Source of the DNA: Acidovorax sp. SUPP3334
Lineage (GTDB): Bacteria > Pseudomonadota > Gammaproteobacteria > Burkholderiales > Burkholderiaceae_C
DNA: 41,445 bases
Direction of reading: 5' to 3'
NCBI RefSeq assembly: GCF_030159055.1
Contig: NZ_BQXQ01000037.1
Location: 1 to 41,445, forward strand
The position numbers and the translations under genes were made by a program. A model generated the notes under the pieces. It saw only the letters and a program-made list of their open reading frames with translations. It was not told the origin of the DNA and searched no databases. Shown piece after piece: positions 1 through 41,445 of this stretch (its first letter is position 1; each line of letters opens with the position of its first letter).

Positions 1-2
1 CG

Positions 3-119
3 CTCTTGCACTCGCTGCTGTTCATCTGGGGGCGTAAATTCGCAACTGAACTACGGCCACAGACCGGCTGCATCCTGAGCCAACGGCTGTGGGATAGCAA
101 CATTGAAATACCAATTTAG
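3..119 (+). other. Possible 3' end of a gene entering from outside the window
   Basis: Frame 3 is open from the window edge to a TAG at 117-119 and would encode about 38 residues ending in ...LWDSNIEIPI. The composition is less GC-rich than the genes that follow, as in the accessory islands further on. No domain can be recognised from so short a piece, and the frame could be open by chance. From here to 238 I see no other gene. Confidence 0.2.
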
Positions 120-238
120 CAATCCCCAAAAAGGCTTGAAGCGCTCGCGAAGGCCGGCAGACCTGGCAAGGCCGAACCGGACCGCCCGCCAGCGCGGCCG
201 CCGGTGCCTGCCCGCGTCAGACCGGCGTCATGCCGGCG

Positions 239-1516
239 TCAGGCCGCCATGGGCCGCGATGCGCGGGCCCGTGCCGCCACGCCCGCGCCGACCACGCCGG
301 CCGAGGCCACGCCCAGCACCAGCGCTGCCGCAGACCCGTAGAAGATGCCATGGGCCGCGCCCCGGTCCAGCAGCGCCCCGAAGATCGGCGCCGCCACGCA
401 AAAGCCCAGGTCCAGGCCCGAATACACCGTGCCGTACACCCGCCCCGTCGCTCCGGGCGGCGCGGCGCGCTTGATCAGCATGTCGCGCGAGGGGCCGGCC
501 AGGCCGGTGCCCAGGCCGGCGATCGCGGCGAACGCCACCGCGCCCATGCCGGGCAGCCAGCCCGTGCCCACCAGCAGCAGGAGCACGCCCGTGGCCAGCA
601 GGCACACGGTGATGATGCCCTCCAGCCGCGCCACGCGGCCGGCGAGAAAGCCGCCCACCACCATGCCCGCGGCGCCACACAGCATGTAGCCCGTGACCAC
701 CATCGACGTCACGGCCAGCGGCAGGCCGTACATCTGCTGCAGCGCGGGGCTGGCGAAGCTCTGGATCGCGCTCAACGCGCAGGTGGTCCAGAAAAAGAAC
801 GAGAAGCACAGCCACACCGAAGGCAGCTTCAGGAACGCCATGGGGTGCTCGGCCACGGCGGCGGCGCCGGCGGCCCCGGGCTTGGGCGCCGGGGCCCAGG
901 CGCCCTGGCGGTCGTCGAGCGCGTCGCGCTGCCACACCATGACGGCCAGCACCACCGCCGCCAGCGCGGCACCGCACAGGCAGGCGATGCGCCACGACCC
1001 GGTGGCCGTGGCGATGCCGGCCATGAACACCGGTGCCGTGGCCCAGCCCAGGTTGCCCGAAATGCCATGCACCGAAAAGCCGTGTCCCAGGCGCTGCGGC
1101 GACACCCGCTTGTTCAGGATGGTGAAGTCCACCGGGTGGAAGGGCGCATTGCCCAGCCCCGCCAGCGCCGCCGCCAGCACCAGCCCCGCATAGCCGTGGG
1201 AAGTGCCGGCCACGAGCCCCGCCACCGCGAAGCTGGAGAGCGCGAAGAACAGGATCGGCCGGGCACCCACCCGGTCCACCAGGAAGCCCGACAGCGCCTG
1301 GCCCACCCCCGAGATGATGAAGAACACCGACACCAGCAGCCCGAGCTGCGAGTAGTTGAAGCCGAACTCCGCGATCAGGAACGGAAACAGCGGCGGCAGC
1401 AGCATGTGAAAGAAGTGCGAGGAACCGTGCGCCAGGCCGATGAGGCCGATGGTGCGGGCGTCCTGGCGCAGCGTGCCTGCGGGCGCTGCGGCGGGGGGAT
1501 GTGCGGTGGAAGTCAT
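239..1516 (-). CDS. MFS transporter, 12-TM drug/metabolite exporter
   Basis: 425-residue polytopic inner-membrane protein with major facilitator architecture. The N-terminal half has the loop 2-3 signature region (GFLVDRVGARPIL, with the usual D-R-x-G-x-R pattern), and a long cytoplasmic stretch in the middle separates two six-helix bundles. The opening helix (SHFFHMLLPPLFPFL) resembles fosmidomycin-resistance-type exporters, but the substrate cannot be read from sequence. The ATG at 1516 (MTSTAH...) is preferred over an in-frame start at 1567 because the extra 17 residues would run into the promoter region shared with the divergent AraC-type gene at 1582. That regulator is the likely controller. 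Confidence 0.9.
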   Translation of the reverse strand: MTSTAHPPAAAPAGTLRQDARTIGLIGLAHGSSHFFHMLLPPLFPFLIAEFGFNYSQLGLLVSVFFIISGVGQALSGFLVDRVGARPILFFALSSFAVAGLVAGTSHGYAGLVLAAALAGLGNAPFHPVDFTILNKRVSPQRLGHGFSVHGISGNLGWATAPVFMAGIATATGSWRIACLCGAALAAVVLAVMVWQRDALDDRQGAWAPAPKPGAAGAAAVAEHPMAFLKLPSVWLCFSFFFWTTCALSAIQSFASPALQQMYGLPLAVTSMVVTGYMLCGAAGMVVGGFLAGRVARLEGIITVCLLATGVLLLLVGTGWLPGMGAVAFAAIAGLGTGLAGPSRDMLIKRAAPPGATGRVYGTVYSGLDLGFCVAAPIFGALLDRGAAHGIFYGSAAALVLGVASAGVVGAGVAARARASRPMAA

Positions 1517-1581
1517 GGCAGCGATCTTAGGCAGGCGCGCGGCGGCAGGTTGACGATAGACTGCCAACTTCTATCGCGAAC

Positions 1582-2592
1582 ATGCCAAGCACCCGATCTT
1601 CCGCACTGCCGCGCACCGCCCGCGCGGCCCACTCCGCTGCATCCGCGAGCGCAACGGCCGCGCCTGTCGCGCCTGCATCGCCTGCTTCGCGCGCCCGGCG
1701 CGCCGTCTCGTATGTCAGCTCGCTCACGCCCGACCTCTTCGTGCCGAGCGCGCAGCGACCGGTGCGCGCCAAGACCCGCTGGCTGCCGGCCGACACGCAG
1801 GTGCTGCCGCACAGCCACCCCTGGGCGCAACTGGCGATCTCGACCACGGGCGTGATCCACCTCACCGTGGCGCAGGGCACCTACATCGTTCCCCCATCGC
1901 GTGCGCTGTGGATTCCTCCGGGCGTGGAGCACGCGGTGACCCTGGTGCAGGACGCCGACCTGCGCACGCTGTACCTGCACCAGCCGCGCGGACGGTGCGG
2001 GCCGGGCAGGGCTGGGGGCGTGCAGCGCGAGGCGGACGACCCCGCCTGGCGCCAGTGCCGGGTGCTGGAGGTGTCGGAACTGCTGCGCGCCCTGGTGCGC
2101 GAGATGCCGTGCGAGCCCGACGGCGCCGAAGTGCCGCCCACGGCCGAGTCGCTGCGGCGCGAGCGTCACCTGAGCGCACTGATCTGCGACGAGGTGCGCC
2201 GCGCCGCCGCCCTGCGCCTGGGCGTGGACCTGCCGCGCGACAAGCGCCTGCTGCACCTGTGCGAGGCCGTGCTGGCCGACCCCACCCGCCACGCCACGCT
2301 GGAGGACTGGGCCCGCGACACGGGCGCCAGCCCGCGCACCGTGGCCCGCCTTTTCCACACGGAACTGCGCAGCACCTTCACGCAGTGGCGCCAGCAGGTC
2401 ATCCTGTCCAAGGCCGTGGCGCTGGCGGCCACGCGCGTGCCGGTGGGGCAGATCGCCGCCGAACTCGGCTACAGCGCGAGCGCCTTCAGTGCCATGGTGC
2501 GGCGCGCGGTGGGGCAGACGCCGGGGCGGTTCCTGGGGCAGCAACAGCACCCGCAGCAGGGCCCGGGAACGGAGCCGAAAGAGCGGCATTGA
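1582..2592 (+). CDS. AraC-family transcriptional regulator with N-terminal cupin
   Basis: 336-residue DNA-binding regulator. Residues about 65-130 form a cupin-like sensor (HSHPWAQL... then PPSRALWIPPGVEHAV, the usual beta-barrel pattern of AraC_binding domains). The last 100 residues form the double helix-turn-helix (TLEDWARDTGASPRTVARLF and VGQIAAELGYSASAFSAMVRR). It is transcribed divergently from the MFS exporter at 1516 with 65 bases between, the classic layout of a regulator controlling its neighbouring transporter. The inducer is not predictable. A hairpin follows the stop codon. Confidence 0.93.
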   Translation: MPSTRSSALPRTARAAHSAASASATAAPVAPASPASRARRAVSYVSSLTPDLFVPSAQRPVRAKTRWLPADTQVLPHSHPWAQLAISTTGVIHLTVAQGTYIVPPSRALWIPPGVEHAVTLVQDADLRTLYLHQPRGRCGPGRAGGVQREADDPAWRQCRVLEVSELLRALVREMPCEPDGAEVPPTAESLRRERHLSALICDEVRRAAALRLGVDLPRDKRLLHLCEAVLADPTRHATLEDWARDTGASPRTVARLFHTELRSTFTQWRQQVILSKAVALAATRVPVGQIAAELGYSASAFSAMVRRAVGQTPGRFLGQQQHPQQGPGTEPKERH

Positions 2593-2595
2593 CGT

Positions 2596-2623
2596 CCTGC
2601 GCGCTCCCGCTTTCGGGCGCAGG
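2596..2623 (+). terminator. Hairpin after the AraC-type gene
   Basis: CCTGCGC (2596-2602) and GCGCAGG (2617-2623) form a 7-bp stem three bases after the stop codon. There is no T-run after it, so an intrinsic terminator is possible but not proven. Confidence 0.4.
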
Positions 2624-2665
2624 CGGTGACCTGGGGGCCGGCGAGGCGGTGTATCGTCGCGCGAC

Positions 2666-3298
2666 ATGACCATGACCCAGCCCTCCGACATCCACAGCTA
2701 CGAACCGCGCCGGGGCCACGGCCTGCCGCACGATCCCTTCAACGCCATCGTGGGGCCGCGCCCCATCGGCTGGATCAGCACGCAAAGCGCGGCCGGCGTG
2801 CGCAACCTGGCGCCCTACAGCTTCTTCAACGCCTTCAACTACGTGCCGCCCATCGTGGGCTTCGCCAGCATCGGGGCGAAAGACACTTTGGCCAACGTGC
2901 AGGCGACCGGCGAATTCGTGTGGAACCTGGCCACGCGCCCCCTGGCCGAGGCCATGAACCAGAGCTGCGCCGCCGTGCCGGCCGACGTGGACGAGTTCAC
3001 GCTGGCAGGCCTGACACCGCTGGCCTCGCAGAAGGTGACGCCGCCGCGCGTGGCGGAGAGCCCCGTCACCTTCGAATGCCGGTGCACGCAGATCGTGCAG
3101 TTGCAGGGCGCCGATGGCGCCACCGTGCCGACCTGGCTGGTGCTGGGGGAAGTGGTGGCCGTGCACATCGACCGTGCGCTGCTGAAAGACGGCGTGTACG
3201 ACACGGCGAACGCCGGGCACATCCTGCGCGCGGGCGGGCCGGCGGATTACTTCACGGTCGGGCCGGAGCAGCGGTTCAAGATGTTCCGGCCACGCTGA
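2666..3298 (+). CDS. Flavin reductase-like / FMN-binding split-barrel protein
   Basis: 210-residue soluble protein of the flavin reductase-like (FMN-binding split barrel) family. The N-terminal region contains the family pattern around residues 22-60 (FNAIVGPRPIGWIST, then NLAPYSFFNAF and PPIVGFAS), which lines the FMN site. A domain of this length usually acts as an NAD(P)H:flavin oxidoreductase or as a stand-alone FMN protein, so the electron acceptor stays open. It follows the AraC-type gene by 73 bases, with a hairpin between, and ends facing the MFS gene at 3361, so it is probably transcribed on its own. Confidence 0.9.
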   Translation: MTMTQPSDIHSYEPRRGHGLPHDPFNAIVGPRPIGWISTQSAAGVRNLAPYSFFNAFNYVPPIVGFASIGAKDTLANVQATGEFVWNLATRPLAEAMNQSCAAVPADVDEFTLAGLTPLASQKVTPPRVAESPVTFECRCTQIVQLQGADGATVPTWLVLGEVVAVHIDRALLKDGVYDTANAGHILRAGGPADYFTVGPEQRFKMFRPR

Positions 3299-3306
3299 CG
3301 GACGGA

Positions 3307-3358
3307 CGCGGCCCCGCTGCCCCGCTGCCCCGCTGCCCCGCAAGGTGCCGGGGCCGCG
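3307..3358. terminator. Inverted repeat between convergent genes, with CCCCGCTG repeats in the loop
   Basis: CGCGGCCCC (3307-3315) pairs with GGGGCCGCG (3350-3358), a 9-bp stem. The loop holds three tandem copies of an 8-bp C-rich unit (CCCCGCTG). It lies between the convergent stop codons at 3298 and 3361 and could act as a bidirectional terminator, although no T-run is present. Confidence 0.4.
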
Positions 3359-3360
3359 CC

Positions 3361-4617
3361 TCAGCCGCCGGTGCGCCGCCCCAGCCGCCCCAGCCGCGCC
3401 ACCCACGGCACCGCCACCACCGCCAGCAAGGCGACCGCAGCCCCCGCGAAGGCCACGCTGCCCACGCCCCACAGCGGAATGGCCGCGCCGCCCAGCACGG
3501 CGCCCAGCGCGATGCCTGCGTTGGCGGCCGATACGTTGATCGTGCCGGCCAGCGCCTGGGCCTGCGGTGCCGACTTCATCACGCGGATCTGGCAGACGGG
3601 GTAGAGCGCCGTGTTGGCCACGCCCCAGACCGCCAGCGCGGCGGCAAGCCCGGCCGTCCAGGGCGCCAGCACGACGGACGCCACCATGCCCACGGCCAGC
3701 AGCGCGCTGAACGCGGCGGTGGCGGCCAGCGGCCGGCGGTCCACCCACAGGCCGCCCAGCCAGTTGCCCGCCAGGCCCACCGCGCCGAAGCCCATCAGCC
3801 ACCAGCCGACGTGCCCGGGCGCGATGCCGGCCACCTGCTCCAGCACCTCGGCCAGGTAGGTGTAGCCCGTGAACATGGCGGTGAACACGGCCACCGACAG
3901 CAGCGCGTTGCCGGCGAACGCCGGGTTGCGCAGAATGCGCGCCTGCTCGGCGAAGGGCACGCGGGTGGCGGTCCTGGCCATGGTGGGCATGGCGATCTGC
4001 AGCAGCACCGCCACCAGCAGCGACAGCGCGGCCAGCAGCCAGAACGCGCCGCGCCAGCCGATGGCGTCGCCCGCCAGCGTGCCCAGCGGAATGCCGAACA
4101 GCATGGCGCCCGAGATGCCCAGATAGACCCGCGAGACGGCCCGCCCGGCGCGCTGCGGCCCGGCCAGTTGCGCGGCGGTGTCGCTGGCCGTGCCCCAGAA
4201 CACCGGCAGCGCCAGCGCGGGAATGACCCGCGCGATGGCGAGCGTCCACAGGTTGGGCGCCATCGCCGCCAGCGCGTTGGAGGCCGCGAACAGCACCAGC
4301 ACGCCCAGGAACAGGCGCTTGCGCTCGATGTGCGCCAGCAGCGCGGTCAACACCGGCCCGCACAGCATGACCACCACGGCGAACAGCGTGACCAGCTGGC
4401 CCGCCGCCGACACCGACACGCCCAGGTCGCGCGCCAGCGCGGGCAGCAGGCCGACCATGAGGAATTCGGTGGTGACGATGACGAAGGCGGCGACGGCCAG
4501 CACGGTGATGGAGGCCTGGCCGCCACGGGCGGGGTGTGTGCCGGCGCCGGGCGCGGCTTCGGCCTGGAAGCCCTTGGCGGGGGCGGCCGGGGACGTGTGG
4601 GGAGGACGAGCGGACAT
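3361..4617 (-). CDS. MFS transporter, DHA1/AraJ-like exporter
   Basis: 418-residue inner-membrane protein with 12 predicted helices. The N-terminal half carries SVSAAGQLVTLFAVVVM and a loop 2-3 of the DHA1 drug:H+ antiporter type (LLAHIERKRLFLG), as in AraJ/YdhP-like sugar or drug exporters. The ATG at 4617 (MSARPPH...) fits the usual length; upstream in-frame codons run into the intergenic region. The gene is divergent from a LysR-type regulator at 4871 and is its probable target. The substrate is unknown. Confidence 0.9.
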   Translation of the reverse strand: MSARPPHTSPAAPAKGFQAEAAPGAGTHPARGGQASITVLAVAAFVIVTTEFLMVGLLPALARDLGVSVSAAGQLVTLFAVVVMLCGPVLTALLAHIERKRLFLGVLVLFAASNALAAMAPNLWTLAIARVIPALALPVFWGTASDTAAQLAGPQRAGRAVSRVYLGISGAMLFGIPLGTLAGDAIGWRGAFWLLAALSLLVAVLLQIAMPTMARTATRVPFAEQARILRNPAFAGNALLSVAVFTAMFTGYTYLAEVLEQVAGIAPGHVGWWLMGFGAVGLAGNWLGGLWVDRRPLAATAAFSALLAVGMVASVVLAPWTAGLAAALAVWGVANTALYPVCQIRVMKSAPQAQALAGTINVSAANAGIALGAVLGGAAIPLWGVGSVAFAGAAVALLAVVAVPWVARLGRLGRRTGG

Positions 4618-4741
4618 GGAGCGGAAGGCAAAGAGCGGAGACAGGAGGGAAAGCAGCGGCCGGACAAAGACCAGCACGGATCGACGCAGTAGGTTATTGA
4701 AGACTGCGGTTCCGCTGTGTGATGTTTTTTCCTGATTGAAT

Positions 4742-4754
4742 AGAATTTCATTCT
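4742..4754. promoter_or_regulatory. Candidate operator in the MFS/LysR divergent region
   Basis: AGAAT-TTC-ATTCT, a 13-bp dyad with the T-N11-A type symmetry bound by LysR-type regulators. It sits in an AT-rich patch (about 4725-4760) that stands out from the GC-rich surroundings, 117 bases before the LysR start and 125 before the MFS start. Binding is inferred from position and symmetry only. Confidence 0.45.
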
Positions 4755-4870
4755 CTAATCGGCAGCGGCGCAGGCCACCCACCGTGCCGACCCGGCATCC
4801 CCATCCCCTCCCCCTCTCCCTCTCCCTTCCGCCAGTTCGCCAGCCCCGCCATCTCCCGGACACCCCCTCC

Positions 4871-5779
4871 ATGCACAGCTCCGAACGCCTCAAGGGCATC
4901 GACGTGTTCGTCACCACGGTGGCGGCCGGCAGCTTCACCGGGGCGGCGGACCGCCTGAACCTCACGGCGTCGGCCGTGGGCAAGAGCATCGCCCGACTGG
5001 AAGCGCGGCTGGCCACGCGCCTGTTCGAGCGCACCACGCGCAAGCTGCAGCTGACCGATGCCGGCGCCGCGTTCCACCGCGTCTGCGTGCGCGTGCTGGA
5101 CGACATCGAATCGGCCGAGCGGGTGCTGGCCGAGGACGCCACCGAACCCTCGGGCCGCCTGCGCATCGACCTGCCCGCCACCTTCGGCCGCCGGCAGGTG
5201 ATGGGCTGGCTGATGGACTTCGCGGTCGCGCACCCGGCCGTGCAGCCGCACATCTCGTTCACCGACCGCTTCGTCGATGTGGTGGACGACGGCATCGACG
5301 TGGCCGTGCGCATCGGCGGCCCCGACCTGTGGCCCGCGAACCTGGGGCACCGCTTTCTGGGCCACGAGCGGCTGGTGCTGTGCGCCGCGCCCGGCTATCT
5401 GGAGCGACGGGGCACGCCCCGCACGCTGGCCGATCTGCCGCAGCACGACGCCATCACCTACGGCCGCGCGGACGGCACCAGCAGCCCGTGGCTCATCGCC
5501 ACCCCGGGCGGCCTGACCGAGCGCCGCGCGGTGGACGGCCGCGTCGTCGTCGGCAACGCCGAGGCCCAGCTCGACGCCGTCATCGCCGGACTGGGCGTGG
5601 CGCAGATGGCGACGTGGCTGGCGGGCGATGCGCTGCGCGCCGGCGCGCTGGTGCCGATCCTGGCCGTGCAGGACATCGACGGCCTGCCGCTGCACCTGGT
5701 GTGGCCGCTCGGCAAGCAACTGCTGCCCAAGGTGGACGGCTTGTTGAAGCACTTGGCGAAGCACCTGCGGATTCGCTGA
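4871..5779 (+). CDS. LysR-family transcriptional regulator
   Basis: 302-residue LysR-type regulator. Residues 1-60 form the winged helix-turn-helix (FVTTVAAGSFTGAADRLN, then SAVGKSIARLEARL and LFERTTRKLQLTDAG). Residues 90-300 form the periplasmic-binding-protein-like effector domain. The start at 4871 (MHSSERLKG) matches the family; an earlier in-frame ATG at 4736 would add a Pro/Arg-rich leader and overlap the operator. It is divergent from the MFS exporter and probably controls it. Confidence 0.93.
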   Translation: MHSSERLKGIDVFVTTVAAGSFTGAADRLNLTASAVGKSIARLEARLATRLFERTTRKLQLTDAGAAFHRVCVRVLDDIESAERVLAEDATEPSGRLRIDLPATFGRRQVMGWLMDFAVAHPAVQPHISFTDRFVDVVDDGIDVAVRIGGPDLWPANLGHRFLGHERLVLCAAPGYLERRGTPRTLADLPQHDAITYGRADGTSSPWLIATPGGLTERRAVDGRVVVGNAEAQLDAVIAGLGVAQMATWLAGDALRAGALVPILAVQDIDGLPLHLVWPLGKQLLPKVDGLLKHLAKHLRIR

Positions 5780-5795
5780 GGCGATGGGTGCCGGC

Positions 5796-5817
5796 CCGCC
5801 TTCGGCCGGGAAGGCGG
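5796..5817 (+). terminator. Hairpin after the LysR-type gene
   Basis: CCGCCTT (5796-5802) pairs with AAGGCGG (5811-5817) across an 8-base loop, 16 bases after the stop. An alternative CCGGCC/GGCCGG stem overlaps it. There is no T-run, so this is a weak terminator candidate. Confidence 0.3.
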
Positions 5818-5867
5818 CGCCGCCTTGACCGCCTTGACTCAGCGGTAGCATGGGGGTCGTTCAGTGC

Positions 5868-5915
5868 TCCAGCGCTTGTTGGAAAAGCGCTAACAGCTAT
5901 CATTTTCATAGCAAT
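5868..5915 (+). repeat. Dispersed double-hairpin repeat, copy 1
   Basis: Two adjacent hairpins. AGCGCTT (5871-5877) pairs with AAGCGCT (5885-5891), and GCTAT (5896-5900) pairs with ATAGC (5908-5912) over a 7-base loop. The second hairpin recurs at 18253, 33439 (degenerate) and 38554. The rest of this 328-base gap (5780-6107) holds no convincing gene. Confidence 0.75.
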
Positions 5916-6107
5916 TCACGACCATGGAGCAGCGCCTACGGCCTGGCGCCTTGTCGCGCGCTTGCCGGCCCCTTCATCGGACGCGCTTGGGCTGGCCTGC
6001 AGCGCTTATGCTGCCTGCCGCGACTTGCTCGCTTTTTTTGACCTTGGCGCCGTGCCTGTCCTGCTTGAAAGCAGGCGCGCGGCGCCGCATGCGGAAAGCA
6101 CGACACC

Positions 6108-6326
6108 ATGAACTCCACCCGACTGATTGCCATCGTTTTGATCGTGGCCGGCGCCCTGGGCCTCGCCTATGGCGGTTTCAGCTACACGAAGGACACCACC
6201 GTCGTGAAGGTCGGCCCGCTGGAAATCTCGGCCAAGGAAAAAGAGACCGTCAACATCCCGCTGTGGGTGGGCCTGGGCGCCATCGCCGTGGGCGGCCTGC
6301 TGCTGGTGATGGGCGCGAAGAAGTGA
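6108..6326 (+). CDS. Small two-helix membrane protein
   Basis: 72 residues with two transmembrane segments (residues 5-25, LIAIVLIVAGALGLAYGG; residues 50-68, LWVGLGAIAVGGLLLVMG) joined by a short charged, presumably periplasmic or cytoplasmic, loop (KVGPLEISAKEKETVN). It ends in KK. No enzyme motif is present. Similar tiny membrane proteins of unknown function are common in proteobacteria. A second small membrane-protein gene follows after 76 bases and may be co-transcribed. Confidence 0.75.
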   Translation: MNSTRLIAIVLIVAGALGLAYGGFSYTKDTTVVKVGPLEISAKEKETVNIPLWVGLGAIAVGGLLLVMGAKK

Positions 6327-6402
6327 TGCGGCAGCAACGCACCTGCGGTGCCGGGTACGTTGCCCGGTGCGGGGCCGATGCGCTGAACGGAGCCCTGCGC
6401 GC

Positions 6403-6708
6403 ATGAGCGCCGCCGCCACCGCGCGCCGCTTCATCGTGCGCTGCTGGTTCGGCCTGCTCTGCACCCTGCTGGGCCTGGTGCCTTTGCTGGTGCTGCTGGT
6501 GGGCTGGCCGTTGCTGCGCCTGCTGGGCTGCGAAGGCAACGAGGGCAGCGGCATGCAATGCGCCGGCGCGCCGGGGCTGTCGGATGCCGCGTACACGGTG
6601 CTCATGGTCGGCGCGTGGGGGTCGATGTTCACGCTGCCCTCGGCGCTGGGGCTGTACGTGTGCGGCGCCGTGGTGCGGTGGGTGATGCGCTCGCCGATGC
6701 AGCGGTAG
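6403..6708 (+). CDS. Small membrane protein of unknown function
   Basis: 101 residues with two long hydrophobic helices (about residues 15-42 and 65-90). Between them lies a loop with two cysteines (LGCEGNEG...MQCAG) that could form a disulfide if it faces the periplasm. The ATG at 6403 follows a GGAG about ten bases upstream; the in-frame ATG at 6367 lacks one. I do not recognise the family. It is the last gene before the low-GC island. Confidence 0.65.
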   Translation: MSAAATARRFIVRCWFGLLCTLLGLVPLLVLLVGWPLLRLLGCEGNEGSGMQCAGAPGLSDAAYTVLMVGAWGSMFTLPSALGLYVCGAVVRWVMRSPMQR

Positions 6709-6826
6709 GCGGCGGTTCAGCCGCCCACCATTTCAGGTCACTCATGGGACGTACCGAATCGGGGAAAATGATTGGCTGCAAAATCCTGCGCTTGCCAATT
6801 CTTAAGCACAGATAACCTGCTGCATC

Positions 6827-7414
6827 GTGATACCAGCTTTCAATCATTCTCACGTTTTGCCTCCTTTCGAGGGAGAGCGTTTGACCAGCGCGCACAGTTC
6901 GCCCTATGTGGTGACTACTGCAGAGTTCGTGCAGCGCTTTGCCACCAATGCGGTACGCTGCACAATCGTTGATGGGTTCATGCGCTACCGCGCCGAACTG
7001 CGCGTCCTAGGGTTTGTCCAAGGATTTCAGTGGCTCGACGGTAGCTTCGTTGAAGATGTCGAATCTCGTGAGGGGCGCGAACCTAGGGATATGGACATCG
7101 TGACTTTTGCTCATCCCCCCGCAGGTATGAGTAATGCACAGATCAGGGACATGATGCGGTCCCGCCCAGAACTCTTCGATCAAGATCAGTGCAAAGCAGT
7201 TTTCCGATGTGACACTGCACTCGTCAACCTATCCACCTCACCAGAATGGCTTGTGACGCAGACTCGGTACTGGTATGGCCTCTATTCTCATCGTCGAGGT
7301 GATGCATTGTGGAAAGGCATCTTGCAGTTGCCTTTGGACTCGAATGATCTCGAAGGGAATCAAATGCTAGCGGGACTGAATTTTGAAGGAGAGAACAATG
7401 CTGGCGCAGCTTGA
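6827..7414 (+). CDS. Predicted nucleotidyltransferase-fold protein (DUF6932-like), island gene 1
   Basis: 195 residues. The core carries the minimal polymerase-beta nucleotidyltransferase signature: G-S at residues 72-73 (WLDGSFVED) followed 15 residues later by a D-x-D (D88, D90 in PRDMDIVTF). The N-terminal part (LPPF..., then EFVQRFATNAVR) resembles DUF6932 proteins. The start is a GTG at 6827; no strong ribosome site precedes it, so the true start is uncertain by a few codons. GC and codon use are much lower than in both neighbours, indicating horizontal acquisition. It overlaps the next gene by 17 bases. The function is inferred: possible NMP transfer to a protein or RNA, perhaps in a toxin-antitoxin or defence module. 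Confidence 0.75.
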   Translation: MIPAFNHSHVLPPFEGERLTSAHSSPYVVTTAEFVQRFATNAVRCTIVDGFMRYRAELRVLGFVQGFQWLDGSFVEDVESREGREPRDMDIVTFAHPPAGMSNAQIRDMMRSRPELFDQDQCKAVFRCDTALVNLSTSPEWLVTQTRYWYGLYSHRRGDALWKGILQLPLDSNDLEGNQMLAGLNFEGENNAGAA

Positions 7415-8399
7415 AAGGCAATTCCTTCAGGCCGACCTTGCGCAAGCTCGGCAGCTACTCGTCGAAGCAGGAGCGCATGACGACCCTTTCGCAGAAAGCC
7501 AATATAGCCAGCGAGTGGCGCGACTTGAGCGGCAGTTGACCGAGCTTGCTGTACAAGCCGAAAGTGCTCCGACCGGGATTGCCTTGTTTTTTGGTGGAAG
7601 GCCGGTGATTGGATCGCATGGCATTAAGGCTGCCTTCGGAACGCAGGCAGTGGGCCAGTTTCAGAAGTTGATCAGCCAGCGTTACGCGGCAGCAGAAATG
7701 GGGCCTTTGGCGTCACGCGGGCGAGTGCCAATGAGTGAGGAAACGCAGCTTCTTGTCACTGATGTAGTTCGAGGATCTTTTGGATTTGTTCTGCAAGGGA
7801 ATCAGCCAGAAGAAAGTGACTCGACGCTGAAACAGGTAGTGGATGAGGTCGCTGATACCCTCTGTCGAATGGCCAGTCTGGACGATGCTCTGTTTGATGA
7901 AGCCTCCGCCGGGGTTGACAGTCGGCAGCTCGGCGCATTAAGAGAGTTTTTCAAACTCCTAGACGATGAAGGGGCAAGCTTGCGTGTCGTGGAGGGTGAG
8001 CGGGATTTCGAGTTAACAACGCAAGCGGTACAGCGGGCTCGCCAACGTGCCGACGCCCTTGTGATCGAAGATCGTCTTGAAACATTTGAGGGCGAAATCA
8101 TCGGATGGGCCGAATACTCCCTTCGCTTCGAAGTGCTCCTACATGCTGATAGAAACGTGATCGTCGGTTCGATGTTGCGTGAAGCAATGCAAAAGCTGCT
8201 TAACGAAGGAATTAATCCATTGCATCAGCATGTTCGCGCGAGCGTCAAGGTGCGCGAAGTTAAGCTACGCAATCGAGCTCCTCGGAAAACTTTTGTGCTG
8301 CAGTCAGCTGAGCGCATCGGAGCCCCACTAGACTGGGCGGTGAGGGCAACACAACCATCAATTCCTACGTTGTTGAACGATCACGACGCGAACTCTTAG
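7398..8399 (+). CDS. Uncharacterised partner of the nucleotidyltransferase-like protein, island gene 2
   Basis: 333-residue soluble protein with no family I can name. The first 55 residues look helical and coiled-coil-prone (LERQFLQADLAQARQLL, RVARLERQLTELAVQ). Next comes a conserved-looking core (ALFFGGRPVIGSHGIKAAF, then TDVVRGSFGFVLQG), a helical middle, and a beta-rich C-terminal half. The ATG at 7398 is preceded by a good GAAGGAGAG ribosome site located inside gene 1, so translation is probably coupled. The low GC matches gene 1. The two genes behave as one transferred module. A substrate or binding partner of the nucleotidyltransferase is a reasonable guess but is not shown by the sequence. 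Confidence 0.75.
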   Translation: MLAQLERQFLQADLAQARQLLVEAGAHDDPFAESQYSQRVARLERQLTELAVQAESAPTGIALFFGGRPVIGSHGIKAAFGTQAVGQFQKLISQRYAAAEMGPLASRGRVPMSEETQLLVTDVVRGSFGFVLQGNQPEESDSTLKQVVDEVADTLCRMASLDDALFDEASAGVDSRQLGALREFFKLLDDEGASLRVVEGERDFELTTQAVQRARQRADALVIEDRLETFEGEIIGWAEYSLRFEVLLHADRNVIVGSMLREAMQKLLNEGINPLHQHVRASVKVREVKLRNRAPRKTFVLQSAERIGAPLDWAVRATQPSIPTLLNDHDANS

Positions 8400-8487
8400 T
8401 AGATGGTCAGCGGTGCGTAGTCGCTGAACTCACTTCGTCGTTTGTATGTGACGCCTCCGCCCTGGCCAAGCCAAGGGTTGCCAAGTG

Positions 8488-8913
8488 TTAACTGGTGTGC
8501 CAGCTGGTTTGGCCGCCGGAAGGCCCCTGGTGGAACACCAGGTCGTCCACCGGCTTGCCGCCCACCAGGTGGCTTTCGATGATGCGGTCCATGTTGGCGG
8601 GGGTGACGTCGTAGTACCAGGTGCCGTCCGGCTGCACGCACATCACCGGGCCACCCTTGCAGGCGGCAAAGCAGCTCACGCGGCTGCGTTTGACGCGCAG
8701 CTCGCCGTCGTTCAGCCCGGCGGCCTTGAACTTGTCGCCCAGGCTGTCGAACAGGGCCTGGGCCTGGCCGTCTTCCGCGCAGCGCGGGCCGGTGCAGATG
8801 AGGATGTGGCGGCGGTAGGCGCCGATTTTTGGCTTGATGGCCACGCGCACCCCTTCGGGCGCTGCGGTGGCGGTGTCAGCGGCGGTGCCGGTGGTGGGGT
8901 CTTGCTGGCTCAT
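8488..8913 (-). CDS. (2Fe-2S) ferredoxin-like protein, last gene of the cobalamin operon
   Basis: 141-residue thioredoxin-like [2Fe-2S] ferredoxin. The cluster ligands are visible as C-x4-C (ICTGPRC) and C-x3-C ([10 protein letters not shown]), in the order typical of this fold. Its start overlaps the cobJ stop by 4 bases. Ferredoxins of this type often sit in cobalamin clusters and are thought to supply electrons to a corrin-ring reduction step. The C-terminal end (...GGQTSWHTS) lies exactly where GC drops into the low-GC island, so the tail may have been reshaped by that insertion. Confidence 0.88.
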
Positions 8914-9914
8914 GCCTCTTCCTCGGTGGTGGCGACGGCCTCGGTGGCCAGGGGCTGGGCCAGGGTGTCCTGAATGTAATCGGCCGGCAGGCGGTGGCGC
9001 CGGGCCAGGGCCTCGATGCTTTCGCCGGCCGCGTGGTCGAGCTGCAGATTCTCCAGCCAGCCGTTGAGGCCGGTGGAGAGCGAGCGGCCCGGGCGCTCGC
9101 CGGCCAGGGTGGTGCCGCCGCCTTCCACGTCGTACTTGTTGGCGTAGCCGCGCGGCGTGACCATCAGGCCGTGCCGCACGATGGTGTTGCTGTTGCCGAT
9201 GAGCACGGTGCTGAGCATGCCGATGTCGGCATCGCACATGGTGGCCAGCGTGGCGAACTCGATGCGCTCGCGGCGGCGGTAGGCGCTCTTGACGATGGCG
9301 ACCGGCGTGTCGGGGCTGCGGTGGCGCAGGAAGAGGCGCTGGGCTTCCTCGATCTGGCGCGTGCGGCGGCCGCTCTTGGGGTTGTAGAGCGCGACGACGA
9401 AGTCGGCCAGCGCCGCTGCGTCGAGCCGGCGCGCGATGGTGGGCCAGGGCGTGAGCAGGTCCGACAGCGAGATGGCGCAGAAGTCGTGCGTGAGCGGCGC
9501 GCCCACGCGGGCCGCGCAGGTGTTGATGGCCGAGGCGCCGGGCACGATCTCCACCTCGATGCCGCCGGGCTCGACCACGCCGTGCTCGTCGAAGGCGGGC
9601 GGCGTCCAGCCGGCCTGGAACAGCACCTCGAACGTGGGGCCGGCCATGCCGTACACGCCGGCATCGCCCGAGGAGATGAGCGCGACCTTCTTGCCCTCGC
9701 GGGCGCGGGCCAGCGACTCGATGGCGCGGTCCAGCTCTTCGGTCATCGACTTGCGGATGATCTCCTTGCCCTCGATGAGATCGGCCACGAGCTTGATGTA
9801 GGTGACGTAGCCGATGATGGTGTCGGCCTCGGCGATGGCCGCGCGCGCGCGGGCCGTCATGTGGTCGGTGCTGCCGGGGCCGATGCCCACGAGCATGATT
9901 TTTCCTGCGGACAT
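8910..9914 (-). CDS. cobJ: Precorrin-3B C17-methyltransferase
   Basis: 334-residue SAM-dependent methyltransferase of the corrin/uroporphyrinogen family. It adds the C17 methyl during ring contraction. Family motifs are the N-terminal [14 protein letters not shown] and [16 protein letters not shown] (the SAM-binding G-D-x-G-x-Y region), then [15 protein letters not shown] and [10 protein letters not shown]. The ATG at 9914 (MSAGKIML) begins the domain; a longer frame upstream lies in the antisense of cbiM. It follows cbiM by 13 bases. The last 80 residues extend past the core domain, as in CobJ/CbiH proteins with a C-terminal tail. The cofactor-free chemistry is known for the family, not shown here. 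Confidence 0.95.
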
Positions 9915-9927
9915 GTGCGCGGGCTCC

Positions 9928-10602
9928 TCAGGCGGCGGTGGTGCGTGCGGCGCCAGCGCCGGGGGCGGTGACGCGCTGCAGCGTGCGCTCGTCGATGCAG
10001 GCGGCCAGCCAGCGGCTGCCGCGCAGGCGGCGCGCGCCCAGCAGCAGCGCGATGGTGAGCAGCGGCTCGACGGCCACCAGGCTGGCGTAGGAGGCCGCGA
10101 ACAGCGCCCAGTCGGCCACCGGGGCGGCATCGCTGCTGATCGACAGCCAAAAGCCCACCATCAGCGTCACGCCCGCGTAGTACACGGCGTCGAGCTTGAG
10201 CACGTTGGCCACGCTCAGGCGCTGCATGCGCCGGCCCAGCGCGTGGTGCGTGACCACCAGCGGCACGGCCAGGCTCAGGAAGTTGATGGCCAGGTGCGCC
10301 AGGTCTTGCGGCTCGAAGACCAGCGCCTGCACCAGCAGCCCCAGGCCGAACCCGAACAGCGTGGGCACGAAGCCGAACAGCAGGTAGATGGGCATGGCGC
10401 CCACCAGGTGCAGCTCCGATGGGCCCACGGGCAGGTGCCAGGCCTGCATGAGCAGGCTGAAGAAGAACGCGGCCAGCGCGGTGCGCAGCCAGGCGGTGGG
10501 GCTTTTGAGCAGGCCCATGGCGTGCGCGCCCAGCAGCGCCGACGCGGCGGCCGAGGCATAGGCGATCTTGTCTTGCGAGAGGATGCCGATTTCGATGTGC
10601 AT
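9928..10602 (-). CDS. cbiM: CbiM-like cobalt/energy-coupling-factor permease
   Basis: 224-residue inner-membrane protein with six or seven helices. It begins MHIEIGIL, keeping the His-2 that coordinates the metal in CbiM/NikM proteins, and has WHLPVGPSELHLVGAMP, a typical CbiM core motif. It sits in the cobalamin operon, 67 bases after cobE and 13 before cobJ, the only place where the operon has an appreciable gap. The CbiN, CbiQ and CbiO partners are absent from the window, so it either acts alone or uses components coded elsewhere. Role: cobalt uptake for the CbiX-dependent chelation step. Confidence 0.88.
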   Translation of the reverse strand: MHIEIGILSQDKIAYASAAASALLGAHAMGLLKSPTAWLRTALAAFFFSLLMQAWHLPVGPSELHLVGAMPIYLLFGFVPTLFGFGLGLLVQALVFEPQDLAHLAINFLSLAVPLVVTHHALGRRMQRLSVANVLKLDAVYYAGVTLMVGFWLSISSDAAPVADWALFAASYASLVAVEPLLTIALLLGARRLRGSRWLAACIDERTLQRVTAPGAGAARTTAA

Positions 10603-10669
10603 GGTGTGAACCTTTCGGACGGGGTAGGAAGAGAAAAACGGGAATGAGAAAGAAGGTGGACAGGGGCGG

Positions 10670-11155
10670 TCAGCCGGTGCCCGCGGCGATGCGTGCGATC
10701 GACACCGTGGCGTTGCGTCCGTCGTCACCGCGCAGCCGGTGCTTTTCGACCAGCAGCGCCCGCGCATCGTGCGCGGCACCGGCCGCCAGCAGCGCCGCGG
10801 CTTCGCTGACCGAGGGCGTGCCCATGTAGCGCAGCACGGTGTCCGACGGGTTGGGCACCGGCACGGCGGCCAGTTGCGCAGCGCTGTACCAGCGCAGCGG
10901 CCAGCCGTGGCGCGCCGCCAGCGAGAGGAAGGCCGCTTCGTCGGCCTTGGCCTCGATGCTGGCCGCGACTGCCACCTGCGCGATGTCGGCGCCGGCCTGG
11001 GCCAGGGCCGCGCGCAGGCAGGCCTCGACCGTGGCCTCGGGCGTGCCCCGGTCGCAGCCCAGGCCCACGGCCAGGCGCACATCCAGAGGCTCCCCTGAGC
11101 GCGCAGCCGGGTACTCATCCGGGCGCAGGTCGGCGGCGGAATGCGCAGCGCTCAT
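10670..11155 (-). CDS. cobE: CobE / CbiG C-terminal-domain protein
   Basis: 161-residue protein matching the CobE/CbiG C-terminal domain: AVGLGCDRGTPEATVEACLR near the start and NPSDTVLRYMGTPSVSEAAALLAAG further on, the hallmark Gly-rich and V-x-E-x-A-A motifs. In the anaerobic route CbiG opens the delta-lactone of cobalt-precorrin-5A. Here the C-terminal domain is a separate polypeptide, while the N-terminal and central parts come from the overlapping upstream gene (4-base ATGA overlap at 11152-11155). The two products probably work together. Confidence 0.88.
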   Translation of the reverse strand: MSAAHSAADLRPDEYPAARSGEPLDVRLAVGLGCDRGTPEATVEACLRAALAQAGADIAQVAVAASIEAKADEAAFLSLAARHGWPLRWYSAAQLAAVPVPNPSDTVLRYMGTPSVSEAAALLAAGAAHDARALLVEKHRLRGDDGRNATVSIARIAAGTG

Positions 11156-11943
11156 GCCGGGGCGCCGTCCACCGGCGGGCGATAGACCACCAGGCGCTCG
11201 TGCAAGGCTTCCCACTGCGCGGGTGGCACGTCGGCATGGGTGACCCACAGCACCGCGCGGTAGTGCGCCAGATCGACATCGGCCAGGCGGTCGAAGCAGG
11301 CGATGTTGGCGGGCAGCGGCGTGGGCCGGTTCCACCAGTCGCGGCGGCCGGCCTCCTGCACGACGGCGATGGGCTCGCCGTTGACGACGTGGGCCGACAC
11401 GCGCGTGATGTTGATCTTGGGCGCCTCCACGCGCCAGCCCAGGTGGCGCCCGAGGATGTCCACGGGAATGGTCTTGCCCACGTCCGACGCGGTGGTGAGC
11501 ACGGGTGTGGCGCCGATCAGCGCGGCGATGCGCTCGCTCCATTCGTTGGCGCCGCCCACATGGCCCGACAGCACGGGGATGACGAACTGGCCGGCGTCGT
11601 CCACCACCGTCACGCCGGGGTCCTCGTCTTTCGACTTCAGCACGGGCGCGATCAGGCGCACGACGGCGCCCAGCGACACGAAGAACACCAGTTGGTCGTA
11701 GCCCGCGAAGAGCGGCGCGATCTCGTCGCGCAGCGCGCCTTCGTAGGCCCGCACGGTGTTGGGCAGGCCCTCGAACGCGCTGGCGAATTTGGCGGCGGTG
11801 CACACATGGGCCTGCGGCACGTCGCGCGCCAGTTGCGCGGCCTGCGCGGCGCCGTGGCGCGTGATGGCGACGAGGCACACGCGCACCGATTCGGGCGCGA
11901 TGGCCGGGGCGGAAAGCACCACGGGGGCGGTGGTTGGGGTCAT
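11152..11943 (-). CDS. cbiG: CbiG N-terminal/central domains, cobalt-precorrin-5A hydrolase
   Basis: 263 residues. The family motifs are FFVSLGAVVRLIAPVLKSKDEDPGV (the A-x-G-x-x-V-R-x-I-A-P core), VVDDAGQFVIPVLSGHVGGAN and TASDVGKTIPVDILG. These are the CbiG N-terminal and central domains; the C-terminal domain is the separate cobE gene. The enzyme releases acetaldehyde from the ring-contracted intermediate in the cobalt-early pathway. Start ATG at 11943 overlaps the cobI stop by 4 bases. Confidence 0.92.
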   Translation of the reverse strand: MTPTTAPVVLSAPAIAPESVRVCLVAITRHGAAQAAQLARDVPQAHVCTAAKFASAFEGLPNTVRAYEGALRDEIAPLFAGYDQLVFFVSLGAVVRLIAPVLKSKDEDPGVTVVDDAGQFVIPVLSGHVGGANEWSERIAALIGATPVLTTASDVGKTIPVDILGRHLGWRVEAPKINITRVSAHVVNGEPIAVVQEAGRRDWWNRPTPLPANIACFDRLADVDLAHYRAVLWVTHADVPPAQWEALHERLVVYRPPVDGAPA

Positions 11944-12794
11944 TCGTTGGGCTCCATTGCGGCCGATGGGAAGTCCGCTGCGCCGAGGGGCGGCGCGGCG
12001 GGCGAGGTTTTCTTGAGGCAGCCCTTGATGCGCTCGCCCCGGATGCGGTGCGGGTTCTTCACCACCATGAGCGAGAGGTAGCTGACCCTGGTGCCGCGCA
12101 GTGCGGGCAGGTCCACGCCGTTCACGCTGCGCTCGTCGGGTGCGCCCACGCGCTCGATGAACTGGGTGTGCGGCAGCAGCTCGCGCCGGGCCAGCCAGTC
12201 GATCAGGTCGTCCATGAGTGGCTTGACCTTCATCAGCACCAGCGTGTCGAAATCGGTCAGCAGGCGGTCCACAGCGCTCACGCCGTAGGCGGCGGGCACG
12301 ATGGCGATGGTGTCGTCCTGCTCGGCCAGGGGCATGCCGCGCGCGGCGCAGGCGGCGGCGAAGGCGTTCACGCCAGCGATCACCGGCGTGTCGATGCGCG
12401 CATCCAGCGCACGCACGGTCCGCGCCAGGTGGCCGAAGGTGGCGTAGGTGCTGGCGTCGCCCTCCACCAGAAACAGCACGTCCTGCCCGGACCGCAGCCA
12501 GGGCAGCACGGTGTCGGCCGCGCGCATCCACGCGCGGGCCAGCTTGTCGCCGTCGTGCGTCATGGGAAAGAGCAGCGTCTGGTGCGCGGCGGGCGGCACC
12601 AGGCCCGCTCGCTGCACGATGTCGAACGCGTAGCTGGGCGTCTTGGTGCTGCGCGCGGGATAGGTCCACACGGCGTCGGGGCGCTGCAGTTGCGCCCACG
12701 CGGCGCGCGTGATGAGGCCGGGGTCGCCCGGGCCGAGCGACACGCCGATCAGGCGGCCGAGCGTGGGGTGGGCGGGTGCGGTGCCGCCGGTCAT
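11940..12794 (-). CDS. cobI: Precorrin-2 / cobalt-factor-II C20-methyltransferase
   Basis: 284-residue SAM-dependent corrin methyltransferase. Motifs are GVSLGPGDPGLITRAA at the start, FLVEGDASTYATFGHL (the G-D-x-x-x-Y SAM region) and PVIAGVNAFAAACAARGMPLA. CobI/CbiL methylates C20, the first methylation specific to the corrin branch. A 40-residue tail (KGCLKKTSPAAPPLG...) follows the domain. It overlaps cobL and cbiG by 4 bases on either side. Confidence 0.94.
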   Translation of the reverse strand: MTGGTAPAHPTLGRLIGVSLGPGDPGLITRAAWAQLQRPDAVWTYPARSTKTPSYAFDIVQRAGLVPPAAHQTLLFPMTHDGDKLARAWMRAADTVLPWLRSGQDVLFLVEGDASTYATFGHLARTVRALDARIDTPVIAGVNAFAAACAARGMPLAEQDDTIAIVPAAYGVSAVDRLLTDFDTLVLMKVKPLMDDLIDWLARRELLPHTQFIERVGAPDERSVNGVDLPALRGTRVSYLSLMVVKNPHRIRGERIKGCLKKTSPAAPPLGAADFPSAAMEPNE

Positions 12795-14164
12795 GCCGCG
12801 CCCTCCCCGGCCGATGCTGCCGATGCAGCCGATGCAGCCGATGCAGCCGATGCAGTCTGCGGCGGGGCCGCCTGCGCGCAGACGATCCACACCGGGTTCT
12901 CGGCCGCCATGCGGTGCATGTGCAGGATGGGCTTGCTGCGCGCGGCCTGCAGCTGCAGCACGTCCCACGCGGCGCCCGCAGCCTGCAGCGCCTGCGTGGC
13001 GGCGGCCAGGTTCTCCAGCGTGACGAAGTTCATCACCAGCCAGCCGCCCGGGCGCAGGCGCGCCAGGCACAGGGCGATCAGCTCGGCCAGCTCGCCGCCC
13101 GAGCCGCCGATGAACACGGCGTCGGGGTCGTCCCATTCCGCCAGCCCTTCGGGCGCCTTGCCCTGCACCAGCGTGTGATTGGAAACGCCGAACGCCTGCA
13201 CGTTCTGGCGCGCGATGGCCGCGTCGGCCTCGTTCTTTTCGATGGCCCACACATGGCCCTGCGGGCACAGGCGCGCGGCCTCCAGCCCCACCGAGCCGCT
13301 GCCCGCGCCGAGGTCCCACACACGGCTGTCGGCGCGCAGCTGCAGGCGCGCCAGCGACACGGCGCGCACCTCCTGCTTGGTGATGAGGCCCTTGTCGGGC
13401 TGGCGCTGGTGGTAGGCGGCATCGGCCAGGCCGAAGCGCACCGGCACGGGCCGCGGGCGCGTGCGCACCAGCAGCACCACGTTGGGGTCGGCGAAGGTCT
13501 GGTGCGCGGCGTCTTCGGGCGCGAGCTCGGTCCACACGCGTTCGTCGGCGGTGCACAGGCGCTCGGCCACGGCCATCTGGAAGTCGCCGCCCTGCCCTTC
13601 GGCCAGCAGCAGCCGCGCGATGCGGTCGGGCGTGTTGTCGGGGCTGGTGAGCACGGCCAAGCGGTCGTGCGCGCGCAGGGCCTGCGCCAGCGCATAGAGC
13701 CCGTGCGAGGGCGCCGCGCCCTGCTGCCACTCGCCCGCGTCCCTGGCGTGGACGGAGACGATGCGCGCGTCCTGCCAGGCCAGCCCCAGCCGGGCGCAGG
13801 CCAGCTGCAGCGTGGAGACGTTGGGAATGACCTCGATGGCCTCGATGCACAGGCGCGAGGCGAGGTAGCTGGCGATGCCGTGGCACAGCGGATCGCCGGT
13901 GGCCAGCACCACGCTGGTCTGCTGCGCCTCGCGCGCGGCGGCGATCCAGCCGGGCACGGCCGAGAGCTGGCCCGTCAGGTCGCGCCGCGTGGCGCCGGGG
14001 GCGATGTCGTCCTCGAACAGCGCCAGCGTGCGGGCCCCGCCGATCACGAGGTCGGCGCGGCGCAGCAGCGCGAGCGCGGTGGCGCCCAGGCTGGCCGCGC
14101 CATCGTCGAGCACGCCGATCACGCGGCAGGGCTGGGGGTCGGAAAGTCGGTCGGGCGGGATCAT
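12791..14164 (-). CDS. cobL: Precorrin-6Y C5,15-methyltransferase (decarboxylating), CbiE-CbiT fusion
   Basis: 457 residues. The N-terminal CbiE-like methyltransferase (about 12-215) shows VLATGDPLCHGIASYL and VIPNVSTLQLACARLGLA. The C-terminal CbiT-like domain (about 245-430) has the SAM loop WDLGAGSGSVGLEAARL and FIGGSGGELAELI. The fused form methylates C5 and C15 and decarboxylates the acetate side chain. The extreme C-terminus is an Ala-Ser repeat produced by a 9-bp tandem DNA repeat at 12812-12856. Start ATG at 14164 overlaps the cbiD stop by 4 bases. Confidence 0.95.
   Translation of the reverse strand: MIPPDRLSDPQPCRVIGVLDDGAASLGATALALLRRADLVIGGARTLALFEDDIAPGATRRDLTGQLSAVPGWIAAAREAQQTSVVLATGDPLCHGIASYLASRLCIEAIEVIPNVSTLQLACARLGLAWQDARIVSVHARDAGEWQQGAAPSHGLYALAQALRAHDRLAVLTSPDNTPDRIARLLLAEGQGGDFQMAVAERLCTADERVWTELAPEDAAHQTFADPNVVLLVRTRPRPVPVRFGLADAAYHQRQPDKGLITKQEVRAVSLARLQLRADSRVWDLGAGSGSVGLEAARLCPQGHVWAIEKNEADAAIARQNVQAFGVSNHTLVQGKAPEGLAEWDDPDAVFIGGSGGELAELIALCLARLRPGGWLVMNFVTLENLAAATQALQAAGAAWDVLQLQAARSKPILHMHRMAAENPVWIVCAQAAPPQTASAASAASAASAASAGEGAA
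12812..12856 (+). repeat. 9-bp tandem repeat in the 3' end of cobL
   Basis: Five units of CGATGCAGC (the first and last carry one change each). They are in frame and give an Ser-Ala-Ala tail after the CbiT domain. The copy number is probably variable by slippage, without frameshift. Confidence 0.9.
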
Positions 14165-15285
14165 GCGATGGTGGCCGGGCCGCAGACGGCCTCGGTGATC
14201 TTGGTGCCGTCGAAATCGCAGACGAGCACGGTGAGGTGAAAGCGGTCGCCGTAGCGGTCGGGGGCGGTCAGGGTGCGCACCACGGCCTGCGCCAGCGCCG
14301 TGTGAAAGGCCGGCCCCAGGCCGATGGCCTGCATGCGCTCGGCGCCGAAGCGGGCGGTTTCGGCAGCGGCGATCTCGGCGCAGACCTCGGGCGGAGCGCC
14401 CACGCGGGCGGCCAGGCCGGCCAGCAGTTGCGTGTCGACCTCGGCCCGGTTGGCGTGGGTGATGGTCTCGCCCTGCGCTATTTTCGTGAGCTTGCCCACC
14501 ATGCCGCCGATGACCACCTCGCGCAGGCCCTGCGCCACGGCCTCGTCCAGCGCATAGCGAAGGAAGTCGCCCATCTGCACGAAGCACGCGGCGGGCAGGC
14601 CGGGGCGCTCCTTCATGGCGAACTGCTCGGTGCGCCCGCCCGTGGTGAGCACCACCACGCCGTGGCCCAGCGTGGCCGCCACCTGCACGCCCTGCACCAC
14701 GCTGGCACGGTAGGCGGAGGTGGAATACGGCTTCACGATGCCGGTGGTGCCCAGGATGGAGATGCCGCCCAGAATGCCCAGCCGCGCGTTGAGCGTCTTC
14801 TTGGCCATCTCCAGGCCCTGCGGCACGGAGATGGTCACTTCGAGGCCGGCATGCACCAGCAGCGGGCCGCCCACGGCGCGCACGTTGTCTTCGATGTTGC
14901 TGCGCGGCACCGGGTTGATGGCCGGGCCGCCCACCGCCAGGCCCAGCCCGGCCATGGTGACGGTGCCCACGCCGAAGCCGCCCGCCAGCCGCACCGCGCC
15001 GGCATCGCCGGGCAGGACGCGCACATCGGCGGTCAGGTGGGCCTTGTCGGTGCAGTCGGGGTCGTCGCCCGCGTCCTTGATGACCATGGCGTGCGCGCTG
15101 GCGCCGTCGCAGCGGCCGTCGTTCACGGCAAAGCGCACCACGTCGCCGTTGGGCAGCAGGCAGTCCACCGCGTCGGGCACGGCGCCGTGCACCAGCCCCA
15201 GCACGGCGGCGCGCGCGGCGGCCGCCGAGCACGCCCCGGTGGTGAAGCCGGTGCGCGTGCCGCGGCGCACGGTCTTTTCCATCAT
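14161..15285 (-). CDS. cbiD: Cobalt-precorrin-5B C1-methyltransferase
   Basis: 374-residue CbiD protein. The start has the diagnostic RRGTRTGFTTGACSAAAARAA, slightly beyond which come MVIKDAGDDPDCTDKAHL and GGFGVGTVTMAGLGL. The middle has NPVPRSNIEDNVRAV and GILGGISILGTTGIVKPYS. CbiD methylates C1 in the cobalt-early (anaerobic-type) pathway, so its presence with cbiX and cbiG shows that this operon inserts cobalt early. The start is taken at the first of two adjacent ATGs (15285), which overlaps the cobH stop by 4 bases. Confidence 0.95.
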   Translation of the reverse strand: MMEKTVRRGTRTGFTTGACSAAAARAAVLGLVHGAVPDAVDCLLPNGDVVRFAVNDGRCDGASAHAMVIKDAGDDPDCTDKAHLTADVRVLPGDAGAVRLAGGFGVGTVTMAGLGLAVGGPAINPVPRSNIEDNVRAVGGPLLVHAGLEVTISVPQGLEMAKKTLNARLGILGGISILGTTGIVKPYSTSAYRASVVQGVQVAATLGHGVVVLTTGGRTEQFAMKERPGLPAACFVQMGDFLRYALDEAVAQGLREVVIGGMVGKLTKIAQGETITHANRAEVDTQLLAGLAARVGAPPEVCAEIAAAETARFGAERMQAIGLGPAFHTALAQAVVRTLTAPDRYGDRFHLTVLVCDFDGTKITEAVCGPATIA

Positions 15286-15977
15286 GGCGATGGCGCCTGC
15301 GGTGCGGCCGCCTTCTGGCGCGCTTCGGCCAGTGCCAGCAGCGCGTGCAGCGCGGCCACCACCAGCGTGGAGCCGCCCTTGCGGCCGCGAATGACGATCC
15401 ACGGCACATCGGCCACGCCCGCCATCAGGTCCTTGGATTCGGCGGCGGAGACGAACCCCACCGGCATGCCCACCACCAGCGCCGGGCGCAGGCCCTCTTC
15501 GCGGATCAGCCGCACCAGCTCGATGAGCGCCGTGGGCGCATTGCCGATGCCCACGATGGCACCGGCCAGCAGCCCCTGCCGGTGCGCCTTGCGCATGGCC
15601 TGCACGGCGCGCGTGGTGTCTTCGGCCTGGGCCTGCGCGATCACGTCGGCGTCGCTGATGAACTGGTGCGTGCGCATGCCGAAGTGGCCCAGGCGCGGCT
15701 GCGACAGGCCCGAGCAGATCATCTCCACATCGGCCACCACGGGCGTGCCGCCGCGCAGCATGGCGGCGATGCCGGCCTCCACCGCCTGGGGGTGGAAGTC
15801 GGTCAGGCCGTTGAACTCGAAGTCGGCGTTGGCGTGGATCATGCGGCGCACGATGGGCCACTGCTGCGCCGTGTAGGGATGCGGGCCGGCCTCGGCGTCG
15901 ATGACGGCGAAGCTGTCGTGCTCGATGGCCTGGCCGGCGCGCGTGAGCTGCTCGGTGACGGTGTTGACGGTGCTCAT
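15282..15977 (-). CDS. cobH: Precorrin-8X / cobalt-precorrin-8 methylmutase
   Basis: 231-residue CobH/CbiC protein that moves the methyl from C11 to C12. The catalytic histidine is expected in the motif MIHANADFEFNGL. Other family landmarks are VVADVEMICSGLS, GIGNAPTALIEL, VVGMPVGFVSAAESKD and VIRGRKGGSTLVVAA. Length matches the family. It overlaps cbiX and cbiD by 4 bases each. Confidence 0.95.
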   Translation of the reverse strand: MSTVNTVTEQLTRAGQAIEHDSFAVIDAEAGPHPYTAQQWPIVRRMIHANADFEFNGLTDFHPQAVEAGIAAMLRGGTPVVADVEMICSGLSQPRLGHFGMRTHQFISDADVIAQAQAEDTTRAVQAMRKAHRQGLLAGAIVGIGNAPTALIELVRLIREEGLRPALVVGMPVGFVSAAESKDLMAGVADVPWIVIRGRKGGSTLVVAALHALLALAEARQKAAAPQAPSP

Positions 15978-17020
15978 GCGGCGGCTTCGTGCGGGTGGCC
16001 GTGCGGGTGGCCGTGTTCGTGCCCGTCGTGGGCGTGCGGATGCGGATGCGGATGTGCGTGCGGGTGCGCAGGGGACGGTGGTTGCGGGTTCGCGGGTGGG
16101 TGCCGGTGCACGACCACCTCGGCGCTCGCCACCGCTGCCACCGTTGCGGGCACGGTGGGCTGCACCGCCGGCGCGTGGGCATGCGTGTGTTCGTGGCTGT
16201 GGCCGTGCCCCAGCTCGTGGGCGATCTCGCGGTACTTGCAGCCGTCGCATGGCAGCAGGCTGCCGGCCACGCCGCCCAGCAGGTCGTTCACGCGGGTGTC
16301 CAGCAACTCGAAGATCTCGCGCTCCAGCCCGAAATGCTGCGACTGGGCGAAGCGCACCTGCGGGTACTGCGCGCGCAAATGCTCCACCTGCCGGGCGATG
16401 CGCTGCATCAGCGTGCCGGTGTACAGGTAGTAGGGCAGCACCACGATCTGCCGCATGCCCAGCAGCACCTGGCGCTGCACCACGCGCTCCAGCCGCGGCC
16501 AGGTGATGCCGGTGAAGGCGATCTCGACCAGCTCATGGTGGCCGTCTTCCTGCAGCCAGCGCGCCATCTTGGCCACGTCGCCGTTGGCCTGCCGGTCGGA
16601 CGAGCCCCGGCCCAGCAGCACGACGCCGGTGGTGGTCGGGTCGGGCATGTCCAGTGCGTTCATGCAGCGGCGCAGCTGGCGCTGCAGGATGGCCAGGATC
16701 GGCTCGCAGGCGGTGAGGTGCGGGCCGTAGAGAAATTCCACGCCCGGACAGTGCGCGCGCGCATGCTCGATGGCCTCCGGGATTTCCATCTTCACGTGGC
16801 CGGCCGCGTTCAGGATGAGCGGCAGCACCAGCACCCGGTCGCTGCCCTGCGCGGCCTGCAGCAGGCCGTCGTGCAGGCCCGGCGGCGCGAATTCGATGAA
16901 GCACACCTCGATGCGCCACGCGGGCTGGCGCACGCGCCACTGCGCCACGAAGGTGTGGATCTCGTCGTTGCCTTCGGGCTCGCGCGAGCCATGGCCGATC
17001 AGCAAAATGGTGTTTTTCAT
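15974..17020 (-). CDS. cbiX: Sirohydrochlorin cobaltochelatase, long form with His-rich tail
   Basis: 348 residues. Two tandem CbiX half-domains can be seen: the first opens with LLIGHGSREPEGNDEI (His-10, the metal-site histidine of the G-H-G-S motif), the second with VVLLGRGSSDRQANGD near residue 133. A Cys pair (LLPCDGCKYRE) follows at about 262, a possible Fe-S site as seen in some CbiX proteins. The last 75 residues are rich in His in alternating H-x-H patterns (GHGHSHEHTHAHA; HPHAHPHPHPHAHDG), probably a metal-storage or delivery tail for cobalt. It inserts Co2+ into sirohydrochlorin. Confidence 0.95.
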   Translation of the reverse strand: MKNTILLIGHGSREPEGNDEIHTFVAQWRVRQPAWRIEVCFIEFAPPGLHDGLLQAAQGSDRVLVLPLILNAAGHVKMEIPEAIEHARAHCPGVEFLYGPHLTACEPILAILQRQLRRCMNALDMPDPTTTGVVLLGRGSSDRQANGDVAKMARWLQEDGHHELVEIAFTGITWPRLERVVQRQVLLGMRQIVVLPYYLYTGTLMQRIARQVEHLRAQYPQVRFAQSQHFGLEREIFELLDTRVNDLLGGVAGSLLPCDGCKYREIAHELGHGHSHEHTHAHAPAVQPTVPATVAAVASAEVVVHRHPPANPQPPSPAHPHAHPHPHPHAHDGHEHGHPHGHPHEAAA

Positions 17021-17838
17021 GGGGCGCGTTCGAGCGGGGGTTGGGGTTCGCGGGCAGGCTCGCTGGCCTGGCGGAAGCGGTGGGTGAAGCTGGCGTCGTA
17101 CAGCTTGGACTTGGTCAGTTGCGGCCACTGGCGCGCGCCCAGCGTGGGGCTGGCGATCACCATGGCCTGGCTCACCACCTTGGCCTCGCGGCAGCGCTCG
17201 CGGATGTCGGCCAGCGTGCAGCGCACGATGAGCTCCTCGCCCGGCCAGCTGGCCTTGTGAACGACCAGCATGGGCGCGTCCTCGGCCCAGCCGGCTTCGC
17301 GCAGGCCGGCCTGCACCTTGTGCAGCAGCGTGATCGACAGGAAGATGCACAGCGTGCAGTGGTGGCGCCCCAGCTCGGCCAGCGACTCGCCGGGCGGCAT
17401 GGGCGTGCGGCCCTCCACGCGCGTGAAGATCACGCTCTGCGTGACCTCGGGCAGCGTGAAGCTCTCCACCGCCGCCGCAGCCGACGCCATGGCCGAGGAC
17501 ACGCCGGGCACCACGCGCACCGGCACGCCCGCGGCGTCCAGCGGCTGCACCACCTCGATCAGCGCGCCGTACAGCGCAGGGTCGCCCGTTTGCAGGCGGA
17601 TCACGGTGTCGTGCTTTTGCGCCTGCAGGATGAGCCACGCGGCCATCTGCGGCAGCGTCATGTCCTTGCTGTCGGCAATGGTGCAGCCCGGCGGCGCCCA
17701 GCGCGTGGCCGCTTCGTTCACGAGCGAGCCCGCGAACAGGATGGCGCCGGCGCGCTCGATGAGCGCGCGGCCCTTGACCGTGATGAGTTCGGGATCGCCC
17801 GGGCCGGCGCCGACGAACCAGACAGTGCCGGGCGTCAT
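17017..17838 (-). CDS. cobM: Precorrin-4 C11-methyltransferase, first gene of the operon
   Basis: 273-residue SAM-dependent corrin methyltransferase acting at C11. Motifs are VWFVGAGPGDPELITVKG at residues 5-22, RLQTGDPALYGALIE, VVPGVSSAMASAAA and FLSITLLHKVQ. The ATG at 17838 (MTPGTVWFV) is chosen from homology; no good ribosome site precedes it, and an in-frame ATG eight codons upstream is possible. A cobalamin riboswitch lies about 130 bases upstream, so B12 should repress the whole operon. Confidence 0.94.
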   Translation of the reverse strand: MTPGTVWFVGAGPGDPELITVKGRALIERAGAILFAGSLVNEAATRWAPPGCTIADSKDMTLPQMAAWLILQAQKHDTVIRLQTGDPALYGALIEVVQPLDAAGVPVRVVPGVSSAMASAAAAVESFTLPEVTQSVIFTRVEGRTPMPPGESLAELGRHHCTLCIFLSITLLHKVQAGLREAGWAEDAPMLVVHKASWPGEELIVRCTLADIRERCREAKVVSQAMVIASPTLGARQWPQLTKSKLYDASFTHRFRQASEPAREPQPPLERAP

Positions 17839-17942
17839 GGCCAACGGGCCGGCAGGCATGCCAGCGCAGAAAAGATTTGCATGGGGACCACAGGAATGCA
17901 TTCGCCCGGACCCCTGCCTCCCCGCAGGTTCCGTGAAATGGT

Positions 17943-17976
17943 CCGCGCTGCCAAGGCATGAACCTTGGCAGCGCGG
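17943..17976 (-). promoter_or_regulatory. Perfect 14-bp hairpin in the cobM leader
   Basis: CCGCGCTGCCAAGG (17943-17956) and its exact complement (17963-17976) are separated by a 6-base loop. On the minus strand it directly follows the riboswitch aptamer and precedes cobM by about 105 bases. The stem is as strong as an intrinsic terminator but no U-run follows, so it may work with Rho or by pairing with the aptamer's 3' strand. Confidence 0.75.
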
Positions 17977-18192
17977 CCCCCTGTCGGCCGGTCTCCGGGC
18001 TGGCGAAAACCGATGGGCCCTTCCCAGATGCCGAGGCATCCAGTGGGCACGTTCCACCGGGTGAAGGCGAGGCCTTCTTTCGCTTACCGTTGCGGGGGCA
18101 GCCCAGGTTGGGGAGCATTCCTTGGCGGACGCGCCCTCCCTGGTTCCCGTTTAACTGCGCGGTCGCAATGACCGCGCGAGCACCAACGGGGC
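17970..18192 (-). ncRNA. Cobalamin riboswitch (AdoCbl class)
   Basis: Read on the minus strand, the conserved elements occur in order: a P2-type hairpin (GCGCGGTC/GACCGCGC, 18157-18177), AAACGGGAACC, a core GGGCTGCCCCCGCAACGGTAAG, the GTGCCCACTGG junction, and the B12 box AGCCCGGAGACCGGCC (complement of 17986-18001). This pattern is that of the cobalamin riboswitch. It lies directly upstream of cobM and the whole cob operon and is expected to shut it down when B12 is abundant. Confidence 0.95.
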
Positions 18193-18252
18193 GCAGTATA
18201 GATCGATTGCAGGTGTTTTGGGCTGCTCGCCCTAGTGATACATGCGCTGACA

Positions 18253-18269
18253 GCTATTGATTTAATAGC
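18253..18269 (+). repeat. Dispersed hairpin repeat, copy 2
   Basis: GCTAT (18253-18257), seven-base loop, ATAGC (18265-18269), preceded by GCGCTGACA, similar to the first hairpin of copy 1. It lies in the gap between the cobalamin operon leader and the lipoprotein gene. Confidence 0.75.
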
Positions 18270-18362
18270 ACCCAACACAAGCCTGTTGAAGGATTCCGAA
18301 GAGATGTGACGATCGGTAACCCTGTCGCCAGCCCAGCGGGCAAGCACCCGCGGATGGCGGCG

Positions 18363-18440
18363 GACACGGCGAGCGGCGGCCGTGTCTGCCTGTGGCGCAC
18401 CGGGTGCGCCGGGCGAGACGGTTCGCCGTCCCTCCCGGTG
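18363..18440. terminator. Cluster of three hairpins after the CsgG-like lipoprotein gene
   Basis: GACACGGC/GCCGTGTC (18363-18370, 18379-18386), a near-perfect GGCGCACC-G-GGTGCGCC (18394-18410) and GACGG-TTCG-CCGTC (18417-18430, with a stable UUCG loop) enclosed by CACCGGG/CCCGGTG (18398-18404 with 18434-18440). They lie in the 40-90 bases after the minus-strand stop at 18450. No T-run follows. Likely a transcription or RNA-stability barrier between the two operons. Confidence 0.5.
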
Positions 18441-18449
18441 GCGCCGTGC

Positions 18450-19520
18450 TCAGCGCGAGAGCGCTTCGGACGTCGCAGCGTCCACGCGGCCCGTGATCGG
18501 CAGGCCCTGGCTCTTTTGGAAGCTGCGCAGTGCGGTGGCCGTGCGGGCGCCAGCGGCGCCGTCGGGCGTGCCCACGTTGTAGCCCAGGGCGTTCAGGCGC
18601 TCCTGCGCCTCGCGCACCGACATGGCAGGCGCCGCGCCGGCGCCGGCCGGGGCAGGCACGCCGGCACGCGTCTGCGATGGCGCGGCGCCGCCGTCCACGC
18701 CCAGGCGTCCACCGCCGCCCAGGCCCTGGCCCTGCACGCTTTGCGCCTTGTAGTTGCGCAGCGCCACGACCATCTGGTTGTAGGCGTCCATGAAGGCAGC
18801 GGTGAGCACCTTGCCCTGCGCCGTGTTCTGGTAGCCGCCCACCGCGCCGCCGGCCGAGCCGCCGAACAGGCCGCCGAAGCCGGCGAAATCGCTCTTGGAG
18901 GCGCTGCCTTCGGAGGCCGAGATCTGCACGCCCGAGCGGTTGTCCACCAGGGTCAGCATGGCGCTGGCTTCGCGCGTCTTGAGCCCGCCGCCCAGCGCGC
19001 CGATGGCACGGCCGCCGCCGCCGCCGATCAGGCCACCCAGCACGCCGCCGATGCCGCCGGCATCGCTGTTGGAGAACACGATCTCAGGCGACAGGCCGTA
19101 GTCGGAGGCGACCATCTGGCCCTTGCCGAAGTTGCTGCCGCCGCGCATTTCGCCGGACTGCATGAGCGCGCGCTCGCGGTCCATGGCGGTCATGCCGGAG
19201 GCGCTGCGCTCCACGACGATGAAGCAGTTGGATTGCTGGATCAGCAGGCGCAGCAGGTTGGCCGTGGGCGGCAGGCGGTATTCGTTGCGCAGGATGGTGT
19301 ACCAGCCGGCCTGCTGGTTTTCCACCAGCGAGACGGTGCCCAGGGGCGCGGCGCACTTTTGCAGGTCGCTGCTTTCGTTGGCCGTGGCACCGCCGGCGGC
19401 CGCGCCGGTGGCGACCGTCTTGGACTCGGCACTGCCCATCTTCATGTTGGTGGTTTCGCATCCCGTCAGCAGGACGGCGGCGCAGGCGGCGGCCAGCAGT
19501 GGCAAGGTCTTCTTGGACAT
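18450..19520 (-). CDS. CsgG-like lipoprotein with C-terminal peptidoglycan-binding domain
   Basis: 356 residues. A lipoprotein signal peptide ends with LLTGC (Cys-20). The middle (about 50-260) is CsgG/HfaB-like: ...FIVVERS... followed by DYGLSPEIVFSN and Gly-rich stretches such as GGIGGVLGGLIGGGGG. A Gly/Pro linker joins it to a C-terminal PG_binding_1-type domain (REAQERLNALGYNVGTPDGAAG...LRSFQKSQGL). CsgG family members form outer-membrane channels or curli-type secretion parts; the peptidoglycan-binding tail suggests anchoring to the cell wall. The function in this organism is not known. It is transcribed alone. Confidence 0.88.
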   Translation of the reverse strand: MSKKTLPLLAAACAAVLLTGCETTNMKMGSAESKTVATGAAAGGATANESSDLQKCAAPLGTVSLVENQQAGWYTILRNEYRLPPTANLLRLLIQQSNCFIVVERSASGMTAMDRERALMQSGEMRGGSNFGKGQMVASDYGLSPEIVFSNSDAGGIGGVLGGLIGGGGGRAIGALGGGLKTREASAMLTLVDNRSGVQISASEGSASKSDFAGFGGLFGGSAGGAVGGYQNTAQGKVLTAAFMDAYNQMVVALRNYKAQSVQGQGLGGGGRLGVDGGAAPSQTRAGVPAPAGAGAAPAMSVREAQERLNALGYNVGTPDGAAGARTATALRSFQKSQGLPITGRVDAATSEALSR

Positions 19521-19628
19521 GGGAGGGTTCCTCTCAGGGAAAAGGGTGGAGGCGACGCCTCATGGGCAAGGCGGCACAGAACAAGGGGCAGCGGCCGCAA
19601 CGCCAGACCTGCCAGGGAAGGCGACGGA

Positions 19629-20384
19629 TCATAGCGCCGCGGCCGGGCGGCTGGCTACCGGCTGGCCGCCCATGCGATAGACCCACACAGCGTGCCCGCC
19701 ATCCGGCTGCAGCCGGGCATGCGGCGTGGCGCCGGGAACCTCGAACGCCAGGCTGACCAGCCAGGTGCCGGCCGCCATCTCCGCCTGTGCCTTGGCTGCA
19801 GCCCGGGCCATGCTTTCGGGGCGCTGGAACAGGTACACCATGGCATACCCGCTCCAGTCGTCGTGCCAGAGATCGCCACGGCGCACCGTCGCCCAGGGGC
19901 AGCGCAGCGCGCACAGCAGGCGCAGCGGCACGCTCCACTCCACGCCCTCCAGCCGGGCCGCGGGGTAAACGCGGCGCAGGGCCAGCAGGCCGTCGCCCAG
20001 GCCGCACCCGGCATCGAGCACCCGTGCGCCCGTTGGCAGCGCCACCGCAGCGGACAGGCCGCGCAGCGCATCGTGCGGCGTGGGAAAGAGGGGCGCATCG
20101 CGCCAGGCGTTGAGCGGGTACACCAGCAGCAGCAGCGCCAGCGGCACCAGCCAGGCCCAGGCCGGCACGCTGGCCGCGCCCGACAGGGCCAGCGACAGCG
20201 GAAACCCCGTTGCGATCAGCCCGCGGCGCCACCAGCCCTGGCCCAGCACGCTGGCGGCCGTGCCGACGGCGCAGGCCACGACCAGTGCCGCCACCGGCAC
20301 GACCCGGCCTTGCAGCCCGAGATAGACCAGCCATGCGGCGGCCCAGGCCAAAAGGGCGGGCAAGGGCCAGGGGAGTCGGGGCAT
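19629..20384 (-). CDS. Membrane-anchored SAM-dependent methyltransferase
   Basis: 251 residues. The first about 95 residues contain three or four hydrophobic helices. The soluble C-terminal part has a Rossmann methyltransferase with motif I VLDAGCGLGDGLLALRR and the following acidic loop LEGVEWS. Start ATG at 20384 (MPRLPW) is chosen because it opens the first helix; the reading frame is open to 20480 and a longer start is possible. Its target is not evident. It is divergent from the large lipid-linked-sugar operon that begins at 20633. Confidence 0.85.
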   Translation of the reverse strand: MPRLPWPLPALLAWAAAWLVYLGLQGRVVPVAALVVACAVGTAASVLGQGWWRRGLIATGFPLSLALSGAASVPAWAWLVPLALLLLVYPLNAWRDAPLFPTPHDALRGLSAAVALPTGARVLDAGCGLGDGLLALRRVYPAARLEGVEWSVPLRLLCALRCPWATVRRGDLWHDDWSGYAMVYLFQRPESMARAAAKAQAEMAAGTWLVSLAFEVPGATPHARLQPDGGHAVWVYRMGGQPVASRPAAAL

Positions 20385-20538
20385 GAGGGACAGGGCGTCG
20401 ATGCGAACGGGGCGTGCGATCACGAAGAGACGATCACAAGGGAGTTTAGTGAACGGCCGACTGCGGCGTCTTCGCCACAAAGGCCACCGCAGGGTGTAAC
20501 GCCGGGCACCCGGAACGGGCTGGACGGATACCGGCTTT

Positions 20539-20544
20539 TACAAT
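20539..20544 (+). promoter_or_regulatory. Candidate -10 box of the lipid-linked sugar operon
   Basis: TACAAT at 20539-20544, a good sigma-70 -10 hexamer; the -35 is weak (CTGGAC around 20520). An in-frame ATG at 20543 overlaps it, so translation probably begins further down. Confidence 0.4.
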
Positions 20545-20632
20545 GTTCCGTTGCCCTCGCGCACAGAACACGCGCAGAACCCCGTCAGCGCGCCTTCCGT
20601 TTCCCTTCATACCTTCCTGCCAAAGGCTTCTT

Positions 20633-22108
20633 TTGCGCTCGCCCCTCGATACGCCCTTGCCCGCACCGGGCCCGTCTTCGGAACCACCGCTGGTGGTGGA
20701 CCTGGACGGCACCCTCATCCTGACGGACATGCTGCACGAATCGTCGCTGCAGCTGCTGCGGGACGGGCCGTGGCGCGTGTTCGCCATGCCCCTGTGGCTG
20801 GCGCGTGGCAAGGCAGCCCTCAAGCACGAAATCGGCCGGCGGGTGCGGATGGACGTGGCCACCCTGCCCTACAACGAGCCCTTCGTTCAGTGGCTGCGCG
20901 CCCAGCACGCGGCGGGCCGCCGCACGGTGCTGTGCACCGCCTCCGACCGCACGGTGGCGCAGGCCATCGCGGCCCATCTGGGCTGTTTCGATCAGGTGAT
21001 GGCCAGCGACGGCGCCACCAATCTCGCGGGGCCGGCCAAGGCGGCGGCGCTGGTGCAAGCCTTCGGCGAGCGCGGCTTCGACTACGCCGGCAATTCCCAG
21101 GCGGACGTTCCGGTGTGGCAGGCCGCGCGTTCGGCCATCGTGGTCAATGCCCCGGGCGGCGTCACCCGCCAGGCCGAAGCGCACGGCAACGTCGCCGGAC
21201 GCTTCGATCGTGCTCCGGCGGGCCTCAAACCCTGGCGCAAGGCGTTGCGGCTGCACCAGTGGCTCAAGAATCTGCTGCTGTTCGTGCCGCTGGTGGCCGC
21301 CCATCGCCTGGCAGACGGCGAGGCCTGGGGCAGCCTGCTGGTGGCCTTCCTGGCCTTCAGCCTGTGCGCGTCGTCGGTCTACGTGGCCAACGATCTGCTC
21401 GACCTGGAAAGCGATCGCCGGCACCCGCGCAAGCGGATGAGGCCTTTCGCCTCGGGCGCGCTGGCGGCCTGGCAGGGCGTGGCCCTGGTGCCGGTGCTCA
21501 CGGCGGCGAGCTTCGTGCTCGCGTGGCAGGTGGGCGTGGGGTTCTTCGGCTGGCTGCTGGGGTATTTCGCCATCACCTGGGCCTATTCGCTGGCGCTCAA
21601 GCGCTGGGTGCTGGTCGACTGCATCGCGCTGGCGGTGCTCTACACGCTGCGCATCGTGGCGGGCGCCTACGCCATCATGCAGCCGCTGTCGTTCTGGCTG
21701 CTGGCGTTCTCGGGCTTTCTCTTCCTGTCGCTGGCGTTCGTCAAGCGCTATGCCGAGCTGATGGTGCAACAGGCCGCAGGCAAGACGCAGGCGCACGGAC
21801 GCGGCTACCTCACGTCGGACGCGCCCATCGTTCAGAACCTGGGCATTGCCGCCGGCTACACGGCCGTGGTGGTGCTGGCGCTGTACCTGAACAGCGAATC
21901 GGTTCTGCTCATGTACCGCGCGCCCGAGATGATCTGGGCCGCCGTGCCGGTGATGGTGTTCTGGGTGAGCTGGATGTGGCTGCGCGCGGTGCGCGGCGAG
22001 ATGCATGACGACCCGCTGGTGTTCGCCTTCAAGGACCGCGCCAGCCTGGCCGCCGGCGTGCTGTTCAGCGTGGCGATGGTCGCCGCGGCGCTGGGGCTGC
22101 CTTGGTAG
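20633..22108 (+). CDS. HAD hydrolase-UbiA prenyltransferase fusion, decaprenyl-phosphate phosphoribosyltransferase-like
   Basis: 491 residues if translation starts at TTG 20633 (AAAGG precedes; an ATG at 20543 overlaps the likely -10 box). Residues 20-190 form a HAD phosphatase domain: D23-L-D-G-T (DLDGT), LCTASD, and YAGNSQADVPVW. Residues 210-491 form a UbiA-type membrane domain whose first loop has the N253-D-L-L-D-L-E-S-D motif followed by HPRKRMRPFASG, the N-D-x-x-D...D-R-x-H-P-x-K-R signature of decaprenyl-phosphate phosphoribosyltransferase (mycobacterial Rv3806c). Inferred role: transfer of phosphoribosyl from PRPP to polyprenyl phosphate, and dephosphorylation by the HAD domain. First of eight tightly linked genes. 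Confidence 0.9.
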   Translation: MRSPLDTPLPAPGPSSEPPLVVDLDGTLILTDMLHESSLQLLRDGPWRVFAMPLWLARGKAALKHEIGRRVRMDVATLPYNEPFVQWLRAQHAAGRRTVLCTASDRTVAQAIAAHLGCFDQVMASDGATNLAGPAKAAALVQAFGERGFDYAGNSQADVPVWQAARSAIVVNAPGGVTRQAEAHGNVAGRFDRAPAGLKPWRKALRLHQWLKNLLLFVPLVAAHRLADGEAWGSLLVAFLAFSLCASSVYVANDLLDLESDRRHPRKRMRPFASGALAAWQGVALVPVLTAASFVLAWQVGVGFFGWLLGYFAITWAYSLALKRWVLVDCIALAVLYTLRIVAGAYAIMQPLSFWLLAFSGFLFLSLAFVKRYAELMVQQAAGKTQAHGRGYLTSDAPIVQNLGIAAGYTAVVVLALYLNSESVLLMYRAPEMIWAAVPVMVFWVSWMWLRAVRGEMHDDPLVFAFKDRASLAAGVLFSVAMVAAALGLPW

Positions 22109-23415
22109 CCGTCCGCTCCTGGGGCCGGCTGACCGCCGATGAGCACGACGTGCGCGTGCTGGCGGAACGCCCGCTGGCCCACCTGCCGCTCGCCGCGGGC
22201 CAGCACGGGCTGGCGTTCGGCATGGGCCGAAGCTACGGCGACGTGTGCCTGAACCCGGGCGGCGCGCTGTGGTCGCTGCGCGGCCTGGACCGCTTCATCG
22301 CCTGGGACGAGGCCACCGGCGAGCTCACCTGCGAAGCGGGCATGCTGCTGCGCGACATCCAGCGCACCTTCGTGCCGCGCGGCTGGATGCTGCCCGTCAC
22401 CCCGGGCACCCAGCTGGCCACGGTGGGCGGCGCCATCGCCAACGACGTGCACGGCAAGAACCACCACGTGCACGGCTCCTTCGGCGACCATGTGCAGGAA
22501 CTGCGGCTGCTGCGCACCGACGGGCTGTCGATCCGCTGCGGCCCGCAGCTGCACGCGGACTGGTTCGCCGCCACCGTGGGGGGAATGGGCCTGACCGGCG
22601 TGATCGCCCAGGCCACGCTGCGGCTCAGGCGTGTGCCCGGCCCGTGGCTGGACACCGAAACCCTGCCCTACGGATCGCTCGACGAATTCTTCGCCCTGGC
22701 CGATGCCTCCGAGGCCGGCTGGGAGCACACCGTCTCGTGGATCGACTGCCTCTCGGGCGCGCGGGCGGGCGCCACGCGCGGCATCTTCCTGCGGGCCAAT
22801 GCCGCCCCGCCCGAATCCCAGAGCGGCGCCGCGCCGAAAGACCGCCAGCGCACCGTGCCGTTCGCGCCACCCGTCTCGCTGGTCAACCGGCTGAGCCTGC
22901 GCCCTTTCAACGCGGCGTACTACCACCTGAACCGGCGCCGCGCGGGCCGTGCCCTGCAGCACTACGAACCCTTTTCCTATCCGCTGGACAACCTGCAGGA
23001 ATGGAACCGCATCTACGGCCGCCGGGGCTTCTACCAGTACCAGTGCGTGGTGCCCCGCACGCACGGCCCCGATGCCGTGGGCGCGCTGCTGCGCGAGATC
23101 ACCGCGTCGGGACAGGGCAGCTTCCTGGGCGTGCTCAAGACCTTCGGCGACCGCGAAGCGGTGGGCCTGCTGAGCTTTGCGCAGCCGGGTGTCACGCTGG
23201 CGCTCGACTTTCCCAACCTCGGCGATCGAACGCTGCGCCTGTTCGACCGGCTCGATGCCGTGGTCGCCCAGGCCGGCGGGCGGCTGTACCCGGCCAAGGA
23301 TGCGCGCATGCCGCGCGAGCTGTTCGAGGCCGGCTACCCGAAGCTCGCCCAGTTCCTTCCGTACCGCGACCCGCACATCCGCTCGGCGATGTCGCTGCGC
23401 CTCCTGGGCGACTGA
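22102..23415 (+). CDS. dprE1: DprE1-like FAD-dependent decaprenylphosphoryl-ribose 2-oxidase
   Basis: 437 residues. The FAD-binding PCMH-type domain contains the loops GMGRSYGDVCLN (40-51) and PGTQLATVGGAIANDVHGKNHH (HGKNHH 117-122), both near-identical to mycobacterial DprE1. The C-terminal half keeps WNRIYGRRGFYQYQ, GVTLALDFP and the catalytic-lysine motif PAKDAR (K399). In M. tuberculosis the inhibitor-reactive Cys-387 lies in the GVTLALDFP-equivalent loop; here that residue is Ala-367. It oxidises the 2'-OH of polyprenylphosphoryl-ribose. The TTG at 22102 overlaps the preceding stop by seven bases; no ATG fits better. Confidence 0.92.
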   Translation: MVAVRSWGRLTADEHDVRVLAERPLAHLPLAAGQHGLAFGMGRSYGDVCLNPGGALWSLRGLDRFIAWDEATGELTCEAGMLLRDIQRTFVPRGWMLPVTPGTQLATVGGAIANDVHGKNHHVHGSFGDHVQELRLLRTDGLSIRCGPQLHADWFAATVGGMGLTGVIAQATLRLRRVPGPWLDTETLPYGSLDEFFALADASEAGWEHTVSWIDCLSGARAGATRGIFLRANAAPPESQSGAAPKDRQRTVPFAPPVSLVNRLSLRPFNAAYYHLNRRRAGRALQHYEPFSYPLDNLQEWNRIYGRRGFYQYQCVVPRTHGPDAVGALLREITASGQGSFLGVLKTFGDREAVGLLSFAQPGVTLALDFPNLGDRTLRLFDRLDAVVAQAGGRLYPAKDARMPRELFEAGYPKLAQFLPYRDPHIRSAMSLRLLGD

Positions 23416-23466
23416 CCGGTGCGCGCCTTGTCACCACAAAAACGAACGAACGATTTCACCGCCAAC

Positions 23467-24237
23467 ATGCAAAACAACCACCACAACGGATCGCAGACCA
23501 TCGCGATCGTCGGCGCCACGTCGCTGATCGCCCAGCACTGCGCACGCCAGTGGCTGCAGGCCGGCGGCATAGGGCGCATGGTGCTCATCGGCCGCGACGC
23601 GGCCCGCCTGCAGGGCGTGGCGGACGATCTGCAGGTGCGCCAGCCCCAGGCCCGCATCGAAGTGCTGGCCGGCGATGTCACGCAGGCGGCGTCCGTCGCC
23701 GCGCTGGTGCAGCATCTGGCGGCCCAGGGCGTGCCGGACGTGGTGCTCATCGCCCACGGCAGCCTGCCCGATCAATCCCAGTGCCAGAACGATCTGGCCA
23801 GTGCCGAGCAGGCCATGGCCGTCAACGGCCTGTCGCCCGTGCTGTGCGCCGAAGCCTTCGCCGGCGCGATGCTGGCGGCCGGCCACGGCACGATCGGCAT
23901 CATCGGCTCGGTGGCCGGCGACCGCGGGCGCAAATCCAACTACGTCTATGGTGCCGCCAAGGGCCTGGTGGAGCGCTATGCCGAAGGCTTGCAGCACCGC
24001 CTGGCGGGCACGGGCGTGAAGGTGGTGCTGGTCAAGCCAGGGCCGACCGACACACCGATGACGGCGCACCTCAAGGCGCGCGGCGCCAAGCTGGCCAGCG
24101 TGGAGCAAGTGGCCCAGGCCATGGTGCGCGGCATGGCCCGTGGCACGCCCGTGGTCTATGCCCCGGCGAAATGGGCGCTGATCATGGCCGTGATCCGCAA
24201 CCTGCCGCGCGCCATCTTCCACAAAATGGATATCTGA
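23467..24237 (+). CDS. dprE2: DprE2-like SDR keto-reductase
   Basis: 256-residue short-chain dehydrogenase. The cofactor loop is GATSLIA at the N-terminus, with catalytic Y-x-x-x-K (YGAAK) downstream of a serine (GSVAGD). It directly follows the DprE1-like gene. In mycobacteria DprE2 reduces the 2-keto intermediate to give decaprenylphosphoryl-arabinose. ATG at 23467 (MQNNHHNG) is preferred; an in-frame GTG at 23419 would add 16 residues. Confidence 0.88.
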   Translation: MQNNHHNGSQTIAIVGATSLIAQHCARQWLQAGGIGRMVLIGRDAARLQGVADDLQVRQPQARIEVLAGDVTQAASVAALVQHLAAQGVPDVVLIAHGSLPDQSQCQNDLASAEQAMAVNGLSPVLCAEAFAGAMLAAGHGTIGIIGSVAGDRGRKSNYVYGAAKGLVERYAEGLQHRLAGTGVKVVLVKPGPTDTPMTAHLKARGAKLASVEQVAQAMVRGMARGTPVVYAPAKWALIMAVIRNLPRAIFHKMDI

Positions 24238-24240
24238 GCC

Positions 24241-25950
24241 ATGCGGTGGACCCCTGAACGCCGCCGCCACTGGGCGGCGGTGGCCCTTGTGGGCTATGCG
24301 GCGCTGTTCGCACTGGCGACGGCCGTGGCGGCCTGGCGCACGTTCACCGCTGTCCCGATCTGGGACATGTGGGGTGCGGTGGACTTCTATGCCGACGTGC
24401 GCGACGGCGGCGGCTGGAGCGCCTGGTGGAGGCTTTTCAACGAGCACCGCCTCGTGCTGTCCAAGGCGCTGTTCTGGATGGAGTACCGCTGGTTCGGTGG
24501 TACTCAGGTCTTCCTGATCGCGGTCAACTACCTGCTGGTGGCGGGCAGCATCGCCACGTTCTGGGCCTTCCTGAAAGCGCGGCTGGGACCGATGCCCCGC
24601 GCCACCTCGGTGTCGGCCCTCGTGCTGCTCTCCGTCTGGCTGACGTCTTGGATCCAGCAGGAAAACCTGACCTGGGCTTTCCAGAGCCAGTTCTTCCTCG
24701 CCCAATGGCTGCCGCTGGCCGGGCTGTACTGCCTGTACCGCGCCACGCAGTCTCCACAGAGCCTGCGCTGGTTCATCGGCGGCTGCACGCTGGGCGTGTT
24801 GAGCATCGGCACCATGGCCAACGGCATCATGGCGCTGCCCATGATGGCGCTGTACGCCGCCGTCGCGCGCATGGGCTGGCGCCGTGTGGCGGTACTGGCG
24901 TTGCTGGCCGCGCTGGGCATCGGTGCCTACATGGCGGATTTCGTCGCGCCGACGCCCCGGCCCGGCCTGCTGGCAGTGCTCATGGGCCGGCCGCTGGGCA
25001 TGCTGCAGTACACGTTGCAATACCTGGGCAGCCCGTTCCAGCACCTGGCCCGGCAGATGGAGGCGATGTGGATCAGCCAGGCCTTCGGCGTGCTGTTCAC
25101 GGGGCTGACGCTGGCCCGGCTGGTGCCTGCGCTTCGGGCCCCGCGCGCCCATGCGCTGGAGCTGTCGCTGCTCACCTTCGTCGCCTTCGTAGCGGGCATC
25201 GCCTTCGCGACGGCCAGCGGCCGCCTGCAGTTCAGCATGGAAGGCTCGCTGTCCAGCCGCTACACCACGCCCACGATGATGGCGTGGGCCGCCCTTGGCG
25301 TGTTGTACGCACCCCGCGTGATGGCCCTGCGCGGTCTCGCCCGCGCCGGCTTTACCCTGCTGCTGGTGGCCGTGCTGGCCCAGATGCTGGCGATACAGAT
25401 GCGCGAAACCAAGCGCAACGACGTGGCCCACCTGCGCATGACCGGAGCCCTCGCGCTCGCGATGGGCGTGCATGACGAACGCCGCATCGGCATGCTGATC
25501 TGGGACCGGAACCTGGGCGAGCTCATCGTCGCCAAGGCACAGCGGCACGGCCATTCGATCTTCGGCCAGCCTCCGCTCTCCGACGCCGCCACGGCCCTGG
25601 GCTCGCACGTGGACGTGCCGCCCGCCCGCTGCACGGCCTTCGTGGACTGGGTGCAGCGCGTGCCTGGCGACGCGCGCTTCGTCTCGGTGAGCGGCGCGCT
25701 GCTGCCCGATGGCGAGGGACCGCCGCCCGAATCGGTGCGCCTCGTCGCGCCCGACGGCACCGTGGTGGGCGTGGGCGTGCCCCACCGCTGGCGCAAGCTG
25801 AGCGCGCCGGGCGGTGCCCACGCGCCCGCGCGCTACCTGACCTTCACCGCCTACCTGAAGGCGACGCCCGAGACACTGCCGGCCACCGTGACGCTGACCG
25901 CGCCCGGCACCGAGTGCTCGGTGGCCCTCAAGGTGCCGCAGCCGCAATGA
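24241..25950 (+). CDS. Polytopic membrane protein, GT-C glycosyltransferase-like
   Basis: 569 residues, about ten or eleven predicted helices in the first 400, then a soluble C-terminal domain of about 150 residues. After the first helix (12-33) the loop carries P-I-W-D-M-W (W41-D42) and the later F-N-E-H-R (E68-H69), the acidic first-loop pattern typical of GT-C polyprenyl-phosphate-sugar glycosyltransferases. No sequence family can be named with certainty. Gene spacing (3 bases after the DprE2-like gene) supports a role as the transferase that uses the lipid-linked sugar; that role is inference. Confidence 0.8.
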   Translation: MRWTPERRRHWAAVALVGYAALFALATAVAAWRTFTAVPIWDMWGAVDFYADVRDGGGWSAWWRLFNEHRLVLSKALFWMEYRWFGGTQVFLIAVNYLLVAGSIATFWAFLKARLGPMPRATSVSALVLLSVWLTSWIQQENLTWAFQSQFFLAQWLPLAGLYCLYRATQSPQSLRWFIGGCTLGVLSIGTMANGIMALPMMALYAAVARMGWRRVAVLALLAALGIGAYMADFVAPTPRPGLLAVLMGRPLGMLQYTLQYLGSPFQHLARQMEAMWISQAFGVLFTGLTLARLVPALRAPRAHALELSLLTFVAFVAGIAFATASGRLQFSMEGSLSSRYTTPTMMAWAALGVLYAPRVMALRGLARAGFTLLLVAVLAQMLAIQMRETKRNDVAHLRMTGALALAMGVHDERRIGMLIWDRNLGELIVAKAQRHGHSIFGQPPLSDAATALGSHVDVPPARCTAFVDWVQRVPGDARFVSVSGALLPDGEGPPPESVRLVAPDGTVVGVGVPHRWRKLSAPGGAHAPARYLTFTAYLKATPETLPATVTLTAPGTECSVALKVPQPQ

Positions 25951-26933
25951 GCGTGCACACCGCCTCACCAGACATCGCTGAGAAAAAGACTCCCATGAAG
26001 AACGCCAAAATCATCCTGCCGGGAGGCGCCGGCCTCGTGGGCCAGAACCTCGTGGCCCATCTGAAGCTGCACGGCTATCACAACCTGGTCGTGCTGGACA
26101 AGCATGCGAGCAACCTGGCCATCCTGCGGCAGGTGCACCCCGACATCGTGGCCGAGGACGCCGACCTGGCCGAGCCCGGCGCATGGGAGCGCCACTTCGA
26201 GGGCGCGGACGCAGTGGTCATGCTGCAGGCGCAGATCGGCGCGCCGCAGGCCGACCCGTTCGTGCGCAACAACCTCACCTCCACCGGCCGCATCCTGGCG
26301 CTGATCCAGCGCCACCGCATCGCGCACACGGTGCACATCAGCTCGTCGGTGGTGGAGTCGGTCGCGCAGGACCACTACACCGAGACCAAGCGCGCCCAGG
26401 AAAAGATGGTGCTGGACAGCGGCATTCCCTGCGTGGTGCTGCGGCCCACGCTGATGTTCGGCTGGTTCGACCGCAAGCACCTGGGCTGGCTGTCGCGCTT
26501 CATGCGCAAGGTGCCCGTGTTTCCGATTCCCGGCAGCGGCCGCTACATGCGCCAGCCGCTCTACGCGGCCGACTTTTGCCGCATCATCGTGCGCTGCATC
26601 GAGGAGCGCCGGGTGGGCGGCGTCTTCAACATCACGGGGCTGGAGAAGGTGGACTACATCGACATCATTCGCCAGATCAAGGCCGCCACGGGCGCCGGCG
26701 CCTGGATCGTGAAGATCCCCTATGGCCTCTTCTCTCTGCTGCTCAAGGTGTGGGCGCTGTTCGACAAGGACCCGCCCTTCACCGCCGACCAGCTCAAGGC
26801 GCTGGTGGCGCACGACGAGTTCGAGGTGATCGACTGGCCCGGCATCTTCGGCGTGCGCGCCACGCCCTTCGCCGAGGCCATCCACGAAACCTTCAACCAC
26901 CCGGAATACAGCCGCGTGGTGCTGGAGTTCTGA
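25947..26933 (+). CDS. NAD-dependent epimerase/dehydratase, extended SDR
   Basis: 328 residues from the ATG at 25947, whose ATGA overlaps the preceding stop; an alternative ATG at 25995 (MKNAKI) would remove 16 residues. The NAD loop is GGAGLVGQN (G-x-x-G-x-x-G) and the catalytic Y-x-x-x-K is YTETK, preceded by a serine cluster (HISSSVVES). It is an extended SDR of the nucleotide-sugar epimerase/dehydratase class. The substrate is unknown; its place in the lipid-linked-sugar operon suggests a sugar modification step. Confidence 0.88.
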
Positions 26934-28273
26934 TGAGCGCGCAAACCCCCTCTCCTTCCGAGGCCGCGGCCGCAACGCCGGGGCAGCGCATCGCCGTGCT
27001 GGGCGCCGGCCCCATGGGCCTGGCCGTGGCCTACCAGCTCGCGCGCGATGGCCACCGGCCCGTGGTTTTCGAGGCCGACGACCGCGTGGGCGGCATGACC
27101 GCGATGTTCGACTTCGACGGCCTGCCCATCGAGCGCTACTACCACTTCCATTGCACCTCCGACCACGCCTTCTTGCAGATGCTGGACGAACTCGGGCTCT
27201 CGGACAAGATGCGCTGGCGCGCAACGCGCATGGGCTACTGGTTCCAAAAGCGGCTGCAACCCTGGGGCAACCCCGTGGCCCTGCTGCGCTTTCAGGGCCT
27301 GGGCCTGGTCGCGAAATTCCGCTACGGCCTGCATGCCTTCCTCTCCACGAAGCGCACCGACTGGAAGCCGCTCGACGGCGAAGAGGCCACGGGCTGGATC
27401 CGTCGCTGGGTGGGCAAGGAAGCCTACGAAGTGCTGTGGCGCCGCCTGTTCGACTACAAGTTCTACGACCATGCCGGCAACCTGTCCGCCGCGTGGATCT
27501 GGAGCCGCATCCGCCGCATCGGCCGCTCGCGCTACAGCCTCATGCGCGAAAAGCTCGGCCATTTGGATGGCGGCTCGGTCACCTTGCTGGACGGCATGGT
27601 GGCGGACATTCGCCGCCATGGCGGCGAGATCCGCCTGTCCACGCCGGTCACGCGCGTGCGCATGGACGCCACGCGCGTGCAGGGCCTTGAAACCGCGCAG
27701 GGCTTCGAGGCCTTCGACAAGGTGGTGAGCACCATCCCCCTGCCCTACGTGCCCCGCACCATGCCCGACCTGCCGCCCACCCTGCTGGCGCAATATGCCG
27801 CGCTGCAGAACATCGCCGTGGTCTGCGTGATCGCCAAGCTGCGCCAGCCCCTGTCCGGCAATTTCTGGGTCAACGTGAACGATCCGGACATGGACATTCC
27901 CGGCCTGGTCGAATACAGCAACCTGCGGCCGCTGCAGGAGTCGGTGGTGTACGTGCCGTTCTACATGCCTGGCGAGCATCCCAAGTTCGCCGAGCCCGAC
28001 GCGGCCTTCCTCGACAAGGTGCGCCGCTACCTGAAGACCATCAACCCGAAGCTGCAGGACAGCGACTTCCTGGCCCTGCGCGCCAGCCGCTACCGCTACG
28101 CGCAGCCCATCTGCCCGCCCAACTACCTGGACAGCCTGCCGCCCGTGCAGCTGCCGGTGCGTGGCCTGTGGGTGGCCGACACGTCGTACTACTACCCCGA
28201 GGACCGCGGCATCTCCGAGAGCATCGGCTTCGGGCGCCAGATGGCCGCGCAGGCCGCTGCGGCGCGGGTCTAG
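26933..28273 (+). CDS. FAD-dependent oxidoreductase, protoporphyrinogen-oxidase/UDP-galactopyranose-mutase-like
   Basis: 446 residues. The dinucleotide fold is [17 protein letters not shown] with the later E-A-D-D-R-V-G-G (FAD-binding GG motif). The C-terminal part carries [13 protein letters not shown] and the FAD-clamping [16 protein letters not shown]. This architecture is shared by amine oxidases and UDP-galactopyranose mutases. The ATG at 26933 overlaps the preceding stop (TGATG). In this operon a ring-contraction or oxidation of a carbohydrate is possible, but nothing in the sequence proves it. Confidence 0.88.
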
Positions 28274-28282
28274 GGGCCGCTC

Positions 28283-28693
28283 ATGCTGGCGCAGTTCCGA
28301 TCCCGGCAGTTCGTGGCCTTTCTGGTGACCGGCGGCGTGGCCGCGCTCGCCAACTTCATCGCGCGCATCGTGCTCAACCAGTGGATGCCGTTTTCCTACG
28401 CCGTGGTGCTGGCCTACGGCGTGGGCATGGTCACGGCCTTTTTGCTGGCCCGCGCCTTCGTGTTCCAGGGCAGCCAGCAGCCGGTGCACAAATCCGCCGG
28501 GTTCTTCGTGCTGGTGAACCTGGTGGCCGTGGCGCAGACCTGGGCGGTGAGCCTGCTGCTGGCACGCCAGGTGCTGCCCGCGCTGGGCGTGACGGCCTTC
28601 GTGCCCGAGATCGCCCATGCCGTGGGCGTGGCCGTGCCGGTGTTCACCAGCTACCTGGGCCACAAGCGCTGGTCCTTCGCCGACCGCGCATGA
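28283..28693 (+). CDS. GtrA-family flippase-like protein
   Basis: 136 residues, four helices, the length and layout of GtrA. Conserved features are FVAFLVTGGVAALANFI near the start and the closing SYLGHKRWSF motif. GtrA proteins flip polyprenyl-phosphate-linked sugars, including decaprenylphosphoryl-arabinose in mycobacteria (Rv3789). Its place here fits export of the lipid-linked sugar to the periplasmic face. It begins nine bases after the oxidoreductase gene. Confidence 0.88.
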   Translation: MLAQFRSRQFVAFLVTGGVAALANFIARIVLNQWMPFSYAVVLAYGVGMVTAFLLARAFVFQGSQQPVHKSAGFFVLVNLVAVAQTWAVSLLLARQVLPALGVTAFVPEIAHAVGVAVPVFTSYLGHKRWSFADRA

Positions 28694-29622
28694 AGCCGGG
28701 CCACGCCGTCGCTGCGGCCGGGGCCTGCACGGCGGCCTACGTGGTGGCCCTGGCCTGGGCCGATGCGCGCAACCAGGTCTTCGCGCAGTTGCCGCAGGTG
28801 CTCGCCTGGATGCCGTCCATGGCGGGCCTCGCCTTCGCTTCGTACCTGCTGCGCTACCTGCGATGGCGCTGGCTGCTGTCGCGTGCGGGGCACTCCGTGC
28901 CCTGGGGGCCGGGCTTTCTCGGGTACCTGTCGGGCTTTGCCTTCACCGCCACCCCCGGCAAGGTCGGCGAACTGGTGCGCGTGCGCTATTTCTCGCGCCA
29001 TGGCGTGCCGACGGCGCGCACCGTCTCGGCCTTCGTGTACGAGCGCGCGTTCGACCTGCTGTGCGTGGTGCTGCTGGCAGCGCTGGCCATCCCCGCACTG
29101 CCGCTGTTCGCCGTGCTGGTAGCCTTCGTGGCGGGCATGATCGGCGCCGTCGTACTGGTAGCGGCACGGCCGGCGTGGCTGCTGCGCAGCGCCGCCTGCC
29201 TGCGCCGCTGCGGCTGGCCGCGCGTGTCGCGCGCGGTTAGGGCCTTGGCCATGGGGCTGGCGGGCTGCAGGGCGTGGCTGCATCCGCTGGACCTGGGCCT
29301 GTCCCTCGGCCTGGGGCTGATCGCCTGGGGCGTGGTGGCGCTTTCGTTCGCCTGGCTGCTGCGCGGGCTGGGCATCGATCTGCCCTGGCGCGATGCGGTC
29401 TCCCTCTACCCCACGGCCATGCTGGCCGGCGCCGCGTCCATGCTGCCGGCCGGCATCGGCACCACCGAGGCCACCCTGGTCGCCCTGCTGGCGCTGCAGG
29501 CCGTGCCGATCGGCCTGGGCACGCTGGCCGCCGTGGGCATTCGCGTGGCCACGCTGTGGTTCGCGGTGCTGTGCGGCTTCGCGGCGATCGCGGTGTTGGA
29601 GCACCGGCGCGGGCCGGCCTGA
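28690..29622 (+). CDS. UPF0104 / lysylphosphatidylglycerol-synthase-transmembrane-region-like protein
   Basis: 310 residues with about eight helices. Family landmarks are the loop LLRYLRWRWLLSRAG, GFAFTATPGKVGELVRVRYFSRHGVP (the P-G-K-x-G-E motif) and a C-terminal MLPAGIGTTEATLVALL (the P-x-G-x-G-x-x-E motif). Such proteins appear to move lipids or lipid-linked sugars. The ATG at 28690 overlaps the GtrA-like stop by four bases. Last gene of the operon. Confidence 0.88.
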   Translation: MKPGHAVAAAGACTAAYVVALAWADARNQVFAQLPQVLAWMPSMAGLAFASYLLRYLRWRWLLSRAGHSVPWGPGFLGYLSGFAFTATPGKVGELVRVRYFSRHGVPTARTVSAFVYERAFDLLCVVLLAALAIPALPLFAVLVAFVAGMIGAVVLVAARPAWLLRSAACLRRCGWPRVSRAVRALAMGLAGCRAWLHPLDLGLSLGLGLIAWGVVALSFAWLLRGLGIDLPWRDAVSLYPTAMLAGAASMLPAGIGTTEATLVALLALQAVPIGLGTLAAVGIRVATLWFAVLCGFAAIAVLEHRRGPA

Positions 29623-29648
29623 ACACGACGCTCGATGCCCGCGCGGCA

Positions 29649-31568
29649 TCACCCGACAGGGGCCTCCACGGCGGCTTGCACGGGCTTCAACGCCGCCTTC
29701 TGCGCCTGCAGCACGTCGGCCGTGATCGCCGCCTTGTGGCGGTGTGCGGTAGCGGCCTGCGACAGGATCTTCCACAGCGCATCGTTGCCGGGCGACATGT
29801 GGTCCAGGATGCCGCTGGCGATCAGGTCGGCCGGATTGCGCAGGCCCACGGCCTTCCGCTCCAGCGCCTGGTTGGATGGCGGGCTGCCGTCGCTGGCCAG
29901 GGCGGTCGCTGTCGATGCATCGAAAAACTCAGGATGGAACTGCAGGCCGATCAGCGGCGCCCGCGGCTGGGACGACTCCACCGCCATGACGGCGCGCCAG
30001 GCGGTGTCGCCCGTTTCGGAGGGGATCGTGCGGCGCAGGGCGGTGCGCAGGTCCGGCCGCGCCTGTGGATCGTCGATCACCGCCTGGTGGTGATAGACGG
30101 CCGCGCGGATGTCCTGCAGCGCGGTGCCGAAGACACCGATCTCGGTCTGCGCGGCCACCGGAGCGCTGGCCCCCTGCGACGCGGGGGCCCGGTCGTCGTC
30201 CAGGGTCCGGACGCCCACCTGGCTCCCCACATGCTGCTGCAGCGCCGCGCCGAAAAAGACGTTGGTCATCTGAAAGCCGCGGCAGATCGCCATCAGGGGC
30301 ACGCCCCGGTGAAAGCACTGGTGCAGCAGGCCCAGTTCGAGCACGGACCGCCGGTAGTCGCCGCTCCAGTCGGTCTGCGGCGCGGCCGGCTGGGCATAAA
30401 GGTGCGGCGAAATGTCTTCGCCACCGGGCAGGACCACGGAATCGACATGGCGCGCGAGGACCTCGGCCTTCGCCAGAATCTGCGCGATCTTGGGCAGCGA
30501 CTCAGGGTTCGCGAGGGCGTCGCTCACCAGGCGCTGGGCCAGCGGCCTGCCGCCGGACGGCTGCGCGGCCAGGCGATCGAGATGGGCATCGACCTCTGCG
30601 TCCACTGCCGCCGCCTGCAGCGAGGCCTCTCGCATCTCGACCCGCAGCGGCAGGGTGCCGGCCACGGCAGCGATCTTGGCGCCCACGCGCGGCACCGTGA
30701 TGCCGCGCACATCGTGCGAGACCAGGGTGGCCGTGGTGGGCCGCGTGAGGCGGGCCGTCTTCTGCGACGCGGCATCGATGCGAAACCGTGCCTGGGTGCC
30801 CAGGAACACCGTGTCGGTCAGATCGGAGGCCTCGATGCGCGCATCCCCCACCGACGCGCAGAGGAAATGCGTTCCCGGCATCTTCACGCCCTTGAACACC
30901 GAGCCGTCCTGCAGGCGCGCGTCTTCGAAACTGCTGCCGTGCAGATGGCTGGCCTCGAAGCGGACACCGCTCAAGGTCGCATTGAGGAACATCGCCTCCT
31001 GAAAGCGGCAGCCGGTGAACTGGCTGTCGCGCAACTGGGCATGGGCCAGCGAAACCTCGTTGAACTGGCAGCCCTGGAAAGCGCTGCCTTCGATGCGCGT
31101 GTCCGCCAGCGAACTGCGGTCGAAGCGGCAGTCCTCGAAGGCCACGCCGGACAGATCCCAGCCGCGCAGCGATGGGCTGCCTTCCAGCAGTTCGGCGCCC
31201 CTGAGCCGGGGCGCATGGCCCGCAGCGGCCAGTGCCGCGGCCAGCGAGGGCCGGCCTGCATTCGCTGCTGCCGGGTGATCGATCGCCGCCTGCAGCAATT
31301 GGCGCAGCAGCGCCGTGTCGCCCGGCCCGCCGGGGCGGGCATTGCCGCCGGCATGGGCGTGACCGCCCGGCGCGAGCAGCGCCGTCAGCGCGGTGCGCAG
31401 CCGCGCCGTTTCTGCGCCGAAAGGACGGGGCTCGCGCGCCGGCAGGTCCGGATGGCCGGAGGGCCCCGGGGACGCCGGCCCGCTTTTGCTGGCCGCCGCT
31501 GCGCCGTCGCCGCTGGTGGGTTCGGATTGCCGATGCTGGAGCTCGGCAGCGTTCAATGACACTTTCAT
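29649..31568 (-). CDS. Pentapeptide-repeat / peptidase C26 (glutamine-amidotransferase-like) fusion, candidate effector
   Basis: 639 residues; start ATG at 31568 behind a GGGAGG ribosome site. The first about 50 residues are Ser/Pro/Gln-rich and disordered. Residues 120-256 are pentapeptide repeats (LSGVAFEDCRF, LRDSQFTGCRF, LHGSSFEDARL). Residues 375-550 form a class-I glutamine-amidotransferase fold of the gamma-glutamyl-GABA hydrolase type: VVLPGGEDISPHLY, nucleophile C429 in AICRGFQ, and H545-P-E547 in QFHPEF. The catalytic triad looks intact. The fusion and the disordered N-terminus without a Sec signal suggest a host-directed, possibly type III-secreted protein; no PIP-box (TTCGB-N15-TTCGB) was seen upstream. 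It stands between two operons. Confidence 0.85.
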   Translation of the reverse strand: MKVSLNAAELQHRQSEPTSGDGAAAASKSGPASPGPSGHPDLPAREPRPFGAETARLRTALTALLAPGGHAHAGGNARPGGPGDTALLRQLLQAAIDHPAAANAGRPSLAAALAAAGHAPRLRGAELLEGSPSLRGWDLSGVAFEDCRFDRSSLADTRIEGSAFQGCQFNEVSLAHAQLRDSQFTGCRFQEAMFLNATLSGVRFEASHLHGSSFEDARLQDGSVFKGVKMPGTHFLCASVGDARIEASDLTDTVFLGTQARFRIDAASQKTARLTRPTTATLVSHDVRGITVPRVGAKIAAVAGTLPLRVEMREASLQAAAVDAEVDAHLDRLAAQPSGGRPLAQRLVSDALANPESLPKIAQILAKAEVLARHVDSVVLPGGEDISPHLYAQPAAPQTDWSGDYRRSVLELGLLHQCFHRGVPLMAICRGFQMTNVFFGAALQQHVGSQVGVRTLDDDRAPASQGASAPVAAQTEIGVFGTALQDIRAAVYHHQAVIDDPQARPDLRTALRRTIPSETGDTAWRAVMAVESSQPRAPLIGLQFHPEFFDASTATALASDGSPPSNQALERKAVGLRNPADLIASGILDHMSPGNDALWKILSQAATAHRHKAAITADVLQAQKAALKPVQAAVEAPVG

Positions 31569-31640
31569 GGTGGGCCTCCCTGTTCGCCGGCCTTCCTGAG
31601 CAGCACAGCGCCGCGAGTGAAGCGATGCCGACGGGGGGTG

Positions 31641-31669
31641 ATCTTTGAACACGGCGATGGCAGGGTCAA
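31641..31669 (-). promoter_or_regulatory. Sigma-70-like promoter of the pentapeptide/C26 gene
   Basis: On the minus strand TTGACC (complement of 31664-31669), 17 bases, then AAAGAT (complement of 31641-31646). It lies about 70 bases before the start codon at 31568. A match to the -35/-10 pattern, not confirmed. Confidence 0.5.
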
Positions 31670-31781
31670 CGCATGTTTTCGCATAAGGCCCAACGCAAAG
31701 CGCTGCAGCGGCGGCACGAGCCCGACCGCCACGCCAGCCCATCGGCCCACCAGACCACCGCCCCACTGACCCGCTGGCGCG

Positions 31782-32705
31782 TCAGTGGCCCCGCAGGCGC
31801 TCGATCAGCCCGTTCAGCGCGTCGACCGAACCGAACTGGATCGCCAGCTCGCCCATCTCTTCGGTGCGGCTGCCGCGCTTGACGCGCTTTTTCACCCGCA
31901 CCTCGACCTCGGCCATGAGCAGGTCGGACAGATCTTCCTCCACCCGCTTGAGGTCGCGCGACTTGGCGTCCTTCTTGGGCTTTTGCGGCACCAGGCTGAA
32001 CTCGGCGCCGATCTTCTTGACCAGGGCCTCGGCCTCGCGCACCGACAGCTTCTTGGCGGCGATCTGGTTGCCCGCCGTGATCTGCGCCGCCCGGTCCAGC
32101 GACAGCAGCGCGCGCGCATGGCCCATGTCGATATCGCCGGCCATCAGCATCGTCTGCACCGGGTCGGCCAGGTTCAAAAGGCGCAGCAGGTTGCTGGCGG
32201 CGCTGCGCGAGCGGCCCACGGCCTGCGCGGCCTGCTCGTGCGTGAGGCCGAATTCCTTGACCAGCCGCGACAGGCCCTGCGCCTCTTCCAGCGGGTTCAG
32301 GTCTTCGCGCTGGATGTTCTCGATGAGCGCCATGGCGGCCGCCGACTCGTCGGGCACGTCGCGCACCAGCACCGGCACGGTGTCCAGCCCCGCCAGCCGC
32401 GCCGCGCGAAAACGCCGTTCGCCGGCAATGATTTCATAGCGGCCCGCGTGGTCGCCCTGCGCCAGCCGGCGCACCAGGATCGGCTGCATGATGCCCTGCG
32501 CCTTGATCGACTCGGCCAGCTCGTACAGCGCGCCCTCGTCCATGCGCGTGCGCGGCTGGTACATGCCGGGCACCAGTTCGGTGAGCGCCAGCGTGCTGGG
32601 CGTGCCTTCGGGCGGCGTCGGGGCGGCATCGCCTTTTTCGGCGACCTTGGGGCCCAGCAGGGCTTCGAGGCCGCGGCCGAGGCCCTTGGGTTTCTTGGTA
32701 ACCAT
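31782..32705 (-). CDS. parB: Chromosome-partition protein ParB
   Basis: 307 residues. The N-terminal peptide GLGRGLEALLG is the ParA-interacting tail of chromosomal ParB. The nuclease-fold CTPase/spreading box is GERRFRAARLAGL. The helix-turn-helix is EHQ-type (THEQAAQAVGRSRSAASNLLRLL), which reads parS. The C-terminal part is the dimerisation domain. Start ATG at 32705 is used; an upstream in-frame start (32783) would add 26 residues not typical of the family. It is separated from parA by an alpha/beta hydrolase gene. Confidence 0.96.
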   Translation of the reverse strand: MVTKKPKGLGRGLEALLGPKVAEKGDAAPTPPEGTPSTLALTELVPGMYQPRTRMDEGALYELAESIKAQGIMQPILVRRLAQGDHAGRYEIIAGERRFRAARLAGLDTVPVLVRDVPDESAAAMALIENIQREDLNPLEEAQGLSRLVKEFGLTHEQAAQAVGRSRSAASNLLRLLNLADPVQTMLMAGDIDMGHARALLSLDRAAQITAGNQIAAKKLSVREAEALVKKIGAEFSLVPQKPKKDAKSRDLKRVEEDLSDLLMAEVEVRVKKRVKRGSRTEEMGELAIQFGSVDALNGLIERLRGH

Positions 32706-32861
32706 GGAAAGTGCTTTCTGTTGTGCTTCGATAGAGGGGCCGGCCCGGTGGGGCGCTGGGTCTTGCAGCGGCCGGCCGGACAAAGGAATTCATCGATCAG
32801 CGGGGGATCGCCAGGACATGGCCAGAGCGGCGCGAGGGCGGCAGGCCCGCGTTGGCAGGCA

Positions 32862-33437
32862 TCATGCCGACGGCCCAGGCGTGGGCGTGGGCGAGGGCGT
32901 GGATGAAAACAGCGACTGCAGCAACGCCCTGCCCTCGGCCCAGTCCCCCAGGCCCGACTCGGCATTGATGTGGCCGAGCGCGCCCGCATCGACGAAGCGC
33001 GCGCCCCAGTCGCGGCCCAGCCCCTGCACGCGCTCGAAGCTGCAATACGGGTCGTTGCGGCTGCCCACCAGCACGGCGGGAAACGGCAGCGGCTGGCGCG
33101 CGATGGGGGCCCAGCCGGGCAGCAGGGGCGCGACGTCGGGGTGCTCGACATCGCCCGGCGCGACCAGCAGCGCACCGCGCACCCGGTGGGCGTTCTTCGA
33201 GTGCGCCGCCCACCAGGCGGTGAGGATGCAGCCCAGGCTGTGCGCCGCCAGCACCACGGGGCCGTCGGCGTCCACCACGACCTCTTCCAGCCGCGCGGAC
33301 CAGTCGCCGCGCAGCGGATGCATCCAGTCGTGCTGCTCCACGCGCCGGTCGCCGTGCAGGCGCTCCCAGCGGCTTTGCCAGTGGTCTTCCCCGGAGTTCT
33401 GCCAACCGGGTAGCAGCAGCACGTTGTCTGGTTTCAT
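32862..33437 (-). CDS. Alpha/beta hydrolase, RBBP9/YdeN family
   Basis: 191-residue serine hydrolase. The nucleophile elbow is A-H-S-L-G-C (serine in VLAAHSLGC). The acid is probably in SRNDPYCS and the histidine in ALGHINAESGLGDW, the usual YdeN pattern. It is coded between parA and parB on the same strand. Substrate and link to partition are unknown. Repeat copy 3 sits just upstream of its start. Confidence 0.88.
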   Translation of the reverse strand: MKPDNVLLLPGWQNSGEDHWQSRWERLHGDRRVEQHDWMHPLRGDWSARLEEVVVDADGPVVLAAHSLGCILTAWWAAHSKNAHRVRGALLVAPGDVEHPDVAPLLPGWAPIARQPLPFPAVLVGSRNDPYCSFERVQGLGRDWGARFVDAGALGHINAESGLGDWAEGRALLQSLFSSTPSPTPTPGPSA

Positions 33438-33454
33438 ACTATGTTTTTGATAGC
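33438..33454 (+). repeat. Dispersed hairpin repeat, degenerate copy 3
   Basis: ACTAT-GTTTTTG-ATAGC, the GCTAT-N7-ATAGC pattern with the first G changed to A. It lies immediately upstream of the hydrolase start codon on the minus strand and downstream of parA. Confidence 0.5.
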
Positions 33455-33514
33455 AAAAAGGGCAATGAATACGGCGGCAGAGGGGCGATTCGATTCAAAA
33501 CCCGCTGCGGCTGG

Positions 33515-34285
33515 CTACATGCGCTTGACGCGCTTGACCATCTCGCGGGCGAAGTCCACGAACGCCTGGCTGCCCTTGGCGGACGGGTCGAACACCACGC
33601 CCGGCAGGCCGTAGCTCGGCGCCTCGGCCAGGCGCACGTTGCGCGGGATCACCGTGTTGAACACCTTGTCGCCGAAATGGTCCTTGAGCTGCTCGCTCAC
33701 CTGGCTTTGCAGCGTGATGCGCGGGTCGAACATCACGCGCAGCAGGCCGATGATCTGCAAGTCCTTGTTCAGGTTGGCGTGCACCTGCTTGATGGTGTTG
33801 ACCAGGTCGGTCAGCCCCTCCAGCGCGAAGTATTCGCATTGCATCGGCACGATGACGCCATGCGCGCAGCACAGGCCGTTCAGCGTGAGCATGCTCAACG
33901 ATGGCGGGCAGTCGATCAGGATGAAGTCGTAGTCCGCGTCCACCTCGGCGAGGGCTGCCTTCAGGCGCCGTTCGCGGTGCTCCAGGGCCACCAGCTCGAC
34001 CTCGGCGCCGGCCAGTTCGCGGTTGGCGCCCAGCACGTGGTAGCCGCACTTTTCCGACAGCACCGCCGCCTCCTTGATGGAAGACGACTCCAGCAGCACG
34101 TCGTACACGGTCAGCTCCAGCGCGCGCTTGTCCACGCCCGAACCCATGGTGGCATTGCCCTGCGGGTCCAGATCGACCATCAGCACCCGCTGGCCGATCT
34201 TGGCCAACCCCGCGGCCAGGTTGACGCAGGTGGTGGTCTTGCCCACCCCGCCCTTCTGATTGGCAATGCAAAAAATCTTGGCCAT
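33515..34285 (-). CDS. parA: Chromosome-partition ATPase ParA
   Basis: 256-residue deviant-Walker ATPase. The N-terminal motif is NQKGGVGKTTTCVNLA (signature lysine plus P-loop) with FILIDCPPSLSMLTLN as the Walker B region. It works with ParB to move parS sites. The upstream gene is the LysE exporter, 21 bases away. Confidence 0.96.
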   Translation of the reverse strand: MAKIFCIANQKGGVGKTTTCVNLAAGLAKIGQRVLMVDLDPQGNATMGSGVDKRALELTVYDVLLESSSIKEAAVLSEKCGYHVLGANRELAGAEVELVALEHRERRLKAALAEVDADYDFILIDCPPSLSMLTLNGLCCAHGVIVPMQCEYFALEGLTDLVNTIKQVHANLNKDLQIIGLLRVMFDPRITLQSQVSEQLKDHFGDKVFNTVIPRNVRLAEAPSYGLPGVVFDPSAKGSQAFVDFAREMVKRVKRM

Positions 34286-34306
34286 GGATGCTTTCGTTTC
34301 GCGAAT

Positions 34307-34921
34307 TTATTTGGTGAGGGCCAGCTTGATGCCGAAGCCGATGAGAAAGACGCCGGCGATCTTTTCCAGCACGCGCGCGATGCGCGGGTTGGCGCGCATG
34401 CGCTCCGCCAGGCGGTGGGTGAGCAGCACGACGATCAGGCCGTACACGAAGGTGAGCGCCGCGATGGTGGCCGCCATGGCGCCGAAGGTCAGCAGGCCCT
34501 GATGGCGGGCCGGGTCCACGAAAAGCGGAAAGAACGCCATGTAGAACACGATGGCCTTGGGGTTGAGCAGCGTGATCCATGCCGCCTGCTTGAAGTAATG
34601 CCGTGGCTCGATGGCGATCACGGGCTGGCTGCCGGGCCGTGCGGTCAGCATCCGAAAACCCAGCCACGCCAGATAGGCCGCGCCCAGCCACTGCACGGCA
34701 TGAAAGGCCGCCGGGTAGGACGCCAGGAGCGCCGCCACACCGGCCACCGCCATCCACATCAACACCTGATCGCCGGCCATGACGCCCAACGTGGCGGCCA
34801 GCCCGGCGCGGATGCCGCCCTTGCCCGTCGAGGTGATGAGCGCCAGGTTGCCCGGGCCAGGAATGGCGAGGAACAACACGATGGCCGCGACGAACGCGCC
34901 GTAATCTGCTACGCCAAACAT
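34307..34921 (-). CDS. LysE/RhtB-family amino-acid exporter
   Basis: 204-residue inner-membrane protein with six helices. The N-terminal helix contains AIPGPGNLALITSTGKGGIRAGLAATLGVMAGD, the P-G-P signature of RhtB/LysE exporters. WITLLNPKAIVFYMAFFP is a second conserved stretch. It lies between rsmG and parA on the same strand. Substrate is an amino acid or homoserine-lactone-like compound by family; unproven here. Confidence 0.92.
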   Translation of the reverse strand: MFGVADYGAFVAAIVLFLAIPGPGNLALITSTGKGGIRAGLAATLGVMAGDQVLMWMAVAGVAALLASYPAAFHAVQWLGAAYLAWLGFRMLTARPGSQPVIAIEPRHYFKQAAWITLLNPKAIVFYMAFFPLFVDPARHQGLLTFGAMAATIAALTFVYGLIVVLLTHRLAERMRANPRIARVLEKIAGVFLIGFGIKLALTK

Positions 34922-34951
34922 GAAAGCCCCCCGAAAACTGGAGGAGCGAGT

Positions 34952-35650
34952 TTAAGCGACCGAAGGCGCCGCGCCATCCGTTCGCCGCATCCAGACGATG
35001 CAACGCTCTGCATCCAGCCCGGGCACTGCCAAGGGTTCCACGTGAAACACCTGCACATCCGGCGACAACGCGGCGATTTCGTCGTCGGGCCGCTTGCCCT
35101 TCATGGCCAGCCACACCGCATGCGGGGCCATCGCGCTGCCGGACCACGCGGTGAAATCGGGCAGCGATGCGAAGGCGCGGCAGCTCACCAGATCGTAGGG
35201 ACCGGCAAGGTTTTCGACGCGGGCATGGATGCCATGCAGGTTGGGCAGCCGAAGCGTCACCGCTGCCTGCTGAATGAACGCCGCCTTCTTGGCCACGGTA
35301 TCCACGCAGTTCACGTCGAGGCCCGGGCAGCAGATGGCGAACACCACGCCCGGCAGCCCGCCACCCGAGCCCACATCCAGCAGCCGCGGCGGCAGAGCCG
35401 GGTTCGCGTCGATGCCGGCAGGCACCAGTGCCAGCTGGCGGCGCAGCGGCGGCACGGCCGCCAGGCTGTCGAGCAGGTGGTGGGTCAGCATTTCCTGCGG
35501 ATCGCGCACGGCCGTCAGGTTGTACACCTTGTTCCACTTCTGCAGCAGGGCCAGAAACTCCAGCAACTGCGTGACCTGCCCGCTGGTGAGCCCCAGCCCC
35601 AGGGCCTGAGCGCCTTCGGTCAACGCGCCCTGCAATGCCACAGCGCTCAT
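34952..35650 (-). CDS. rsmG: 16S rRNA (guanine-527-N7)-methyltransferase RsmG
   Basis: 232 residues. The SAM loop is [17 protein letters not shown] and the region [25 protein letters not shown] is diagnostic of GidB/RsmG. It methylates G527 of 16S rRNA. It overlaps the mnmG stop by four bases (stop of mnmG at 35647, start at 35650). A parS-like site lies inside it (35035-35048). Confidence 0.96.
35035..35048. promoter_or_regulatory. parS-like site inside rsmG
   Basis: GTTCCACGTGAAAC, one mismatch from the parS core GTTTCACGTGAAAC, in the coding region of rsmG. ParB binding is expected from the match. Confidence 0.8.
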
Positions 35651-37653
35651 GCCGGCACCTCGTCGGGGGCCGGCGCCGTGGTGAAGCCCTTGAACCCGCC
35701 CCGCTTCAAATGCACCAGCAGCAACGAGATGGCGGCAGGCGTCACCCCGGAAATGCGCGAGGCCTGGCCCAGGGTTTCCGGCCGGTGCTTTTGCAGCGTC
35801 TGGCGCACTTCGATGGACAGGGCCGGCACCTGCAGGTAGTCCAGATCGGCCGGCAAGCGCAGCGTTTCGAAATGCGCGGCGCGCTGCACCTCGTCTTTTT
35901 GGCGGTCGATGTAACCCGCGTACTTGGCGGCGATCTCCACCTGCTCCACCACCGGCAGCGCCAGCTCACCCAGTGTTTCACGTGAAACGTCCGCAGACGC
36001 CAGCCGGCCACCATCCATGCCCATGAGGTCGCCGTAGGCCACATCGGGCCGGCGCAGCAGATCGAACAGGTTGTATTCGTGCTCGATGGACTTGCCCAGC
36101 ACGCGGGCCGATTCGGCCGCAGGCAGGCTGCGCGGGTTCACCCAGGTGGTCTTGAGGCGCTCTGTTTCACGTGAAACCGCATCGCGTTTGCGGCTGAACG
36201 ACTCCCAGCGCGCATCGTCCACCAGGCCCAGTTGGCGCCCCACTTCGGTCAGCCGCATGTCGGCATTGTCTTCGCGCAGTTGCAGGCGAAACTCGGCCCG
36301 GCTGGTGAACATGCGGTAAGGCTCGGTGACGCCCTTGGTGATGAGGTCATCCACCATCACGCCCAGATACGCCTCATCGCGGCGAGGCAGCCAGGCGCCG
36401 CCGAAATCGTTGGCCTCGCCCTTGATCTGCCGGCACTGCAGTGCGGCATTGATGCCCGCGAACAGGCCCTGGGCAGCCGCTTCTTCGTAGCCGGTGGTGC
36501 CGTTGATCTGCCCGGCGAAAAAGAGCCCTTGCACCTGCCGCGTCTCGAACGTGCTCTTGAGCGAGCGGGGGTCGAAGTAGTCGTATTCGATGGCGTAGCC
36601 GGGCCGCAGGATGTGCGCGTTTTCCAGCCCCGCCATGCTGCGCACCAGTTCGTACTGGATGTCGAACGGCAGGCTGGTGCTGATGCCGTTGGGGTAGAAC
36701 TCGTGCGTGGTCAGGCCTTCGGGTTCCAGGAAGATCTGGTGGCTGTCCTTGTCGGCAAACCGGTTGATCTTGTCTTCCACGCTGGGGCAGTAGCGCGGGC
36801 CGACGCCCTCGATCTTGCCGGTGAACATCGGGCTGCGGTCGAACCCACTGCGGATGATGGCGTGCGTGCGTTCGTTGGTGTGCGTGACCCAGCACGGCAT
36901 CTGGCGGGGGTGCATGGCGGCGCCGCCATAGGCATGCGCCATGAAGCTGAACACCGGCACCGTGCCCTCGTTCACGCCGCCGGGCATGCCGTCGCCGGGC
37001 TGCTCCTCGCACTTCGAAAAGTCGATGCTGCGGCCATCGATGCGCGGTGGCGTGCCCGTCTTCAGGCGGCCCTGTGGCAGCTGCAGTTCCTTCAGGCGCG
37101 CCGACAGGCTGGCCGCCGGCGGGTCGCCCGCCCGGCCCGCGGCGTAGTTGTTCTGGCCCACATGGATCTTGCCGTCCAGGAAGGTGCCCGCCGTGAGCAC
37201 CACCGTGCGGCTGCGAAACCGCACGCCCACCTGCGTGACGGCACCCACCACGCGATCGCCCTCGACCATCAGATCGTCCACCGCCTGCTGGAACAGCCAC
37301 AGATTGGGCTGGTTCTCCAGCATGCGCCGGATGGCCGCCTTGTACAGCACCCGGTCGGCCTGCGCGCGCGTGGCCCGCACCGCGGGGCCCTTGGAACTGT
37401 TGAGGATGCGGAACTGGATGCCGCCTTCGTCGGTGGCCAGCGCCATGGCACCGCCCAGCGCATCCACCTCCTTGACCAGATGGCCCTTGCCGATGCCGCC
37501 GATGGAGGGATTGCAGCTCATCTGCCCCAGCGTTTCGATGTTGTGCGTGAGCAGCAAGGTGCGCTGGCCCATGCGCGCGGCGGCCAGCGCGGCTTCGGTG
37601 CCGGCATGGCCGCCACCGACGACGATCACATCAAATTCCTGGGGGTACAACAT
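35647..37653 (-). CDS. mnmG: tRNA uridine-34 carboxymethylaminomethyl-modifying enzyme MnmG
   Basis: 668 residues. The FAD loop is [42 protein letters not shown] and [18 protein letters not shown] are highly conserved MnmG landmarks. The C-terminal domain follows. It modifies the wobble uridine of several tRNAs with MnmE. The ATG at 37653 (MLYPQEFDV) matches the family; a frame extending to 37779 has no support. Two parS sites lie within the gene. Gene order mnmG-rsmG-...-parA-parB is the usual origin-proximal arrangement. Confidence 0.96.
35975..35988. promoter_or_regulatory. parS site inside mnmG, site 1
   Basis: GTTTCACGTGAAAC, an exact 14-bp match to the bacterial parS core, in the 3' part of mnmG. 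Confidence 0.93.
36164..36177. promoter_or_regulatory. parS site inside mnmG, site 2
   Basis: GTTTCACGTGAAAC, an exact parS core 189 bases from the first site. Confidence 0.93.
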
Positions 37654-37806
37654 GGGACTGCTCCGGGGCCCCGCAGGGCCGTTCATCGACACGGACGCCG
37701 CCGCAGGGCGCGGGGCGCGCCCGCCAGCACCGGCGCACGGGCCGGCCCTGCCGGGCTGGAAAATCCTGGATTTTCCCACTTCGGGCCCGCCCCTGCCATC
37801 GGTGCT

Positions 37807-37820
37807 GTTTCACGTGGAAC
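37807..37820. promoter_or_regulatory. parS-like site upstream of mnmG
   Basis: GTTTCACGTGGAAC, one mismatch from the core, in the gap between mnmG and the divergent FMN-reductase gene. Confidence 0.8.
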
Positions 37821-37885
37821 CAAATCTGGCGCAGGGATGGTTTCTTGCAGGTTTCCTGCTGAAGGGGTGTGATTCAATCGCGGCC

Positions 37886-38491
37886 ATGCAAAAACTCCTC
37901 GTCTTCGCGGGCAGCACCCGCCAGCAATCGTTCAACCGCCGCCTGGCGCGCGCCACCGCCGACATTGCGCGCGATGCCGGCGCCGACGTCACCTTGCTCG
38001 AACTCGCCGATTTCGACATCCCCATGTACAACGCCGACCTCGAAGCCGTCGGCACGCCCCCCGACGTTCTGCGCCTCAAGGCAGCGATGGATTCCCACCC
38101 GGGCTGGATCATCTGCTCGCCCGAATACAACGGCAGCTACACGGCATTGCTCAAGAACACCATCGACTGGGCCTCCAGCCCGGTGGCCGGCCACCCGGAC
38201 TGGAGCGACGGCACCCGCCCCTTCCGCGGCAAGGTCGTGGGCATGCTCAGCGCGTCCAACGGCGGTCTCGGCGGCTTGCGCTCGCAAAGCCACCTGGCAC
38301 CGCTGCTCATGAACCTGGAATGCTGGCTGGCGCCACAGGCGTTCGCCCTGGGTCTGGCCGCGAGCGCCCTGGACGATCAGGGCGTGCTGGTGCACGAACC
38401 CCACCGCCAGCGCGTGCGCGCCGTGGTGGATCAGGTGCTGTGGGCTGCCGAGCGCCTGGGCACCGCCAGCGTGACAGGCCCCGCCGCTTGA
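37886..38491 (+). CDS. NADPH-dependent FMN reductase, flavodoxin-like
   Basis: 201 residues. The FMN phosphate loop is FAGSTRQQSFNRRLA (G-S-x-R-x-x-S-x-N), and SPEYNGSYTALLKNTIDW is the signature of the NADPH-dependent FMN/quinone/chromate reductase family. Start ATG at 37886 (MQKLLVFAGS). It is divergent from mnmG. Physiological electron acceptor is unknown (quinones, azo compounds and chromate are known for relatives). Confidence 0.93.
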   Translation: MQKLLVFAGSTRQQSFNRRLARATADIARDAGADVTLLELADFDIPMYNADLEAVGTPPDVLRLKAAMDSHPGWIICSPEYNGSYTALLKNTIDWASSPVAGHPDWSDGTRPFRGKVVGMLSASNGGLGGLRSQSHLAPLLMNLECWLAPQAFALGLAASALDDQGVLVHEPHRQRVRAVVDQVLWAAERLGTASVTGPAA

Positions 38492-38553
38492 TCCGCCAAA
38501 CACTCGACTCAAAGGCAAAATGGCCTCCAGCACAATATCCACTAAGGCACATA

Positions 38554-38570
38554 GCTATTAATTCAATAGC
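38554..38570 (+). repeat. Dispersed hairpin repeat, copy 4
   Basis: GCTAT (38554-38558), 7-base loop, ATAGC (38566-38570). It ends six bases before the start codon of the cysteine-cluster gene and occupies its ribosome-binding region, so it may affect translation. Confidence 0.75.
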
Positions 38571-38576
38571 AAATGC

Positions 38577-38843
38577 ATGGAAATAACCTGCCGCCCCGGT
38601 TGCGGCGCGTGCTGCACGGCGCCGTCCATTTCCAGCCCCATCCCCGGAATGCCGCAGGGCAAGCCAGCCGGCGTGAGATGTGTGCAGCGCGACGAGCAAG
38701 AGCGATGCAAGATTTTCGACCACCCCGAGAGGCCGGCTGTCTGCGGCTCTCTCCAGCCGTCCCCCGACATGTGCGGCGACAGCCGCGAGCAGTCTATCCG
38801 CTGGCTTGGGCAGATTGAGGCCGAGACGGCGCTGAGGCGCTGA
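38577..38843 (+). CDS. YkgJ-family cysteine-cluster protein
   Basis: 88 residues with the zinc- or iron-cluster pattern of YkgJ/UPF0153: C-x3-C-x2-C-C near the N-terminus (CRPGCGACC), then spaced cysteines in [19 protein letters not shown] and DMCGD. No catalytic residues are evident; the family is uncharacterised. Start ATG at 38577 lies directly after the dispersed repeat, and no Shine-Dalgarno is visible. The gap 38844-39169 that follows holds no convincing gene; GC falls towards its end and a 13-bp repeat (39076-39088) marks the edge of the next island. Confidence 0.88.
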
Positions 38844-39075
38844 GTGTAGACTGCGACCGACTTGCAGCCCGTCGCGAAGGACGAGACGGTCGAAGGAGAT
38901 ACCTTCCACCGCCACAAAGGGCGGCACGGCGGCTCAAGGTCGCTAGGGCGACACGCCACCTTGCGGGCTGGACGCCCCCTCCTCATCCACCCCAATACGC
39001 GCCCCAGCCCTCCGATCTTCCCTGTCGGCAAGGCCCAACGGTCGGGCACCCTGCGAGCGGAACGCCGACCGAGTT

Positions 39076-39088
39076 GCCTTGCAGGCCC
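39076..39088. repeat. Direct repeat, left flank of the restriction-modification island
   Basis: GCCTTGCAGGCCC, found exactly again at 41432-41444. It lies 81 bases before the methyltransferase start. Candidate insertion footprint. Confidence 0.6.
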
Positions 39089-39169
39089 CTCCATCGGCTC
39101 GGGCTGGACGCCTTGCCTCACGGCTTCGCGGCGGCCCCTGCGACTCGCCCCTGCCGGTAAACTGGCTAT

Positions 39170-40486
39170 ATGCACAGCCCACAAGCGCAATCTGACGACG
39201 TTCTCTCGTTCTTCTCCGGTGCCGGAGGCTTTTCGTATGGATTTGCATTAGCTGGGTTGAAGCCGCTTTGTGGCGCAGAGATTGACCAAGATGCGTGCGC
39301 AACCTATGAACGAAACGTTGGTAGCGACTGCCATAACGTTGACCTTTCGTCCATAGACCCTGAATACTTCCGAAAAATAACCGGTGGGCGTGCCCCCTTT
39401 GCCGTTATCGGCGGGCCTCCTTGTCAAGGGTTTAGCACGGCCGGGTCGCGCGACTCAAGCGACCCTCGCAATCGCCTGATATTCAACTATTTGAACATCG
39501 TTGACCGGCTACGTCCGCGCTGGTTCATATTCGAGAATGTTGAAGGCCTGCTTACGTCCGGACATGGCGCTGCTGTTTCTTCTCTTGTCAAAGAGTTTCT
39601 GCGGATTGGGTATTCGGTTCGGGTTCAGAAGGTCAATCTTGCTGCCTACGGTGTGCCTCAAACGCGAAAGCGCGTTTTGATAATCGGGAATTGCTTGGGG
39701 ATTGACTTTGAGTTCCCGGCGGAAACGCAGTCGTATGCCTCCGGGAAGTCAAAGAAGCATAGTGGTAAGCCTTTTGCTCCTACGCTTGACGAGGCGCTGG
39801 CAGGTTTGCCCATGGCAGGCAAATCTCGGCAGGAGAAACTAAACTATTCGTCCGAAGTTCCAGTCAATGAATTCGACGAGAGAATGAGGTTGGGTAATGA
39901 GGTTGGTCTTTTGACGGAGCATTTTCAGAATGTGGATGTCAAGGATTCCGAAATGTATTCGCTTCTTAGGCCGGGTCAGACGATGAAGGACCTGCCTCAA
40001 GAACATTGGCATGAGAGCTTTAAACGTCGTGCCTTCCGACGTGTGCAAGACGGGACCCCAACCGAGAAACGGGGTGGCGCTCCATCGGGGGTAAAGCGCT
40101 TGACTGGTGACCTGCAGAGCCTAACTATCACCGGAGCTGCGTCCCGAGAATTTATTCATCCACATGAGAATAGGCCATTGACTATTCGCGAGTGCGCAAG
40201 AATTCAAACTTTCCCGGATGCATATTCATTTTCGGGCAACGCTGCGAGTGTCATTCAACAGATTGGAAATGCTGTTCCACCGTTGGCAGCATCTGTCTTT
40301 GCCAAGCACCTGAAGGCGCTCGACGGGCAATTTGGCTCGGGGGTCGGCTTGCCGCGTAATGGTGATGCGCGACTTCTTGGATACATGCTTACGGAAGCAT
40401 CCGGTATGAGTGAGGCACTTCAGAAGACCGAGTCGCTTCTGCGGGGTATTCAACAACAACAACAACTTGAATTCAGCGAACTATGA
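39170..40486 (+). CDS. DNA cytosine-5 methyltransferase
   Basis: 438 residues of the C5-methyltransferase family. Motif I is [12 protein letters not shown], motif [10 protein letters not shown] (catalytic C85), motif VI FENV (122), motif [14 protein letters not shown], and motif X IGNAVPP near residue 365. The variable target-recognition region (about 195-310) sets the site, which cannot be read here. Residues near the end are five glutamines from a CAA repeat. Low GC and AT-rich codon use mark it as imported. The start lacks a clear ribosome site. It overlaps the next gene by four bases. Confidence 0.95.
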
Positions 40487-41358
40487 GTGAAACCCCATTA
40501 CGACTTTCTGCGGAAGAGTCGAAGTTTCTGACCAAAGTGACGACACTAGGTTCTGCTACAGCGCTACCGGTGGTGATGAGTCAAGGTGAATTTGCAAAAC
40601 TCATCGGCGTGGTCTACTACGATACGGAACGTTTCCCGGAGCTTGAGAAGACGCACCCTGGCCTGGCTGCAAAGATAAATCCCGGGGTTGATTACTATTG
40701 CGTTCCAGATGGTTGGTTTGAAGCACCGATTCCATTGGAGGAGCTTGAGCATGTGTCGTTGATGCGCCAAGCCGCAATTGATATACCGGACTTTGTTACT
40801 TATCTTAGGTGTTTATCGGAGTTGCACAAACGTCGGACGAAATACTCCAAGATTTTGTCCGCTCAACCAATGCCGACAATGGTTCAGGTGTCTCCCCGTT
40901 CACTCATGGAGTATGGGCATGTCGAACCTGAAGCCCTTGCCTCATGGTTGACCTGGCGAAAATTCTTCTATGACCTAGATAACAGGTCGGCGCAGGAGAC
41001 AGGCTACCTTTTCGAGCCTATTCTTGCAGCCGCTATAGGCGGGGAGCCCAAGGGCTCCCGTTCCAAGGTCGTCAAACGCACCGACGACCCCTCGAAGGGA
41101 CGTCAGGTGGACTGCTGGAAGGCGGTGCCTGGGAGGCCACCGTTGGCTTATGAATTTAAACTACGAGTGACCATTGCGGCTAGTGGACAAGGGCGAATTG
41201 GCGAGGAGCATCAGTTTGCTGTTGACTGCAAGACCTCAGGCGCCGTCCCCGTTCTAGTGATATTGGACCCAACTCCAAATCCGACCATGGCCGGCCTGAA
41301 AGCTGTGTATGAGGCTAATGGGAGCCTCTCACAACCCATGTTTGACGAATCCCAATAG
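40483..41358 (+). CDS. Putative type II restriction endonuclease, PD-(D/E)XK fold
   Basis: 291 residues. A candidate catalytic set is E178 (GYLFEPI), D210 (RQVDCW) and E224-F-K226 (AYEFKLRV), in the spacing of PD-(D/E)XK nucleases. The start ATG overlaps the methyltransferase stop (ATGA), as in type II systems. I do not recognise the specific family; the endonuclease role is inferred from the motif and the partner. Low GC matches the methyltransferase. After the stop (41359-41445) no gene is seen. Confidence 0.8.
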
Positions 41359-41431
41359 GGACGAGTGGGCGCCAGCAGCCGTTTGAATGCGTGATGAGGG
41401 CCTGCGGCGGTCTGCGCCTTGTGCATGATGG

Positions 41432-41444
41432 GCCTTGCAGGCCC
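41432..41444. repeat. Direct repeat, right flank of the restriction-modification island
   Basis: GCCTTGCAGGCCC, identical to 39076-39088. It is 73 bases after the endonuclease stop. Its last eight bases also form an inverted repeat with GGGCCTGC at 41398-41405. Confidence 0.6.
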
Positions 41445-41445
41445 G

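Follow-up and report, generated by a model that had tools for sequence, protein, structure and literature searches.

What does an operon holding relatives of the mycobacterial Rv3806c, DprE1 and DprE2 proteins make in Acidovorax sp. SUPP3334, a plant-associated bacterium, and is the product plain D-arabinofuranose? Side chains of pentofuranose help to define O-antigens and pilin glycans, and the enzymes known to make their lipid donors are few. In the window, by which we mean the whole stretch of 41,445 nucleotides analysed, eight closely spaced ORFs, all on the + strand, span positions 20633-29622, which confirms the span and strand given by the original prediction of an eight-gene operon. 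That prediction was right in its count of eight but described only six of the genes, leaving out 25947-26933 and 26930-28273, genes 5 and 6, which proved to matter most. The genes are as follows.

Gene 1, 20633..22108, + strand: HAD phosphatase-UbiA fusion (start TTG 20633 or ATG 20543)
Gene 2, 22102..23415, + strand: DprE1-like FAD oxidase (NF053785, Mtb DprE1 chains)
Gene 3, 23419..24237, + strand: DprE2-like SDR reductase (start GTG 23419 or ATG 23467)
Gene 4, 24241..25950, + strand: predicted GT-C glycosyltransferase, 569 aa (model fold)
Gene 5, 25947..26933, + strand: extended SDR, NAD-dependent epimerase/dehydratase type (Pfam, motifs)
Gene 6, 26930..28273, + strand: flavoprotein with an amine-oxidase/phytoene-desaturase fold, PRK07233 family
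Gene 7, 28283..28693, + strand: GtrA-type predicted lipid-sugar flippase (GtrA_DPMS_TM, 50.9 bits)
Gene 8, 28690..29622, + strand: LPG_synthase_TM (UPF0104-type) membrane protein, accessory (Pfam, 141.9 bits)

With the starts used here, ORFs overlap at 22102/22108, 25947/25950, 26930/26933 and 28690/28693, and the remaining intergenic gaps are 3-9 bases (51 if ATG 23467 is the start of gene 3). The starts at 20633 (TTG), 23419 (GTG), 25947 (ATG) and 26930 (TTG) are uncertain because many homologues align only from residues further in.

The predicted lipid-linked pentose route of genes 1-3

The names first given to the HAD-UbiA, DprE1-like, DprE2-like, GtrA and UPF0104 proteins are backed by Pfam and NCBIfam matches. 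Gene 1, predicted to be a polyprenyl-phosphate phosphoribosyltransferase (PPPRS) joined to a 5'-phosphatase, matches UbiA (85.1 bits) and, at residues 21-161, HAD (46.8 bits) in Pfam, and PRK08238 in NCBIfam (687.6 bits). Aligned to PDB 8j8j (E 1.1e-26), it conserves NDxxDxxxD (NDLLDLESD in gene 1) and KRYAEL. The same alignment places the loop II N/D/D/D and loop IV R/E residues of PPPRS, those of loop II being N247, D248, D251 and D255 according to Kelly et al., and a DLDGT motif provides the HAD nucleophile Asp.

Gene 2 scores 330.8 bits against NF053785, short of the curated DprE1 equivalog cut-off of 500, and matches Mtb DprE1 chains at E about 1e-70. In the alignment to the Mtb chain, HGKNHH, which we take to be the FAD site, and the Lys of LYxAKD, presumably the catalytic K418 of Mtb DprE1, are conserved, while Ala replaces a Cys that we assume to be C387. 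Gene 3 likewise falls below the DprE2 equivalog cut-off (NF053786, 163.1 bits, cut-off 250), scores 245 bits against NF005489 (cut-off 267) and contains YxxxK. The homology and motifs support a PPPRS/DprE1/DprE2-type route for genes 1-3 of this betaproteobacterium, predicted to lead from polyprenyl-phosphate-ribose to arabinose, in which genes 2 and 3 would oxidise and then reduce C2 to give the arabino form. The predicted first-step chemistry and the motifs are like those of the mycobacterial pathway, whereas the fused HAD phosphatase, the DprE1 and DprE2 scores below the equivalog cut-offs and the extra SDR/flavoprotein pair set the Acidovorax operon apart from it.

The SDR/flavoprotein pair and its linkage to DprE1

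Gene 5 matches Pfam Epimerase (72.7 bits), and its SSS and YxxxK residues are invariant in a 32-row alignment. Assignment as an NDP-sugar or hopanoid epimerase was rejected, the matches being weak only (best dTDP_gluc_dehyt, 44.1 bits, cut-off 365.1; HpnA, 37.9 bits). Gene 6 shares its fold with the superfamily of plant-type phytoene desaturase, protoporphyrinogen oxidase, amine oxidase and UDP-galactopyranose mutase (UGM) but differs from it in gene context. In the structural comparison its closest fold is an isoprenoid desaturase and no sugar enzyme, with identities of 13-21% in the alignments listed. The same comparison disfavours UGM, and we consider it very improbable that gene 6 is a UGM-like ring isomerase interconverting the furanose and pyranose forms of a lipid-linked pentose. 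It is also quite unlikely, in our estimate, that genes 5 and 6 alter the donor's polyprenyl chain instead of the sugar, by saturating or oxidising isoprene units as in a dolichol-like carrier: the fold likeness of gene 6 does not give its substrate, its many invariant charged and polar residues are unlike what a purely hydrocarbon substrate would call for (a weak, qualitative argument), and the known GtrA/GT-C glucosylation, as presented in PMC11127046, needs no such enzymes.

To assess the setting of the pair, we examined 80 of the 453 gene 6 relatives in the genome collection. Genes 1, 2, 3, 5 and 6 occur together, within the fetched stretch, in 69 of the 80 loci from other genomes, and the gene set is therefore not a chance assembly. 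A gene 5 match adjoins gene 6 in all 80 (in L114 as a gene end only, where the contig stops), and gene 7 is matched in 78. Genes 5 and 6 are usually found together and are the best conserved members of the set, and gene 6 is the marker of a six-gene cassette (UbiA, DprE1, DprE2, SDR, flavoprotein, GtrA) that occurs in beta-, gamma- and alphaproteobacteria and on plasmids, with the same genes retained in shuffled orders (1-2-3-5-6-7 and 1-5-6-7-2-3).

The linkage also appears in genomes drawn across the phylum. Among 349 genomes, the DprE1 family (E <= 1e-50) is present in 8/8 of those positive for gene 6 (E <= 1e-80) and in 44/341 others (Fisher p 1.5e-7), and with the own genus removed in 6/6 (p 6.8e-6), both p values being too small because the sampled genomes are related. 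A draw from the class finds DprE1 in 9 of 10 other gene 6 genomes, the tenth having a 31% homologue, and on plasmids DprE1 lies about 3 kb from gene 6, start to start, in 7 of 8 gene 6 records. Even remote homologues (SDR 37%, flavoprotein 23%) adjoin DprE1/DprE2/UbiA in locus L064. Co-occurrence, gene-order shuffling and the plasmid runs together rule out that genes 5 and 6 are chance neighbours.

The pair is nevertheless optional, because gene 6 is missing from 44 of the 52 genomes of the phylum draw that have DprE1 and plain D-Araf systems have been published without it. Among 15 family loci with DprE1, the window excluded, genes 5 and 6 are both present in 4 and both absent in 11, although two of these 11 lie on contigs of <= 6 kb and in one genome, G056, a gene 6 homologue (50%) is encoded away from the locus. 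In a DprE1 tree made by a quick method (124 rows, flavoprotein plus in 78 and minus in 46), the label changes at least 14 times, 6 of them forced by starred branches, and several DprE1 lineages have therefore gained or lost the pair; a minus label here means no gene 6 homologue within the fetched stretch only and was left uncorrected, so that at least rows L153, L154, L155, L157, L158, L160 and L187 are minus in genomes that do have one, and the tree holds some duplicates of one gene and no actinobacterial row. Conversely, Massilia brevitalea (L096) keeps SDR-flavoprotein-GtrA, next to nucleotide-sugar genes and a GtrII-type protein, although its genome matches neither DprE1 nor UbiA at E <= 1e-20; both are likewise missing from a MAG (L114), and either genome may be incomplete. 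Gene 6 homologues that lack a nearby gene 5 also occur (L208 50%, L066 50%, L065 33%, L210 31%).

These exceptions bear on an alternative that we regard as rather unlikely, namely that the donor made is plain D-arabinofuranose, as it is in Pseudomonas paraeruginosa and the Araf systems named by Kelly et al., with genes 5 and 6 leaving the transferred pentose unchanged and working at some other step, such as a different sugar or the maintenance of the carrier. PMC11127046 and PMC12369383 report homologues of UbiA, DprE1 and DprE2 as the enzymes for D-Araf, and both the DprE1-positive genomes without gene 6 and the pair without DprE1 in M. brevitalea speak for it. Against it stand the tight linkage of the pair to DprE1, the unbroken runs of six genes and a sequence conservation unmatched elsewhere in the cassette.

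Such a conserved second redox pair, linked as it is to DprE1/DprE2, suggests an additional lipid-linked sugar, or else a modified carrier. We favour, with a probability of roughly 0.55, the reading that the operon is a cassette for making and transferring a lipid-linked pentofuranose whose sugar genes 5 and 6 further alter. We infer the individual reactions in Acidovorax, above all the step of genes 5 and 6, as well as the final sugar and the acceptor. As a second flavin/SDR pair acting after or beside DprE1/DprE2, genes 5 and 6 would carry the lipid-linked sugar on to a pentofuranose other than plain D-arabinose, the simplest means being another round of oxidation and reduction. The strong conservation of the extra pair suggests a final sugar beyond simple arabinose, so of the product first proposed, the polyprenyl-linked pentofuranose is supported by homology and motifs, whereas plain D-arabinofuranose, reached without the SDR/flavoprotein pair, is incomplete. 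The boldest candidate is D-lyxofuranose: DprE1/DprE2 would invert C2 and genes 6/5 C3, the product would be polyprenyl-phosphoryl D-lyxofuranose or some other pentofuranose altered twice, and the six genes would travel as a mobile cassette with interchangeable GT-C enzymes, spreading this sugar through Proteobacteria, a scenario that we think unlikely as a whole. D-lyxofuranose was in no solved carbohydrate structure according to a 2024 report, and a published remark that Lyxf is perhaps unknown since two inversions are needed becomes directly testable with this cassette, a clear gene set for in vitro work.

Related systems outside mycobacteria

The DprE1 family is present in 52 of the 349 phylum genomes, and gene 2 has matches in 71 plasmid records (E <= 1e-5), 64 of them covering >= 80% of it, on which grounds we rejected a pathway confined to mycobacteria. 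The original prediction took DprE1- and UbiA-like proteins outside the mycobacterial clades of a phylogeny as evidence against it, and in one sense, by score, the DprE1 family does stand apart, the DprE1 equivalog cut-off being reached in 0 of the 349 genomes and in 1 of 14 controls (Corynebacterium glutamicum); such scores do not refute the function, because D-Araf synthesis is reported for the homologues in Pseudomonas. A 2011 study reportedly found homologues of Rv3806c, Rv3790 and Rv3791 in the D-Araf cluster of Pseudomonas PA7/Pa5196. The Gram-negative host is not surprising, such pathways having been published (PMC11127046; PMC12369383). P. paraeruginosa PA7/Pa5196 is likewise Gram-negative and has a D-Araf biosynthesis cluster (PSPA7_6245-6251, TfpW; PMC12369383), but its UbiA, as described in PMC11127046, is without the HAD-type PRP domain, unlike the gene 1 fusion.

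Also related are the Citrobacter youngae O1/O2 systems (ORF12-ORF15; GT136), which according to PMC11127046 share the HAD-UbiA fusion, a GT-C with an extra beta-rich domain, a flippase and extracytoplasmic glycosylation, with an SDR epimerase step in O2 as well. The flippase is of the GtrA type here and a MATE/EmrE-like ORF14 there, and DprE1/E2 and the flavoprotein/SDR pair are additions of the Acidovorax cassette. The same paper gives biochemistry for the Citrobacter HAD-UbiA fusion, SDR epimerase and GT-C, states DprE1/E2 homologues for Araf glycans and mentions, in Xanthomonas and Bacillus, systems that hold more than one candidate epimerase or GT-C; the words 'FAD' and 'oxidoreductase' are both absent from its main text. 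The basic pathway is thus already published outside mycobacteria, and the conserved SDR/flavoprotein pair is the most interesting part. Among the titles and abstracts listed by searches of an open-licence library, none concerns the gene 5/6 pair with DprE1, although the supplement of PMC11127046 or the 2011 Harvey paper may show it.

Predicted flipping and transfer, and the probable acceptor

What homology, motifs and models support is the family assignment of genes 1-3 and 7, a GT-C fold for gene 4, and the tie between the gene 5/6 pair and the other genes. Gene 7 would flip the product across the membrane, and gene 4 would attach the sugar beyond the inner membrane, the likely acceptor being a surface polysaccharide; gene 8, matched in 26 of the 80 loci, is a putative accessory membrane protein. 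The flanks of related cassettes are rich in polysaccharide genes, and the 25 families listed, of 57 in all, for 80 ORFs flanking them include none of pilins. In the P. paraeruginosa system the acceptor is pilin. The slot of the large membrane protein (the glycosyltransferase) varies from locus to locus. Gene 4 goes unmatched in Pfam and NCBIfam at E <= 0.01, but the predicted model of the 569-aa protein has a GT-C fold, in agreement with its first description as GT-C-like, and a beta-sandwich domain at its C-terminus (residues about 465-564), and an acidic residue follows the first transmembrane helix, as in GT-C enzymes. As a possible lead towards GT136, the CAZy family founded on C. youngae ORF12, the invariant D42, H69 and R340-Y341 of gene 4 recall D31, H106 and R349-Y350 of ORF12, a likeness drawn through the residues named in PMC11127046.

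Composition of the operon and its predicted opening chemistry

The operon lies in the window at 20633–29622, on contig C37 of a 4.98 Mb draft genome, and its eight genes are all on the + strand. Except for gene 4, the descriptions below are based on family matches.

Gene 1: HAD-UbiA fusion
Gene 2: DprE1-like FAD oxidase
Gene 3: DprE2-like SDR
Gene 4: membrane protein without a family classification
Gene 5: extended SDR
Gene 6: amine-oxidase-type flavoprotein
Gene 7: GtrA
Gene 8: LPG_synthase_TM

Among the fetched loci, the named organism with the most similar operon is Paracidovorax valerianellae (L073), with protein identities of 95–97% for genes 1–3, 5, and 6 and 90% for gene 4; therefore, the betaproteobacterial host of the original prediction is correct, and it is a comamonad.

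Aligned with the mycobacterial enzyme (PDB 8j8j), gene 1 conserves the motifs NDxxDxxxD and KRYAEL, and it carries a HAD phosphatase domain. This is the domain arrangement for which Kelly et al. (PMC11127046) demonstrated synthesis of farnesyl-phosphate ribofuranose from PRPP. The nearest family of gene 3 is PRK07102 (245 bits, below the cut-off of 267), and it scores 163.1 bits against the DprE2 family, below the cut-off of 250; formally, no assignment to the curated DprE1/DprE2 equivalogs was obtained. The Mtb DprE1 alignment covers residues 30–422 of gene 2, with HGKNHH and the active-site Lys conserved, while Ala occupies the position of a Cys in the Mtb chain. Because of these motifs and family matches in genes 1–3, the opening steps of the pathway look like the work of DprE1 and DprE2.

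The arabino pathway is already known outside mycobacteria, and the cassette is a variant of published three-component pentofuranose systems, distinguished by a second flavin/SDR pair (genes 5 and 6). We found no description of the six-gene cassette (genes 1, 2, 3, 5, 6, and 7) with this pair in the literature searched, chiefly open-licence titles and abstracts.

Conservation and arrangement of genes 5 and 6

Eleven gene 6 homologues were aligned, and a scan of the genome collection with this alignment gave 453 relatives, of which the best 80 were fetched, a non-random sample of top scorers. Genes 1, 2, 3, 5, and 6 occur together in 69 of these 80 loci, and with GtrA in 68. Counted singly (≥ 45 bits), gene 1 matched in 69 loci, gene 2 in 71, gene 3 in 73, genes 5 and 6 in 80 each, GtrA in 78, and gene 8 in 26; several missing genes fall at contig ends. 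Excluding eight Paracidovorax/Acidovorax loci, the median identities to the window are 58% (gene 1), 62% (gene 2), 56% (gene 3), 68% (gene 5), and 75% (gene 6). Genes 5 and 6 are thus the most conserved portion, although gene 6 doubled as the search query.

UbiA, DprE1, DprE2, SDR, flavoprotein, and GtrA are consecutive on four annotated plasmids, one of them an Agrobacterium plasmid typed conjugative. Two loci (L207, L209) have the order 1-5-6-7-2-3, and L064 still has distant homologues of genes 5 (37%) and 6 (23%) next to DprE1/DprE2/UbiA. There are also counter-examples to the linkage. Gene 6 occurs with no gene 5 nearby in L208, L210, L065, and L066. Of six genomes with no DprE1 in the fetched locus, four carry it elsewhere; in the other two, Massilia brevitalea and a Desulfobulbaceae MAG, neither DprE1 nor UbiA was found at E ≤ 1e-20. 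The Massilia locus (L096, 11763–18061) holds an SDR-flavoprotein-GtrA trio adjoining an NDP-sugar dehydratase, an epimerase, a GT2, a nucleotidyltransferase, and a GtrII-type protein. In two methanotroph loci with the same cassette (L133 and L135, 11281–12351), the GtrA flippase is fused to a SAM-dependent methyltransferase.

Co-occurrence with DprE1

Of 349 genomes drawn from the phylum, 8 contain gene 6 (E ≤ 1e-80). The DprE1 family (E ≤ 1e-50) was counted in a draw of equal size, with identical genome labels where listed, and is present in 52. DprE1 was present in all 8 gene 6-positive genomes (p = 1.5e-7), and in 6 of 6 when the window's own genus was excluded (p = 6.8e-6), both p values being too small owing to kinship between genomes. 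The family draw (150 genomes; DprE1 at E ≤ 1e-80 in 16, gene 6 at E ≤ 1e-40 in 7) gave DprE1 in 6 of 7, the exception, genome G118, having a 34% homologue. The class draw (321 genomes) contained gene 6 (E ≤ 1e-60) in 11 including the window's genome, without which DprE1 accompanied it in 9 of 10, the tenth genome having a homologue at 31%. Eight plasmid records contain gene 6 (E ≤ 1e-40), and at least 7 of them have DprE1 ~3 kb distant; the eighth, from Embleya (29%), is absent from the 40 of 71 DprE1 records listed.

In genome G056, a DprE1-like gene is read as two adjoining pieces (C1:4271246–4272507), which may reflect a broken gene or an error in sequencing. The faecal phage record MT837543.1, which carries no annotation, has a UbiA-like stretch, 33% identical across 46% of gene 1.

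Flanking genes and the acceptor

We scanned 80 flanking ORFs of related cassettes outside Paracidovorax/Acidovorax, chosen from the 129 that have homologues in one or more further loci. Of the 57 families matched, 25 are listed; among these, sugar-nucleotide dehydratases/epimerases and GT2 lead with 8 each, followed by GT1, acyltransferase, ABC transporter, and electron transfer flavoprotein (4 each), RmlD (3), and Wzt_C and Bac_transf (2 each), and none is a pilin family. This make-up favours a polysaccharide as the acceptor in the relatives.

In the window, ParA, ParB, and a tetrapyrrole methylase are among the operon's neighbours. Converging on it is a 705-aa protein (29649–31766, −) with pentapeptide repeats and a C26/class I glutamine amidotransferase-like domain. 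A C-5 cytosine DNA methylase (39170–40486, +) lies in a stretch that looks acquired, with a G+C of 0.542 at 39001–40500 versus 0.59–0.74 elsewhere in the window; the next gene encodes a 291-aa protein with no Pfam match at E ≤ 1e-4. G+C also falls to 0.59–0.60 at 6001–9000.
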